This document shows positions 1 to 64,000 of a stretch of 64,000 nucleotides of DNA, piece by piece. Each line of letters begins with the position of its first letter. Within the stretch, counting starts at the first letter, position 1. The stretch lies in contig DAHVDE010000008.1 of NCBI GenBank assembly GCA_027313705.1, positions 40,470-104,469 on the forward strand, in the 5' to 3' direction. Source of the DNA: Actinomycetota bacterium. GTDB lineage: Bacteria > Actinomycetota > Actinomycetes > Streptosporangiales > Streptosporangiaceae. The notes below the pieces were generated by a model that worked only from the letters and a program-made list of their open reading frames with translations, was not told the origin of the DNA and searched no databases. A program made the translations under genes and the position numbers.

Positions 1-2
1 CG

Positions 3-1100
3 ATGCTGTACCGGGTGTTCCCGCCGGAAGAACGGATCAGGGCGGCAGCGATCCTCACCGTGCCGACAACCTTCGCGCCGGCGCTCGGCCCGGTGCTCGG
101 CGGTCTGCTGACCACTGACTTGTCATGGCGCTGGATCTTCTACGTGAACCTGCCGCTCGGGGTCGCCGCCTTCTTGTTCGGCCTGCTGTTCGTGCGGGAA
201 GACCGGCAAGCTCATCCCGGCCGGTTCGACCTGCCCGGATTCCTGCTGTCCGGGATCGGTTTCGGATTGGCGATGTACGGGGTCTCAGAAGGCCCGGTCA
301 AGGGCTGGCACTCCGCCGATATCCTCGCCACGATCGCGGCCGGGGCCGTGCTGCTGGCCGCGATGGTGGTCGTGGAGCTTCGCGTCGCCGAGCCCATGGT
401 CAACTTGCGGTTGCTCGGCAACCGGCTATTCCGTGCCAGCAACGGCGTGATAGTGCTCGGCTCGATCGCTTTTCTGGGTACCTTGTACGCGATCTCGCTC
501 TACTACCAGGACGGCCGCGGGCTCAGCGCGCTCGCCTCTGGCCTGAGTACTGCCCCCGAGGCATTCGGCGTGATGGGCGGTGCGCAGCTAGCGACCCGCT
601 GGCTGTACCCGAGGTTCGGGCCACGCCGGCACATCACGGGAGGGCTGATCGGGGTAGCGATCTCGATCGGCCTGCTCGGACTTCTCGGGCCAGGCACGAG
701 CCTGTGGTGGGCGCGGCTGCTGATGCTCACCCTCGGCCTCGCGATGGCGCAGGTGTTCGTACCCGTCCAAGCGGCGGCTTTCGCCACGATCACGCCCGAG
801 GCTACCGGCCGGGCGTCCACCATGTTCAACACGGTCCGCCAGCTAGGCGGCGCGATCGGGGTCGCCATCTTGACCACCGCGATCGTTGCGATCGGGCCGG
901 TCCACATCGTCAGCCATCAACTGGTCGCCAACCTGACCGCCTACCGGATCACGTTCGCGGTGGCCGCCGCGATCGCACTGCTCGGCACGACGTGCTCGCT
1001 GGCGATCCGGGACGCAGACGCGGCGAGGACCATACGACAGCGCAAGAGCAAGCCGCCGAACCGCAGGCTACTGGACACGGCATCCGCCCTGGCCGACTGA
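3..1100 (+). CDS. MFS transporter, DHA2/EmrB-QacA type, truncated at 5' window edge
   Basis: Multi-TM ORF; 'APALGPVLGGLLTTDLSWRWIFYVNLPLG' is typical of DHA2 MFS drug exporters; starts at window edge. Confidence 0.85.
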   Translation: MLYRVFPPEERIRAAAILTVPTTFAPALGPVLGGLLTTDLSWRWIFYVNLPLGVAAFLFGLLFVREDRQAHPGRFDLPGFLLSGIGFGLAMYGVSEGPVKGWHSADILATIAAGAVLLAAMVVVELRVAEPMVNLRLLGNRLFRASNGVIVLGSIAFLGTLYAISLYYQDGRGLSALASGLSTAPEAFGVMGGAQLATRWLYPRFGPRRHITGGLIGVAISIGLLGLLGPGTSLWWARLLMLTLGLAMAQVFVPVQAAAFATITPEATGRASTMFNTVRQLGGAIGVAILTTAIVAIGPVHIVSHQLVANLTAYRITFAVAAAIALLGTTCSLAIRDADAARTIRQRKSKPPNRRLLDTASALAD

Positions 1101-1122
1101 CCTTGCGCAGCGGCAAGCGGGC

Positions 1123-1383
1123 CTAGTGCTCCGCGCGGATGTCCGCTGACGGCGGCAGGCTGAGGTACAAGGTGACGCCCGCACCGCAGTGATCGCGGGA
1201 CGCGGCGGGCAGCCACTGCTCGTCGGCTGTGCTGAGCATCACCCTGGCCCCTTCGAGGCTGACAATCACCAGCTTGTCGTCGGAGTCGGCGGGGGTAGCG
1301 AACTCCTGAGTCCAGCCCGGCTCGCCGGTCATCGCCGCGGCCGTCCGGTATGGCTCGTCACAGGACAGGAAAACCGAAAGCAT
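1123..1383 (-). CDS. Short VOC/glyoxalase-like protein, possibly truncated
   Basis: MLSVFLSCDEPYRTAAAMTGEPGWTQEFATP... resembles the N-terminal part of VOC proteins; only 86 aa. Confidence 0.4.
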   Translation of the reverse strand: MLSVFLSCDEPYRTAAAMTGEPGWTQEFATPADSDDKLVIVSLEGARVMLSTADEQWLPAASRDHCGAGVTLYLSLPPSADIRAEH

Positions 1384-1536
1384 GCACCGGAGGCTACCCC
1401 TCCGACTCTGGCAACAGCCACGCCAGGGAGCGAATGCCCGGCGCGCCGGCCGGCGGTCAACCGGCCGACCGAGTTGTGCGTCTTCTCCTCGATGACGACA
1501 ACTCCCGAGGCCATTCGACATCGCAGCGATCGGCTG

Positions 1537-1823
1537 GAAACTGCGCCGCGGCCGGGACCTACGTCACCAACGGCCACGGCAATCAGGCGTTCGTCGTCGG
1601 CCAGGTGAATGGCACCTGGCGCAAGGCAATCCAAGTTCCAGGTACCGCTGCGCTCAACACGGGCGGGTACGCGACGGTCACTTCGGTGTCGTGCCCTTCG
1701 GCCGGAAACTGCTCAGCAGGCGGGTACTACGACGGCGGCGGCGGGCTGGCGTTCGTGGTCAGCCAGGTCAACGGCACCTGGGGCAAGGCCGTCCAGGTGC
1801 CAGGCACCGCTACCGGCGGGTGA
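1537..1823 (+). pseudogene. Remnant of a repeat-containing (SAGNC-x-GTWxKAxQVPGTA) secreted protein
   Basis: Two consecutive ~50-aa repeats ('SAGNCAAAGTY..VNGTWRKAIQVPGTA' / 'SAGNCSAGGYY..VNGTWGKAVQVPGTA') without a signal peptide or plausible N-terminus. Confidence 0.5.
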
Positions 1824-1923
1824 TCAACTCGGCCAGGCGCCAGAAAATTGCGCTATAGTACCATAGTTCACTCGGTTTCGATCCTTTTTCCTGACCGTTG
1901 CGCCCGACGGGAGAGTGTGGCAG

Positions 1924-2718
1924 ATGCGAAAGAGCGCGATCGCCGTTGTGCTGGTGTCCGCGAGCCTCTTGTGGTCAGGCACCCAAGCCCTGGCCATGCC
2001 GGCGACACGGGAGAAGGTTTACTTCGCGTTCATCAAGAGCCGGGTGCACGCGCATCACGGCATCGCGCTGAAGTACTCGGCCGCCGGCCTGCCGAGGGGA
2101 TCGGCGCTGTATCTGCAGCGGCAAGCCGGGACCGCGCATGCGTGGCAGCAGGTGCGGCGACTGCGCGGCCTCTCTGGCCGGGTGATTGCGCCTGGCGTTC
2201 CTCTTGGCCAGTATGCGTACCGGGTTGAGGCCAAGCGCGGTCGGCGGTCGCTGAAAGCCTCGCGGGTGCGGAAGCTCTACTCCTACGGCAGCGTGTCGAT
2301 CGGAACGCTGTGCAGCAACTCCAAGGTTGTCGACAATGCCGGCAACGGATGCCCCTATTCAGGCAGCACTCAGGTCGGCAGCCACATCTTCCAGTACAAG
2401 ATTCTGGTCAACAACAACGGCAGCTCGGTGTACCCGAACTTCTACCAGCTGATCCAGTTCCCCGCCACGACCTGCCGCTCAATCTCGATCACCTTCGGCA
2501 TGCCCGCCGATTCCTCGCAAAGCGGCGACACTGCCTACATCGAGACCGTGGAGCAGACAAAGGATCCCGCCGTCGCGAGCGCAGGCTTCGGTTCGCTCGC
2601 GACCTTCCGCGCGCAGCTTGACGGTCACCCCTGGTTCCTCGAAAACGCGGCGACCAGCACAAACGACGGGATCGCCATCAACGCGACGGCATCTTGCTAC
2701 ACGCGCTCCGGATACTGA
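1924..2718 (+). CDS. Secreted hypothetical protein
   Basis: MRKSAIAVVLVSASLLWSGTQALAMP signal peptide; 264 aa; Cys-containing C-terminal domain. Confidence 0.7.
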   Translation: MRKSAIAVVLVSASLLWSGTQALAMPATREKVYFAFIKSRVHAHHGIALKYSAAGLPRGSALYLQRQAGTAHAWQQVRRLRGLSGRVIAPGVPLGQYAYRVEAKRGRRSLKASRVRKLYSYGSVSIGTLCSNSKVVDNAGNGCPYSGSTQVGSHIFQYKILVNNNGSSVYPNFYQLIQFPATTCRSISITFGMPADSSQSGDTAYIETVEQTKDPAVASAGFGSLATFRAQLDGHPWFLENAATSTNDGIAINATASCYTRSGY

Positions 2719-2755
2719 CCAGCGAAGCAGTCCGGCAGCCAGGGTCGCGGGCCGG

Positions 2756-4318
2756 TCAGCTGTCGGCGATTCTGCCTGGGCGCTGGCTGCCTGCGGGCTT
2801 GCCGTTGCGCCAGACGATGCTCCCGTTCACTATGACGTGGGTGATGCCGTCGGCCAGCCGGGCGGGCTGGTCATAGGTTGCGCGCTCGATGATGCCGCTC
2901 GGGCCGATGACACAGATGTCGGCGGTCTTGCCGGGGATGAGCCGGCCACGGCTGGTCAGGCCGTAGACGTCCGCGGCGTGGGCGGCGAGGTGCCTGGCGA
3001 TGCGCTGGTAACCGGTTTCCGCGCCGTGGGTTCTCAGGTAGTGCCCAGCCAGGCGGGCGAAGGCGCCGAATCCGCGCGGGTGCGGGTGCTGGCCCTGGTA
3101 AATGCCGTCGGAGCCGGCGCTGTGCCTGTCGTGGCCGGCGAGCCAGGCGAGGTGCTCTTCGGTAAGGGCCGGGCGGTCGAGGTGAGCCCCGACGTTCAGG
3201 CCGGAGGCGACCAGCAGGTCCAGTGCCCATTCACCAGGTGCCTGATGGCTGGCAGTCGCAGCCTGGGTGATGGACAGGCCGGCGAAGTGCTGGCTGCTTG
3301 CGGGCAGGCAGCCGAGGTACAAGTTGCCGAGTGCCTGCTCGGTGAAGCTGTCGCCGGCGAGCAGGGCGGCACGGGTGCCGGGGTCGCGGAGCGCCGTGAC
3401 GGTGTGCTGCGGTCCCTGGTACTGGAGTTCTGGCGGCAGGAGAAGGGTGGCCAGGATGGTGCTTGAGGTGCGGTAGGGGTACATGTCGAAGGTAAGCGGC
3501 ACGCCGGCCGCGTCGGCCGCGTCGAAGGCGGGCTGAATGCCGGCGGGCGGACCCCACAGGTGACTGGCATGGACCCGGATACCCGCCTGCCTTCCCACAG
3601 CGGTCAGTTCTGCCAGGCCCGAGGCGACGGCCGGGCCGTAGCCGCGCAGATGCGACACGTAAGGACGCCCGGCCCCGCGCAATGGCCTGGCCAGTTCGGC
3701 GATCTCGCTGGCGGCGCCGAAGCGGCTCGGCAGGTAGTCCAGGCCGCTCGACAGGCCGACCGCGCCGGCCGCAAGGGCGTCTTCGACCTGGTCGCGGGCT
3801 CGTGCAAGCTGCCAGGGGGCAAGCGGTGCCCTAGCCAGGCCCGCGAGGTTATGCCTGATCGTTCCCTGGGACGCGAGCACGGCGACGTTCTGGACGAGCC
3901 GACCGGAAACGGCGTCACGGTAACCGGCGACGGACAGGGCACAGGCCGGTTCCAGGCCGCCGTTCACGGGGCCGAAGTACCGGCTGAGATAGCGGGCGGT
4001 CGCGGCGGAGGCGCCAATCCATGACTGACCGTCCTGGCCGACAACCAGAGTCGTCACGCCCTGGGCCAGCGCTCCTTCCACGTACCCAGTGCGCAGGAGC
4101 GGCCATTCGGCGTGAGCGTGAGCGTCGATGAAACCCGGAAGCACCACGCTGCCCGGTTCCAGTTCGATGACATCGCAGTTCTCCGTGCCGACGCCAGCTC
4201 GCCCTGCATCCGGACCTGCCCAGGCAACAAGCGTGTCCTCGATGAGCAGGTCGGCGCGGACGGTCGTGGCACCGGCGCCGTCGGCAACCAGGCCGCCACG
4301 CAACAGGGTTCGCTTCAC
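2756..4318 (-). CDS. N-acyl-D-amino-acid deacylase family amidohydrolase
   Basis: 'VVLPGFIDAHAHAEWPLL', 'YVSHLRGYG', 'HASHLWG', 'AGSDGIYQGQHPHPRGFGAFAR' are diagnostic of D-aminoacylase-type amidohydrolases. Confidence 0.85.
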   Translation of the reverse strand: MKRTLLRGGLVADGAGATTVRADLLIEDTLVAWAGPDAGRAGVGTENCDVIELEPGSVVLPGFIDAHAHAEWPLLRTGYVEGALAQGVTTLVVGQDGQSWIGASAATARYLSRYFGPVNGGLEPACALSVAGYRDAVSGRLVQNVAVLASQGTIRHNLAGLARAPLAPWQLARARDQVEDALAAGAVGLSSGLDYLPSRFGAASEIAELARPLRGAGRPYVSHLRGYGPAVASGLAELTAVGRQAGIRVHASHLWGPPAGIQPAFDAADAAGVPLTFDMYPYRTSSTILATLLLPPELQYQGPQHTVTALRDPGTRAALLAGDSFTEQALGNLYLGCLPASSQHFAGLSITQAATASHQAPGEWALDLLVASGLNVGAHLDRPALTEEHLAWLAGHDRHSAGSDGIYQGQHPHPRGFGAFARLAGHYLRTHGAETGYQRIARHLAAHAADVYGLTSRGRLIPGKTADICVIGPSGIIERATYDQPARLADGITHVIVNGSIVWRNGKPAGSQRPGRIADS

Positions 4319-4431
4319 AGGCCCATCTTCCGCCCACCTGCGTATCGATGCAGGCAGACACGGTCATCGTGATCGCGTGCCGGTTCCGCTGCGACGACCA
4401 CTGACCTTCGCAGGCGGCCTTCGGCGCGCCG

Positions 4432-4603
4432 TCAACGCCAGCCGGGCGACGACCGCCGCTGCCGCTTGATTAGTCCGTAGACCCACGAGTCAGAGACCTC
4501 GCCGGTCACGACGCAGTCTTCCCGCAATGTCCCTTCCCGCACGAACCCGAGTTTCTCCAGCACGCGGGCACCGGCTTGCCAGCCATTTTCAGCGGCCGCC
4601 ATG
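4432..4603 (-). pseudogene. GNAT acetyltransferase C-terminal remnant
   Basis: Reverse-strand frame reads MAAAENGWQAGARVLEKLGFVREGTLREDCVVTGEVSDSWVYGLIKRQ..., the C-terminal RimJ/RimL-like GNAT signature; N-terminal part absent. Confidence 0.6.
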
Positions 4604-4669
4604 CGATGCATTCCTGAGGCGGCTGCCGTCTATATATTGCACAGACGACGATCTGCTTAAGGAGCAGCA

Positions 4670-5446
4670 ATGACGAACCGGCACGTCGCCCCGCTCGGCG
4701 CTCCCTGCTGGGTTGACCTGTGGACTTCGGACGTCGAGGGGAGCCGGCACTTCTATGCCGGGCTGTTCGGCTGGCAGGCAGAGGAACAAAACGCCGACTA
4801 CGGCGGCTACTTCATGTTCACCAGGGCAGGCGTGCCGATCGCCGGGGCAATGGGCGATATGGGGGATATGCGGGCCAACGATACCTGGAAACCCTTCTTC
4901 GCGACACAAGACATCGAGCGGACCCTGAAGCTCGCCGCCGCGCATGGCGGCACGGTGCGACTCCCGGCAACGCCAATCGACGAGCTCGGCAGTCAGGCGG
5001 TGATCGCCGACCCGTCGGGGGCGGTGACCGGCATCTGGCAGCCCGGCGGGTTCCCTGGCTTCACCGCGCTGCACGAGCACGGTACCCCGAGCTTCATCGC
5101 CATCGATGTACCCGACTATCACCGCCAGGTCGCGTTCTACCGCCAGGTATTCGGCTGGGAGCCACTTGAGGAGGAAGCCGATGGTCATCACTATGCCGGC
5201 TACCTGGACCTGGAGAACAGCCGGCCAATCGCCGGCATCGGCGACGCGGTGGAGTCGCTGGCACCAGGGGAAACGCCGTCCTGGTCGGTGTTCTGGCAAT
5301 GCGACGACGTCGACGCCTCGGTCGCGAAGGTAAGCGCGCTTGGCGGGACGGTGCTCACCGACGCTGCCGATCATGGCCTCGGGCGGGTCGCCCGGGTGGC
5401 TGACCCCTCTGGCGCGCGCTTCTGGCTCTTCCGGCCGAAGGGCTAG
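4670..5446 (+). CDS. Two-domain VOC family protein (glyoxalase/bleomycin-resistance type)
   Basis: 'GAPCWVDLWTSDVEGSRHFYAGLFGWQ' and second repeat 'GTPSFIAIDVPDYHRQVAFYRQVFGWE'. Confidence 0.85.
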   Translation: MTNRHVAPLGAPCWVDLWTSDVEGSRHFYAGLFGWQAEEQNADYGGYFMFTRAGVPIAGAMGDMGDMRANDTWKPFFATQDIERTLKLAAAHGGTVRLPATPIDELGSQAVIADPSGAVTGIWQPGGFPGFTALHEHGTPSFIAIDVPDYHRQVAFYRQVFGWEPLEEEADGHHYAGYLDLENSRPIAGIGDAVESLAPGETPSWSVFWQCDDVDASVAKVSALGGTVLTDAADHGLGRVARVADPSGARFWLFRPKG

Positions 5447-5540
5447 GGCCTAGCGCCGTGATCAAAACGTCGTTCCCGCAGGAACAATTCCGGCACGGGA
5501 ACCTGCCATGATTGGGTTGGCAAGTGAACGGGAGTGGGTC

Positions 5541-6386
5541 ATGAACGAGGAAACTGCCCTCAGCGTCCCATCGACTGTCGGCCTGCCCAGGTACTCGCCA
5601 GGTCCGCAGGTGCCCGGACCGGGCACGCTCGCCGTCGCGGTGCGCGGGTTGCGCAAGAGCTTCGGTGGCAAGGAGGCAGTGGCGGGCATCGACCTGGATG
5701 TGGCGGCCGGTTCCCTCGCCGGGCTGGTCGGGCCGAACGGGGCAGGCAAGACCACGTCGTTGTCGATGATGACCGGGCTGCTCCGGCCGGATGGCGGGGA
5801 TGTACGAGTCAACGGACTGGATGTGTGGCAGGACCCGCCTGCGGCTAAGGCGATCATCGGTGTCGTGCCTGCCGAGGTCCGGCTGTTCGAGCGGCTCAGC
5901 GGCGAGGAACTGCTTGAGTATGCCGGGCGGCTGCGCGGCATGCCGGCCAGTGAGGCGCGCTCGCGAGCCGCCCAGTTGCTTGACGTGCTTGACCTGGCCG
6001 GCGATGCCAGCCGGCTGGTCGCCGACTATTCCACCGGCATGCGCAAGAAGGCCGCGCTCGGCTGCGCGCTGATCCACAATCCCTCCGTGCTGTTCCTTGA
6101 CGAGCCGCTTGAGGGCGTGGACCCGGTGTCGGCCGACGTGATCCGCCACCTGCTGAAGCGATTCACCGAGTCCGGCTCGACCGTCCTGTTCTCCAGCCAC
6201 GTCATGGAGCTAGTGGAGCAGGTCTGCGACCACGTTTCCGTCATCGACAAGGGCAAGATCGTGATAAGCGGCACCACCGACCAGGTGCGCGGCGGCAAGA
6301 CGCTGCAGCGCGCCTTCATCGATCTGGTCGGCCCCAGGACGCGCGACGAGGAAGGGCTGTCATGGCTCGGCTCTTCGCCCGCCTGA
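5541..6386 (+). CDS. ABC transporter ATP-binding protein
   Basis: Walker A 'GPNGAGKTT', Walker B 'VLFLDEPLEGVDP'. Confidence 0.9.
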   Translation: MNEETALSVPSTVGLPRYSPGPQVPGPGTLAVAVRGLRKSFGGKEAVAGIDLDVAAGSLAGLVGPNGAGKTTSLSMMTGLLRPDGGDVRVNGLDVWQDPPAAKAIIGVVPAEVRLFERLSGEELLEYAGRLRGMPASEARSRAAQLLDVLDLAGDASRLVADYSTGMRKKAALGCALIHNPSVLFLDEPLEGVDPVSADVIRHLLKRFTESGSTVLFSSHVMELVEQVCDHVSVIDKGKIVISGTTDQVRGGKTLQRAFIDLVGPRTRDEEGLSWLGSSPA

Positions 6387-7954
6387 AGCTGCGCCTGCTG
6401 CTCAATGCGCTGCGCTCGTCAAACGCAGCCAAGATCAGCTTTATCATCAGCACGGCATTCGCTGTGGCGCTCGCGGTCCTCACCTTCTTGGCGCTGGCTT
6501 CCTTCAGCGGCAAGAGCACATCGGCGGACCTGACCGCGGTCATCTTCACCGTGTTCGCGTTCGGCTGGCTGATCGCGCCGATCATGGTCTTCGGCGTGGA
6601 CGGCACACTTGACCCGGCGACGCTGGCAATGTACCCGCTGCGCACCCGCAAGCTCATCGCCGGGCTGCTGGCGGCCTCGGCTACCGGCGCCTGGCCGCTG
6701 GCCAATGTGGCCGGCCTGCTCGGGGTGACCATAGGGCTGGCACACGGCCCGCTCGGCGAGGTCGTGGCGGTGGCCGCGGTGGCCTTGCAGGTGCTGTTCT
6801 GCATCTCCTTGTCGCGATTCGTGACAACGTCCATGGCAGGCCTGCTGCGGTCGCGGCGCGGCAGGGACCTGGCCGCGTTCCTGATCGTTCCGCTCGTCGC
6901 GCTGTATGAGTTCTTCACCCAGGTGGTGCCGAAGGCGGCCGCGGCGGGCAAGATCACCACGGCGAGCTTCGCCGGGCTCGACGCATGGATGCGCTGGCTG
7001 CCGCCTGGCTTGGCGGCGCACGCGATCCAGGACGCCTCGGACGGACGGCTCGGCCTGGCTTTCCTTCGCCTGGCCTTGCTGGCTGCCGTTATCGTCGTGC
7101 TCGGCTGGCTGTGGGTCAGGTCGCTCAGCCGGGCACTGGTAACGGCCGACACCACTACCCAGGGCGCGCGGGTCCGCAGTGCCAACCTGCCGTTCGCCAG
7201 GTTCGGCTTGCGCGGCGCCGTCGCCGCCAGGTTCTGGCTCTACCAGCGCCGTGAGCCAGCCTCGCTGGTCTGCTGGGCTCTGGTCGCGGTCATCACGGCC
7301 GCTGCTTCCGCGAGTTCGGTACTCGGCAAGCAGCACCATCCTGGTGTCATCTTCTTGAGCGCGATCCTTGGTGCCGCGTTCGCCGGGGTCTTTCACGCCA
7401 ACTCGGTCGGACTTACCGGTCCTCCCTTCGTGCTTGAAGGGACGGCGCTGGCCAGGACACGCGACCTGCGCGCATATTTCTCTGGCCAGAACGTCGTGCT
7501 CAGCGTCATCGGAGCGCCGCTGATCATCGCAGTCTGCTTCGGCCTGGCAGCCACGGCCCGCCGGCCAGGACTCGGCCTCGAGGCGGCGCCTGTCGTGCTG
7601 GCTGGCCTCGGCGCTGCCCTGGGGCTGAGCAATGTGTTCACCGTGGCACTCCCCTACCCGATGGTCAGGCGAATCAGCAACCCGATGCTGACGTCCGCAC
7701 CCGGTTACAGCGCCCACCGGCTCGGCATGACTTTCGGCACCCTGGCAGGCACCGCCGTGGCGGCCGCGCCTGCCCTCGTCGCGGCGCTGCTGACTGCGGC
7801 AGATCCGCTCGCGATCCGCGTCGGAGTGCTGCTGCCGTGCTCGGCCGTCTACGGCTGCGCGCTCGCGCTGGCCGGCGCGCGGATCGCGGCGAACGCGGCG
7901 ACAGCCAAGATGCCGGAGTTGTGCCAGGTCGCCATCCGCAGCGCCATGTCCTGA
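6362..7954 (+). CDS. ABC-2 type transporter permease
   Basis: Overlaps the ATPase gene; 530 aa, multiple TM segments. Confidence 0.8.
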   Translation: MARLFARLKLRLLLNALRSSNAAKISFIISTAFAVALAVLTFLALASFSGKSTSADLTAVIFTVFAFGWLIAPIMVFGVDGTLDPATLAMYPLRTRKLIAGLLAASATGAWPLANVAGLLGVTIGLAHGPLGEVVAVAAVALQVLFCISLSRFVTTSMAGLLRSRRGRDLAAFLIVPLVALYEFFTQVVPKAAAAGKITTASFAGLDAWMRWLPPGLAAHAIQDASDGRLGLAFLRLALLAAVIVVLGWLWVRSLSRALVTADTTTQGARVRSANLPFARFGLRGAVAARFWLYQRREPASLVCWALVAVITAAASASSVLGKQHHPGVIFLSAILGAAFAGVFHANSVGLTGPPFVLEGTALARTRDLRAYFSGQNVVLSVIGAPLIIAVCFGLAATARRPGLGLEAAPVVLAGLGAALGLSNVFTVALPYPMVRRISNPMLTSAPGYSAHRLGMTFGTLAGTAVAAAPALVAALLTAADPLAIRVGVLLPCSAVYGCALALAGARIAANAATAKMPELCQVAIRSAMS

Positions 7955-8010
7955 GCGGGCATTAGGTACATGCGTTGCCTGACCGCACCGGATGCACGAG
8001 AATTGGCTGT

Positions 8011-8346
8011 GTGCACGACCTGACAAACTTCATCGGCAGCTATTGGTGGCTGATGTTCATCATCGGCCCGATGGCGGGCGGTGCGGTGCAGCAACACCAC
8101 GCGCGGCGGCTGAAGATCATCGAAGCCAAGGGCAAGCTGACCGAACAGCGCCAGGCCGCCCTGGCGCCATCTCCTGAACCGCAGCCCGTCTGCGGATGCA
8201 CGCATCACCTGAGCTTCCATAATCCGCATACCAGCAACTGCGCGGTCGACGACTGCCGCTGCCAGCAGTACGTCGGGCCAGAGCCGCTCGGCCACGTCTT
8301 CGCGCTGCCGCTCGTAGACCCTGACGCTATCGACTCCGGCCGCTGA
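8011..8346 (+). CDS. Small membrane-anchored protein with a Cys/His-rich C-terminus
   Basis: VHDLTNFIGSYWWLMFIIGPMAGG TM segment followed by CGCTHHLSFHNPHTSNCAVDDCRCQQY. Confidence 0.55.
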   Translation: MHDLTNFIGSYWWLMFIIGPMAGGAVQQHHARRLKIIEAKGKLTEQRQAALAPSPEPQPVCGCTHHLSFHNPHTSNCAVDDCRCQQYVGPEPLGHVFALPLVDPDAIDSGR

Positions 8347-8487
8347 GGCAGCGTCCCGGCCCGGCGCCGCGCGCGGACGTGGCATGAAAGCGGTCCCGGC
8401 GCCAAGCGAACCCGGACGCTATCGACGCCGGCAACGCGCGCCTGGCCTGCGTCAGCCGGGTGAACCCGCATGCATGCAGGTAGATAG

Positions 8488-8515
8488 TTGACAAGAGTAC
8501 CATTGATTCTTTAAT
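8488..8515 (+). promoter_or_regulatory. Candidate sigma-70 type promoter (TTGACA-N16-TTTAAT)
   Basis: TTGACA at 8488-8493, 16-nt spacer, TTTAAT at 8510-8515; followed by palindrome GTTCATTGAAC (8519-8529). Confidence 0.5.
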
Positions 8516-8650
8516 GTTGTTCATTGAACCATCTCCTAGAGAACTGGCCAAGCTGACCGGAGGGAACGCCGCTCAGCGCACGTCGCACTGAGCGGAAGCC
8601 ATGCCAGATCCTGGCTGCACCCTGCCCGTCAGTCCGTGAGGAGAGCGCAG

Positions 8651-9283
8651 ATGAACTTCGCCCGGATTGCCGTCATCTACTACAGCGCGACGGGTAACGT
8701 GCACCGACTGGCCAGCGCGGTGGCGGAGGGTGCGGCCGGAGCGGGCGCCGAGGTGCGGCTGCGGCGAGTCGCCGAGCTCGCTCCCGACTATGCCATCGAC
8801 ATGAATCCCGCCTGGCGAACTCACCTGGAGGAGGCCAGGCGGACGGTCGAGGAAGCGAGCCCAGCGGACCTCGCCTGGGCGGACGGCTTCGCCCTCGGCT
8901 CGCCTACGAGGTTCGGGAGCGTGTCCGCGCAGCTTAAGCAGTTCATCGATCAAACCGGCCCGCTTTGGGTGGCTGGCGAACTGTCGGACAAGGCCGCGAC
9001 AGCGTTTACCTCTGCCATTAACCGCCATGGCGGTCAGGAGTCGACGCTGCTGGCGTTACACAACGTCTTCTGCCACTGGGGCAGCGTAATCGTGCCGCCG
9101 GGCTACACCGACCCGCTCCTGTTTCCTGCGGGAGGCAACCCGTACGGCACGTCGTTCGTGTCCGGCGTACAAGGTATTCGTCCCAGTGCGGAGACTCTCG
9201 CCGCCGCGCGCTATCAGGGCCGCCGGCTCGCCGAGGTCGCCAGCCACCTGAGTGCCTTCCGGTCGGCCAGGCTGGCGAAGTAA
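8651..9283 (+). CDS. NAD(P)H:quinone oxidoreductase, WrbA-type flavodoxin
   Basis: 'IAVIYYSATGNVHRLASAVAEGA', 'GSPTRFGSVSAQLKQFIDQTGPLW', 'GGQESTLLALHNVFCHWGSVIVPPGYTD'. Confidence 0.85.
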   Translation: MNFARIAVIYYSATGNVHRLASAVAEGAAGAGAEVRLRRVAELAPDYAIDMNPAWRTHLEEARRTVEEASPADLAWADGFALGSPTRFGSVSAQLKQFIDQTGPLWVAGELSDKAATAFTSAINRHGGQESTLLALHNVFCHWGSVIVPPGYTDPLLFPAGGNPYGTSFVSGVQGIRPSAETLAAARYQGRRLAEVASHLSAFRSARLAK

Positions 9284-9311
9284 CCCAGTCGGGCCCGCCG
9301 ATCTAGCCGGC

Positions 9312-10025
9312 TCAGTCGGCCGGGGCGGCGAGCACGTCTAGCAACTCCGCGGCCCAGCGGTCGGAGTAGCTCTCGAACACAGGGAACCCGGCGGGCGGGG
9401 GCGCCGACCAGTGGTAGGCGACACCCGGATTATGCCGCGTGAAGCCGCTGCGGGCGAACACGTGAGGGCTCCCCTGGATCTTCGGACCTTGCGCTATCTG
9501 CCAGTCACGGTAGACCTCGGCCCGCCCGGCACCGCTGGCGATCGCGTCGGCGAGTGCGGCCGTGTCAACGTGCCCGCAACCCTCGGCGATGTCCAGCACG
9601 ACTGAGGAGATGCTGATGCAAGCGTGGTCGATGTAGAAGGCGGCCCTGAGCGCGGTATCAAGTTCGTCGCTGGCGCGCAGCCCGCCGACCGCAGGGTCTT
9701 TGGCCGCTTGCACGGCCTCCAGCGCAGGCAGCATGGTTACCGGGTACGTGCACTCAGGCTCCCGCCAGGGTCGCCAGCCAAGGTCAGGGCGCTTCCCGCC
9801 GATGACCGTGACCTCAGCGTCCACGATGAACTTCGGAGTCGGCATCCGGTTGAACAGTTCCAGTGGGAACGCCCGGTGGTTCACCGTGATCTGCTGCCCC
9901 CTGGCCGATGCTTGAGCGTGCAGCGTATGCAGGGCGAGCGTCGCCCACGGGCAACCGATATCCGACCAGACGGTCACGGTCCGCGACTGCCCGTCAGCCG
10001 TGCCGATATCGCTGTCGTATGCCAT
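9312..10025 (-). CDS. DsbA-family oxidoreductase
   Basis: 'VTVWSDIGCPWATLALHTLHAQA' DSBA-like thioredoxin fold start. Confidence 0.75.
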   Translation of the reverse strand: MAYDSDIGTADGQSRTVTVWSDIGCPWATLALHTLHAQASARGQQITVNHRAFPLELFNRMPTPKFIVDAEVTVIGGKRPDLGWRPWREPECTYPVTMLPALEAVQAAKDPAVGGLRASDELDTALRAAFYIDHACISISSVVLDIAEGCGHVDTAALADAIASGAGRAEVYRDWQIAQGPKIQGSPHVFARSGFTRHNPGVAYHWSAPPPAGFPVFESYSDRWAAELLDVLAAPAD

Positions 10026-10164
10026 TTAACGATCGTATGAGGCGGAGAAGTCCGCCTGCGAGGCGGATTCACGCCAGAAATGGCTGTCATCATCTGGCAT
10101 GTGCGCCAGTGCCGTGTGAGCTTCTGGCCGGCAAGCTGACCGAGATGGCGCTGCGGTTCACGCG

Positions 10165-10174
10165 ATCACGTGAT
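10165..10174. promoter_or_regulatory. Perfect palindrome ATCACGTGAT upstream of the DAHP synthase operon
   Basis: Same 10-mer recurs at 23364-23373 upstream of the convergent PhzE-like operon. Confidence 0.4.
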
Positions 10175-10277
10175 TACCCCAGATCCGCGCCCTGGGCACC
10201 CTCGACTCGTTGAGCGAACGGATCTCCTTGAGCGATCGAAAAGAATCGGCCTTCGCTGGAGACGGGCGGATCATCTG

Positions 10278-11498
10278 ATGACTGCGACCCTACCTATGAG
10301 CGGCTTGGCTGTCCTGGAAGCTGGCGCGTGCGAGGCGCCGGCCAGGGATGCCGGGCTGGCACAACAGCCGCACTGGGGCGGCCACCCTGATCTCGAACGG
10401 ATCAAGACGCTGCTTCGCGAGCTGCCGCCCATGGTCACCGCGACCGAACTGAACCAGCTGCGCGAGGCGCTCGTCCGCGTGCAGGGGGCGGGTGCCATGC
10501 TCGTTCAGGCAGGCGATTGCGCTGAAAGCCTGTATGAATGCACCGAGGCAGGCACCGCGGCAAAGCTCGACGTGCTCAGCCAGCTCGCCGACCACGCCGA
10601 GAGCCGCCTCGGGCTGCCTGTGGTCCGGGTTGGCCGGATCGCGGGGCAGTTCGCCAAGCCCAGGTCCCGGCCAGTGGAGACGCACAAGGGGCGAGAGCTG
10701 CCCGTCTTCCGCGGCCACATGATCAACTCCGAGACGCCGACCACTGAGGCGCGGCGCCATGATCCCTATCGCATGTTGTGGGCCTACCGGGCTGGCCTGA
10801 AGGTCTCTGACCGGCTCAGGGGGAGTCGCGATGGCGCGCCAGCGAGGTCCGTGGCGGCCGGCCCGTGGACCAGCCATGAAATGCTGGTCATCGACTATGA
10901 GACCAGCCTGCTCCGGATGGACTTCGAAAGCGGGATGATCTTCCTTGGGTCGGCTCACTTCCCCTGGGTAGGTGAGCGGACCCGCGATCCCCGCGGCGCG
11001 CACGTCAGGCTCCTCGCCACCGTGCACAACCCGCTGGCATGCAAGCTGGGACCCAATGCCCGCCTCTCCGACGTCATCGAACTGTGCGAGCAACTGGACC
11101 CCGACCGGACGCCAGGGCGCCTGACGCTGATCGCGCGAATGGGAGCGCGGCACGTGACAGAGGCGCTGCCGCCGCTCGCTGCGGGCGTCCGCCGGTCCGG
11201 GCATCCGGTTATCTGGCTGTGCGACCCCATGCACGCGAACACCATCCAGGCAGCCGCCGGAGTCAAGACCCGCCGGATGACCGACATGATCCAGGAAGCA
11301 AGGAGCTTCCTGGCCGTAATGGACCGGCTGAACCTGCACCCAGGGGGACTTCATCTCGAGGTCGCTGCCTCGGCGGTTACCGAGTGCATCGGCAGCCGGA
11401 TCGCCGACGACAGCTCCATGCTCAGCCAGTACACCACCTTGTGCGACCCGCGGCTGAATCCCGATCAAGCCATCGAACTCATCGACGCGTGGGCATGA
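10278..11498 (+). CDS. 3-deoxy-7-phosphoheptulonate synthase class II, short PhzC-like form
   Basis: 'GAGAMLVQAGDCAES', 'VGRIAGQFAKPRS', 'PVIWLCDPMHANT', 'GGLHLEVAASAVTECIG'; 406 aa. Confidence 0.9.
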   Translation: MTATLPMSGLAVLEAGACEAPARDAGLAQQPHWGGHPDLERIKTLLRELPPMVTATELNQLREALVRVQGAGAMLVQAGDCAESLYECTEAGTAAKLDVLSQLADHAESRLGLPVVRVGRIAGQFAKPRSRPVETHKGRELPVFRGHMINSETPTTEARRHDPYRMLWAYRAGLKVSDRLRGSRDGAPARSVAAGPWTSHEMLVIDYETSLLRMDFESGMIFLGSAHFPWVGERTRDPRGAHVRLLATVHNPLACKLGPNARLSDVIELCEQLDPDRTPGRLTLIARMGARHVTEALPPLAAGVRRSGHPVIWLCDPMHANTIQAAAGVKTRRMTDMIQEARSFLAVMDRLNLHPGGLHLEVAASAVTECIGSRIADDSSMLSQYTTLCDPRLNPDQAIELIDAWA

Positions 11499-11604
11499 GA
11501 ACACGCGAACCCGAATCACGTAAATAAGTGATGCAACGCAAGGCGTGCATGAAGAACCATTCGCTAAGAAATGCGCCTTGAAAATCAGAGAAACCGGATC
11601 AGTC

Positions 11605-12915
11605 ATGGAAGTCGTGGTCCAGAAATACGGCGGAAGCTCGTTGTCGACCTTCGCGAAGGTACTGGCGGCCGGCGAGCACGCCGCTGCGGCGCGGCTGGCG
11701 GGAGTGCCCCTGATAATCGTCGTCTCGGCGCGCGGCGATGCCACAGACGATCTGCTCCGTACGGTCGACGAGGTCAGCGGTCAGATCCGCTCGCCGGAGG
11801 TCGGCCGCGAGATCGACCAGTTGCTCGCCACCGGAGAGTGCGCCTCGGCTGCCCTGCTCGCCCTCGCCATCGGCCGGTTCGGAGTCCCGGCGATGTCCTT
11901 GACCGCGAGTCAGGCCGGGATACTTGCCACTGGTCACCCGGGCAGCGGGGTGATCACAGAAGTGAGAGCCGAGCGGGTCAGGCAGTTGCTGGCGGCGGGC
12001 CGGGTGCCGGTGGTCACCGGATTCCAGGGTCTCACGCCGCAGGGCGACATCATCACGCTCGGACGGGGCGGCTCGGACACCACCGCAGTTGCCATGGCCG
12101 CTGCCATGGCGGCCAGCACTTGCGAGATTTACACCGACGTGGATGGCGTATTCACCGCCGACCCCAGGGTCGTGCCTGACGCTTTCAGGCTGCCGGCGGT
12201 CGATTCAGGGATCATGGCAGAAATGGCCTTCGCCGGCGCACGCGTATTGCACGCACGGGCCGTGGAACTCGCGGCCATACGCGGCGTCAGGATTCAGGTG
12301 CGCAGCTCACTGACCCGCGGCCCAGGCACCTTCATCTTGCCGACCCGATCCTCATTCCCCGCCATGTCAGAAGCGGAAGGCGAATCCATGCTCGAGCACG
12401 ACGGAGCCCTTAGCGCCATTGTCCACGACCTCGATGTGGCCAGGGTGCTTGTGCATTCCCGGTACGGCAGGACCGACCTGGCGGCCGAGCTCATGCCCGC
12501 GCTAGCCGACATGACCATTCCCATCGACATGGTGGCCAGGTCGGGACCAGCAGAGGAAGAGTTCAGGATGGGATTCACCATCAGGCGCGGTGATGCCGAC
12601 CTGGTCAGGACGGCGCTCGCCGACGTTATGGCGCGGTGCGGTGCCTCAGTGCGGGTGGACGACGACCTGGGAAAGGTTTCGGTCATCGGCATGGGCCTGC
12701 TGAGCCGCCCCGAGTACGCGTCGCGCATGATCGCCGCGCTGGCAGCAGAAGGCATTACCACAAGCTGGATATCGACTTCCCAGCTCAGGGCGTCAGCCAT
12801 CATCGCCAGGCACCGCGTTATCCGCGCCGTCGAAGTGCTGCACCACGAGTTCGCCGCAGAACTCGCCGTCCCGTGGCCAGCGAGCCGGGCCATCTCCGGC
12901 ATGCGGGCTGACTGA
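11605..12915 (+). CDS. Aspartate kinase (cluster-associated copy)
   Basis: 'VVQKYGGSSLSTFAKV', 'TLGRGGSDTTAVAMAAAM', 'CEIYTDVDGVFTADPR', C-terminal ACT-type region. Confidence 0.9.
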   Translation: MEVVVQKYGGSSLSTFAKVLAAGEHAAAARLAGVPLIIVVSARGDATDDLLRTVDEVSGQIRSPEVGREIDQLLATGECASAALLALAIGRFGVPAMSLTASQAGILATGHPGSGVITEVRAERVRQLLAAGRVPVVTGFQGLTPQGDIITLGRGGSDTTAVAMAAAMAASTCEIYTDVDGVFTADPRVVPDAFRLPAVDSGIMAEMAFAGARVLHARAVELAAIRGVRIQVRSSLTRGPGTFILPTRSSFPAMSEAEGESMLEHDGALSAIVHDLDVARVLVHSRYGRTDLAAELMPALADMTIPIDMVARSGPAEEEFRMGFTIRRGDADLVRTALADVMARCGASVRVDDDLGKVSVIGMGLLSRPEYASRMIAALAAEGITTSWISTSQLRASAIIARHRVIRAVEVLHHEFAAELAVPWPASRAISGMRAD

Positions 12916-12933
12916 TTCAGGAGAGGAAAACTC

Positions 12934-13764
12934 ATGTTCAGCACATCTTTCGCCAGAGAACTGCGCCTGAGGCGGCTGTACCGGCACGGGGACGGGCGGC
13001 TGCTTGTCGTGCCGATGGACCATTCGGTCACCGACGGTCCGCTGGCGGCAGGGCCGTCAGCCGCCGGCGGCATCGGCGGGCTCGTGGCCCGTATTGCCGA
13101 GAACGGCGCCGACGCCGTCGTGCTGCACAAGGGCAGCCTTCGCCATGTCAGCCATCACAGCTTCAGCCAGGCCTCGCTCATCGTGCACTTGAGCGCGAGC
13201 ACGGTGCACGCGCCAGATCCTGACGCCAAGTACCTGGTGGCCAGCGTGGAGGAATGCCTGCGGCTCGGTGCCGACGGGGTGAGCGTACATGTCAACGTGG
13301 GCTCGGCGCAGGAGCGCCAGCAGATCGGCGACCTGGCGACCGTCGCCGAGCAATGTGACCGGTGGAATGTGCCGCTGCTGGCCATGATGTACCCGCGCGG
13401 GCCCCAGGTGGACAACCCGAGGGATCCGGGGCTCGTGGCCCACGCGATCACCATCGCCGCCGACCTCGGTGCCGACATTGTCAAGACCTTGTACGTGGGA
13501 TCCCCTGCCGCCATGGCCGACGTAGTGCGATCTGTCAGCGTCCCGGTCATCGTGGCTGGCGGCCCGCGCCTGGACGGTCCCGCCGTACTGGCCTACGTCG
13601 CTGACGCGCTGCGCGGTGGCGCGGCAGGAGTGGCCATGGGAAGGAACGTATTCCAGGCACCCGACCCAGGGGCCATGACCCGGCAGCTCAGCGAGGTGAT
13701 CCATCCGGGTTTCGATGCGGTACTCGATCAGGCACCCGCCTGGCTCACGCCAGTCGCCAAGTAG
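12934..13764 (+). CDS. 2-amino-3,7-dideoxy-D-threo-hept-6-ulosonate synthase (GriI-like, DhnA-type aldolase)
   Basis: 'LLVVPMDHSVTDGP', 'GADAVVLHKGSLRH', 'GADIVKTLYVGSPAAMADVV', 'PVIVAGGPR'. Confidence 0.85.
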   Translation: MFSTSFARELRLRRLYRHGDGRLLVVPMDHSVTDGPLAAGPSAAGGIGGLVARIAENGADAVVLHKGSLRHVSHHSFSQASLIVHLSASTVHAPDPDAKYLVASVEECLRLGADGVSVHVNVGSAQERQQIGDLATVAEQCDRWNVPLLAMMYPRGPQVDNPRDPGLVAHAITIAADLGADIVKTLYVGSPAAMADVVRSVSVPVIVAGGPRLDGPAVLAYVADALRGGAAGVAMGRNVFQAPDPGAMTRQLSEVIHPGFDAVLDQAPAWLTPVAK

Positions 13765-13797
13765 ATCCGCGACTACCAGCACGAAAAGGAGACACAC

Positions 13798-14901
13798 GTG
13801 AAGATCAGCTGGCTGGACATCCGCTCGCTAAGGGAAATCAAGGCTGCCGTCGTCGAGGAAGCACTGCACGCCAGGATCGACGGCATCGTCGCCGACGATC
13901 CCGCCGACTTCAGCTCCCTGCCGCCAACCGTGAAGAAGGTGCTGTTCCCCCGGGGGAAGGCGCTGCCTGATGACCTGACGGGCGTGGACGTCGCCGTCGT
14001 CGACCCCGCCGAGCACGGAAACACCGCCGAGCTTGCCATGCGCCATCCTGGTACCGAGTTCGGGCGGTTCGTGGAGATCATTGACGCGCAGACTCTTGAC
14101 GAGGCCTGCCAGTCGGCCAGGAGCGAGCGGTGGAGCGTGCTGCAGTTCCGCGACCCGACCAAGATCCCGCTTGAGATCGTCATCGCCGCGGCGGCACGGG
14201 CCGACGGCAACCTGGTGACCGTCGCAGCCGATACCGAAGAGGCCAGCATCATCTTCGGAGTGCTTGAGCACGGCTCAGACGGCGTGATGATGGCACCACG
14301 TGCCGTCGGGGACGCTTCCGCGCTCAAGGCCTCCGCAACCTCAGGCACTCCCGATTTGCTCCTGACCGAGCTACAGGTCACTGCCTCCACTCACATCGGC
14401 ATGGGCGAGCGGGCCTGCGTGGACACGTGCTCGCACCTGCGCAAGGACGAGGGGATCCTCGTCGGCTCCCACTCCAAGGGAATGATCTTGTGCGTCAGCG
14501 AGACGCACCCGCTGCCCTACATGCCGACCCGCCCCTTCCGGGTGAACGCGGGCGCAATCCACTCCTACACGCTTTCCCAGCACGAGCGGACCAATTACCT
14601 CAGCGAACTGCGGGCAGGCAGCAAGGTGCTTGCGGTGGACGTGAAAGGCCAGACCCGGCTGGTCACTGTCGGCCGCGTCAAGATCGAGACCCGGCCGCTG
14701 CTGTCCGTCGACGCCGTCAGCGCTGACGGGCGGACCGTCAACCTGATCCTCCAGGACGACTGGCACGTCCGGGTGCTCGGCCCTGGCGGCGCGGTGCTGA
14801 ACAGCACCGAGCTCAAGCCAGGCGACAAGGTACTCGGCTACCTGCCCGCGGCTGACCGGCACGTCGGCTACCCGATCAACGAGTTCTGCCTGGAGAAGTG
14901 A
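13798..14901 (+). CDS. 3-dehydroquinate synthase II family protein (GriH-like)
   Basis: 'LLLTELQVTASTHIGMGERACVDTCSHLRKDEGILVGSHSKGMILCVSETHPLPYMPTRPFRVNAGAIHSY' is diagnostic. Confidence 0.88.
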   Translation: MKISWLDIRSLREIKAAVVEEALHARIDGIVADDPADFSSLPPTVKKVLFPRGKALPDDLTGVDVAVVDPAEHGNTAELAMRHPGTEFGRFVEIIDAQTLDEACQSARSERWSVLQFRDPTKIPLEIVIAAAARADGNLVTVAADTEEASIIFGVLEHGSDGVMMAPRAVGDASALKASATSGTPDLLLTELQVTASTHIGMGERACVDTCSHLRKDEGILVGSHSKGMILCVSETHPLPYMPTRPFRVNAGAIHSYTLSQHERTNYLSELRAGSKVLAVDVKGQTRLVTVGRVKIETRPLLSVDAVSADGRTVNLILQDDWHVRVLGPGGAVLNSTELKPGDKVLGYLPAADRHVGYPINEFCLEK

Positions 14902-14908
14902 GCGGGCC

Positions 14909-15679
14909 ATGAGCGGTACCGCTGCCGCACAGCGTGAAAGGCTGATGGACTTCCACGCCCGGCTGCCTGCCAGCCAGGCGGCGCCAGGGAAACTCCTGGC
15001 GATCATGGACGAGCACGGGATCGACCGGGCCGTTGTCACGGCCGCAGGTGTCGCCTCCCCTGACGTCATCTCCCGGCAGGTAATCTGCGGCGGGCACGTC
15101 GAAGATGACGCGGACAATGACGCGCTCTTCGACGCGTGCGCGGGGTCGGCAGGCCGGCTGCTGCCTTTCTTCTTCGCTAATCCGCACTCCGACCCTGAGC
15201 AGTACCGTTCACGGGCCGCCAGGTTCCGCGGCATGGAGATCTCACCCGCCGTTCACGGGGTCGGCCTCGCCGACCCCCGCACCCTCGCGCTGGCCTCCGT
15301 CGCCGCGGAGTTCGGGCATCCCGTCTACGTCGTCTGCCTCGGCCGCAGCGGTGTCGGCGTCGCCGACCTGGTGACGCTGGCCCGCGCCTTTCCCGAGGTC
15401 ACCTTCGTGCTCGGGCACTGCGGGTTCGTCGGCATCGACCTGTACGCCCTCAACGTGGTGCGTCCCCAGGCCAATATCGCCGCGGAGACGTCCGGCTGCT
15501 ACACCGGCGTCGCCGCCGCCGCCGTGGACCGGCTTGGCGCGGACCGGGTCCTCTTCGGAACCGACTACCCGATGCAGCACCCAAGCGTCGAGCTGGCCAA
15601 GCTGCGCGCCCTCGGCCTCACGGCCGAGACGAGAGACAAGATCACCTGGCACAACGCCATGCACCTGATAGGAGAGTGA
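14909..15679 (+). CDS. Amidohydrolase-2 family protein, candidate benzoxazole-forming cyclase (NatAM/BomN-like)
   Basis: 'MDFHARLP', 'VTFVLGHCGFVG', 'DRVLFGTDYPMQHPSVEL'; adjacent to an F390-synthetase-like ligase in an aminohydroxybenzoate operon. Confidence 0.7.
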   Translation: MSGTAAAQRERLMDFHARLPASQAAPGKLLAIMDEHGIDRAVVTAAGVASPDVISRQVICGGHVEDDADNDALFDACAGSAGRLLPFFFANPHSDPEQYRSRAARFRGMEISPAVHGVGLADPRTLALASVAAEFGHPVYVVCLGRSGVGVADLVTLARAFPEVTFVLGHCGFVGIDLYALNVVRPQANIAAETSGCYTGVAAAAVDRLGADRVLFGTDYPMQHPSVELAKLRALGLTAETRDKITWHNAMHLIGE

Positions 15680-15685
15680 GAAGCC

Positions 15686-17002
15686 GTGACCGCACGGACC
15701 TCGCCACTTCCGCAGATCGGACAGTGGCAAAGCTTCGAGGAACTGGCGGAACTCCAGGACAAGTTCCTGGCCGAGGCGCTGGCGCGGGCGGCTCAGTCCC
15801 CGTTCTACGCCACCAGGTTCGGGCCGGGGCCCACCCCGGCCGACCGGTCCGACCTGGACGGACTTGCCTTTACAAGCAAGCAGGACCTGCGCGACAACTA
15901 CCCGTTCGGGCTGCTTGCCGTGCCCCGCAGGGAACTGGCTACCTACCATGAATCCAGCGGCACCGCCGGTCAGCCGACTCCTTCTTATTACACCGCTGAG
16001 GACTGGGTCGACCTCGCCGAGCGGTACGCGAGGAAGTGGATCGGCATCTCCCCAGATGACATCTTCCTGGTGCGCACTCCGTATGCCCTGATGATCACGG
16101 GCCACCTGGCTCATGCGGCGGCCAGGCTGCACGGCGCCACCGTGATCCCCGGTGACAACCGTTCCCTGGCCATGCCCTACTCCCGGGTGATCCGGGTCTT
16201 GCACGACCTAGGGGTGACACTGACCTGGTCAATGCCGACGGAGACCCTGCTGTGGGCCGCGGCGGCCCGTGCCCGCGGGCTCGACCCTGGCAGGGATTTC
16301 CCCGCCTTGCGTGCACTGTTCGTGGGCGGAGAGCCGATGAGCGATCCGCGACGGCGCCGGATCAGTGAACTGTGGAACGTGCCGGTGATCCAGGAATACG
16401 GCTCAACCGAGACAGGCAGCCTGGCCGGCGAGTGCCCGCATGGCCAGATGCACCTGTGGGCGGACCGGATGATGTTCGAGGTGCGCGACCCGCGCACCGG
16501 CCAGACCTCTCCTGAAGGTACGGGGAGCCTGGTCGTCACCCCGCTGTTCCACGTGGCGATGCCACTCGTCCGCTACGACCTCGGAGACCATGTCGAGGTC
16601 AGCTACTCCGACTGCCCGTGCGGCTGGATGCTGCCGAAAGTGCACGTCGCCGGCCGGGCGGCCTTCGCCTATCCGGTAGGCACCAGGCAGGTCACGCAGC
16701 AGCAGGTCGAGGAGATCGTGTTCGGACTGGACCAGCGGTTCGGCGTGCTGTTCTGGCGGGCGCGAGCCGAGCCGCAGGCGCTCAGGGTCGAGATCGAGGT
16801 CGGCGCTGAGTACGCCTCGGCCGCAGTCGCGGCCCTGATCGCCGCCGTGCGTTCGACGGTCGGGGTGGAGTGCCAGGTGACCGCCGCGGCACCAGGGACG
16901 CTGGTGCCCGTGCACGTGCTCACCGGTGTGCACGACGTGGTGAAGCCCAGAAGCCTGTTCGGCCCTGACGAGGACTGGGACAAGGCACTCCTTTACTACT
17001 GA
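15686..17002 (+). CDS. AMP-dependent ligase, phenylacetate-CoA ligase / coenzyme F390 synthetase-like (NatL2/BomJ-like)
   Basis: 'ESSGTAGQPTPSYYT', 'VGGEPMSD', 'IQEYGSTETGSLAGEC', 'PLVRYDLGDHVEV'. Confidence 0.8.
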   Translation: MTARTSPLPQIGQWQSFEELAELQDKFLAEALARAAQSPFYATRFGPGPTPADRSDLDGLAFTSKQDLRDNYPFGLLAVPRRELATYHESSGTAGQPTPSYYTAEDWVDLAERYARKWIGISPDDIFLVRTPYALMITGHLAHAAARLHGATVIPGDNRSLAMPYSRVIRVLHDLGVTLTWSMPTETLLWAAAARARGLDPGRDFPALRALFVGGEPMSDPRRRRISELWNVPVIQEYGSTETGSLAGECPHGQMHLWADRMMFEVRDPRTGQTSPEGTGSLVVTPLFHVAMPLVRYDLGDHVEVSYSDCPCGWMLPKVHVAGRAAFAYPVGTRQVTQQQVEEIVFGLDQRFGVLFWRARAEPQALRVEIEVGAEYASAAVAALIAAVRSTVGVECQVTAAAPGTLVPVHVLTGVHDVVKPRSLFGPDEDWDKALLYY

Positions 17003-17042
17003 CCTTGCATCTCAGGGACCAGGACTGCCGAAAGCGAGGACA

Positions 17043-18233
17043 ATGATGTCAGGAAGCGACTTGCGGGTAGCCGTGGTCGGGGCCGGGATCGCCGGCCTGA
17101 CCCTGGCGGCCGCTTTGAGGGAAGCGGGCGTACGGTGCCTGATCTACGAGCGCGCGCCGAAGCTCGGAGAGGTCGGCGCGGGCATCCAGCTCTCGCCTAA
17201 CGGCACTCGCCTGCTTGAGCGGCTCGGCGTCGGCTCGGCGCTGCGGGAGCGAGCGGTCAGGCCAGCGGCCATCGAGATGCGTCGCTGGGACTCCGGCGGC
17301 CTGCTCATGCGCACGGTACTCGGCCAGGCATGCGAAGACATGTATCAGGGCCCTTACTACTGCCTGCACCGGGCCGATCTGCACGCGATCCTGGCTGACC
17401 TGCTACCCGGCGACGTCATCCGCCTGGCAACCAGCGTGGTTGGCGTCACCGACGCCGGAGGAAAGGCCGCGATCCGGTTCGCCGACGGCTCCGTCGATAC
17501 AGCGGACGTCATAGTCGGGGCGGACGGTATCCGCTCGGTCGTGCGGCAGGCGCTGATCGACGATGAACCGCGCTTCTCCGGCCAGGCGGTCTATCGGGGA
17601 CTCATCGCCTCGGACCGGCTGCCTGGCCTGCTCGACGAGCCCAGGGTGCAAATCTGGCTCGGTCCTGGCCAGCATTGCGTCTGCTACCCGGTGTCGGCTG
17701 GCAGGCAGATCAGCTTCGTGGCTACCGCCCCGGCCGGGCAGTGGCGCAGCGAGTCCTGGACCGAGGAGGCAAAGGCCGACGACGTGATAGAGGCCTACCA
17801 GGGCTGGAACCCGCAGGTACAGTCACTGCTCGACGCCGCCGACCGGGTTACTCGCTGGGCGCTGCATGACCGGGCGCCGGTCAGCCGGTGGAGCGGCCGG
17901 CGAATTACCATTGCCGGTGACGCCGCGCACCCGATGCTTCCCTTCGGGGCACAGGGCGCGAACCAGGCCATCGAGGACGCCGTCACGCTCGCCGCGTGCC
18001 TGAGCGCGGCCACGTCGGCGCAGGTGCCAGCAGCCTTGCGGCGGTACGAGGAAATTCGCAGGCCAAGGACCGAGCATGTGCAGCAGTCCATCTTGCGCAA
18101 CGCGCGCAACCATCACTTCGCCGACGGCGCGGAGCAGCGCGCCAGGGACCAGGCCATGAACGAGAACTGGGGGCTGCGCGGCCAGGGCTGGCTGTTCGGC
18201 TACGACGCGCTTGAGGAGGTCGGATCCAGGTGA
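17043..18233 (+). CDS. FAD-dependent aromatic monooxygenase, salicylate-hydroxylase type
   Basis: 'VAVVGAGIAGLTLAAALREAGV', 'VIVGADGIRS', 'ITIAGDAAHPMLPFGAQGANQAIEDA'. Confidence 0.88.
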   Translation: MMSGSDLRVAVVGAGIAGLTLAAALREAGVRCLIYERAPKLGEVGAGIQLSPNGTRLLERLGVGSALRERAVRPAAIEMRRWDSGGLLMRTVLGQACEDMYQGPYYCLHRADLHAILADLLPGDVIRLATSVVGVTDAGGKAAIRFADGSVDTADVIVGADGIRSVVRQALIDDEPRFSGQAVYRGLIASDRLPGLLDEPRVQIWLGPGQHCVCYPVSAGRQISFVATAPAGQWRSESWTEEAKADDVIEAYQGWNPQVQSLLDAADRVTRWALHDRAPVSRWSGRRITIAGDAAHPMLPFGAQGANQAIEDAVTLAACLSAATSAQVPAALRRYEEIRRPRTEHVQQSILRNARNHHFADGAEQRARDQAMNENWGLRGQGWLFGYDALEEVGSR

Positions 18234-19006
18234 ACCTGTCAGGATCCGTCGTGCTCGTGACCGGCGCGGCGCAGGGCATCGGAGCCGCCGTGGCCCGCGC
18301 GTTCGGCGGCAGGGGCGCCATCGTGGCCGCAGTGGACGCCAATGACGGCCAGCTCAGATGCCAGGCCGACGCCCTGTGCGCAGCGGGACACAAGATCATC
18401 GCGTACCCGGGCGACGTGCGGGACGGCCTCGCAGTCAGCGGCCTAGTCGATCGGGTGGAGCGGGAGTGCGGGCCGGTCGACGTGCTGGTCAACGCTGCAG
18501 GCGTACTGCGCACCGGTCCGGTGATCGACTGCACGGACGAGGACTGGAACGCGGTGATCGCGGTCAACCTCACCGGCGTTTTCAACGTTTCCCGGCCGGT
18601 GGCTGCCCGGATGGCCACGCGCGGCGGCGGAACCATCGTCACTATCGCTTCCAACGCTGGCGGGGTGCCGCGCATGCACATGGCCGCCTATGCGGCGTCG
18701 AAGGCCGCGACGACCATGTTCACCAGGTGCCTCGGACTGGAACTGGCCGTGCACGGCGTACGGTGCAACGTGGTCTCCCCCGGTTCCACGGATACTCCCA
18801 TGCTTCGCGGCATGTGGCACGACGGTGACAACGCGCAGACCGTCATCGAAGGCACGCCGTCCGCCTACCGGGTCGGTATCCCGCTCGGAAAGCTGGCCGC
18901 GCCTGAAGACATCGCCAGCGCGGTAGTCTTCCTCGCCTCTGACCAAGCTTCCCACATCACGATGCAGAACCTCTATGTCGACGGCGGCGCCGCCCTGCGG
19001 GCTTGA
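18230..19006 (+). CDS. SDR dehydrogenase, 2,3-dihydro-2,3-dihydroxybenzoate / DHHA dehydrogenase-like
   Basis: '[19 protein letters not shown]', 'VNAAGVLR', '[19 protein letters not shown]'; coupled to isochorismatase. Confidence 0.85.
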
Positions 19007-19023
19007 TCAGGAAGGAGCAGATC

Positions 19024-19686
19024 ATGGGCATCCCTGTTATTCCCCCGTACCCCATGCTGACCGAGGCGGACCTGCCACCGGCTGAAGTGCCGTGGATTCC
19101 CGACCCTAAGCGAGCGGTCGTGCTGGTCCACGACATGCAGCGGTACTTCATGAGCGGGTTCGCTCCTGGCCAGCCGCCCCTCGCCGAGCTAGTCGCCAAC
19201 ATTGAGCTGCTGCTGCGGTCAGCGCGCGACCTTGACGTCCCCGTCGCTTACACCGCGCAGCCGGGGAGCATGACCCGCGAGCAGCGCGGGCTGCTGCACG
19301 ACTTCTGGGGTCCTGGCATGACAGCCGAACCGCAGAACAAGGCCATCATCGACGAGCTTGCCCCGGCCCAGGGGGACGCCGTTCTCACCAAGTGGCGCTA
19401 CAGCGGCTTTCACCGTACCGGCCTGGGTGATCTTCTGGCCGGCCTGAGCCGCGACCAGCTCATCATCTGCGGCGTCTACGCTCACATCGGCTGCCTGATG
19501 ACGGCCCTGGACGCCTTCACGCTTGACGTTCAGCCGTTCTTCGTCGCTGATGCGCTCGGCGATTTCTCTCGCGACGAGCACCTCATGGCGGTTCGCTACG
19601 CAGCTCAGCGGTGCGCGCTGGCGTGCACCACCAGCCAGCTTCTCAGCCAGCTCCAGGCCGGCGCGGTGCCCGCGAGGTCCTCCTGA
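19024..19686 (+). CDS. Isochorismatase, PhzD-like
   Basis: 'AVVLVHDMQRYFM', 'VAYTAQPGSMTREQRGLLHDFWGPGM', 'LTKWRYSGFH', 'LIICGVYAHIGCLMTALDAFTLDVQPFFVADA' closely match PhzD as remembered. Confidence 0.9.
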   Translation: MGIPVIPPYPMLTEADLPPAEVPWIPDPKRAVVLVHDMQRYFMSGFAPGQPPLAELVANIELLLRSARDLDVPVAYTAQPGSMTREQRGLLHDFWGPGMTAEPQNKAIIDELAPAQGDAVLTKWRYSGFHRTGLGDLLAGLSRDQLIICGVYAHIGCLMTALDAFTLDVQPFFVADALGDFSRDEHLMAVRYAAQRCALACTTSQLLSQLQAGAVPARSS

Positions 19687-19693
19687 GCCCGCC

Positions 19694-21667
19694 TCACACG
19701 GGAAGAAGGGCGAGCCCGCCGCCTCTGCTCGTGCCCGCGAGCGTGGTCAGGTGCGCGGCCAGCAGCGCCGATCCCTGTCTGGTCAGCAGGGACTCGGGGT
19801 GGAACTGCATCGATACGAAGCCGCGACCGCGGAGTCCGTGCACTCGCCCGGTCGCCGGCTCGCGGCTCACTTCGACCGGCCCGTGCCACCCGGTTCCAGG
19901 CAGCGAGCTGGCATCACTGTGCGCGACGAATGTGTTGTAGAAGCCCACGGTCTCGATCTGGCCGAAAAAATCGATCGTCTGCTGGGTGCCCTGATTCGGC
20001 TTGTCCAGGCGGGTCAGCGGAAGGCCGACGACTCCGCTGAGGACTTGATGTCCGAGGCAGATCCCCAGGAACGGGACGTCGCGGGCGATGAGGTCGCGGC
20101 AGAGGGCGTACAAGGTGGCGATCCTGGAGTCGCTCAGGTCGGCTGGATCACCAGGACCCGGTCCGATCACCGCCAGGTCCGTACTGGGAACAGCCGCGCG
20201 CGGCCTGGCGGCGAACGCGCGGTAAGACTCGACGGTGACACTGAGGCCAAGTGCCCGCAGGTGCTGGTCAAGCATCGCGGTGAAAGCATCTTCGGCATCC
20301 ACGATGAAGACACGCAGCCCGGCAAGCTCAGGCACGGCCCGGTTGCGCAACCCTGGCGGCGTGAACCAGAACGGGGCGAGCGCCGCGTTGCGTGCTGTCA
20401 GCGCCGATCCGATCTGAGGCAGGTCAGCTACCCGTGGCCGCAGCGCGGCGGCGGTCTGCGGCTCCAGGCCGCCGCCTACACCGAGCGCCGTCAGCAGTCC
20501 GGCGGCCTTGGCCCGGGTCTCAGCGACCTCAGAGCCTGGGTCAGACAGGCGGACCAGCGTCGCGCCAACTCCGATCCGCACCTCTCCGGCCGCGTCGATG
20601 TCGGCGGTACGGATGACGATCGCGGAATCCATGGCCGGCGCGCCGGCCGTGTCCGTGCCGAGGAGCGCGATGACGCCGCTGTAATAACCGCGGCCGGCCG
20701 GCTCCCTGCGGGCTATCACCCGGCACGCGTTCTGCACCGGGCTGCCGGTGACGGTGGGCGCGGGCAGCGTTTCCCGCAGCACGTCCCTGACGTCAAGCGC
20801 GCTGCGGCCATCGATCAGGTACTCGGTGTGCGCGAGTTGCGCCATCTCCTTCAGGAACGGCCCGACCACCTGGCCGCCGCTCGAGCAGACCTTGGCCATC
20901 ATCTTGAGTTCCTCGTCGACCACCATGCAGAGTTCTTCGGTCTCCTTCGGGTCTGCAAGGAACCTCAAGACATCCGCTACTCGCGGACCGCCCTGCGGGT
21001 AGCGGCATGTCCCGCTGATCGGGTTCATTACCGCGACGCCGTCGTGCAGGCTGACGTGCCTTTCAGGCGACGCACCGAGGAAGGTGCGCGTCCCTGTGTG
21101 GAATATGAAGGTCCAGTACGCACCTGTCTCGCTCAGCAGCAACCGCCGGTAGATGGCCAGGGCGATCAGGGGCGAGTACCCCCCGATAGTGGCCATGAAC
21201 GACCGCTTGATCACGAAGTTGGAGCCGGCGCCAGTGCCGATCTCCTCGGCCTGGACATCTTCGACCAGGTCGGCGTACGTGTCGTCGTCGATGTCGAAAC
21301 CGCGGTCCGTGAGGTGGATGGGAACGTCGGGGATCTGTGTCGTCACCTCGGCCGCTGGCATCCTGACCTGCCGCCGCACCGTCATCGCCAAAATCGGCGC
21401 GCCGTCATCGCGGCAGTCGAATCCGCGTTCAGCCACTTGCCGGTAAGGGATGATCGCGAGCATCCGGTGCCGGGGCCTCGCGGGCGTACCGTCGTGCGGC
21501 AGACCGCAGGCGGGCAGCTCGGACAGGGTCTGGTACTGGGTCATCTCTCCCTGCAGCACGTCAACGAGACCGGCTCCGTCCGGCGAGAAGGGCCGGTGAA
21601 TGAGTGCGAACGCCCGCGAGCCTGTGAACAGGCCGGCGAGGTCCAGTGCCCGTCCGCTGCTGGTCAT
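19694..21667 (-). CDS. PhzE-like 2-amino-2-deoxyisochorismate synthase (fused chorismate-binding and glutamine amidotransferase domains)
   Basis: 'TGSPVQNACRVIARREPAGRGYYSGVIALLG' and 'FLGICLGHQVLSGVVGLPLTRL...QTIDFFGQIETVGFYNTF'; overlaps the upstream gene by ATGA. Confidence 0.85.
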   Translation of the reverse strand: MTSSGRALDLAGLFTGSRAFALIHRPFSPDGAGLVDVLQGEMTQYQTLSELPACGLPHDGTPARPRHRMLAIIPYRQVAERGFDCRDDGAPILAMTVRRQVRMPAAEVTTQIPDVPIHLTDRGFDIDDDTYADLVEDVQAEEIGTGAGSNFVIKRSFMATIGGYSPLIALAIYRRLLLSETGAYWTFIFHTGTRTFLGASPERHVSLHDGVAVMNPISGTCRYPQGGPRVADVLRFLADPKETEELCMVVDEELKMMAKVCSSGGQVVGPFLKEMAQLAHTEYLIDGRSALDVRDVLRETLPAPTVTGSPVQNACRVIARREPAGRGYYSGVIALLGTDTAGAPAMDSAIVIRTADIDAAGEVRIGVGATLVRLSDPGSEVAETRAKAAGLLTALGVGGGLEPQTAAALRPRVADLPQIGSALTARNAALAPFWFTPPGLRNRAVPELAGLRVFIVDAEDAFTAMLDQHLRALGLSVTVESYRAFAARPRAAVPSTDLAVIGPGPGDPADLSDSRIATLYALCRDLIARDVPFLGICLGHQVLSGVVGLPLTRLDKPNQGTQQTIDFFGQIETVGFYNTFVAHSDASSLPGTGWHGPVEVSREPATGRVHGLRGRGFVSMQFHPESLLTRQGSALLAAHLTTLAGTSRGGGLALLPV

Positions 21668-23274
21668 GACCATACTCCCGTCTGCTGGTAGCCGCGGGCG
21701 CGGTCGAGCACCGCGCCAGCGTCATCTGGCGTGGCGCTGCCCTGCCAGGCCACATGCTGGTCAGGTCGCACCAGCACGAGATCACAGGACCAGCGGCGAC
21801 GTACCGCCGCGTCGTCTTCCCTGAGCCAGACGAGCGGGATATGACGCTGCGCGGCCTCCTTGACGAACGTCTCCCCCGCGTCAGTTCCCGACAGGTCAAC
21901 CAGCGTGAAGCCGGTGCCAAGAAGCCGGTAGAGCGGGGTGCCGCCCAACTGTGCTGAAGGGAGCCTGCCGCCTGGCCATGGCACTGCGGCGACCTCACCC
22001 CAGTGCCATGACGGCGGGCTGCCTGCGACCACGCACACCACAGGCGAGCCGCTGTACCGATAGCCGAAATGGATCCCGACGTTGTCGAGCTGGTAGGCCT
22101 CTTGCCTGAGGAAGCCAGCCAGTACCTCCGTAGGCGTGCCGATCGCGGCGAGCCTGGCGAATCGCTGCCAAGCCTCCATCAGGTTTGCGCACATCTCTTT
22201 GTTGAACAGGGCAACGGGGCGACGCTCGGCCTGGTAGCTGTCAAGCAGTCCTGAGCCGCCCCAGCCTGCCGTACTTGCGGCGAGCTTCCAGCCAAGATCG
22301 ACGGCATCGGCGATCCCGGTATTGGCTCCATGCCCGCCGACCGGGTAGAACTGGTGAGCCGCGTCGCCGGCCAGGAACACCGGCCCGGCTCGGTATGCGT
22401 CAGCTACCGCCAGGGTTCCCCGCCAGTAGCTGACCTCAAGCAACTCTTCGATTGCGAACTCGCAACCGAATTTCTCCTGCATCACGGCGACCGGGTCTGG
22501 CGGCGGCTGGCCGTCGGCGACCAGGAAGCTCGCTGTCCAGGTGCGCTCGCCATCACGGGAGACCAGGTTGAGACCGCGGGTCGTAGTGGTGAGGAAGGCC
22601 GGGCCGTAGCGGCACAGCGCGGGGTCTGAGCTGGTGAAATAGAGCGAGCAATGCTGGGTCGGCGGACCTGACGCGCTGACGGCAATGCCAGCCGCCTCGC
22701 GGATTGTGCTGGCTGCCCCGTCGCAGGCCACGAGATACCTGGCAGTCACGCAGGCGGGTCCGCCAGGGCCGGTCACGCTAGCGCGCACGCCGGTCCCTGC
22801 GGGCGCGAAGCCCGTGACGCGCCAGCCTTCCCTCAGGTCGACCAGCGGATGCGCTCGCGCCGCCCGGCGCAGCACTTCCTCAAGTAGCGAGCCCTGCACC
22901 CGCTGGTACGCCTGCTCGGGCGCGGTGCCATCGGTGACCGCCGAGTTACGGCGGGAAACCTCGGCAACCGATGGGTATCGCCAGACGGTGACCGGGGGCT
23001 CGGCGGCGCTGCGGCTGAAGATGAAGCTGGCAGGCTGGTCCGCTGCCACGCCGCGGGACCGTATCTCGGCGCTGACGCCAAGCCGGTCGAGCAGTTCCAT
23101 GCTCCGGCCGTTCACGTAATCCATCTTCGGGAACCTGGGCGGCCGGACCGATTTCTCCAAGACGATGCTCGGCGTGCCATGACGGGCGAGTTCCAGAGCC
23201 AGCACCGAGCCCACCGGGCCTGCCCCCGCCACGAGGACCGGGGTGTCGAAGATGTGACCGCTCACGATGACCAC
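21664..23274 (-). CDS. FAD-dependent aromatic hydroxylase (MhpA/polyketide hydroxylase type)
   Basis: 'TPVLVAGAGPVGSVLALELARHG', 'YLVACDGAASTIREAAGI', 'VFLAGDAAHQFYPVGGHGANTGIADAVDLGWKLA'. Confidence 0.88.
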   Translation of the reverse strand: MVIVSGHIFDTPVLVAGAGPVGSVLALELARHGTPSIVLEKSVRPPRFPKMDYVNGRSMELLDRLGVSAEIRSRGVAADQPASFIFSRSAAEPPVTVWRYPSVAEVSRRNSAVTDGTAPEQAYQRVQGSLLEEVLRRAARAHPLVDLREGWRVTGFAPAGTGVRASVTGPGGPACVTARYLVACDGAASTIREAAGIAVSASGPPTQHCSLYFTSSDPALCRYGPAFLTTTTRGLNLVSRDGERTWTASFLVADGQPPPDPVAVMQEKFGCEFAIEELLEVSYWRGTLAVADAYRAGPVFLAGDAAHQFYPVGGHGANTGIADAVDLGWKLAASTAGWGGSGLLDSYQAERRPVALFNKEMCANLMEAWQRFARLAAIGTPTEVLAGFLRQEAYQLDNVGIHFGYRYSGSPVVCVVAGSPPSWHWGEVAAVPWPGGRLPSAQLGGTPLYRLLGTGFTLVDLSGTDAGETFVKEAAQRHIPLVWLREDDAAVRRRWSCDLVLVRPDQHVAWQGSATPDDAGAVLDRARGYQQTGVWS

Positions 23275-23363
23275 TCCCCATCAGCGCTCAGCTCACTGGT
23301 ACTCAGCCGGGATTCCTTCGCCTCCACGAGCATCTGATCAGCGCAGCTTCCTGACATCACGTC

Positions 23364-23373
23364 ATCACGTGAT
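23364..23373. promoter_or_regulatory. Perfect palindrome ATCACGTGAT upstream of the FAD hydroxylase-PhzE operon
   Basis: Intergenic between the LAL regulator 3' end and the hydroxylase start; identical to the 10165 palindrome. Confidence 0.4.
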
Positions 23374-23400
23374 CTGGACGGGTGGTTTCCCGCGCGTGAG

Positions 23401-25818
23401 CTAGCGGCCAGCGAGCACGACTCCCGCCTGCGCTTCCTGGCGGGGCGCGAAGCGCCTGGTGAGCTCCACGCGGTTGTTGACGCCGAATTTCGAGAAGATG
23501 TGCCGCAGGTGACTGTCCACCGTGTGCGGCGACAGGTACAGCCGGGTGGCGATCTCCCGGTTGGTCAGTCCCTCGATGACAAGTTGCGCGACGGGCAGTT
23601 CCGACTGGGTCAGCTTCGGGCATGGGCTGGCACTAGAGCCAGGCTGCGCCTCCCGCTGGGCCGATTCCCGCAGGAACTTCTGCACGGCGGTGACATGGCG
23701 CTGCGCGCCCGCGTTGGCGTACAGGCGAAGTGCCTCCTCGATGTGCTCGGCGGCACACCGCCAGTGGCCCGCCTCGCGTTCGGCACGTGCGGTGTCCTCA
23801 AGTGCGACGGCCCGCACCAGCGGACGCGGGCTCGCTGTGTAATACCGCAGTGCCGTCTGCAGGGCATCAAGATCTGCCTGGCGCAGGCCAGCGGCATGCT
23901 GCGCCGCCCCGGCAAGGGATGGAACCGCGGGGTTCTGTCCGGAAATTTGCCGCAAGGCGGTCACGATGGCCGCGGCAAACGCCCCAGCTCCGGCCCGCTG
24001 GGCGAGCTTCAGCAGCGCGAGACCAGCTGCCGGGACGGCGGCGAGCGGCAAGCTACCCGGCAGCGCCTCGATCAGGGGCGTCGCCGTCTTCAGCGCCAGG
24101 TCCTGTTCTCCCGCGGCGTCCTGGTAGAGGGCCAGCGGCCAGAGCAGTCCGAGCGGGCCGCCATCGGCCGCCGGTTCAAGGCGCTTCGCATAGCGCTCGG
24201 CGGCGTTCAGGTCACCCTGGTGGACGGCCACCTCAAGCATCAGGGCAAGGGAACGCATGCTCAGCTGCGGCGCCTTGAGCCGCTCGGCACTCTCCAGGCC
24301 CTTCTCGGCCTCGCTCGCCGCCTCGGCCAGCAGCCCCTGAGCCAGGCGCAATTCGGCGGTGAAGTAATAACACGAGGGCGTGAGCCAGGCGTTCTCCGGC
24401 AGCGACTGGCGGCTGCGTATCCAGGAATAGCCAGCCTCGGCTTCCTCGAACCGGTCGGCGGCGGCCAGCGCACGGCTGAGCCAGAGCCGCGGATGGCACG
24501 AGACGGCGTCGTCGCCGGTGGCTTCCGCTTCGGCTGCGGCCGCCCGCGCGCAGCTGATAGCCGTGTCGAGGTTTCCCTCGTCGTACGCTGTCGCCCCCTT
24601 GGCCACATTCCCTGACAGCCTGCTCTGGACGCCAGCGATCCCGGCCCGCAGGGCCGCCTCAACTCCGGCTCGCTCAGGGACCGCGCTTCCGGTGGCGCGG
24701 TCCTGCCCGTACTTCAGATGGCTTGCCTGGGCGGCCCGCTCCTGCTCGCTGTTCTGCTCTCGCACCGTGATCATCAAAGTCGCGGCCTCACGGCACAACG
24801 CGATCTTGATAGGCTCGTAGAGATTCCGGTAAATCGCCTCGCGGATCAGGTCATGGTTGAACCACAACTCCGCCCCGTCAGCGACCAGAATGCCGGCCTG
24901 GACCGTCTCCTTGGCGATCGGCAGCAACTCGACCGTACCCCGGCTGAGCAGGCATGCGGCTTCGTGCACCGTGAACGGGCGATTCAAGAGTGCACCCACG
25001 TCGAGCAATGCACGCGCGTCCGCGGACAGATCCTGGAGCCGGAGCATAACAGCGTCAAAGAGTCCGGCAGGCAGGTCTCCCGGCAGGTACGTTCCCGCGC
25101 CCTCCACGACGGCGAGCCGGCCGCTGTCGCGCAGTGCGCCGAAGAGCAGTCGCAACAGGAATGGATTGCCAGAGGCGCGGCTGGCCAGCCTCAGCGCGGC
25201 CTGGTCAGGGAAGGCGCCTAGCGCCTCGGCGCACAACTCAGCCACCGCGCCGTCGTCGAGCGGACCTAGCTCGATCCGATGCGCGTCCTCGGTCATCAGC
25301 CGGTCGATGGTGCCCACTGCGGGGCAGAGCGGAATGCACGGATTCAGCGCGAGCATCCAGAAGACCGGCGCGGTGGCCAGTTCCGGCACCAGCGTCCTGA
25401 TCACCATCAATGTCAGTTCATCGGCCCACTGGGCGTCGTCTACGGCAATGTACAATGGTCGATCGCGAACGTGAGTTTCGATGATCTCCCTGATGCGGTC
25501 GATCAGCCAGAAGCAATCATTTCCGTGCCCCCCGAGCGTGCCCGCGTCGATTCCTGGCAGGCCGCCGCGCCGCAGTCCAGGCAACAGCGTGCTTAACGGG
25601 GCGACCCGGTCCAGTTCTGTGGCCCGGCAGTTTACCGTCGTCATTCCGAGCAACCTGGCTTCGTCTGTGACCTCCTGAAGCAGGCGGCTTTTCCCGAGAC
25701 CGGTGGTCCCTTCGACTACCACGCACTGGCTGGAACCCGTCCGGGCCGCAGAAAGCAGCCCGCGGACCTTGGCCACGATCTCCTGTCTGCCCGCAAGCCG
25801 ATTCTTGGTCGAATACAT
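23401..25818 (-). CDS. LAL-family (large ATP-binding LuxR) transcriptional regulator
   Basis: N-terminal Walker A 'GTTGLGKSRLLQEV'; C-terminal LuxR HTH 'VIEGLTNREIATRLYLSPHTVDSHLRHIFSKFGV'. Confidence 0.9.
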   Translation of the reverse strand: MYSTKNRLAGRQEIVAKVRGLLSAARTGSSQCVVVEGTTGLGKSRLLQEVTDEARLLGMTTVNCRATELDRVAPLSTLLPGLRRGGLPGIDAGTLGGHGNDCFWLIDRIREIIETHVRDRPLYIAVDDAQWADELTLMVIRTLVPELATAPVFWMLALNPCIPLCPAVGTIDRLMTEDAHRIELGPLDDGAVAELCAEALGAFPDQAALRLASRASGNPFLLRLLFGALRDSGRLAVVEGAGTYLPGDLPAGLFDAVMLRLQDLSADARALLDVGALLNRPFTVHEAACLLSRGTVELLPIAKETVQAGILVADGAELWFNHDLIREAIYRNLYEPIKIALCREAATLMITVREQNSEQERAAQASHLKYGQDRATGSAVPERAGVEAALRAGIAGVQSRLSGNVAKGATAYDEGNLDTAISCARAAAAEAEATGDDAVSCHPRLWLSRALAAADRFEEAEAGYSWIRSRQSLPENAWLTPSCYYFTAELRLAQGLLAEAASEAEKGLESAERLKAPQLSMRSLALMLEVAVHQGDLNAAERYAKRLEPAADGGPLGLLWPLALYQDAAGEQDLALKTATPLIEALPGSLPLAAVPAAGLALLKLAQRAGAGAFAAAIVTALRQISGQNPAVPSLAGAAQHAAGLRQADLDALQTALRYYTASPRPLVRAVALEDTARAEREAGHWRCAAEHIEEALRLYANAGAQRHVTAVQKFLRESAQREAQPGSSASPCPKLTQSELPVAQLVIEGLTNREIATRLYLSPHTVDSHLRHIFSKFGVNNRVELTRRFAPRQEAQAGVVLAGR

Positions 25819-25863
25819 CCTTCTCCTCCAACCAAACAGCCGCGAACGGCTGATCCGATATAA

Positions 25864-25898
25864 GATAAATGCGATTTATCGTATAATAATTGGCCAAT
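25864..25898. promoter_or_regulatory. AT-rich island with two palindromes upstream of the LAL regulator
   Basis: GATAAATGCGATTTATC (25864-25880; 7-bp arms) and ATTGGCCAAT (25889-25898). Confidence 0.4.
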
Positions 25899-25923
25899 CG
25901 CTCGCAGCGGACGGCGGCGCCGG

Positions 25924-27471
25924 TCAGCCGGACGCGCCGCGCAGGGGGTGCGCGGCAGGCAGGCCGGATCCGTGGGCGGACGCCGGACGGCCCATCGGCG
26001 GCCGGCGCATCGGGAGGTCGGGAATGGCCAGGGTGACCGCCACGAGCAGCAGCCCGCAGCCGCCAGCTACCGCGAAGACGGCATGCAGCGCATGGACGAG
26101 CGCGACCGGGGAGACGCGCAGCGCGCCGCCCGCGCCGCCGGTCAGCGAGGCAGCAGGCCCGCTGCCTGCACGGGACGCGAATCCGCTGGTCAGGATCGTG
26201 CCAAGGACGGCCACGCCGAACGATCCGCCGAGTTGGCGCAGATAGGCTCCGGTAGCGGTACCCGCGCCCAGCTCGGGCAGCGGCAACTCGGCCTGCACCA
26301 CCAGCACCAGCGGCTGGACGCACAGTCCGAGGCCAGTTCCGGTAAGCGCCATGACCGCGTAGGTCCACAGCGCCGGCGTCTGCTGGCCGAGGCTCGTGCA
26401 AGCCAGCACTCCCGCCGTGGTCAGCAGCGCACCCGCGACGACGACCCGCTTGTAACGCCCGGTGCGGCTGATCGCGTGCCCTGCCGCGACCGACACCACG
26501 GTGAGCGTGCCCATCAGCGGCAGCAGCATGAGACCTGAGGCCGTCGGTGAGCGCCGCAGCACTAGTTGCAGGTACACGGGCAGAAAGACAATCGAGCCGA
26601 ACATGACGATCCCCAGCAGGAACGCGGCTGACCCGCCCGTCCAGAACGAGCGGATCTTGAACAGGCGGACAGGAAGCAGTGGCAATTGCGCCCCGAGCTC
26701 GGCCCGCACGAGCAGCGCCAGCATGACCACGCCGAAGGCAAGCGCCCCGACGACATGCGGATCGGTCCAGCGGTACTCGCCGCCTCCCCAGGATGCGGCG
26801 AGCACCAGCCCCGCAGTGCCCGCGATCAGCAGGCCGCAGCCGCCGATGTCGACATGGCCGGTTCTCGCCGGCCTGGGCAGCGCGCGCAGGCCCCAGGCCG
26901 ATGCCACCAGCGCGGCCAGGCCGAGCGGTATGTTGAGAAAGAAGATCCAGCGCCAGCCGTGTTCGGCCAGGTAGCCGCCGAGCAGCGGGCCGGCGACACT
27001 GGCCGTGCCGAAGACCGCCCCGAACGAGCCCTGCATGCGGCCTCGCTCGTGCGGCGGCACGATCTGCGACACGATGGTGAACGCGAGCACTACCAGCCCG
27101 CCTGCCCCGATACCCTGCACTCCCCTGGCCAGGATCAGCTCAAGTATCGTCTGCGCGGTACCGCACAAGACCGAGCCTGCGATGAACATGCCGACGGCGA
27201 ACATGAGCACAGGCCGCTGCCCGCGCAGGTCGCCGATCCTGCCGTACAGCGGCATCGCGGCCGTTCCGGTCAGCAGGTAGGCGGTGATCACCCATGGGTA
27301 GCTGCTCAGTCCGCCCAGGTCCCTGACCACCGTGGGCAAAGCGGTGCCCAGGATGTTCTGGTCAAGCGCCGCGAGCAGCACGGCAACCATGAGTGCGCCG
27401 AGCACGATCCTGACGGGCCGGCGCCCGAGGACGCCGGCGCGAGGATCAGCGGGGCCAGGGCGGGCTGTCAT
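25924..27471 (-). CDS. MFS transporter, DHA2 type
   Basis: 'LAALDQNILGTALPTVVRDLGG', 'GWRWIFFLNIPLGL'. Confidence 0.9.
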   Translation of the reverse strand: MTARPGPADPRAGVLGRRPVRIVLGALMVAVLLAALDQNILGTALPTVVRDLGGLSSYPWVITAYLLTGTAAMPLYGRIGDLRGQRPVLMFAVGMFIAGSVLCGTAQTILELILARGVQGIGAGGLVVLAFTIVSQIVPPHERGRMQGSFGAVFGTASVAGPLLGGYLAEHGWRWIFFLNIPLGLAALVASAWGLRALPRPARTGHVDIGGCGLLIAGTAGLVLAASWGGGEYRWTDPHVVGALAFGVVMLALLVRAELGAQLPLLPVRLFKIRSFWTGGSAAFLLGIVMFGSIVFLPVYLQLVLRRSPTASGLMLLPLMGTLTVVSVAAGHAISRTGRYKRVVVAGALLTTAGVLACTSLGQQTPALWTYAVMALTGTGLGLCVQPLVLVVQAELPLPELGAGTATGAYLRQLGGSFGVAVLGTILTSGFASRAGSGPAASLTGGAGGALRVSPVALVHALHAVFAVAGGCGLLLVAVTLAIPDLPMRRPPMGRPASAHGSGLPAAHPLRGASG

Positions 27472-27522
27472 GTCTCCTCCTAGCTCAATGGTTCCGGTGT
27501 GCGGACGGCGTTGCCAGGCGCG

Positions 27523-27957
27523 TCAGCGGTTCGCGTCACCCGCCCTGGGCAGCCAGCCGATCAGGATGGCACCGACCACGATGTGGATCAGGGCGAGAAC
27601 CAGCCGGTTCCCGATGCTGACCCCGTGCCCGCCGAACGGGCCGCCGAGGGAGATCAGCAGGACGACGGCCGCCACGGCGGTCCAGGCGGTGCGGGCACGA
27701 GCGGTGGCGCGCTCCAGGGCCGCGAGCAGCCCCCAGGCGGCCAGCGAGACAATCAGGCTGATGCCGATGACGAAGCCGGCATTCAGCGACGTGGCCGGGC
27801 TGGAGCTGAAGGCAGGCTGCTTGATGTGCATTCCGGCCAGATCGGCCACGCCCCAGATGACGACGGCGGCTACGACGGCGGCTGCCACCGTGATGACACG
27901 CGCCTTACGCCGGGAACTGGCCTTGGCCGGGGCAGCGGTTGTAACGGTCATGGACAT
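27523..27957 (-). CDS. Small four-TM protein (DUF6069-like)
   Basis: Four hydrophobic segments; ending 'LVLALIHIVVGAILIGWLPR'. Confidence 0.6.
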   Translation of the reverse strand: MSMTVTTAAPAKASSRRKARVITVAAAVVAAVVIWGVADLAGMHIKQPAFSSSPATSLNAGFVIGISLIVSLAAWGLLAALERATARARTAWTAVAAVVLLISLGGPFGGHGVSIGNRLVLALIHIVVGAILIGWLPRAGDANR

Positions 27958-27990
27958 GAGGATTCTCCTTGCCTGCGATTCGGGTAAATG

Positions 27991-28512
27991 TCAGCCGGCG
28001 TGACGGAATGCCACGTCGAGGGTCAGGGTTAGGGTGCGGGCGATCATCAGGTTGGGCATCTTGGTCAGCCCGGCTGCGTGGCGGTCCACCACGCCGACAG
28101 CGCGCACCGAGGCGGTTTCGTCGTCCATGCTGGTGATCTCGGCAGTCAGTTCGACCGGCGCGGCGACCTTCTTGACTACGAGGTTGCCCTTGACCGACCA
28201 GCCGCCCTGGACAGCCGTAGCCCCGGCAGCGGCATAGCTGAGCGTCGGGTATGAGTCGGCGTCGAAATACTTGGCGCCGCGCACGTCGGCGTCCCGCTTC
28301 GCATGGCCGGTATCGAAGCCGGCCGCGTCAAGTACGGCCGAGATGGCGCCTGCGGAGCCGTCCGCTTCCACGTGGACGGAGGCGCTGATGATCGGGATAG
28401 TCCCGGTCACCTTGCCAGCCAGGCTGCGGACGACGAACGACGCCGTGCTCTTGCTTGGATCGAGCGTCCAGGTGCCTGGACGGATCGAGGGCCGGAGTGA
28501 GGTTGATGCCAT
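27991..28512 (-). CDS. YceI family protein
   Basis: 'PGTWTLDPSKSTASFVVRSLAGKVTGTIP', 'HAKRDADVRGAKYFDADSYPTLSY'. Confidence 0.85.
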   Translation of the reverse strand: MASTSLRPSIRPGTWTLDPSKSTASFVVRSLAGKVTGTIPIISASVHVEADGSAGAISAVLDAAGFDTGHAKRDADVRGAKYFDADSYPTLSYAAAGATAVQGGWSVKGNLVVKKVAAPVELTAEITSMDDETASVRAVGVVDRHAAGLTKMPNLMIARTLTLTLDVAFRHAG

Positions 28513-28608
28513 GATCTGGGACTCCCTTCCATGGACGGCGACTCCCGCAAGCCGGGAGGCCGCACTGCCCACAGTAGATGTTGAAATTGAATATGGCAAG
28601 GGTTAATT

Positions 28609-28623
28609 ATATTTTCCAAATAT
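28609..28623. promoter_or_regulatory. Palindrome ATATTT-TCC-AAATAT in the YceI/MarR divergent region
   Basis: Perfect 6-bp arms in an AT-rich spacer between divergent genes. Confidence 0.35.
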
Positions 28624-28649
28624 GATAGATCACCTGCTACACTGGGCTC

Positions 28650-29150
28650 ATGGCAACATGGAGAGACGATGAGGGCGCCCTGGATCCTGGCCTGGCAGGC
28701 GAGCTCGCGCGCCAGCTCATGGCGGTATCGCTGTGGACGGCACGGCATCACGATCCGCTGTTCGAGCGGCTGGGCCTGTCGGCGCCGGCGGCACGGGCAC
28801 TGCTCCAGCTTCCGCTTGACGACGCCGTGCCTACCGGCTACCTCGCGGGCCGGCTGAAGGTCGACCCGTCCAACGTGACCGGCGTGGTCGACCGGCTGGA
28901 AAAGGCCGGCCTGATCCAGCGAAGCGCGGGAACGGCTGACCGCAGGGTCAAGACTCTGGCTCTCACTCCGGGGGGGCGGCAGATGCGCGATGATATGTAC
29001 GCGGCTATCGCCTCGGAGATGCCCGCGTTCCGCAGTCTCGAGGACGTGGAACTGGATACTCTGCTCAGTCTTCTGAACAAGGCGTGGGCCGCCTGCACCG
29101 AGTATGACTCGGCCGAGTCTGGCCGGGCCGGCACGCACGCACTTATCTGA
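28650..29150 (+). CDS. MarR family transcriptional regulator
   Basis: 'TGYLAGRLKVDPSNVTGVVDRLEKAGLIQRSAGTADRRVKTLALTPGG'. Confidence 0.88.
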   Translation: MATWRDDEGALDPGLAGELARQLMAVSLWTARHHDPLFERLGLSAPAARALLQLPLDDAVPTGYLAGRLKVDPSNVTGVVDRLEKAGLIQRSAGTADRRVKTLALTPGGRQMRDDMYAAIASEMPAFRSLEDVELDTLLSLLNKAWAACTEYDSAESGRAGTHALI

Positions 29151-29170
29151 AACGTCAGCCTGGAGGAGCC

Positions 29171-29542
29171 GTGTCCGTATTTACCAGCGCCGAGCTTGCC
29201 TTCCTGCAGGGAGAACGGCACCTTGCCAGACTGGCCACCGTGGGCCCGGATGGCATGCCGCACATCGCCCCGGTCGGCTGGTCCCTGGACGAAGATGCGT
29301 GCGTCGTGCGAGTCGGCGGCATCAATCTGGCCGCCACCAAGAAATTCCGCGACATCGCCCGCACGGGGCGTGCGGCAATCGTCATCGACGACGTGCTGCC
29401 GCCGTTCAGGCCGCGCGGCGTCGAAGTCCGCGGCAGGGCCGTCGCGCAGAGCGAGCCGGAAGCCCTCATCGTAATCCACCCCGAGCGGATCGTGAGCTGG
29501 GGACTCGATGGCGCGGCCAACAGTGCCCGTTACGTCGGCTGA
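29171..29542 (+). CDS. PPOX-class (F420-dependent type) flavin/deazaflavin enzyme
   Basis: 'FLQGERHLARLATVGPDGMPHIAPVGW'. Confidence 0.8.
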   Translation: MSVFTSAELAFLQGERHLARLATVGPDGMPHIAPVGWSLDEDACVVRVGGINLAATKKFRDIARTGRAAIVIDDVLPPFRPRGVEVRGRAVAQSEPEALIVIHPERIVSWGLDGAANSARYVG

Positions 29543-29615
29543 TCCCGAGCATCTGGTCACAGGGCGGTTAGCCGCGCCAGGGTCGAGTCAAGGCGATGAC
29601 CGGAATGGCTGAGAC

Positions 29616-31085
29616 TCAACCGCCCGGCCGCATGGACGGAATGTTGTGGTTAAAGCGGAACAGGCGGTCCGGGTCGTAGATGCGCTTGACCTCGGCGAGC
29701 CTGCGCAGGTCGGCCGGCGCGAACACGGTACGGATCCGCTCGGGAGCAGCATCGGCGGCGCCGAGGAAGTTCAGGCTGGCCGCCCCGGCAGTCCAGGGCT
29801 CCATCCGGTCCACGATCTCCTGGGCAACTGGCTCGACCTGCATGCCGTCAGCACCACCGGGAACTCCGGCCAGGTAGAGCTGGAACGCCGCATCCCGGCC
29901 GGGCACCGCGCTTGGCACTTCAGGCTCACGGCCTAGCGCGCCGCCTAGATGCCTCAGCTCGACCAGGCGCAGCGGGCAGGTACTGTCGGGACCGGCTAGC
30001 CCGATCAGCACGTCAGCCGCGTCCTCATCCAACTCGCGCAGTCGTACGCCCCGCTCGTGCACGGCGAGCGGGCCTGGCGGGTCGTTGTGAATGCTCCCCG
30101 TATCGGCGTACGGCATGTCACGGAGCGTGTCGAGCAGCGGCACGGTCAGCCGGCGCAGCGGGGCGACGAGCCCTTCACCATCGGCGGCCGGGCCATGGAA
30201 GGCGAACCGCAGGTGGACCGCGGATCGTCCGCGCAGCGGCTCAGGCACCTCGCGGTCCCATGGGAACCTGGTGAAAGCGAAGGAAGATGTCATGGCGTCG
30301 GGCAGGTCCCTGGTCCAGCGCCGGTAAGCGTGCAGGACTTCCGCGGCCGCTCTGCCAGGGAAATACAGGCCGCCGCCGAATATGCGGGGAGCACGGACCA
30401 GCCCGATCTCAAGTGAGGTCACCACCCCGAAGTTGCCCTTCCCGCCACGCAGCGCCCAGAACAGGTCGGCGTACTGGTCCTGGTGCGCCGTGCGGAGGGT
30501 ACCGCTTGCCGTTACCACGTCGATGCTGCGCACGTGATCGGCGGCGTAGCCAAATGCCCGCCCTAGCAAGCCGAGTCCGCCGCCGAGTGTGTAGCCGACC
30601 GCTCCGGTGTCCGGCGCTGACCCGCTCAGCGGCGCCAGGCCGAAAGGTGCGGCCTCGTGGATGACCCGCGACCATCGCACGCCCGCTTCGATCCTCGCTA
30701 CGCCGGCATAGGGATCTATCCGCACTCCCTGCATCCGGTGAGTGGCGATCAGCAGCGCCTCGTCAGCTGGCAGCGATACTCCGTGCCCCGTGTTGCGCAC
30801 CGCGACGGGGAGTCCGTGACTGGCCGCATAGCTGACCGCCGCCATCACGTCAGCCGGGCCGGTGACGTCGGCGATCATGGCAGGGGCGTGGGCGACCGCC
30901 AGGTTGTGGCCGCGGCGCTGCCGGTCGTATCCGAGACTTCCCGGCAGATAGACCTGCCCGGCCAAGGCGGCTTGAAGTTCCCTGATGCCGGCCCCTTCCG
31001 TAACCGGCTCGGTTACCCGCGGCGGGCCTGAATCGCCCGTTCCGTTCGCCGCAGCCCTGACGAGCACGCCGGAGTTTCCTGGCAT
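29616..31085 (-). CDS. FAD-binding oxidoreductase, BBE-like
   Basis: 'VAVRNTGHGVSLPADEALLIATHRM', 'YTLGGGLGLLGRAFGYAADHVRSIDVVTASG', C-terminal 'RIYDPDRLFRFNHNI'. Confidence 0.9.
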   Translation of the reverse strand: MPGNSGVLVRAAANGTGDSGPPRVTEPVTEGAGIRELQAALAGQVYLPGSLGYDRQRRGHNLAVAHAPAMIADVTGPADVMAAVSYAASHGLPVAVRNTGHGVSLPADEALLIATHRMQGVRIDPYAGVARIEAGVRWSRVIHEAAPFGLAPLSGSAPDTGAVGYTLGGGLGLLGRAFGYAADHVRSIDVVTASGTLRTAHQDQYADLFWALRGGKGNFGVVTSLEIGLVRAPRIFGGGLYFPGRAAAEVLHAYRRWTRDLPDAMTSSFAFTRFPWDREVPEPLRGRSAVHLRFAFHGPAADGEGLVAPLRRLTVPLLDTLRDMPYADTGSIHNDPPGPLAVHERGVRLRELDEDAADVLIGLAGPDSTCPLRLVELRHLGGALGREPEVPSAVPGRDAAFQLYLAGVPGGADGMQVEPVAQEIVDRMEPWTAGAASLNFLGAADAAPERIRTVFAPADLRRLAEVKRIYDPDRLFRFNHNIPSMRPGG

Positions 31086-31145
31086 GGTGATAGTCCTCAC
31101 TGTGTTACCGCGAAACGACGCCCGCGGACGGTACCGGCAGCTCAT

Positions 31146-32501
31146 TCAGCCCTGGACCGTGGCCGCTTCCCTGACCATCCCGGCCCGCTCGGCGCGGTCA
31201 AGCTCTGGGTAGATCGGGCACTCGGTCACCGGCTCGAACGGGTCGAAGGTGTCCCACTGGCTCTGCGTCCGCAAATAACGGGTAAAGGCATTGGTGTCGC
31301 TCCAGAAGTCTCCGCTCAGAACCCGCGCGAAGTGCTGGTCACCCTCCACGGCGAATCCCCGCTGCCGCAGGTAGGCACCCAGCCGGTAGCCGGAGTCGTA
31401 GTAGGCGGAGATCAGCCGCGTGTAAGAGTCATAGCCGGTTTTGTAGAAGTTCGAGTAGGCCAGCAGACGTTCCCGCTCGCTGCCGGGCGCTGAGAGGATG
31501 CGATCCAGCGTCCTGGCTGCTTCGCGACCGGTGGCCATGGCGAGGAACGTGCCGCCGGAAAAGATCGGGTCGATGAAGTTGCCTGCGTCGCCGGCCATCA
31601 TCCAGCCTGCTCCGGTGACCATGTTGGAGAAGTAGCAATAGTCTGTCTCAACGTGGATCTCCGTGCGTGGCGTCGCGCCGGTCAGTCGCTGCACGACGCG
31701 GGGCGCCCTGGCCAGGTGCAGGTCCAGCGCGGACTTCGGGTTCCCGATGGCCCGCAGCGTCTTGCGGGCCATGACGGCGCCGATGCTGATAGTGGTCGGC
31801 CAGATCGGAATGGCCCAGATCCAGCCGTCCGCATGCCCCGCGACCTGGATATCGCCTCGCTTGCCTGGATTGTGGCGCTCATCGAGCCCGTCGTAGTGCC
31901 GGAAGACCGCCACGTTCTGCAGCCAGGGAATCTCTTTCCTGGTCCCGAACAACTGGGCCGCTTTGCTGGCCCGTCCGCCGCAGTCCAGCACCCAGCCGGC
32001 GCGTACCGAGCCCTGCTGGCCGTCGATCTCGTACCTGACACCGCTGACCCGTCCGTCTCCCCCGGTGATCAGGTCGTGGACGACGGCGTCCTGCACCAGC
32101 CTGGCTCCCCGGCGGACCGCCGAGGTGGCCAGGAAGGCATCAAAGTGTGCTCGCTCCACCTGGAATGTCGTCGGGAACCTGCCCGGACCCTGGTCGGCGA
32201 AGTCGGTCCGCCTGTAGTCACCGCTGGGGAAGACAAACTCCGCTCCGGTCTTGATCGGGTACCCCTGCGCCCTGGCCTCCTCGTACAAGCCGGCCTGGCG
32301 GAGAATCTCCGCCGTGTAAGTCAGCTGCGACTCTCCGACGTGGAAGCGCGGCAGGGTGCGCCGCTCAAGCATCAGCACGGAACGGCCGGCCTCAGCGAGC
32401 GTGAGCGCGGCGATAGACCCGGAAGGCCCGGCGCCGATCACTACGACCTCGACCGACTCGGGGACCTGGCTGATACGGCTATTGCCCGGCAAGCCGCTCA
32501 T
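31146..32501 (-). CDS. Flavin-dependent halogenase
   Basis: GxGxxG start 'VVVIGAGPSGSIAALTLAEAG', 'PRFHVGESQL', WxWxIP motif 'WIWAIP', and FxxPxxSxG motif 'FIDPIFSGG'. Confidence 0.82.
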   Translation of the reverse strand: MSGLPGNSRISQVPESVEVVVIGAGPSGSIAALTLAEAGRSVLMLERRTLPRFHVGESQLTYTAEILRQAGLYEEARAQGYPIKTGAEFVFPSGDYRRTDFADQGPGRFPTTFQVERAHFDAFLATSAVRRGARLVQDAVVHDLITGGDGRVSGVRYEIDGQQGSVRAGWVLDCGGRASKAAQLFGTRKEIPWLQNVAVFRHYDGLDERHNPGKRGDIQVAGHADGWIWAIPIWPTTISIGAVMARKTLRAIGNPKSALDLHLARAPRVVQRLTGATPRTEIHVETDYCYFSNMVTGAGWMMAGDAGNFIDPIFSGGTFLAMATGREAARTLDRILSAPGSERERLLAYSNFYKTGYDSYTRLISAYYDSGYRLGAYLRQRGFAVEGDQHFARVLSGDFWSDTNAFTRYLRTQSQWDTFDPFEPVTECPIYPELDRAERAGMVREAATVQG

Positions 32502-32905
32502 CGCTGTCCTCCTGCCTCGTCCAAGTAGAGGGTATAAAAATGAGTCTCGGGGCTTGCCGGGTCGATGTGCATTTCACCGCGTGCCCCGCGATAGGCGCCA
32601 GTACCGCCGGTAACCGCAGCGAAGAAAGGCGGCGGAGGGAAGACCTCCTCCACGAAGGTCTGAAAAGCGATCGTGCCGTCTGGCAAGCTCATGCTCACGT
32701 TGCAGACGATGTAGCTGCGGCCGTCATCTATCCGGACCACGGTGCAGGTGCCGCCGTCGAATCCGACCACCTCGCCATCGCGGGAAAGTTCGTGAGTGAA
32801 GACGCTGCGATCACCGAGGTTCGCATCCGCCTCGCCATTCTTGTAAACCTCACGGCGAACCGGCCTGGCGACAAGCTTGATGACTTTCTGTTCGACCATC
32901 GACAT
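32498..32905 (-). CDS. Allene oxide cyclase / dirigent-like barrel protein
   Basis: 'CNVSMSLPDGTIAFQTFVEE', 'FAAVTGGTGAYRGARGEMHID' resemble AOC-like barrel proteins; 4-bp overlap with the halogenase. Confidence 0.6.
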   Translation of the reverse strand: MSMVEQKVIKLVARPVRREVYKNGEADANLGDRSVFTHELSRDGEVVGFDGGTCTVVRIDDGRSYIVCNVSMSLPDGTIAFQTFVEEVFPPPPFFAAVTGGTGAYRGARGEMHIDPASPETHFYTLYLDEAGGQR

Positions 32906-33159
32906 GAATCCTCCACTCCGCTGCTCTTTCCCTTGATCGTGGCAGTACGTCGCGGAGACGGGCATCACGCGATCTCGTGTGAACGGATGGCATCAGAGCC
33001 CTGGTTCGGCGGCCAGGCCGAACCGGTATAGCGCATTGGCGTGATAAATGGGCCGGCCACGGGATCCCGGCAGGTCCCTGCCAGGTCCCTGCCATTCATC
33101 CCGCGCCCATGGCAGAGGGAGCCGGGTCGGCCCCGGCCCTCCCTGCCATGGACGGGTAC

Positions 33160-33810
33160 CTACGCAGACATCGCGCCCGCCATGCCCGCCTGCCGCGCCA
33201 GCCGGAAGTCGACCATCCTGGCGGCTACCTCGGTCAGCCGACGCCCCTGGTACCTGGCCGCAGCGAGGATCTCCTCCGTTGGCATGGCACCTTGTACCCC
33301 GGCGACGAAAGACGTCCCGTAAGGATTGCCGCCCGCGCCGTAGACGGCCGGGTCGGTGTAGCCAGGTGGCACGATCACCGTGCCCCAGTGATAAAGGACA
33401 TTATTGAGGGAGAGCAGCGTGGACTCCTGCCCGCCGTGCTGGTTGATCGCTGAGGTGAACGAGGTCGCCGCTTTGTCAGCGAGCTTGCCGCCCATCCACA
33501 GCGGCCCGGTCGTGTCAAGGAACTGCTTGAGCTGCGCCGAGACGTTGCCGTACCTGGTGGGAGTTCCGAAGGCGAAGCCATCAGCCCAGGCGAGATCCTC
33601 GATCTCCGCCTCGGCCACCTTGTCCTGAATTTCCTGCAGGTGGCTCCGCCACCGCGCGTTCATGTCTATGGCCCAGTCCGGGGCCAGTTCCGCCACGCGC
33701 CGTAGCCGGACCTCGGCACCGGCTTGGGCCGCTCCCTCGGCCACGGCCTCCGCTAGCCGGTGAACGTTGCCTGTCGAACTGTAATAGATGACAGCGATAT
33801 TTACCGTCAC
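33160..33810 (-). CDS. NAD(P)H:quinone oxidoreductase, WrbA-type (second copy)
   Basis: 'IAVIYYSSTGNVHRLAEAVAEGA', 'GGQESTLLSLNNVLYHWGTVIVPPGYTD'; clearly paralogous to 8651-9283. Confidence 0.88.
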   Translation of the reverse strand: MTVNIAVIYYSSTGNVHRLAEAVAEGAAQAGAEVRLRRVAELAPDWAIDMNARWRSHLQEIQDKVAEAEIEDLAWADGFAFGTPTRYGNVSAQLKQFLDTTGPLWMGGKLADKAATSFTSAINQHGGQESTLLSLNNVLYHWGTVIVPPGYTDPAVYGAGGNPYGTSFVAGVQGAMPTEEILAAARYQGRRLTEVAARMVDFRLARQAGMAGAMSA

Positions 33811-34064
33811 GGTGTTGTCTCCTTACTTCCTCTGTTTCGTGGAATCTGACCTGTTCCCGATGCCGACTCGCCGGCGGCGATCCAGCGGCGGGCCGACGGA
33901 CGCCGCAGCGCCATGACGATCGCCAGCACATCGACCGACAGGCGCGCCAGCGGCTCAAGCAACTCCCTGTTGGCCTTGTAGCTGGACGCCAGCCGGACGA
34001 CGGCGTCAGCGCACCGCCGGCACCCCCTGGCTGCGCCGATCTTGCGGCTGTCACAGTTCTCCAC
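33807..34064 (-). CDS. Small hypothetical protein, 4-bp overlap with wrbA-like gene
   Basis: 85-aa ORF with a Cys-containing N-terminal half; position supports coupling. Confidence 0.4.
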   Translation of the reverse strand: MENCDSRKIGAARGCRRCADAVVRLASSYKANRELLEPLARLSVDVLAIVMALRRPSARRWIAAGESASGTGQIPRNRGSKETTP

Positions 34065-34077
34065 AAGCGCCCACCTA

Positions 34078-34106
34078 GTTCTCTAGAGTCTTGTACTCTA
34101 GAGAAC
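34078..34106. promoter_or_regulatory. 29-bp perfect inverted repeat operator GTTCTCTAGAGT-CTTGT-ACTCTAGAGAAC
   Basis: 12-bp perfect arms, 5-bp spacer, between the divergent wrbA-side operon and a MarR gene. Confidence 0.75.
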
Positions 34107-34154
34107 GTTATCCAGAGTATGGTGTCTACGTCAACCACCTGGTAGCCTGGATTC

Positions 34155-34643
34155 ATGAGTCACGACGACCGCCCGGAGGGTCTAGCGGCGTGGACTGATC
34201 TGTGCAATATCGTGGACTCCGTCCGGCTGGCCCTGAACAGGGAGCTCCTGCAGCAGGCCGGGGTAACGCTCGCCGAGAATCTCGTCCTGTGCCACGTGGC
34301 CATGGCTCCCGGACAGCGGCTTCGCATGATAGACATCGCGCAGTTGCTCGCAATCGGCAAAAGCGCGGTGACCAAGACCGTCGACCGTCTTGAGGAGCGC
34401 GGGCTGCTCACCAGGAGCAGGGACAGCGCGGACCGCAGGACCATTTACGCAGTGCTCACGCCGCAAGGAGCGAAGGTATTCGGGCAGACTCAGCCCGTGT
34501 ACGTCGGCGCGGTCGGCCGCTATTTCTCCGGTCTTCTGACTGAAACCGAACTTGCCAGCCTGCGGCACGCATCGGACCGGCTCAAGGCCGAAGTGCCCGG
34601 CTCCGTGACCCGTTCCCCGCAAACCGCAAAGGGCATGCACTGA
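34155..34643 (+). CDS. MarR family transcriptional regulator
   Basis: 'MIDIAQLLAIGKSAVTKTVDRLEERGLLTRSRDSADRRTIYAVLTPQG'. Confidence 0.88.
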   Translation: MSHDDRPEGLAAWTDLCNIVDSVRLALNRELLQQAGVTLAENLVLCHVAMAPGQRLRMIDIAQLLAIGKSAVTKTVDRLEERGLLTRSRDSADRRTIYAVLTPQGAKVFGQTQPVYVGAVGRYFSGLLTETELASLRHASDRLKAEVPGSVTRSPQTAKGMH

Positions 34644-34691
34644 CCGTGCGACTCGCGCTGAAGGCGACTGCGAGTGACCAGGTCCGTTCCT

Positions 34692-36053
34692 TCAGATGGC
34701 GACTACGCAGTTATCGGCACTGTCGCGCATGACGCTGACGATGCCGGCCGTGCCGTCGCTGAAGAACCTGGAGAACAGGCCGGCCGGGCGCCCGCCGAAC
34801 AGCAGCGGCCCGAACACCGGGGCGACGTCGGCATCGTGAACCTCATCGGCGCCGTCGGCGATCATCGCCAGCCGGCACGACCTCGGCTCGACGAAGGCCT
34901 GCACGACGCTCGTTCCGGCCCTGGCGGCCTCGGTCACGGCGGCTTCCCAGGCCGGCTGGCTGGCCTGGTTGCCGATGACGACCTGCTGGCCGCTCATGCC
35001 CAGGCTGCTCTTGAGCACGAGGGACTCGCGGCTGCCGACGGCGAACGGGACGAGGTCGACGTCGCGGTTGCCCATGGTCGTCCGCCGGTCGGCGAGGATC
35101 CTGGTCCACGGCAGATGCGCGGCCACTAGTGCCCGCTCGGCGGCGCTCATCCACGGCCTGCCCTCAGACAGCAAGCCCATTGTCAGCTTGCTGGACAAGA
35201 ACGTGGAGGTCTGGGTATTCACCAGCAGGCAGCCGTGATCCAGTGCGGCTTGGACCGGCGCGGTGTCGATGCCGAGCTCGGTCCAGTCGGGGATGGTGAA
35301 GTTCCGCAGGCCGAGCGGGTAACGCAGCTGCGGCGGGCAGTCCCAGGCCTGGTGCAGGTCCTCAGGCTCGAAGAAACGCGCGGTGAGGCCAACGTTGTTG
35401 AAGTACTCGGCTTCGAGGTCGAAATACCTGGTGGACTCCACTTTCTGGTCGCGGGCGCTGCCCGTCATCGCGACCCTGGGCGCGACGCCGAGCTCGGCGC
35501 TCAGCGCGCGGAACATCCCGGCGCGAACGGCGAACGGATCGGTAGAGCTGAACGGCACCCGGCCTTCTTCGTCGGCGTAGAGCTTGCGCCACACCTCAAG
35601 GCGGCAGTGCGTCTCCACTGGCCCGCCGATCGCCGCGCTGACGTTGAACTCGAGGAACTGCGGACCGTCAGGTCCGATGACGATGTCCGGCCGCGCCACC
35701 ATGTCCGCGTACCGTTCCTCGGTGAACTGGTCATCGGCAAATAGCTGGTGCTCGCTGGGCGGCATCTGGTACGCGGCCAGCCGCCCGCCGGTCGTGTCCG
35801 CGCTCTCCAGTGCCGCCCGGCGTACCAAGTCGAGCAGGGCGGCGGTCAGCCGGAAAAGCTGGGCGTAAGAGGCCCTGGGCAGCGCGATCGGCGCGGCGGG
35901 CAGCACCGGCTGATACGGCCAGCCTGTGTCGCGGATCTCGTGGCGCAGCATCTCCCTGATGGTGCCGGCGGACGCCGCAGGCGCCAGCCGGCGGCGTCCG
36001 AACCACCGGTGACTGCTGGCCGACCCGGTGCTGATGTCCTCGATTGGGTTCAT
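34692..36053 (-). CDS. ATP-grasp-like protein (circularly permuted type suspected)
   Basis: 'PDIVIGPDGPQFLEFNVSAAIGGPVE', 'LVLKSSLGMSGQQVVIG', 'TSVVQAFVEP'. Confidence 0.55.
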   Translation of the reverse strand: MNPIEDISTGSASSHRWFGRRRLAPAASAGTIREMLRHEIRDTGWPYQPVLPAAPIALPRASYAQLFRLTAALLDLVRRAALESADTTGGRLAAYQMPPSEHQLFADDQFTEERYADMVARPDIVIGPDGPQFLEFNVSAAIGGPVETHCRLEVWRKLYADEEGRVPFSSTDPFAVRAGMFRALSAELGVAPRVAMTGSARDQKVESTRYFDLEAEYFNNVGLTARFFEPEDLHQAWDCPPQLRYPLGLRNFTIPDWTELGIDTAPVQAALDHGCLLVNTQTSTFLSSKLTMGLLSEGRPWMSAAERALVAAHLPWTRILADRRTTMGNRDVDLVPFAVGSRESLVLKSSLGMSGQQVVIGNQASQPAWEAAVTEAARAGTSVVQAFVEPRSCRLAMIADGADEVHDADVAPVFGPLLFGGRPAGLFSRFFSDGTAGIVSVMRDSADNCVVAI

Positions 36054-36108
36054 CCGTCCTCTTCCGGCGTTACGGTCTGAATATCCATCTCACGAAGGAG
36101 CACGACGC

Positions 36109-36600
36109 ATGACCTTACGCCGCGTAGACGACAATGAGTACGTCGAGGAGCATGGCGGTGATTACGAGGATTTCGAGCCCGGAATGGTGATCAGGCACTG
36201 GCCGGGCCGGACGATTTCCGAGGTCGATAACACCTGGCTGACCCTGCTGACCATGAATCAGCACCCGCTGCATTTTGACCAGCACTACGCCCAGGCCGCT
36301 GAGTACGGCCGGATCCTGGTCAACAGCGGGATAACCCTGTGCCTGATCGGGGGCATGACGGTGCAGGCGCTCTCGGCCAGGGCGGTGGCCAATCTCGGCT
36401 GGGACCGGGTCAGGTTGCGCGATCCTGTCTTCGTCGGCGACACGCTGTACGCGACCAGCCGGATCCTCGGCAAACGGCTGTCCGCCTCCCGGCCTGGCAA
36501 CGGCATCATCACCGCGGAGACTACGGGCACCAAGTCGACCGGCGAGACGGTCATCGTGTTCGAGCGCTCGTTCCTGGTTCGCTGCCGCGAGACCGGCTGA
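36109..36600 (+). CDS. MaoC family (hot-dog) dehydratase/hydratase
   Basis: 'YEDFEPGMVIRHWPGRTISEVDNTWLTLLTMNQHPLHFDQHYA'. Confidence 0.88.
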   Translation: MTLRRVDDNEYVEEHGGDYEDFEPGMVIRHWPGRTISEVDNTWLTLLTMNQHPLHFDQHYAQAAEYGRILVNSGITLCLIGGMTVQALSARAVANLGWDRVRLRDPVFVGDTLYATSRILGKRLSASRPGNGIITAETTGTKSTGETVIVFERSFLVRCRETG

Positions 36601-36603
36601 CGC

Positions 36604-37566
36604 TCAGTCAGGGATACCGAGTGCTTCGAAGATGGCCGCCGCCGCGGCCGTGTCCTCCACCGCCATCCCCACCGAGCGGAACACCGAGGTGAGCCGCCGG
36701 GCTCCGGCCTGGCGGCCCGGCACAGCACCGAGTTCGTGCAACTGGTCCAGGCCGGTCAGCCCGGCTGCGATCGCGGCCCTGATCTCGCCGGCCTCCGCGA
36801 GCGCCGCGGCTCGTTCCTCCACGACGACCAGCGCGCCGGCCAGCAGGGCGGGATCGACCTCGATCGCGTTCTCGTGGGTGCCGCCGATCACGTTCAGGTG
36901 CGCTCCTTGAGTCACCCAGCCGGCCAGGACCAGCGGCCTTCGGCCGTCCGTGGCGGTCGCCGTGCAGATGACCTCGGCGTCGGTCACCGCGTCCCTTACC
37001 GTGTCGCACACCGTGACCTTGACCGGGCGCTCAGCGGTGCCGGTCATCCACTCAGCGAAGGCTTCCGCGCTTGCCCGGGTACGGGAGACCACCCGGACCG
37101 ACCGGATCGGAAGGACCGCGCGGACGGCCCGCGCCACCGCGCGCGCCTGTACCCCGGCGCCCACGATGGCCAGGTCGCTGGCATCCTCGCTGGCGCACAG
37201 CCTGGTCGCCAGGCCCGCGACCGCTCCGGTACGGATCGCCGTCAGCTCAGCACCGTCAAGCAGCGCCATGATCCGCCCGGTCGCCAGGTCGGTCAGCACG
37301 GCGACACCGTCGATGAGCGGCAGCCCGCGGCCCGGGTTGCCTGGGGTGAGGGTGGTGATCTTGACGCAGCCGACACCACGCTGCTCCCAGAGCGCCGGGC
37401 CGACGACGAGTTGCCGGCCGGCACCGTGCTCGATGACCGTGCGGCCGCGGGAAGGGACCGAGCCTGCCGACAGGCCGGCGAACGCCTCGGCCAGAGCGTC
37501 CATCACCCGCATCAGCACGCTCGTCCCTGCCATATCGCGCGCGCCGATCAGCGCTGGGCAGGTCAC
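36604..37566 (-). CDS. Ornithine cyclodeaminase / mu-crystallin family protein
   Basis: '[51 protein letters not shown]', 'AHLNVIGG'. Confidence 0.88.
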
Positions 37567-38576
37567 GCGGCGTTCCCGCGGCGGCCGCTGAGCTCCGCCG
37601 CGACTCCGATGATCAGATCCTCCTGCCCGGCGATGGCCTGCCGCCTGCCCAGTTCGAAGAACACATCGCGCGGATCGATCCCGGCTCGCCTGGACTGATC
37701 GAGAACCTGATGCTTGAAACCGGAGAAGACCCCGGCCAGCCCGCTGACGATGCTGATCGAGTCGGTGACCGGCGGTGCGGACATCAGCTCACGTCCAGCG
37801 AAGTCGGCGGCGTCAAGCAGTCCGTACAGGTCGATGCCGGTCGGAAAACCGCTGCGCTCAAGCACGGGCACCAGCACCTCAAGCTGGGTGTTGCCAGCGC
37901 CGGCCCCGAAGCCGCGGGCACAGCCGTCGATGATGCGCGCCCCGGCCTCGGCTGCGGCAACGGAGTTCGCGACGGCCATCCCGAGGTTGTTGTGCCCGTG
38001 AAAGATCACCGGCACATCGGTCGCCGCGCCGATCGCACCGATTCGCTCGGTCACGTCCGCGGGCAGGAAGTGGCCGGCCGAATCCATGATGCCCACCGCC
38101 CGTGCCCCGTAGCGAACGGCCAGGGCAGCCTGGCTGGCGAGTTCGGCCGGGGTGGCCATATGACTCATCATCAGTACGCAGTGGGCTTCGGCACCCGCTT
38201 CGGCAAGAAAGCCCAGATGCCGTTCGGCCAGCGTCATCTCGGTGCAGTGAACGCCGATCCTGATGACATCGGCACCGTGGGCCATGGCGCGGCGCAGATC
38301 ATCGGAGGTACCCCAGCCAGGCAGCATGAACACGCCCATCTTGACGTGCGCAAGTGCGTCCCGCACGGTCGACAGCATGAGGTCGTCGCTGACGGCGCTG
38401 CGTCCCACCTGCAGCGAGGACGCGCCAAGCCCGTTGCCGTGCCCGACCTCTACGACCGGGATCCCGGCCTTGTCGGCCGCCTCCGCGTATCCGCGCAGCG
38501 CCGTCACGCTGAGCTGGTGACGGACCGCATGCTGGCCGTCGCGGAGCGTCGGGTCGTGGATCAGCACCGCGCTCAC
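37563..38576 (-). CDS. 4-hydroxy-2-oxovalerate aldolase family (DmpG/MhpE; NikB-like)
   Basis: '[51 protein letters not shown]', '[50 protein letters not shown]'. Confidence 0.92.
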
Positions 38577-39508
38577 CTGGGCACCACGGTCCTGGCCGCG
38601 AACAGGAGCCTGGCGGCGTGCTGCTCGGCGACCAAGATGGCGGCCGAGTTGATGATGTCCAGGTTCCCGGCGTAACCGGGCAGCACGTCACTGTCGGCCA
38701 TGACCTCGATGCAGACGGCCACCTGATCGCCGTTCACCGCGCAGTCGATGACCTCGTATCCTGGCGCGAACCTCCGCACCTGCGTTGCGGCGTCCGCAAC
38801 CACGGCAGCTACCAGCCCGGAGTCTGGCTCGTCGCCGGCGATGATCGCGTGGACGGTGGTCCTGAAGGTGGCCGGCGGCACGGCCGGGCTGATGTTCAGT
38901 ATCGCCTTCGTGTCAAGGACGCCGCTGAAGGTCGTGATCGCGTGCTGGGTCGTCCGCACGTACTCGTCGAGATTGAGGCGGGTGGCCCGCCCCGCGATCT
39001 CGCTGGCTACCGTGGAGACCACCTCGATATAGGCCACTTCGAAATTCCTGGCGAGCGCGTGCGCGACCGGGATCGACGCCTGTCCGCCGCAGCTGATCAG
39101 GCCGACGTCGCGCGCGGCGGGCGCATGCATTCCGGTCACGGTCGGCACCACCATCTGGCCCATCCGGCTGGGGGTGAGGTCGACCAGCAGCGTGTCGAAC
39201 GGTCGCATCAGTTCGTGGTGCTCGATGTGGGACATCGCGTTCGTGGCGTCGAACACGACGTCAAAAGGACGCGGTGCCGCGATGATCGCGCCGATCCCGC
39301 CGGCGCTGACCGGGTAGCCGAGCCGGCTGGCATACCGCAGGCCAGCAGAGTCTGGATTTCGCCCGGCAACCAGCGCGCAGTCAAGGACTCCTGAGCGGTG
39401 AATCTTGCTGACCAGATCCTGGCCGATAGCCCCGGTACCGAGGACGGCGACGGCAGCCGGCATGCTGGTGCCCGGCCGCACGGCGGCGATATCTTCGCTG
39501 GTAGTCAT
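38573..39508 (-). CDS. Acetaldehyde dehydrogenase (acylating) family (DmpF/MhpF; NikA-like)
   Basis: '[17 protein letters not shown]', '[18 protein letters not shown]', '[21 protein letters not shown]', '[24 protein letters not shown]'. Confidence 0.92.
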
Positions 39509-40389
39509 AGCCCGGCCTGCCGCCTTCCTGCACGGTCCTGGCCAAACCTGGCGGTCCATGCGTCTCCGGACGCCACGGTCGCGCGCGCCATCGCGGCGAA
39601 TGGCGGACCGACCATATTGCCGTCTAGCACCGCTATTCCGCCCTCGGCGGCAGCCACGGCATCGGTGATCCGCCGCGCTTGCCTTAAGCCGTCAGGATCG
39701 GGCCGCAGCGCCCGGTTGATCGCCGCCAGTTCGGCCGGATGCACCGTCACCTTGCCGTGGAAACCCATTTCACGGATCCTTTCGATCTCGGTCGCCAGGA
39801 CTTCAGGTTCGGCCAGCCGGAAGTTGGCCGTGTCGATGCAGGCAGTGCCGTACCTGGCGCAGGCCAGCGCCATTGCCTGCCGGGCGGCGAGCAATCCGGC
39901 CCAGGAGATCTCGATGCCGAGGATGGCTGCCAGGTCCGCCGAACCTAAGACGAGCCCGTCGGCGCTGGCGGCGATCGCGTCGATCTCGGCCACCGCCGCC
40001 GGGGTTTCCACGGTTACGAAGATGTCGGGGTGCGCTCCTGCCGAGTCGAGGACACCGCGCATCAGCGTGACCTCGGGCCCTGACCGCACCATCGTCATCA
40101 CGATCAGGCCGGGCTTGACACCGGACTCGGCGAGCATCATCAGGTCGCGGGACGCCTCGATGGTGCTGAACTCGTTGACGCGCACGCCGGTGTTCGCCGG
40201 CTCGGGCGCCTTCTCGAGCGCCGCGAGGCAGATTTCCCTGGCCGCCGCCTTCTTCTGCGGCGGGACACCGTCCTCCAGGTCGATCAGGTGTATGTCAGCG
40301 TCGTAAGACCAGGATTTCACGATCCGGTCAAGCGACAGCGCGGGCGTATACAAGATGCTGCGCGGAATGGCGCGGGTGGCGATGGTCAT
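39505..40389 (-). CDS. CitE / HpcH-HpaI family CoA-ester lyase
   Basis: 'RSILYTPALSLDRIVKSW', 'IDLEDGVPPQKKAAAR', 'FVTVETPAAVAEI', 'GFHGKVTVHPAEL'. Confidence 0.88.
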   Translation of the reverse strand: MTIATRAIPRSILYTPALSLDRIVKSWSYDADIHLIDLEDGVPPQKKAAAREICLAALEKAPEPANTGVRVNEFSTIEASRDLMMLAESGVKPGLIVMTMVRSGPEVTLMRGVLDSAGAHPDIFVTVETPAAVAEIDAIAASADGLVLGSADLAAILGIEISWAGLLAARQAMALACARYGTACIDTANFRLAEPEVLATEIERIREMGFHGKVTVHPAELAAINRALRPDPDGLRQARRITDAVAAAEGGIAVLDGNMVGPPFAAMARATVASGDAWTARFGQDRAGRRQAGL

Positions 40390-41639
40390 GAGGGCGTCTC
40401 CTCGGCTAGTTCGGTTGCCTGGCAAGCGCCTGCCTTCGCCAGCACCGCGCACAGATCACGAATCTGCTGGCTGGTCTGGCCGGCGCGAAGCATGACCCGG
40501 AGGCCGGCCGTGCCGCGAGCGACGATCGGGAAGAACACCGGCGAGACATAGAAGCCGGCCTCGAATACCCGCCGGCCCGCATGGATCACGGACTCGTCAC
40601 TAAATGGTATGACCCGGATCGGATATTCCGTTCCCGCATGGTCTGTCTTAAGGTAGGAGTCGAATAGCTGGATATTGGCCCGCAGCTTTCCCTGCAAAGC
40701 GGTCAGCTCCTCGGTTCTGTGAATGTCCGCTGAGGCCAGCGAGGCTCCGACGGCAGCGGTATTCATCGGCTGGGAGTAGCACAAGGCGCCGGCGAACCGC
40801 TCGATTACCCGCAGCGTCGCCTTCTGATAGCCGTCGAGCATGATCGCCGCGCCGCTGGTTCCGAACGCCTTGTTCAAGGTCGCGACCGTGATCGTCCGCT
40901 CGTCAAGCACGGGGCTGTGCGAGCGGATGTAGCCGACGCCGCGGTTACCGTATGCCGAGAGCGAATGCGAGTCGTCGTAGTACACGAGCAGGCCGTATTT
41001 CTCCTGCAGCCCGGCCAGTTCGAGCACCGGCGCGTATCCGCCGAGGCTGTCCGAGCCATCGACGACGTAGCAAACCCGCTCATGCCTTTTGCACATGTCC
41101 TCGATGAAATCGATGGAGTGATGATCACAGGTCGCGATCTCGGTCTCGTCGGCGCAGGCCGGCTTGGCGCCGGCCAGCGACACATGGCAGTTCTTGTCGA
41201 ACAGCATCAGCGGGCGGGTGCCGTTGCCGAGATGCCCGGAGGCGATCAGCGGCAGCAGGCCCGCGCTGGCGACCCCGGCTGAGATCGCGCAGACCACATC
41301 GGCGCTGAAGAGCTCGCCAAGTGACGCCTCTAGCTCAAGCAACGCCGGTATCTGCACGCGGCTGCGCGGAATGCAGTGATCCAGGACACCGAACCGGCGC
41401 AGAGCGGAGATCGCGCCTTCGATGACCTGAGGATGGGAGTCGAGGTCCAGGTAGGAGCAGCAGGTGAAGTTGACGAACTCGTGTCCTTCTGCGGTCCGCA
41501 GCACGCCGTTGTCAAGCTCGGCCACGATCCCGGCCAGCCCGTTGTCCTCGCAAGAGTCCCAGAATGCATTGCCGACGCCGACCGCCTTGTCGTTGTTGCG
41601 ATACCGATGGGCCGGCGTGATGGCCTGCTTGCCGGTCAT
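40386..41639 (-). CDS. PLP-dependent alpha-oxoamine synthase family enzyme (BioF/ALAS/KBL-like)
   Basis: 'NFTCCSYLDLDSHPQVIEG', 'YYDDSHSLSAYGNRGVG', Schiff-base lysine region 'VATLNKAFGTSGA'. Confidence 0.88.
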   Translation of the reverse strand: MTGKQAITPAHRYRNNDKAVGVGNAFWDSCEDNGLAGIVAELDNGVLRTAEGHEFVNFTCCSYLDLDSHPQVIEGAISALRRFGVLDHCIPRSRVQIPALLELEASLGELFSADVVCAISAGVASAGLLPLIASGHLGNGTRPLMLFDKNCHVSLAGAKPACADETEIATCDHHSIDFIEDMCKRHERVCYVVDGSDSLGGYAPVLELAGLQEKYGLLVYYDDSHSLSAYGNRGVGYIRSHSPVLDERTITVATLNKAFGTSGAAIMLDGYQKATLRVIERFAGALCYSQPMNTAAVGASLASADIHRTEELTALQGKLRANIQLFDSYLKTDHAGTEYPIRVIPFSDESVIHAGRRVFEAGFYVSPVFFPIVARGTAGLRVMLRAGQTSQQIRDLCAVLAKAGACQATELAEETPS

Positions 41640-42526
41640 CGGCCGCTCTCGGCGCGGTTTCCGGCTGGCTGGTAGTTGTAGACGCCCTTCAGCTTGCGGT
41701 AAGCAGCGGTATAGAGGGCCACGCCGAGCACGTACGGCCGCTGGAAGATCTTCGGATGACGCAGCCAGAAGTTGACGTTGATGTTCATCTCCTCGAGCGA
41801 TTCGGCCTGATGCCACCAGCCGAGCGGAAGGTAGAGCATCTGGCCGGGCTCCAGGATCAGCTCCCGGCGCTCGGCCAGCCTGGCTGCCAGCTTCGGGAAG
41901 CGCGCCCGGTCGACTTCGTCGAAGTCGAAGGCGCGGGACTTGTCACCGAAACCCCGCAGCACCGAACGCGGGTAGTACTCCCAGAACCCTGGCGGCGCGA
42001 TCACGAATCGCTTGCGGCCTTCCAGCGCGATATTGAAGTTCTCCAGCTCGTCGAAATGACTCTGGGTGAAGACGCCCCGGCGGTTGATCCACAGGTTGGC
42101 GGCGTTCAGCGAGCGCCGGTAGCCGAACATTTCCTCGGCATCGAAGCCCAGTACCGCGTTGACGTCTGCCGGGTTGTCGCGGATGTTGGACACGATCCGA
42201 TGCCATCTGCCCTGGCCGGCCTGGTACTTCTCGTCCTCGAAGAACTCCCTGAGCCGTATTTGCCTGGTGGTCCAGCGCTCGGTGTTCTGCTTGCTGCTCG
42301 GCTCTTCGAATAGGGTGACCGTCATCTCCCCGAGACGCTCGGCCACGCCCTCCCTGCCAAGGCCCTGAACGTCGTCAGGCAAGGTGATGACTACGGGGGT
42401 GTCTGCACGGAAAAGCGCCCGCTGTCCGAACGCGGTGAACTGGTCGAAACTGAGCCGCGGTACCGCGACGCCCGCGCTCCCGGTCTCACTCTTGTGAACG
42501 CTGGCCCCCAGATGTGCCGTGTTCAT
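41636..42526 (-). CDS. Cupin_8/JmjC-type Fe(II)/2OG oxygenase-like protein
   Basis: HxD in 'QSHFDELENFNIALEGRKRFVIAPP' and distal His in 'QMLYLPLGWWHQAESLEEMNINVNFW'. Confidence 0.75.
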   Translation of the reverse strand: MNTAHLGASVHKSETGSAGVAVPRLSFDQFTAFGQRALFRADTPVVITLPDDVQGLGREGVAERLGEMTVTLFEEPSSKQNTERWTTRQIRLREFFEDEKYQAGQGRWHRIVSNIRDNPADVNAVLGFDAEEMFGYRRSLNAANLWINRRGVFTQSHFDELENFNIALEGRKRFVIAPPGFWEYYPRSVLRGFGDKSRAFDFDEVDRARFPKLAARLAERRELILEPGQMLYLPLGWWHQAESLEEMNINVNFWLRHPKIFQRPYVLGVALYTAAYRKLKGVYNYQPAGNRAESGR

Positions 42527-42546
42527 TGGCGCTGTCCTTTTCCTCG

Positions 42547-43836
42547 TTACCCGGTGATTCCTGATGCCTCCGCCATCACCGGCCTGCCTCGCAACGCCGA
42601 CTGGCACCCGATGGTCAGGCCCATCGCGATGGCTCCGCCGGCCACCGCCAGCCACGCCGCGGACCCGAATCCGCCCAGGCCTGCCACCCTTCCGGCGGCC
42701 GCAGTACCCAGCGCTATGCCGACCGAGCCGGTGCTCGTGAGCCAGGAGAATGCTTCTGACAGCGACTCCTCCCTGGCTAGCGCCTGGAGCAGGGTGGTGC
42801 CCGCGATCAAGGCCGGGGCGATGGCAAAGCCGGCGAGGACAGCAAGCAGATCCATCACGGCGAAGGAAGGCGCGAACGCCAGGGGCACCGCGCCAAGAGT
42901 CAGCAGACAGGTAGTGATGGCCAGCAGCCGCGCCTTAGGCAGCCGCCAGTCCCTTGCGCCGTAGAACGCGCCGCCGGTGAGGCTGCCAGCAGCCGTCAGT
43001 GCCAGCAGCACGCCGCCGAGTCCTGGTGCCCCTTGCTCTCTGGCGAACGCGATCATCGTGACGTCGACCGCGCCAAGCAGGAAGCCCATCCCTGCGTAGC
43101 AGACCATCAGCACCTGGACACCGGGCAGTGCGATCACCCGCCGCGGCTGACGCCGCCCAGGTATGGCGGCCACCGGTGCTGCGGCCACCGGTACTGCGGT
43201 GCTCCTGGCAACGGTCCCGATCGGGGGTTCTGAGCGGCCGTGCAGCGCGATGGTGATGAAGCCCACGGTGGCGAGCACGCCGCAGGCGACCAGGCCGGCG
43301 GCGGGATCTACGGCCGAAACCAGCAGCGCGACCAGCAGCGGGCCGAGCAGGAATACGGCCTCTTCCAGCATGGACTCAAGCGCGAAGGCCGTCTGCTGCA
43401 GCTTGCCGCTGACCAGCGTCGACCACCGCGCGAGCAAGAACGAGCCGAACGAGACCGAGGTACCTCCCGTGGCGACCGCCATGGCGAACACCAGCCAGAA
43501 CGGAGCCCGGGCCAGGATGGTCACCAGCAGCAGGCCGATCGCCAGGGCGTTGGCCGGGCATGCCGTCAGCAGCACTCGTCTCTGTCCGTAACGATCGGCC
43601 AGCCGCCCGACAGCCGGGCCGGTCACCGCCTGAGTGACCAGCATCACCGCCGACACCGCTCCGGCTTCCGCCAGCGATCCGGTGACCGCTGAGACCAGCA
43701 CCAGGACACTGATGGAGCGCATGGCGATCGGCAGCCGACCAGCCATTCCCCACAGCGCCAGGGTCGCAGCGCCAGGGACTCCCAGCAGCCTCAGGTAGGA
43801 CGATCCGAACCGGGAACCTAAGCTCTCGTCGGACAC
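42547..43836 (-). CDS. MFS transporter
   Basis: Twelve-TM-like hydrophobic profile; 'VGRLADRYGQRRVLL'. Confidence 0.85.
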   Translation of the reverse strand: MSDESLGSRFGSSYLRLLGVPGAATLALWGMAGRLPIAMRSISVLVLVSAVTGSLAEAGAVSAVMLVTQAVTGPAVGRLADRYGQRRVLLTACPANALAIGLLLVTILARAPFWLVFAMAVATGGTSVSFGSFLLARWSTLVSGKLQQTAFALESMLEEAVFLLGPLLVALLVSAVDPAAGLVACGVLATVGFITIALHGRSEPPIGTVARSTAVPVAAAPVAAIPGRRQPRRVIALPGVQVLMVCYAGMGFLLGAVDVTMIAFAREQGAPGLGGVLLALTAAGSLTGGAFYGARDWRLPKARLLAITTCLLTLGAVPLAFAPSFAVMDLLAVLAGFAIAPALIAGTTLLQALAREESLSEAFSWLTSTGSVGIALGTAAAGRVAGLGGFGSAAWLAVAGGAIAMGLTIGCQSALRGRPVMAEASGITG

Positions 43837-43863
43837 GTGCGCATGCTCCTGTCAGGCCAGACC

Positions 43864-43902
43864 CTGAGAACCTCGCTCAGCGTACTGACTGAGCTTACTC
43901 AG
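43864..43902. promoter_or_regulatory. Cluster of four alternating CTGAG/CTCAG half-sites upstream of the MFS-led operon
   Basis: ctgag 43864, ctcag 43876, ctgag 43889, ctcag 43898; the middle two form GCTCAG-N8-CTGAGC. Confidence 0.4.
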
Positions 43903-43990
43903 ATTGGCTCGCCCGCAAAAGGGCACGCCAGGATAGCTAACAGGCGATTCCATGCTATTGAGCCGGTTCGGGCGGCTGGACGGCCAACGA

Positions 43991-44026
43991 CTCAGGGCGC
44001 CACCGCCGTCGCGATGGCGCCCTGAG
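43991..44026. terminator. Strong hairpin CTCAGGGCGCCA-N12-TGGCGCCCTGAG
   Basis: 12-bp perfect arms just downstream of the S53 peptidase stop. Confidence 0.65.
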
Positions 44027-44044
44027 CATGGAAATGCGAACCCG

Positions 44045-45430
44045 CTACGGGGTGGTGTGGGACAGGGCGGCGGCCAGGCCGGCCGCGTTGGGCGTGCCAA
44101 GGCCGCTGGCCGCATCCCAGCCGGTCCCAGCGGAGTAGCCGGTGATCGAACCGACCGAGTTGTTGCCTGTGGTGATGTCGTTGAATGCCTCGGCGTACAG
44201 CGCCGGGTTCTGGTAAATCTGGTAGAGCCGCGGCGAGAGGAAGCCGAGTGAGCCATCGGCCTGGTTCATGACCGCGTCGGTGGCTGCCCACATCGGGGTC
44301 GCTTCGCTGGTCCCGGCGATCGGCACCCAGCCCGCGCCGGCGACCGGATCGAAGCTCTCGTAGATCAGCACGGCGCTGAGCACTGCGGCATTCATCGAGA
44401 CATCGGGCAGGCCGCGCATGCCTGCCGGGTCGGCGATGCCGGCCGCAGTCTGGTAAGAAGGCTCGCCGAACACGGTGCTGTAACCGCCGCCGCCCGCGCC
44501 GTAGCCGTCGTTCCATACCGATTCTGCCTGGTAGGACGTGATGCTTCCGGTCGGGACCGGCGTGTCTATCTGCGTGCCGCCCACCGCGACCACGTTCGGG
44601 CTTGACGACGGGTAGTTCACCGTGGCATACGGGTACAGGCGGCCCTGCAAGTCACCGTTGGCCACGCCGCTGTCACCGGTCGCGAAGAACGCGGTCACCC
44701 CCTGCGCCGCAGCACTGGCATAGAAGGTGTCAAGCTGCCTGATGGAAGCCGGCGTTTGGAAAGCCTGCTCGGTGGTGGCCCAGGAGTTGGACCAGATCGT
44801 CCCCAGATGATGCGAGAGTGCGAAGGCCTGCGCGTTCTGTATGTTCGGTATCCCCTGAACGCCTTGTGTCTCATCGGAGGGGACGACGACCAAGTCAATG
44901 CTCGCTCCCGGCGCCATCGCATGCGCCCACTCAACATCGAGTGTCGTCTCGTAGGCCCAGCTGACCTCGTTGCCGACGATCTTGTTGTTGAAGTCCACCG
45001 GGCTCGGCAGCCCGGTGTAGTTGTAGTTGACCTTTCCTTCTGGCATGTAGATGTTGAAGGAGGGCGGGGCGGGCAAACCGAATGCCGAGTCGAACGTGGC
45101 GAGGTCGGAGCGGATGGTCGGGCTGCCATAGGAGTCGAAGATCACGATGGACTGCCCGGCACCGTTGTCACCACTCGCGTACAGCGGTCCGAAGTTGTAC
45201 TGATTCTGAATATCCGAGGGCTGGTAGCAGCCGATCCCGAAGTTGTCGATGCAGAACGATCCTGTCGGCGGCTGGGCGGCCACCTGACTGGCGACAGGTC
45301 CGACCAGGACCTGCGGCACCATGGCGGTGATCGACGCGGCACCCGAAGCCAGCCCTGTCGCTGGCATCATTGCCACTCCGACGGCACTGAAGGTAAGAAG
45401 CGCAGCCTTGGCCGCACGCTGTCTCATCAT
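44045..45430 (-). CDS. S53 family (sedolisin-like) secreted peptidase
   Basis: Signal peptide; 'YETTLDVEWAHAMAPGA', 'FFATGDSGVANGD', 'IAGTSEATPMWAA'. Confidence 0.85.
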   Translation of the reverse strand: MMRQRAAKAALLTFSAVGVAMMPATGLASGAASITAMVPQVLVGPVASQVAAQPPTGSFCIDNFGIGCYQPSDIQNQYNFGPLYASGDNGAGQSIVIFDSYGSPTIRSDLATFDSAFGLPAPPSFNIYMPEGKVNYNYTGLPSPVDFNNKIVGNEVSWAYETTLDVEWAHAMAPGASIDLVVVPSDETQGVQGIPNIQNAQAFALSHHLGTIWSNSWATTEQAFQTPASIRQLDTFYASAAAQGVTAFFATGDSGVANGDLQGRLYPYATVNYPSSSPNVVAVGGTQIDTPVPTGSITSYQAESVWNDGYGAGGGGYSTVFGEPSYQTAAGIADPAGMRGLPDVSMNAAVLSAVLIYESFDPVAGAGWVPIAGTSEATPMWAATDAVMNQADGSLGFLSPRLYQIYQNPALYAEAFNDITTGNNSVGSITGYSAGTGWDAASGLGTPNAAGLAAALSHTTP

Positions 45431-45658
45431 AGGTATAGGAGCCCTTCTCCCAGTATTCTTATGACCCTCCTATCACTTCGGCCGTTATTGATCAAGGTTG
45501 CGGCCCGGCGCGCCGGCCGGCCGTCAAGACGCCTGCCTGTGAACAGTGGTCGCCATGCTCGCCTGCTAGGCTCCCGGGCAATCACCGATGCCACTGCAAA
45601 GAGGTCGCAGTACCGGGCTTAGGGCATGCCGGTGCCGCCGGGCTGGCCGGGAGGTGGG

Positions 45659-45994
45659 CTAGCGTTTCGCTGGCAGGGACCGCACGTAGCTGACGGCACG
45701 GCTGACCCACTCCCCGAGCTGTTCGTCAGAGTCCAGGTCGCCCAGACTGACCCGCAGCCAGCCGGGCATCGGACGACCGCGCATGATCGCTACGGTCGCG
45801 GTCGTCGTCTCGGCCAGCACGGCGGACTCCGCCGGGTCGACCCGGACGAGTGCGCCACCTTGGCTGCTGGCGCTGATGACCATGTTGCCGCCGATCAGGA
45901 AGGCCATCCCGCCGAACATCTCTTTCTCCGTCACCTCAGGCCCGGTACCGATCAGGAACCGGATCCGGTCGGCGAGCTCGGCATGGAAAGCCAC
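45659..45994 (-). CDS. TfoX N-terminal domain protein
   Basis: 'LADRIRFLIGTGPEVTEKEMFGGMAFLIGGNMVISAS'. Confidence 0.85.
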   Translation of the reverse strand: MAFHAELADRIRFLIGTGPEVTEKEMFGGMAFLIGGNMVISASSQGGALVRVDPAESAVLAETTTATVAIMRGRPMPGWLRVSLGDLDSDEQLGEWVSRAVSYVRSLPAKR

Positions 45995-46101
45995 ATAGGC
46001 CAGCCTAGCGGTTTACGCCGACGAGCACGGCGAGGAGCAGTGAACGACCTGACCATTGCGGGAACATATCGGGCGTGACATTTCGGCGACCCAACCCGCG
46101 C

Positions 46102-46713
46102 TCACTCATTCTGCCCTGCTGCGGGATCAATGTGCCGGCTCACGATCCACGCGTGCTTGCCGACCTGCCGTCTCCGCGCGAAACCGCATTGCTCGAACAG
46201 TTCGACCGTCGCGCTGAACAAGAACCGGCTCTGCGCTTCGCGGCCGTTGGTGGTCTCGGAGATCGCTTCGGTCAGGCCGCCCCCGGCGGCGGAAATCTGG
46301 CCGATGGCACCCTCGAGCGCGGTTCGCGCGATTCCCTGGCCCCGGTGCCTCTTGTCGACAAATACGCAGGTGATCCGCCAGCGTGCCGGAGGAGGCGGAT
46401 CCTTGCGGTACTCACGGCCGTGCCTGAGCACGAGTTCCTCAGTGAGGCCGTACTGGCACCAGCCCTGCGCGAGCTCCTGATCGTCGAAGACCAGTGCCGC
46501 GTGAGCCTGACCCGCGCGCACAAGCTGCTCCTTAAGCGCGCGAGTGTCGCTGGTCCCGTGCCGGTCATACGCCGAGTGAAACGCGACGCACCAGCAGCCT
46601 CCGTAAATCCCGTTGTTGCGCTCGGCTAGTTCCGCGAACGCGTCCCAGGTGCCCGCGTCCAGCGGCCGTACCGTGCGGAACACGTCTTCGGCCGCCACCC
46701 CGCCGCCTGTCAC
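46102..46713 (-). CDS. GNAT family N-acetyltransferase
   Basis: 'WRITCVFVDKRHRGQGIARTALEGAI'; GTGA overlap with upstream gene. Confidence 0.82.
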   Translation of the reverse strand: MTGGGVAAEDVFRTVRPLDAGTWDAFAELAERNNGIYGGCWCVAFHSAYDRHGTSDTRALKEQLVRAGQAHAALVFDDQELAQGWCQYGLTEELVLRHGREYRKDPPPPARWRITCVFVDKRHRGQGIARTALEGAIGQISAAGGGLTEAISETTNGREAQSRFLFSATVELFEQCGFARRRQVGKHAWIVSRHIDPAAGQNE

Positions 46714-47456
46714 CGGCTCAGCAGCCCGAAGACTAGCTCGGGTCCTTCGACGTGGGCGTTGTGGCCAAGGCCAGGGAGGGTCACCACAGGCACGCCTAGC
46801 TCGCCGGACTGCGCGCCGCTGTTCATGGTGTCGTGCTCGCCGCGCGCGAGGGTGACCGGCGCCCGTGATCGTTCGAGCAGTCGCGTCATGTCGGGCGCTC
46901 CGACGGCGAAGGCACCAGGGTCCATGGCGAGCCGCCACTGCCCGTCGCGCTCGCGCAGGCCAGGGCCGACGGCGGGGTCCTTTGCGGTGACCAGCCCGGC
47001 AAGGCCAGACACCCGCAGGTAACGAGCGGCGGCCTCGTCGCGCGAGCCGTACCAGGCCACGGGGCGGCGGGCCATGGCGCCTGCCTTGTCGAGTTCCGCT
47101 GCGGTCCAGTGGGTCTTGATCCCCAGGCCGATGACCGCCCGCACGGCCGACGTGACCTCGTCGCCCGCGAGAGCCAGGCCGACGACGCCGCCCAGCGAGT
47201 GCCCGAGCACGACGACGGGACTCTCCGGCTCGATAACTCCGGCCACGGCGGCGGCGAGGCCGGCGAAGGTATAGGTGGCCTGCGGCGCCGAGCCGCCATG
47301 GCCGGGCAGGTCGGGAGCTATCCAGCGGCCTGGCCACCGGCTGGCCAGCAGCGGCCGCCACGCGTTCCAGACGTCACCGGTCGCGCCGAGACCGTGCAGC
47401 AGCACCAGGAGCGGCTCGCCGTCGCCGTCGCCCTGAACCCGCAGGGGCGTCCTCAT
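46710..47456 (-). CDS. Alpha/beta hydrolase
   Basis: 'LLVLLHGLGATGDVWNAW', nucleophile elbow 'VVLGHSLGG'. Confidence 0.88.
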   Translation of the reverse strand: MRTPLRVQGDGDGEPLLVLLHGLGATGDVWNAWRPLLASRWPGRWIAPDLPGHGGSAPQATYTFAGLAAAVAGVIEPESPVVVLGHSLGGVVGLALAGDEVTSAVRAVIGLGIKTHWTAAELDKAGAMARRPVAWYGSRDEAAARYLRVSGLAGLVTAKDPAVGPGLRERDGQWRLAMDPGAFAVGAPDMTRLLERSRAPVTLARGEHDTMNSGAQSGELGVPVVTLPGLGHNAHVEGPELVFGLLSR

Positions 47457-47555
47457 AGCGGCATTCTGCCATCGGCGCACTCGGTTAGGGTCGGCAGAAA
47501 GGCAGCCGGCGCGAGCCGGGCAAGCCGGGCAGGCGCGGACCCACGTGGAGCAGCT

Positions 47556-48893
47556 ATGACGACAGCCGGGGCGGGCAGGCCGGACACCGAGGTCGTGTTC
47601 GATCCCGCGACCTACGTCGACGGGGTGCCTTTCGAGGCGCTGGCCAGGCTGCGCAGCAGATCGCCGGTGGTGCCGGCAGCGGAGTTCCCGGTTCTTGGCT
47701 GGCCGGCGGGCCCCGGATTCTGGCTGGTCTTGCGGCACGCGGAGGTGGAATCGGTGCTTGCCAGGCCGCAGCTCTTCTCGTCCTGGCTCGGGGCGACGCA
47801 GATCCGTGACCCGGCGACGCCGCAGGCACTCGGCTACGTACGGCAGATGATGCTGAACATGGATCCGCCCGATCATTCCCGGTTGCGACGGCTGCTCAGC
47901 CGGTCGTTTACCAGGCGGGCGGTCTCCCGGCTTGAGCACCGCATCGCCGGTCACGCCCGGGCGATCTGCGAGAGGGTGTTCACCGGCCCGCGAGGCGAGT
48001 GCGATTTCGCCAAGATGGTGGCCGCCGACCTGCCGCTGCTGACCCTGGCCGACGTGCTCGGCGTGCCGCCGCAGGATCGCTGGCTGCTTTTCGACTGGTC
48101 CAACCGGGTCATCGGCTACCAGGATCCCGACTACGCCGCCTCAGCCGAGTTCGATCAGGAAGCGGGCACGCCCATGGCCAGGCAGGCCCTGGCCTTGCGG
48201 CCCGCGCCTGGCCCGGACGGCCAGATGCCCGACCCGAGGACCAGGGAGGGAATGCCTGACCTGTACGCCTACGCGCACCTGCTCGCCGAGGAGAAACGGC
48301 GCCGGCCAGGCGACGACGTGATGTCCATCTTGCTGGCGCAAGTCGACGACGACGGCGGCCGGGTATCTGTCTCCGAATTCGAGAACCTGTTCTGGCTGTT
48401 CGCCGTGGCCGGCAACGAGACACTGCGCAACGGCCTGCCAGGCGCCTGCATCGCGCTGATAGAACACCAGGCCGAGCAGCGAGAGTTGCGCGCAGAACCA
48501 GGGCTACTGCCCGCTGCGGCCCAGGAGATGCTGCGCTGGTGGACCCCGGTCATGACGTTCCGCAGAACCGCGACCGCCGACTGCGAACTGGGCGGGCAGC
48601 ACATCAGCGAAGGAGACAAGGTAGTGGTCTCGTTCACCTCGGCTAACCGCGACGAAACCGTCTTCGCCGAACCGGACCGCTTTGACATTCACCGCCACCC
48701 CAACCCGCACCTGGCCTTCGGCCACGGCCCGCACTTCTGCCTTGGCGCTCACCTGGCCCGCCTTCAGATCAGCGCGCTCTTCGGCGAGGTCCTGGCCCGC
48801 ACCTCGTCCCTGAGCTATGCCGGCCAGCCGTCCTACCTGCGGTCGAACTTCCAGCGCGGCGTCAAGCGGCTTCCCGTCAGCTGGACCGCCTAG
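47556..48893 (+). CDS. Cytochrome P450
   Basis: 'AVAGNETLRN', heme-binding 'HLAFGHGPHFCLGAHLARLQ'. Confidence 0.93.
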   Translation: MTTAGAGRPDTEVVFDPATYVDGVPFEALARLRSRSPVVPAAEFPVLGWPAGPGFWLVLRHAEVESVLARPQLFSSWLGATQIRDPATPQALGYVRQMMLNMDPPDHSRLRRLLSRSFTRRAVSRLEHRIAGHARAICERVFTGPRGECDFAKMVAADLPLLTLADVLGVPPQDRWLLFDWSNRVIGYQDPDYAASAEFDQEAGTPMARQALALRPAPGPDGQMPDPRTREGMPDLYAYAHLLAEEKRRRPGDDVMSILLAQVDDDGGRVSVSEFENLFWLFAVAGNETLRNGLPGACIALIEHQAEQRELRAEPGLLPAAAQEMLRWWTPVMTFRRTATADCELGGQHISEGDKVVVSFTSANRDETVFAEPDRFDIHRHPNPHLAFGHGPHFCLGAHLARLQISALFGEVLARTSSLSYAGQPSYLRSNFQRGVKRLPVSWTA

Positions 48894-48912
48894 CCGCCGC
48901 CGTACCGGAATG

Positions 48913-49178
48913 CGCCTAGTTCCGCTGCTGGAACCACTGCCTGATGAGGGAACCGGCACCGAGAAGGACAGGAAGTCCGGGACCTGTGCGGGTGCGTCTG
49001 ACCAGCAAGTCGAGCCCGGAGTCACGCTCGCTCCCTGGTAAGAGTCGAAGTTCGTCCACTCGCCGATCACCACGGGCGCCCGGCCGCTGATGATGAGGTT
49101 ACGTAGCACCCAGCCGAAATCTTTCCACCAGGTCGCCGGGTCGGCGGCTACCAGCGTCAGGGTGGCAAACCACACCAC
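48913..49178 (-). pseudogene. Possible secreted glycoside hydrolase (cellulase-like) C-terminal remnant
   Basis: 'ADPATWWKDFGWVLRNLIISGRAPVVIGEWTNFDSYQ' resembles the GH5 'VxxGEW' region; reading frame breaks before the natural end. Confidence 0.35.
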
Positions 49179-49360
49179 CGCCCGCAGGTCGCGTCCCCGG
49201 TCCGACCAGCGTTCAGCATCAGCATTTCTTCATCCCTTTTCACTATATGCAAGGACAGAGAGGGCATATCAATTTTCTGCCACTCGCAGTCGCCGCTACC
49301 ACCTCCGCCTGCGGCCGGCTGATCGGAGACGGAGCCGGCAGGCTGACCGCACCGGCCGCG

Positions 49361-50269
49361 CTAGGCCCCGATCGTCTGGAACCCGGCACGCCAGGTCGGG
49401 TAGCGCAAGCTGAAACCGAGTTCCTTCTTGACCTTCGCGTTTGCCGCGCCGCAGGCCTGGGTCAGCATGTCGAGTCCGGCACCCATAATCAGCCGGCCCG
49501 TCCACAGCGGAATGTGCCGGGGCGGGCGGGCGCCGAGTGCCGCCGCGAGCGCGGGCAGCCATTCGCGCATCGGGGCGGGCTCGTCGTCGGTGACGTTGTA
49601 AATGGCCGGGCCGTCAGCGTCGAGTGCGAGAACCGTGGCGGCGGCCGCGTCGTGCAAGTGGATGAAGGACATCATTCCGCCGCCTTCGCCGATCAGCGGA
49701 TACCTGCCCCTCGCCACGGCGGTCGTCATCTGATCCGGCTCGCCGTAGAACCCGCCGTAACGCAGCGCGATCCCGCCGGAGGCGGTCACCACCCGGTCCA
49801 GGTGGGCCATAGCCGCGAACGTCCGTGCGGCGCTGGCAGGCGGTCCGGCAAGCAGCGGGTCATCTTCTGAAGCCACAGGTGCCGCTGAGGCGTACCGGTA
49901 AGGCGCGAAGCTCTGCGCGATGAGCTTGCGCACGCCCGCCTCGCGGGCGGCGGCTATCACGTTGTCAGCGCCCGCTGTCCTGAGCTGGTTAGTGGGCGCG
50001 AATGTCTTGTCGAGACTGCGGCCAAAGCGCATTCCCGCCAGCGCCGTTGCCTGGTAAACGAGTGCATCAGGCCGCACCCGAGCGACTGCGGTCCTTGTCG
50101 CGGCGGCGTCAAGGACGTCGAGCACGAGCGGCGCAGCGCCTGCGGCGCGGATCTTGCCCTCCTTGGCCCCGGCACGGCAGGTGCCGGTCACCTGGTGCCC
50201 CTGCCCGGCGAGTTGCCTGGTCAGGCGGATTCCTATCGCGCCGCTGGCACCGACAATCAGTATTCGCAT
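49361..50269 (-). CDS. NAD(P)-dependent epimerase/dehydratase family protein (COE-type partner of ECF sigma)
   Basis: 'ILIVGASGAIGIRLTRQLAGQGHQVTGTCR', 'IALRYGGFYGEPDQM'. Confidence 0.85.
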   Translation of the reverse strand: MRILIVGASGAIGIRLTRQLAGQGHQVTGTCRAGAKEGKIRAAGAAPLVLDVLDAAATRTAVARVRPDALVYQATALAGMRFGRSLDKTFAPTNQLRTAGADNVIAAAREAGVRKLIAQSFAPYRYASAAPVASEDDPLLAGPPASAARTFAAMAHLDRVVTASGGIALRYGGFYGEPDQMTTAVARGRYPLIGEGGGMMSFIHLHDAAAATVLALDADGPAIYNVTDDEPAPMREWLPALAAALGARPPRHIPLWTGRLIMGAGLDMLTQACGAANAKVKKELGFSLRYPTWRAGFQTIGA

Positions 50270-50337
50270 GAGCTCGCTCCCTTGCCCGTCACGCCGGCCC
50301 TGCCATCGGTGTCAGAGTTGGCGTACCAGTGCCTGCA

Positions 50338-50353
50338 TGTCACCGCTATGACA
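50338..50353. promoter_or_regulatory. Inverted repeat TGTCA-N6-TGACA in the epimerase/sigma divergent region
   Basis: Perfect 5-bp arms; each arm resembles the TGTCA core of ECF41 -35 elements. Confidence 0.4.
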
Positions 50354-50370
50354 CGCGACCGAGGGAGGAC

Positions 50371-51294
50371 GTGACAGTGAGCGAGGACGCGGCGCTTGCC
50401 GGGGTTTTCCAGCAGCACAGGCGGCACCTGCGGGCGATCGCCTACCGGATGCTCGGCTCGCTGCCTGAGGCCGACGACGCGGTGCAGGAGGCCTGGGTCC
50501 GGTTCGCCGCCGCGGGCACAGGCGGCGTGGAGAACGTCGGCGGATGGCTGACGACGATCATCAGCCGCGTATGCCTGAACATCTTGCGCGCCAGGGCCGC
50601 CAGGCCAGAACGGCCCGCAGGCATGCACGTGCCTGACCCGATCGCTGTCCGCGGGTACGACACGGCACCTGACCCTGAGCAGGAGACACTGCTCGCCGAA
50701 TCGGTCGGGCTCGCGCTGATGGTCGTGCTTGACGCCCTCACGCCAGCCGAACGGGTGGCCTTCGTGCTGCACGACGCATTCGGCGTGCCGTTCACCGTGA
50801 TCGGGCCCCTGGTCGGACGATCGGAGCAGGCAGCCAGGCAGCTGGCCAGCCGGGCGCGCCGCCAGGTCAGGGAGGCCGGGCCGGTCACGCCTGATGTGAG
50901 CCTGCAACAGCAGCGCACGATCGTGGATGCGTTCTTCACGGCCGCCCGCGCTGGCGACTTCGACCGGCTCGTAGGGTTGCTCGACCCGGATGCCGTGGTC
51001 CGCGCGGACGGCGGACGGGCGCGGGCAGGCGCCTCGCTGAAGATGCGAGGCGCGGCGCCGATCGCCCGGGCGACTATCGCGACGGCCAGCCCGCTCGCCG
51101 ACTTCACGCCGGTGCTGGTCAACGACGTAGCCGGCATGCTGATCAGTCTCAGGGGACGGCCGGTGTCCCTCATCGCGGTCACCGTCACCGGTAATGTCAT
51201 CACCGCGATGGACGGCATCACCGACGTCGGCCGGCTAGCCAGTCTCGGGCTGGCGCCCCTCGTCCCGGTTAGTTCGCGATCCGAATCCGGCTAG
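50371..51294 (+). CDS. ECF sigma factor with SnoaL-like C-terminal extension (SigJ-like)
   Basis: 'FQQHRRHLRAIAYRMLGSLPEADDAVQEAWVRF'; C-terminal 'IVDAFFTAARAGDFDRLVGLLDPDAVVRADGG'. Confidence 0.85.
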   Translation: MTVSEDAALAGVFQQHRRHLRAIAYRMLGSLPEADDAVQEAWVRFAAAGTGGVENVGGWLTTIISRVCLNILRARAARPERPAGMHVPDPIAVRGYDTAPDPEQETLLAESVGLALMVVLDALTPAERVAFVLHDAFGVPFTVIGPLVGRSEQAARQLASRARRQVREAGPVTPDVSLQQQRTIVDAFFTAARAGDFDRLVGLLDPDAVVRADGGRARAGASLKMRGAAPIARATIATASPLADFTPVLVNDVAGMLISLRGRPVSLIAVTVTGNVITAMDGITDVGRLASLGLAPLVPVSSRSESG

Positions 51295-51317
51295 CCAGGC
51301 GTCTCGTCCAGCCCGAG

Positions 51318-52298
51318 CTACATGGCGGCAGGGAAACCGAAGAAGGCGAACAACTCAGGAAACACATAGCAGTGCAGACCGGTGATCAGGCCGCCATCGG
51401 TCTCGATCACCTGAATCGCCCACGGGTAGTAGCCGCCCCGGCCATCCGCGCGGTATTGCGCGAACGCGGCACACCCGTTCGCCGCGGCGGGCAGCAGCCG
51501 GGAACCTCTGCACTCAGAGCCCGGCCCGAGCAGCCAGGTACCGACATCGCCAGGACCACGCAGCCACAACGGCAGTGGCGGCATCGAGATCACGACGTCG
51601 CCGCGCAACAGCGAGGTCAGCCTGGTCACGTCGAAGGCCTCGAACGCGGCGACGTACTCCTCGAGCAGGGCAGCCTCAGCCCGGGCCGGCACCTGGTCAC
51701 CTTCCCCGGCGGACGACACGGCGGCGCGGGCGCGCTGCAGCGCGCTGTTCGCAGCAGCCACGCTTGTACCGAGCAGTTCCGCTGTCTCCGCAGCAGAGAA
51801 TTGCAGCACGTCACGCAGGATCAGCGCCGCGCGCTCGCGCCCGGACAGCCGCTGCAGCGCGGCCAGGAAGGCGAACCTGACCGTCTCCCGGTAAATCACC
51901 TGCTCGGCCGGATCGGCATTAATGTCGGCGATCTTGGCGTCAGCGATCGGCAGCACCCAGGTGCTCTCGCTGAGCGGCTGCGGAATCTGGACGCCTTCCG
52001 CCCGCGCCGCCGGCTGGAGGTCCATGGGCACCGTCCGGCGGCTCCGGGTGCGCAGCATGTCGATACACACGTTCGTGGCAATCCGGTACAGCCAGGTGCG
52101 CAGCGATGACCGGCCCTGGAATTTGTCGAACTGCCGCCAGGCGCGGATCATCGTGTCTTGCACGGCGTCCTCGGCGTCGAAGGGAGAACCAAGCATCCGG
52201 TAGCAGTACCCGGTCAGCTCGCGGGTGAGCCGTTCGTACTCGGTCCGCTCGAGCCCGCCGAAGATATTGCCCGCCCCTGCTTGTTGCTCGACCACCAT
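51318..52298 (-). CDS. ECF sigma factor with SnoaL-like C-terminus (SigG-like)
   Basis: 'LTRELTGYCYRMLGSPFDAEDAVQDTMIRAWRQFDKFQGRSSLRTWLYRIATNVCIDML'. Confidence 0.85.
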   Translation of the reverse strand: MVVEQQAGAGNIFGGLERTEYERLTRELTGYCYRMLGSPFDAEDAVQDTMIRAWRQFDKFQGRSSLRTWLYRIATNVCIDMLRTRSRRTVPMDLQPAARAEGVQIPQPLSESTWVLPIADAKIADINADPAEQVIYRETVRFAFLAALQRLSGRERAALILRDVLQFSAAETAELLGTSVAAANSALQRARAAVSSAGEGDQVPARAEAALLEEYVAAFEAFDVTRLTSLLRGDVVISMPPLPLWLRGPGDVGTWLLGPGSECRGSRLLPAAANGCAAFAQYRADGRGGYYPWAIQVIETDGGLITGLHCYVFPELFAFFGFPAAM

Positions 52299-52715
52299 GC
52301 CCAGAGCGTAGTGCGCTACGGTACTGAGGCATAGTAGTTTGCCCGGCTTGACGGTTAGGTCCGATACCGGACTGCTGTACCGCTGCTGCTGTTCGGCGTC
52401 TTTCACCACATCCCCGACACCGAACAGACGTACGGCGCAAGGTTCGACGCACATCCCCGCTAGGAGCTATATGGGACAAAGCGCGGCAGCTGTCCACCGT
52501 GCCAGCGCCGTCTAGGGCGCCTGCAAAGGCCGACACCCGCCACTGACCAGGCCCGGTGTGGGGCGTTGTAAGCCACGGCTTCTTCCTACAAACTCAGGCA
52601 ATCACCCGGCGCGATCCAGGCGCGCAGGCCCCCCGCCGCCCACAACAGCCTCCAGGCCATCCTCAACCGCGACCAGCCGAGCCGGACCAGGTCGCGGTCC
52701 CGCCCCACGTCACGT

Positions 52716-52790
52716 AACCGAAAGCCCGGTACGCGGAACGCAGGTTCGGTTTGGTGTGAGGAGCCGGGACACCGCTCACGAGCGGGTCAG
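52716..52790 (+). other. Possible group II intron 3'-end (domain V/VI) remnant
   Basis: 'ccgaaagcccggtacgcggaacgcaggttcggtttggtgtgaggagccgggacaccgctcacgagcggg' resembles intron 3' ends by memory only; no RT ORF nearby. Confidence 0.25.
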
Positions 52791-52855
52791 AACCGGCGCA
52801 GGCGACGTGCTCTCATGTCGTGGCGTCGGTCGGTCCGGAGCGAGGTCATGGCGGT

Positions 52856-53953
52856 TCAGGCTTGCCCGGCGAGCATCGGGAAGGGCGAGACGGTCAGCAT
52901 GTCGGGCAGGTTCCCGACGGAGAAGACTCGTCCGTCGCAGTCGCGGATGACTGGTCCGAGCGTGTCGTTGACCCGGGTCCAGCCCAGGCCGCCGAGCACG
53001 GCGATTAACGGGACACCGCCCAGCCGCACGGACTCGGAGTGGAGGCGCTCAAACCGGAGTGCCTTGTCTCGCGCGGTGCCACCATCGTTGGCGCCCTTGC
53101 ACTCCAGCATGGCGCGCAGCGCCCCGGACTGGTCATAGACGACGAAGTCGGGGGCGGGCTGGACGGTGACTTCGAAGCGGGCGGCGATTTCTGCCTGGTT
53201 GTGCGAGCCGGTGCGGATAAACGGGATCTCGTGCGTGGCGAACAGGGCTTCCACGGCATCTTCGATCAGGTCGCCTCGCAGTTCGGACGTGGCGTCGAGC
53301 AGTTGCCGGAACGCGCCTCCGTAGTGGCGCTGGTGGAGGAAGACGGCGTAGGGCACTCCGTCGGCCGCATACTGGCGCACGGACACCCAGCCGTCTACCG
53401 TGTCTGGCTTGTCCTGCTTTGATCTGGGGTTTCCCGGCGGGTCTCCGAACAGCGTGCCGCGCATGATCCGGTCGAGGGTTTCGGCGGCGGTCCTGGCGAG
53501 CCCGGCGGAGGTGGCTGTTCCGGAGCGTTCCATGGAATCGACTTTGGCGGGTGACAGCAATCGCAAGCTCTGCGGGCCCGCGACGAGCTTGGATGACCAG
53601 GCGAATTCGGTTCTGGTCAGTCCCGTCATGACGCGCAGCGGAAGTAGCACTACGGGCTCTGCTTGTATCGCTGCGGCGAGCTGGTCGACGGCCACTTGAG
53701 TGAAGCCCGCCGTCGCGACGCTGGCCTTGTCGTAGGCAGCGCTGAAGTGCGGCAGGTCATAGAACTCAGCCGCGTGAACATAGGCGTAGTCCGGGGCAAG
53801 GTGCGGCACCTAGGCGCGTCTTGCCACAGCCGCATAGATTTCTGAGTGCTCGTCGGTGCCGTGCCGCTGGGGGATCTGCCGCATGCGGGCAGCTCGCTCG
53901 TCCCAGGTTGCCGCCCCGACGATGAACTCTACGGTCTCTTCGGTGGTTGCCAT
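52856..53953 (-). pseudogene. Type II restriction endonuclease-like gene interrupted by an in-frame TAG at 53812-53810
   Basis: PD-(D/E)XK motif 'PDFVVYDQSGALRAMLECK'; the same frame continues upstream of the TAG to ATG at 53953 (MATTEETVEFIVGAATWDERAARMRQIPQRHGTDEHSEIYAAVARRA*). Confidence 0.65.
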
Positions 53954-53962
53954 CAAGAGTCT

Positions 53963-54889
53963 TCAGCGCGCGAGTTCTGCTAGCTCGATCAGCACCGGGG
54001 TATCGTCGGGCTCATCGGCGCACAGACGCTGGCGGGCGGTATCGACGAAGCTCTTGTGGATCTCCAGGCCTCCGGCCCTCCGACCCAGACGGCGTGCCAC
54101 GACTGGGGTCGTTCCCGATCCCGCAAACGGGTCGAGAACCACCGCGCCTGGCGGCGAACACGAATTGACGAAGAACTCGGCCAGGCCCTCGGGCATCGCA
54201 GCGGTATGGCCGCCCGCGCCCTTGTACTGGTTATATGTCTGAGGCACAGACACCACGTTGCCAGGATCGGCGCCACCGTGCAGGTAGGTTGTCGTCCTGT
54301 CCCGACCGAATCCAGCATCGGTGTTGCGCCTGCCGAGCTTGTCGAGCTTGCGCCGCTCGATCTCTTCTGGCGTTGTCTTGTAGGGCACCCGGATAGCATT
54401 CAGGTCAAAATAAGGTTTCGGTCCTTTGGCGAAGGCATAGACGTACTCGAAGCTGTCCTTTGTCCGTGGGCCGAACCGGCCGGGAACTGCGTTGGGCTTG
54501 GACCAGATGTAAGTTTCGAGCCAGCGCCAGCCCTGTTGCTGGAGTGCAATCACGAGCTGGTAGACGTAGGGATGCCGCTGGCCCTGCAGAGGGCCACTCT
54601 TAGCCACCCGGTTCTTGATATTGAGCACCAGCCAGCCGGTGTCCCGAGTGGCCGAAAGCATGGACTGGCTATAAGGAAGGAACCATTCGACATAGCGGTC
54701 TGGGTGAATACGGCTATAGGCGCGGGCATCAGCGTAGGGCGGGCTAGTGAACCACAGATCTACCGACTCGGTCGGCAGAGCCGGAAGCCATTGCGCGCTG
54801 TCGCCCCAGGTCATCCCCTCGCTAAGCAGGCGTTCGAGCATGTGAGCAGGTGAGGCCCGTGGAGCCGGTGGTGACAACGGGACCGTCAT
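53963..54889 (-). CDS. Site-specific DNA methyltransferase (TSPPY-type, beta-class order)
   Basis: 'VDLWFTSPPYADARAY' followed later by 'VVLDPFAGSGTTPVVARRLGR'. Confidence 0.9.
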   Translation of the reverse strand: MTVPLSPPAPRASPAHMLERLLSEGMTWGDSAQWLPALPTESVDLWFTSPPYADARAYSRIHPDRYVEWFLPYSQSMLSATRDTGWLVLNIKNRVAKSGPLQGQRHPYVYQLVIALQQQGWRWLETYIWSKPNAVPGRFGPRTKDSFEYVYAFAKGPKPYFDLNAIRVPYKTTPEEIERRKLDKLGRRNTDAGFGRDRTTTYLHGGADPGNVVSVPQTYNQYKGAGGHTAAMPEGLAEFFVNSCSPPGAVVLDPFAGSGTTPVVARRLGRRAGGLEIHKSFVDTARQRLCADEPDDTPVLIELAELAR

Positions 54890-55505
54890 GAGCATCGATC
54901 CTAACCAGGTGCAGGACAGGAATCCGGAACCGAAACACATCTACCGCTCCCTGCTCTTCCTCCATGCAACTCGGGGATCCCGGTTACTGTCGGCCAGGCA
55001 GGGAGATCGGCAGCCACGCTACCCCGGACTACTGACATCGCGCTGTGGCTTGCCTCCCTACCTCCCTACACCCGTGTCATCGGGCGGGCATGAACGCGAG
55101 CCCTGGTACGCGTCGCTCGTCCGCGCGGTCCCTCAGCTATGTGCTGACCTGTCAGCCTGCAATGGCCTGGCCCAAGCCGGTATGACGTGCAGCATGGCGC
55201 ATAGTTGAGCCTCTTTGCCCCCTGGACGTGCACTGTGGCGCGTGGTTTGACCTTCGGGTGGGCACGAAAGGTAATGAGGGGTGCGGGGAACCTTGGAAAA
55301 CCTGGGGTGGAGCGGAAGGTTGTCCGTGGTTCCCTGCTGCTGTTGACCCTTGTCTGGTCGTCTGCCTGCCCTGGCTGTGTTGGCGTAGTGGAAGGAAGGG
55401 CGTCGGCTGCATCGGGTGGCTGGGCCTAGGCGTGGGTGGGCGGGTGGTGCACTCGGCTCAGGGCGTTGTTGATGTTGCCGCGTTGCAATATGGTGCATCT
55501 AGCTC

Positions 55506-55691
55506 ATGGAGGCTACGGCAGGCAGCATCATGCTCATGTCACTGGACCGCTCCGCGCCCGAGCCCCTGCGCGACCAGTTCGCCGACCTGATCCGCAGCAA
55601 GATCATCGATGGCACGTGGCCGACGCGAACGGCGATACCTTTCGTCAGGAGCCGGTCAAAGCTGTCGGCATCACCGTTAGCCGCCACCTAG
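55506..55691 (+). pseudogene. GntR-family regulator N-terminal remnant
   Basis: 'PLRDQFADLIRSKIIDGTWPTRTAIP' is GntR-like; HTH continues out of frame as 'QEPVKAVGITVSRHLAA'. Confidence 0.45.
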
Positions 55692-55901
55692 CCGCCTTGC
55701 CCTGGCGATGACGGTGCCGTCGATCTCAAGCGGCATAAGGTCTCGTCGATGCGGATTGCCTGTGACTACGCAACCCGCTTCGGCCGGCCTAGGATCGACG
55801 CATTGCGAAGGCCGGATACCTTTGACCTGCGCGAACAGGCCTCTAGCGACATTAGCGGAGGAGACCACCGCGAATGGCATGCCCGCCAGCTCGCGACGGG
55901 C

Positions 55902-55928
55902 TGTCACAGATCCGGGTGGTGCCTTGTC
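55902..55928 (+). promoter_or_regulatory. ECF41-type promoter TGTCACA-N16-TGTC
   Basis: TGTCACA 55902-55908, 16-nt spacer, TGTC 55925-55928, 33 nt before the epimerase start. Confidence 0.7.
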
Positions 55929-55961
55929 TTAGTGGCAGGCATCAGGCGGAAGGGGAAGTCC

Positions 55962-56891
55962 ATGCGGGTTTTCGTTACGGGAGCGACAGGAGCGCTGGGA
56001 CGCTATCTGGTTCCCAGCCTGGTCGGCGCAGGTCACGAGGTGACCGCCAGCACGAGGACGCCTGGCAAGACCGGGACGCTGCGTGCGGCTGGGGCGGTGC
56101 CTGTGGTGGTGGACGGGCGTGATCGCGAGGCGGTGATCGCGGCGGTGCGGACTGCGGCGCCAGAGGTGATCGTGCATGAGATGACCGCGCTGACGGGCAT
56201 GCGCAACCTCCGCAATCCCGACAAGCTATTCGCGTCAACGAACGAGCTGCGGGTCCTGGGCACCGATAACTTGCTGGCGGCCGCTGCGGCGGCGGGTACC
56301 AGGCGGGTGGTCGCGCAGAGTTACGCGGGCGGCGGGCCTGATGAGCGTCCAGGACCGCCGAAGACAGAAGACGAGCCTTCGCGGTGGCGGTCAGTCCGGT
56401 CGGCCATGGCTGGGCCTGCGGCGATCGCGCATGTGGAGAAGGCGGTGCCCGAGCAGGCGCCGGAAGGGCTCGTGCTGCGCTATGGCGGCTTCTACGGGCC
56501 GGGCACCGGGAATTTCCTGCTGGAGGCGGTGCGGAAGCGGCAGGTGCCTGTGATCGGCGGCGGGACAGGAGTCTGGTCGTTCATCGAGATCACCGACGCC
56601 GCCGCGGCGACGGTCGCCGCGATCGGCCGCGGCGGGCCGGGCATTTACAACGTGGTCGATGACCACCCGGCCCCGGTCGCGGAATGGCTGCCGTACCTGG
56701 CGGAGGTAGTGGGAGCCAAACCGCCGCTGCGGCTGCCTGCCTGGCTCGGGCGGATGCTTGCCGGGGAGTTCCTCGTCGTCCAGATGACCAGTTCGCGTGG
56801 CTACTCGAACGAGAAGGCGAAGAAGGAACTGGGCTGGGAGCCGCGGTATGCGAGCTGGCGGGAGGGATTCGGTGCCTGGGTCAGCGGATGA
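55962..56891 (+). CDS. NAD(P)-dependent epimerase/dehydratase family protein (COE partner of ECF41)
   Basis: 'VFVTGATGALGRYLVPSLVGAGHEVTASTR', 'LVLRYGGFYGPGTGNFL'. Confidence 0.88.
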   Translation: MRVFVTGATGALGRYLVPSLVGAGHEVTASTRTPGKTGTLRAAGAVPVVVDGRDREAVIAAVRTAAPEVIVHEMTALTGMRNLRNPDKLFASTNELRVLGTDNLLAAAAAAGTRRVVAQSYAGGGPDERPGPPKTEDEPSRWRSVRSAMAGPAAIAHVEKAVPEQAPEGLVLRYGGFYGPGTGNFLLEAVRKRQVPVIGGGTGVWSFIEITDAAAATVAAIGRGGPGIYNVVDDHPAPVAEWLPYLAEVVGAKPPLRLPAWLGRMLAGEFLVVQMTSSRGYSNEKAKKELGWEPRYASWREGFGAWVSG

Positions 56892-57810
56892 GCCGAGCGC
56901 GGCGGACACGGACCATCGGCCGCTGTTGTTCTCGATCGCCTACGGGATGACCGGATCGGTGGGCGATGCCGAGGACATCGTGCAGGACGCGTTCGTTGGC
57001 CTGACCCGCGCTCGCCATGCGGGGACGGCGATCGCCGATCCGAAGGCGTACCTGACGACCGCAGTGACCCGGCTGGGCATCAACTACCTGGGCTCGGCGC
57101 GGGTGCGGCGGGAGAGGTACGTCGGGGACTGGCTGCCCGAGCCGGTCGTTTTGCCCGCCGGCGAGCCGGGTCCTGCCGAGCACGCCGAACTGGCCGACTC
57201 GCTGTCGATGGCGTTCCTGGTGCTGCTTGAGGCGCTGTCGCCGACCGAGCGCGCCGTGTTCATGCTGCGCGAGGTGTTCGGGTACGGCTACCCCGACATC
57301 GCCGGGATCACCGGCAAGACGCAGGCGAACTGCCGGCAGATCTTCGCCCGCGCCAGGCAGCGCATCGCGGCCGGGGCGCAGGTACCAGGCTGTGAGCCGT
57401 CGGCGGCACGGCGGGCAGAAGGCGCGGAACTCGCCCGCAGGTTCTTCGAAGCGGCTGCGGGTGGCGACATGGAGGCGCTGCTAGGCATGCTCGCACCTGA
57501 CGTGACGGTTCGCGGGGACGGCGGCGGCAAGGCACTAGTGGCGAGGAGACCGCCGGCGGGCCGGGAGCAGGTGACCCGGCACCTGATCGGCCTGTTCCGC
57601 CGGGGCCGGATGCTCGGCGTCTCGGTGCGGCTGGCCTGGGTCAACGGCCAGCCAGGCGCCGTCGCGCACGACGCAGAAGGCCGTGTGGTCGCCGTATTCG
57701 CCCTCGACATCACTGCCGGCCTGGTCCAGGCAATTCGCGCAGTGGTCAATCCCGACAAGCTCGGTCACCTCGGACCGGTTTCTGACCTAGCCCGCCTGCC
57801 AGGTCACTGA
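56872..57810 (+). CDS. ECF41-family sigma factor with SnoaL-like C-terminal domain
   Basis: ECF41 motifs WLPEP ('GDWLPEPVVLP'), DGGGKA and NPDKL all present; overlaps epimerase. Confidence 0.9.
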   Translation: MPGSADEPSAADTDHRPLLFSIAYGMTGSVGDAEDIVQDAFVGLTRARHAGTAIADPKAYLTTAVTRLGINYLGSARVRRERYVGDWLPEPVVLPAGEPGPAEHAELADSLSMAFLVLLEALSPTERAVFMLREVFGYGYPDIAGITGKTQANCRQIFARARQRIAAGAQVPGCEPSAARRAEGAELARRFFEAAAGGDMEALLGMLAPDVTVRGDGGGKALVARRPPAGREQVTRHLIGLFRRGRMLGVSVRLAWVNGQPGAVAHDAEGRVVAVFALDITAGLVQAIRAVVNPDKLGHLGPVSDLARLPGH

Positions 57811-57879
57811 AACTAGCGCAGATGCTTGCCCGGCTCGGCACCGAGCGGATCAAGTGGCCGACTGCGGCGTTATGAGCGG

Positions 57880-58815
57880 TCACCCGGCCAGGTACTTGGC
57901 GGTCGCGGCACGGAGCGCTGTGGCGCAGGCGGCGACTGCCGGGTGGGCGCCTGCTCCGCTGCGATAGGCGATCAGCGTGCGCCGCCGGGCGGGCAGCGCC
58001 GTCAGCGTGACGCCTGCCGGCCTGTCGGCCAGCGCCAGTTCTGGTACCAGCGCGACCCCCTGACCTGCCGCCACGAGCGTCAGCACGGCCGCGAAATCAT
58101 CTGCATAGTGCCTGATCCGCGGTGTGAACCCGGCCGCCTGGCACAACCGCATGGCCATCAGGTGACACAGCGTGCCTGGACTGGCGACGATCCACGGCTG
58201 TTCGCGATGGGCGTGGACGGCGTCATGGCGGCCGGGCGGTCCGGCAGAGTCGGCAGCATCCGTTGCACGCACCGGCCGGGCGGTTTTCGCCACCGCAAGC
58301 CAGATGGCTTCCTCCAGCAGCGGCTCGGTCGCCAGCGCGGGGTCGGGTTCGGCCGGCACGTAGTCGTACTCGTGCACGAGAGCGATGTCCAGTGCCCCTG
58401 ACCGCAATGCTTCCGGCACATCAACCGGGTCAAGCTCGGTCACGCGCAGTTCCAGTCTCGGATGCTCAGCGCCAAGCTGCACCAAAGCGGCCGGAAGCAA
58501 CGTCCGGACCGCGGTCGGGAAGGCACCCACCCGCAAGTCGCCGGCCAGGTCACCGCGCAGCTGGGCCAGCGCGGCCTCGGCCTCCTCAAGCAGCGCGAGC
58601 ACCTGGCCGGCCCGCTGCGCCAACTCGACGCCCGCTGCGGTCAGTTCGACGCGGCGACCTGAACGCCGGACCAGCGGCAGGCCAGCCTCGCGCTCCAGCA
58701 CGCTCAGCTGCTGGGAGACGGCAGATGGCGTACAGAAGGCCGCTTGTGCTACGGCAGCGATCGTGCCGAGGCGGGCCAGTTCGCGAAGGAGTTTCATGCG
58801 ACGGACATCAAGCAT
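57880..58815 (-). CDS. LysR family transcriptional regulator
   Basis: 'MLDVRRMKLLRELARLGTIAAVAQAAFCTPSAVSQQLSVLEREAGLPLVRRSGRRVELTAAG'. Confidence 0.9.
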   Translation of the reverse strand: MLDVRRMKLLRELARLGTIAAVAQAAFCTPSAVSQQLSVLEREAGLPLVRRSGRRVELTAAGVELAQRAGQVLALLEEAEAALAQLRGDLAGDLRVGAFPTAVRTLLPAALVQLGAEHPRLELRVTELDPVDVPEALRSGALDIALVHEYDYVPAEPDPALATEPLLEEAIWLAVAKTARPVRATDAADSAGPPGRHDAVHAHREQPWIVASPGTLCHLMAMRLCQAAGFTPRIRHYADDFAAVLTLVAAGQGVALVPELALADRPAGVTLTALPARRRTLIAYRSGAGAHPAVAACATALRAATAKYLAG

Positions 58816-58886
58816 CAGTTCAGCTTACGTATCTATGCAGTAAGCAGAACTGGACCTGCACGATTGCGGGTAGGCAGGATCGGTCC

Positions 58887-59785
58887 ATGAACCCACTGAC
58901 TGGCCTGTTCGTCCCGCTGATCACTCCCTTCACCGCTGAGGGCGCGATCGCCTCCGACGCGCTCAGGCGCCTGGCACACCGGGTGCTTGACGACGGCGCG
59001 GCGGGCATCGTCGCCCTGGGCACGACGGCGGAGACGCCAACCCTGACCGACGCCGAGCAGTCGGAGGTGCTGCGGACCTGCAGCCGGGTCTGCCAAGAAC
59101 GCGGGGCCACGCTGATCGCCGGTGCCGGATCGAACAACACGGCGAGGTCCGCGGTCACCCTGGCCGCTCTCGGCAGGTACCCCGAGGTCGGCGCGGCGCT
59201 GACAGTCGTCCCTTACTACAGCAGGCCAGGCGCGGCCGGGGTGATCGAGCATTTCAGGACACTGGCCGCGAGCAGCCCCGTGCCAATCGTCGTCTACAAC
59301 ATCCCATACCGCACCGGCCAGGCGGTCGACTGCCGGTGATGCGCCAGGTCGCGGCCATGCCGGGCATAGCCGGAGTCAAGCACTCAGCCGGATCGGTAGA
59401 CGCGGACACGATCGCGATGATGGCGCAACGACCGCATGGGTTCAGCGTTCTCGGCGGAGACTGCCTCTACCTCTCGCCGCTGCTCGCGCTTGGCGCGGAC
59501 GGCGCCATCTCAGCCTCCGCGCACATCTGCACGCGACAGTACGCCAGGCTGATCGATCTATGGCGGGATGACCGGGCGACCGAGGCCAGGCAACTAGGGC
59601 ACCAGCTTGCGCCGCTGTCGCGCGCGCTGTTCGCCGAGCCTAACCCGGCCGTGATCAAGTCGGTGCTGTACCGGCTCGGCGAGATCCCGAGCCCCGCAGT
59701 GCGCCTTCCGCTGCTGCCCGCCGGCCTGGAATCGACAGAGGCGGCGCTGCGAGCCCGCGAACCCGTAGCTGCCTCGACCGGCTGA
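58887..59785 (+). pseudogene. Dihydrodipicolinate synthase family (DapA-like) gene with a frameshift near 59330
   Basis: 'LFVPLITPFTAEGAI...PIVVYNIPYRTGQAVD' then, in another frame, 'MRQVAAMPGIAGVKHSAGSVDADTIAMM...'. Confidence 0.8.
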
Positions 59786-59900
59786 ACGCGCCATACATCC
59801 GCGCCGGTCCTCCGGGAGGCGACTCTGGGATGCTAGCGCGGTGCCGACCTGGGCGAAGTGGGCCGGACCGACGGCACCTCCAGCGCGCGCATCCTCCGCC

Positions 59901-59997
59901 ATGGTGTCCACGCCCCGACATCGAGAAGCACGATCCGCAGGCAGTCATCGCGGGTGGACTCGTAGAACTCCGCGAAGTCCTTCGGCACTCGCTCCAT
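59901..59997 (-). pseudogene. SigE-family sigma factor N-terminal remnant
   Basis: 'MERVPKDFAEFYESTRDDCLRIVLLDVGAW' matches the N-terminus of SigE-type ECF factors; no helicase-like continuation. Confidence 0.45.
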
Positions 59998-60355
59998 GCC
60001 CTTAACACCCATGACAGACCGGATCCCTTTACCGACCCGGCTTGGCCCGCGCGGGCGACCCGCAAGCCTCCGCCGTCTCCGAACAACGGAAATTTCCGTA
60101 TCTTTGGCCGGCCGTTGATTGCGGACGGGGCACCTGATAGAGATCGTGGCATCCGGCACTTTTCCTGTACAGGAACGACGAACCCGAAAGGCAGCCGACC
60201 ATGGGCTTGTCCTCCAAACGCAATTCCGGCGGGCAAGTGCCGAGAGTGCTCCTCGGTCAGCTCAGCGCTTTCGGCCGGGCCGCATTCGATGCCAAGGTAC
60301 AGGGCAGCCTCTCATCGACCCCCGCTACGACTGGCAGAATTTCTTCGCCCTTATG

Positions 60356-60769
60356 CTTCCCGCTTTCACCGGCAACCCGACGCAGGCGATCGCGGAGGTC
60401 CACGCCGCTGCGGGAAGCGATGTGTACGCCAGGTACGGCGGCTACCGCATTATCGCTGAGTTCGATGCCGGGCTCAAGGACCCGCTGTACCTGGACATGA
60501 TGGACGCCGGCCTCTGGTTCATGTACGACAGGAAGCTTTCCAGCGGCCACATGACGGGTTATGAACGAGACCGCTGGGTTCAGGCTCATGGCGATGTGCG
60601 CACATCGTTCGACCGCATCGTCGAAGTCGCGCCGCCCGAGCACCACGTCGTCGCCATCGACCTTCGCCCCGGCGGGTCATTGATCGTCGCGAAGCTAGGA
60701 CCTGGCCCGCTAGACAACCAGTTCCATATCGAGCGCACTGCCGAGCGCACCTACGGCGCCTTTCCATGA
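60356..60769 (+). CDS. Hypothetical protein
   Basis: ORF 60119-60769; C-terminal ~137 aa has folded-protein composition, start uncertain. Confidence 0.4.
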   Translation, partial: LPAFTGNPTQAIAEVHAAAGSDVYARYGGYRIIAEFDAGLKDPLYLDMMDAGLWFMYDRKLSSGHMTGYERDRWVQAHGDVRTSFDRIVEVAPPEHHVVAIDLRPGGSLIVAKLGPGPLDNQFHIERTAERTYGAFP

Positions 60770-60961
60770 GGAAGCAGAATTCAGAAGCCGTGACCCTCAC
60801 GCGCTGCGAAGAGCCAGAGATTCCTCAGTCGGACACGGCTGACGAAGTCCTCCGCAGACCTCGCGCCGGTCACGACCATCAGCGCGCACCAGGGCTTGTG
60901 CCGGTCCGCTGCCTGGTAGTGCGCAGGCAGCCTGGCTGATCACACCGGCTGGATCGCCAAG

Positions 60962-61288
60962 GTGGCGTTTTCACCTGATGGCCGCTACCTGACAACAGGG
61001 AGCGCTGATCCAACCGTCAGGATCTGGGATCTCGCGAGGCAGAAATATTATCGAGTGCTCGACCAGTTCGACAACTGGGAAGTGACCGACTTCAGTTTCT
61101 CACCCGGCTCGCGATTCATAGCCGCGTTCAACAGTGATCCCGCGATATACGTCTATGACATCGATAGCGGCGCTCTCGTCGCCCAACAGAGACCGTCATA
61201 TTGTTCCTGGAGCCCTGACGGGCGGTACCTGGCCACCTCCGGCTTTGAGACAACCCTCTGGGCTGCGCCTGTCACACCCGGCCAGTAA
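60962..61288 (+). pseudogene. WD40 repeat protein fragment
   Basis: 'HTGWIAKVAFSPDGRYLTTGSADPTVRIWDL' and 'YCSWSPDGRYLATSG'; in-frame stop shortly upstream. Confidence 0.6.
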
Positions 61289-61304
61289 ACGCATCAACCC
61301 GTGA

Positions 61305-61332
61305 GCCCCGGTCGCGACAACCCGACCGGGGC
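61305..61332. terminator. Bidirectional terminator-like hairpin GCCCCGGTCG-N8-CGACCGGGGC
   Basis: 10-bp perfect arms between convergent ORFs. Confidence 0.6.
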
Positions 61333-61347
61333 CGCAGACCAACCCGC

Positions 61348-61950
61348 CTAAACCTGATCGTCGCGCGGCAGACCCGGCACCGCCCCGGACAGCGAGCGCG
61401 AATCTGCCTGGGCCAGCGCTCTGGCAACCGAGCGCTTCTTGCGCCACATGAGCTGCGCGTGGGCCATGACGAGCATTTTCGTTGAGTAGGCGGAGCACCA
61501 CAGCGAAACGTTGGTGCCACCAGATGCCGGTTTATAGCTCACCGACAGGGTCGGCGTGTATGCCCGCAACCGCGGGCTGAAGTTGTCGTCGCCCCGGCCA
61601 GGTACGCGGCTCCACGCGACTCCGAAGCGCGAGTTGACCAGTTCCCTGGTCCTGGCCACGTCATACGGCGACAGAACGTCGAGTTGCTGCCGTCCGCCGA
61701 CTTGCGTGAAGATAATCCAGGCGCAGATCACCAAGACGCCCAGGACCCAAAGCACGCTCATAGCAAGGAGCTCCCTCCAGCTCGCGGCCAATGTCAGGTA
61801 CCTACGCTCGCTGCCTGGTGTCACGCAAATCAAGCCGTCACCGCTGTTTCCGGAGAAAGCCGAAGAACTAGAATCTAGCGGAAAGCTGTTTCCTAGGCCC
61901 CGCGCAGGCTGGCCCGGCCTAGCTCCAATATGAGGATCGGACGGGGGCAT
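61348..61950 (-). CDS. Hypothetical single-TM protein
   Basis: TM segment 'LLAMSVLWVLGVLVICAWIIF'. Confidence 0.5.
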   Translation of the reverse strand: MPPSDPHIGARPGQPARGLGNSFPLDSSSSAFSGNSGDGLICVTPGSERRYLTLAASWRELLAMSVLWVLGVLVICAWIIFTQVGGRQQLDVLSPYDVARTRELVNSRFGVAWSRVPGRGDDNFSPRLRAYTPTLSVSYKPASGGTNVSLWCSAYSTKMLVMAHAQLMWRKKRSVARALAQADSRSLSGAVPGLPRDDQV

Positions 61951-62863
61951 GGGACGACCGCAATCACCGCTGGAGCGGGACGGCTCGCCTCGCCGCGAGT
62001 TCGCATTCTGGCTCCGCGATCTCCGAGCCCGCTCGGCCCTTACTTACGAGCAGATCGCCAGGGCCTCGAATTATGCGATAAGCACGATGCAGGAAGCTGC
62101 CGCCGGCCACCATTTGCCAACCCTGTCAGTAACCAGGGCGTTCGTGCGGGCTTGCGGCGGCGACGAGGCGATGTGGGAGGACTACTGGCACCAGATCAGG
62201 CGGATCATCGACCCGGACACCCCGCCCAGGCTGTCATGCTCCGCCGAGCCGCCCTGGGCGCGGAGCGCGCGCCGAAGCGGCGGGCAAGCCGAGGGAGACA
62301 TCGGCGAAGGGTGGTACCTGGAGTCGCTCATCGCATCGCTCAGGCTTGACCGCGAGCCAATCGAGACGACCGAGGTGCGGGCGATCGCGGTCACGGCCGA
62401 CGAAATAACCGAGATCGCCACCTCGATGAGCCTTCCCCGGCATCCCGAGGACACCAGCGATGGCCACGGGCTCGAAGCTGAGCTGCTGTACGGCGGCACG
62501 CTCGAACAGCGAGAGCAGCCATTCCAGAGCTATTTCAGGAACATCATCACTCTCCCCCGCCCGCTGCATGCCGGCGATCGCCATGAGTACGCGCTTCGCC
62601 TGAGCATCCCTCCCGGCCAGCCGATGGCACCTCATTACGTCCACGTGCCCTTGCAGCGCAGCGAGTACTTCGACCTGCGGGTCCAGTTCGATCCTCAGCA
62701 CCTGCCTCATCTGGTATGGAAGCTCGACGGTGTCTCGACAACCGTCTTGTACGAGCGCAGTCCTGCCAGCGAGATCATCAATCTTGATCCGTCTGGCGAG
62801 GTTCACCTCACGTTCAAGGGCTTGCGGCAGGGCCTGAGCTACGGCGTGAGCTGGATGCCTTAG
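61949..62863 (+). CDS. Helix-turn-helix (XRE-like) DNA-binding protein
   Basis: 'FAFWLRDLRARSALTYEQIARASNYAISTMQEAAAGHHLPTLSVTRAFVRACGGD'. Confidence 0.75.
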   Translation: MGRPQSPLERDGSPRREFAFWLRDLRARSALTYEQIARASNYAISTMQEAAAGHHLPTLSVTRAFVRACGGDEAMWEDYWHQIRRIIDPDTPPRLSCSAEPPWARSARRSGGQAEGDIGEGWYLESLIASLRLDREPIETTEVRAIAVTADEITEIATSMSLPRHPEDTSDGHGLEAELLYGGTLEQREQPFQSYFRNIITLPRPLHAGDRHEYALRLSIPPGQPMAPHYVHVPLQRSEYFDLRVQFDPQHLPHLVWKLDGVSTTVLYERSPASEIINLDPSGEVHLTFKGLRQGLSYGVSWMP

Positions 62864-63162
62864 CCGCCTCGACATGCGCAGGCAGCCGCGACCGGAAGTC
62901 AGCCTGTTTACGACCTTTTCGCGACCTGCCAGCCGGACGTCACCGGACCTTCACTGAGAGTGCCCGGTCAGGGACGACCTGGCGGACTCGATGAGGGGAG
63001 GCCGGAAGATGCAGACGCACATCGTCCACCTGCTGCTGTCTTTGCTGCACGTGGTCTTCTAAGCGAACAGGAATTCCCGGCGGCTCGCAGGCACTCAGTC
63101 CGCGGGCCGCCGGTTTAGCCGCCTTCTTGCTATCAGCAAACTGCCGCCGTCATGCTCTACCT

Positions 63163-64000
63163 ATGCCGCCGCAATCCCCAGAGCTGAAGGAGCCGACGGT
63201 GGATGACCTGGTCGGCGAGTTGCGCGTGCTCAGGGAACGCGGGCTGGTGCGGCTGCGGCACTCGGATCTGCCTCACCTGCGTGCCTGCGCGGCGCTGAGC
63301 TCGGTCCTGGCCGCCGCGCTCGGCGGGCCAGGGGCGGTCGAGGCGCTGCTGCGGGCGGCAGTGGACAACATCGGCGGCGGCTCGCTGGCTGCGGCCGCCG
63401 TGGCGACCTTCGGCCTCGGCAGGGGCGCCAGGGACCGGCCCGCCCAGGACCGCCGGCGTCAGGCCGCACTGGCGTACGGAGTCAGCGTCGAGCGCTTCCG
63501 CAAGCATCATGAGCGGATCGTGCTTGAGCAGGTCGCCGAGGAGATCGTCAAACTCTGCATGCTTACGACCGACGCGCGGCGGCCCGGCATGGCCATGCCT
63601 GAGATCGGCCAGCACATCAGCATGAAGGTCCGGCTCGGCGCGGTTGACGTGCCGATCATTGTGCATGTCAAGCCGGTCGAGCTCATGGCGGACATGGACA
63701 TTATCGTGGCGCCGATCAACTTGCACTTCGAGCCCGCGCAGCTCTTCAAGTCGTCGATTTCTGCCGCGCTGCGCCGGGGCGCCGCCTTCAGGGGCGCGGA
63801 TGGGCAGATAACCGCGGACGTGCTGGCCGATGAACTGCGGGCGTGGTCGGCCAGCCACGGAAGGACCGGCCTGCCGAGCGCACCGGGAACGGTGGTGGCT
63901 ACCTCTTCGGGAGCGCTGGCCGGCCAAGGGGTGCGCCGCATCTATCACCTGGCCGTGGCCAGCCCGCGTACGGGCAGCAACGACTACGACATCGACCCCA
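63163..64000 (+). CDS. Actinobacterial multidomain protein with possible macro-like domain, truncated at 3' window edge
   Basis: Open + frame MPPQSPELKEPTVDDLVGELRVLRERGLVRLRHSDL...FRKHHERIVLEQVAEEIVKL...GTVVATSSGALAGQGVRRIYHLAVASPRTGSNDYDIDP with no stop before the edge. Confidence 0.55.
   Translation, partial: MPPQSPELKEPTVDDLVGELRVLRERGLVRLRHSDLPHLRACAALSSVLAAALGGPGAVEALLRAAVDNIGGGSLAAAAVATFGLGRGARDRPAQDRRRQAALAYGVSVERFRKHHERIVLEQVAEEIVKLCMLTTDARRPGMAMPEIGQHISMKVRLGAVDVPIIVHVKPVELMADMDIIVAPINLHFEPAQLFKSSISAALRRGAAFRGADGQITADVLADELRAWSASHGRTGLPSAPGTVVATSSGALAGQGVRRIYHLAVASPRTGSNDYDIDP

Follow-up and report, generated by a model that had tools for sequence, protein, structure and literature searches.

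A predicted flavin-dependent halogenase beside a BBE-like oxidase and a PodA-like barrel protein in an actinobacterial 3,4-AHBA/3-HAA gene cluster

CndH, CmlS, Bmp2 and PltA are considered halogenases of carrier-bound substrates, and the ansamycin flavin-dependent halogenases (FDHs) of the clade described below act after assembly. The genes nat1 and asm12 are reported to replace each other in cross-complementation (PMC3826140), and the mycemycin halogenase MyeP acts late (PMC5867642). Benzoxazoles are formed from 3,4-AHBA or 3-HAA by a ligase followed by an amidohydrolase (PMC12118335).

The window studied here, a stretch of 64,000 nucleotides, carries genes for both of these building blocks together with a halogenase. 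As read from its genes, the product of the cluster is very probably an aromatic compound assembled from two aminophenol acids and carrying chlorine or bromine. The prediction of a halogenated aminophenol/benzoxazole product is well supported by the place of the halogenase in its tree and by the recurrence of the same cluster, halogenase included, in four other genomes. This is a conserved cluster family, present in at least five actinobacteria and apparently undescribed in the literature searched; the search covered a halogenase in a 3-HAA benzoxazole cluster, 3,4-AHBA genes with a halogenase and an FDH with an AOC-like protein, and returned none of the three.

The benzoxazole-type gene set and its sister clusters

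The benzoxazole-type gene set (aminophenol supply, AMP ligase and amidohydrolase) is complete at 10-23 kb of the window, in agreement with the aminophenol context assumed in the original prediction. These genes and the two that follow them are:

10170-11498, plus strand: class II DAHP synthase
11545-12915, plus strand: aspartate kinase
12934-13764, plus strand: GriI/BagB/FevI-type aldolase of the 3,4-AHBA pathway
13798-14901, plus strand: GriH/BagC/FevH-type 3,4-AHBA synthase
14909-15679, plus strand: Amidohydro_2 protein, putative condensing amidohydrolase for benzoxazole ring closure (role by analogy, PMC12118335)
15686-17002, plus strand: AMP-dependent ligase, BagE/FevW-like
17043-18233, plus strand: FAD monooxygenase, 3-hydroxybenzoate 6-hydroxylase-like
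18230-19006, plus strand: EntA/DhbA-type dehydrogenase of the 3-HAA pathway
19003-19686, plus strand: isochorismatase-type hydrolase with a PhzD-like role in the 3-HAA pathway
19694-21673, minus strand: fused TrpE/TrpG-type ADIC/anthranilate synthase of the 3-HAA pathway
21664-23274, minus strand: FAD aromatic-ring hydroxylase, PRK06126-like
23401-25818, minus strand: LuxR-family (LAL) regulator
25924-27471, minus strand: MFS exporter

Most of the set formed by the 3,4-AHBA and 3-HAA genes, the AMP ligase and the condensing amidohydrolase is found with an FDH in Prauserella (L014), Blastococcus (L015), Plantactinospora (L016) and a genome of the same order as the window (G004, locus L028); the GriH gene of L016 is on contig C360, probably just beyond the stretch compared. 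A possible further benzoxazole-type cluster is present in Allorhizocola (L017), with an FDH, an amidohydrolase, an AMP ligase and a DAHP synthase, and with no close AOC-like protein.

The search for carrier proteins (PP-binding) gave only three matches in G004, all of them off the cluster contig C46, and among the matches listed for the genome of the window (G000, to about E=6e-5) none was on the cluster contig C106. Since no carrier match lies on these cluster contigs among the matches listed, the substrate of the FDH is likely to be free and not carrier-bound.

Two other features of these loci should be mentioned. A second gene block at 34692-43836 (minus strand), absent from the sister clusters compared, may be a separate biosynthetic cluster; it includes OCD/mu-crystallin, 4-hydroxy-2-oxovalerate aldolase, acylating acetaldehyde dehydrogenase, RipC-like lyase, BioF-like PLP enzyme, cupin_8 and MFS genes, and a 453-aa protein (34692-36053, minus strand) with no Pfam or NCBIfam match, which has a 27% identical paralogue on the same contig (L033:11577-12986). 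In addition, a Na_H_Exchanger-family (Kef-like) antiporter gene is adjacent to the halogenase, or at most 3 kb from it, in seven members of the halogenase clade (L014:8664-9962, L015:8102-9787, L016:12644-14077, L028:5077-6489, L018:7969-9291, L040:8047-9408 and L041:10525-11814); that of L042 is about 10 kb away, and none was found on the contig of the window.

The halogenase and its relatives

The second group of genes lies at 29-35 kb:

29171-29542, plus strand: PPOX-class protein, F420-dependent-oxidoreductase-like, with counterparts in L014 and L028
29616-31085, minus strand: BBE-like FAD oxidase, BagK/FevA1-like and mitomycin-radical-oxidase-like, with PF01565 and PF08031 (open reading frame to 31145)
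31146-32501, minus strand: FADH2-dependent halogenase of the Asm12/Nat1-type clade, full-length, with K84 and both motifs
32498-32501, minus strand: ATGA overlap of the AOC-like stop and the FDH start
32498-32905, minus strand: AOC-like beta-barrel, a cytosolic PodA relative, with H38/E87/H122/Y124 at PodA D72/H121/E154/Y156
33160-33810, minus strand: NAD(P)H:quinone oxidoreductase of WrbA type, FMN reductase-like; the sister clusters do not conserve it
34155-34643, plus strand: MarR regulator, in divergent orientation to the WrbA-AOC-FDH-BBE group

The halogenase gene is a real open reading frame of 451 aa, and the two signatures on which the original prediction was based are both present (WIWAIP at 227-232 and FIDPIFSGG at 309-317), along with the FAD motif GxGxxG (G23-G28) and the lysine K84. 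Except at the x positions, GxGxxG, K84, WxWxIP and FxxPxxSxG are invariant in the alignment; W227, W229, I231, P232, F309, P312, S315, G317 and K84 are kept through actinobacterial, planctomycete and gammaproteobacterial relatives. The protein matches Pfam Trp_halogenase (PF04820) at E=2e-27, and its best solved relatives by sequence are CndH (E=2e-50), FasV (8zop), CmlS and Bmp2, with about 30% identity to CndH, CmlS and FasV and 45-70% to actinobacterial relatives. These matches run the full length, so that chance resemblance is not an issue. The structure model (pLDDT 92.9) has FasV, Bmp2, CndH, RadH, ChlB4 and CmlS as top Foldseek matches, and reaches Z 36-47 with ten halogenase-like entries against at most 34.4 with other flavoproteins; ordinary flavin hydroxylases are mostly about 10 Z units under the best halogenases. 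The product of 31146-32501 is thus very probably a real halogenase, although its activity is a predicted one, of which neither the motifs nor the fold are proof.

A genome scan gave eight actinobacterial FDH relatives at 47-68% identity, to which genome searches added those of G004 (70%), G630 and G575. In the tree, the halogenase falls in an actinobacterial clade of 12 rows (support 100/100), apart from CndH, CmlS and FasV. This clade contains the FDHs of two ansamycin-type clusters (L020 and L042). The neighbours of the Nocardiopsis ansamitocini FDH are an amide synthase (NAT), an acyl-CoA dehydrogenase, a 3HCDH, an O-methyltransferase and a FAD monooxygenase, the set expected of an ansamitocin cluster, and on a Streptomyces plasmid the FDH gene is accompanied by an AHBA cassette together with PKS and NAT genes, a gene layout like that of naphthomycin nat1. 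Among enzymes with genetic support, the ansamycin halogenases are therefore very probably the closest; this identification is deduced from gene context because the tree lacks the Asm12 and Nat1 sequences, for which homologues in clusters resembling theirs stand in. A geranylgeranyl-reductase-like identity, which the original prediction had named as one outcome that would speak against a halogenase, was rejected: L026, a GGR-like protein from the same order, carries neither motif and branches far outside as an outgroup. The genome of the window also encodes a second, CndH-like halogenase (L002, G000:C3:9416-10513) with WFWYIP and FVDPVFSSG.

No flavin reductase partner conserved across the sister clusters was found; there is a WrbA-like gene here and a different FMN_red gene in L028. 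For this reason WrbA was discarded as a dedicated FDH reductase; its protein may possibly supply reductant.

The BBE-like oxidase and the AOC-like barrel

The AOC-like gene is a real open reading frame of 135 aa counted from ATG 32905, which has a strong GGAGG ribosome site just 5' of it and coincides with the start of the homologues; the longer alternative from GTG 32968 is unlikely. It was originally proposed that this gene is translationally coupled to the halogenase gene. The 4-bp overlap is real and reads ATGA (FDH ATG 32501-32499, AOC-like stop 32500-32498), and the FDH has its own AGGAGG ribosome site inside the 3' end of the AOC-like gene, just upstream of the overlap. However, among the sister clusters compared the overlap exists in this window only, and L014, L015 and L028 have the AOC-like gene apart from the FDH gene; a conserved coupling was therefore rejected, and the reading of the overlap as a functional signal is weakened.

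The BBE-like oxidase, also part of the original prediction, was found just downstream of the halogenase gene, with a probable start at ATG 31085. It reaches 512 bits with the BagK/FevA1 NCBIfam equivalog, below the cut-off of 800, and among solved structures it has a very close relative in mitomycin radical oxidase, 9r43 (E=1e-133). In all four clusters that carry a BBE gene, it follows the FDH on the same strand. The position and strand of the AOC-like gene vary among them, often being opposite; in the Blastococcus cluster a 773-aa prenyltransferase/squalene-hopene-cyclase-like toroid protein (L015:12755-15073) is encoded between the BBE and AOC-like genes.

The four clusters with BBE (this window, L014, L015 and L028) all encode the barrel, at 74-77% identity, and no other cluster compared does. 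Of 11 further genomes of the FDH clade, the three whose cluster carries a BBE have a close AOC-like protein, and the remaining eight lack one, the best they offer being a 30% match in one genome; the plasmid search gave no match. The four AOC-bearing clusters form one clade, and hence the co-occurrence is probably a single acquisition event. Since the presence of the barrel tracks BBE and not FDH, BBE is more likely than the halogenase to be its functional partner. Furthermore, identity between sister clusters is 65-70% for the halogenase and 65-73% for the 3,4-AHBA synthase, so that the barrel is at least as conserved as either and must be under strong constraint.

The fold originally suggested for this protein was recovered by sequence (PF18678, E=2e-12) and by the structure prediction that had been proposed as a check: the model (pLDDT 92.6) is an 8-stranded barrel of the AOC/AbyU/dirigent/PodA superfamily. 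PodA is the best and only strong sequence match (E=2e-13, 28% identity) and also the top structural one (5k21, Z 19.9). The active-site residues of PodA are Asp72, His121, Glu154 and Tyr156, which fits its printed sequence and chain numbering. At these positions, with offsets that agree with the structural alignment, the barrel has His38, Glu87, His122 and Tyr124, that is, three are changed and the Tyr is kept, and for this reason its reaction cannot be read off PodA. The four residues are invariant in all four cluster versions and are not common to distant homologues. The barrel carries no export signal, as the protein begins directly at the barrel; lipoprotein-like leaders are seen in L036 and L039, which are distant homologues.

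Proposed pathway, alternative readings and known systems

From the genes, folds, motifs, clade, conservation and co-occurrence observed, we infer a halogenation, its substrate, an order of steps, a BBE oxidation and a barrel reaction. By analogy with characterised homologous pathways, the AMP ligase would join two aminophenol acids and the amidohydrolase would close the benzoxazole. The FDH would work as an Asm12/Nat1-type two-component enzyme that obtains FADH2 from a separate reductase. The HOCl or HOBr arising at the flavin would travel to K84, which would then halogenate a free aminophenol or benzoxazole, and not a carrier-bound substrate, at an activated carbon of the ring. The BBE-like flavin oxidase and the cytosolic PodA-like barrel would be additions of the four clusters that carry both: BBE probably makes an electrophilic intermediate of quinone-imine type, on which the barrel may carry out a cofactor-free proton shift or ring closure. 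Taken as a whole, this hybrid 3,4-AHBA/3-HAA benzoxazole-type scheme, with free-substrate halogenation, BBE oxidation and a proton shift or ring closure by the barrel, is the best explanation and one that we hold with moderate confidence.

One alternative concerns the timing of the halogenation. A monomer (3-HAA or 3,4-AHBA) could be halogenated before coupling instead of the benzoxazole, and the cluster does supply both free monomers; nevertheless, given the post-assembly action of the ansamycin FDHs of the same clade and the late action of MyeP, we consider this possible but doubtful.

Somewhat less probable is that the barrel and BBE are a self-protection pair instead of biosynthetic steps. 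Their nearest solved relatives detoxify, PodA by removing a redox-active aromatic and mitomycin radical oxidase by re-oxidising the reduced drug, and the WrbA quinone reductase and MarR regulators are alongside. On the other hand, a barrel with one of the four PodA catalytic positions and no export signal fits this role poorly, the BBE homologues BagK and FevA1 sit within aminophenol biosynthetic clusters, and the constant order of FDH and then BBE suggests pathway genes.

It is improbable that the aminophenol is instead hydroxylated, with the FDH-like protein acting as a QhpG/LodB-like flavin monooxygenase. Hydroxylases share the fold, and the QhpG (127 bits) and LodB (79 bits) models match the protein, but these are weaker than its best NCBIfam match, the halogenase CmlS (174 bits, below the equivalog cut-off); moreover, K84 and both motifs are retained, the protein clades with ansamycin-cluster halogenases, and two dedicated ring hydroxylases are already in the cluster.

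The stereocontrol of the original prediction, with a dirigent-like or Diels-Alderase-like barrel acting after oxidative coupling, was abandoned in favour of a PodA-like role and is very unlikely. The fold does match AbyU, PyrI4 and Cyc15 (Z 16-17), dirigent proteins (13-16) and plant AOC (about 15), but PodA is better by structure and sequence, and no stereocentre is evident in the aromatic scaffold predicted for the product.

A cofactor-free tautomerase or isomerase acting with BBE is the better guess for the barrel. More tentatively, the PodA-like His38/Glu87/His122/Tyr124 subfamily might be a new type of biosynthetic enzyme, a cofactor-free tautomerase/cyclase for a BBE-oxidised intermediate of a mixed 3,4-AHBA/3-HAA benzoxazole pathway that includes halogenation. 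For the PodA/AOC/AbyU superfamily, the barrel is a concrete candidate to have acquired a new function. The cluster family predicts halogenated benzoxazole/aminophenol products, and the FDH, placed with the ansamycin FDHs and most likely free-substrate and carrier-free, would suit biocatalysis.

In comparison with known systems, the FDHs of the two ansamycin-type clusters (Asm12/Nat1-like) are in the same clade at 48-49% identity, in an aminobenzenoid context, and their WVWAIP motif is counted as a likeness to the WIWAIP found here; however, the ansamitocin and naphthomycin clusters make PKS macrolactams, whereas neither a PKS nor a carrier was found here, and the substrates would be 3,4-AHBA/3-HAA dimers. 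FasV, CndH, CmlS, Bmp2 and PltA have in common with the halogenase the two-component FDH fold, the conserved Lys and both motifs, but form a separate branch. PodA (pyocyanin demethylase) has the same barrel, with Tyr156 retained here; it is exported with a signal peptide, unlike the present barrel, and its Asp72, His121 and Glu154 are replaced. The mycemycin halogenases MyeP, MymM and MymP belong to a 3-HAA-related cluster with an amidohydrolase; that system differs in its dibenzoxazepinone scaffold and its supply from tryptophan via kynurenine, and no 3,4-AHBA module is described for it in the part of the work consulted. BagB, BagC, BagE and BagK of the bagremycin/ferroverdin systems are the best models for the 3,4-AHBA genes, the ligase and BBE of the window, all below curated cut-offs, and to that set the present cluster adds the 3-HAA genes, the amidohydrolase and the FDH. 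Finally, the closoxazole, nataxazole and A33853 pathways also use an AMP ligase and a condensing amidohydrolase on 3,4-AHBA or 3-HAA, whereas in the cluster analysed here both building-block pathways are together, accompanied by a halogenase, a BBE-like oxidase and a PodA-like barrel.
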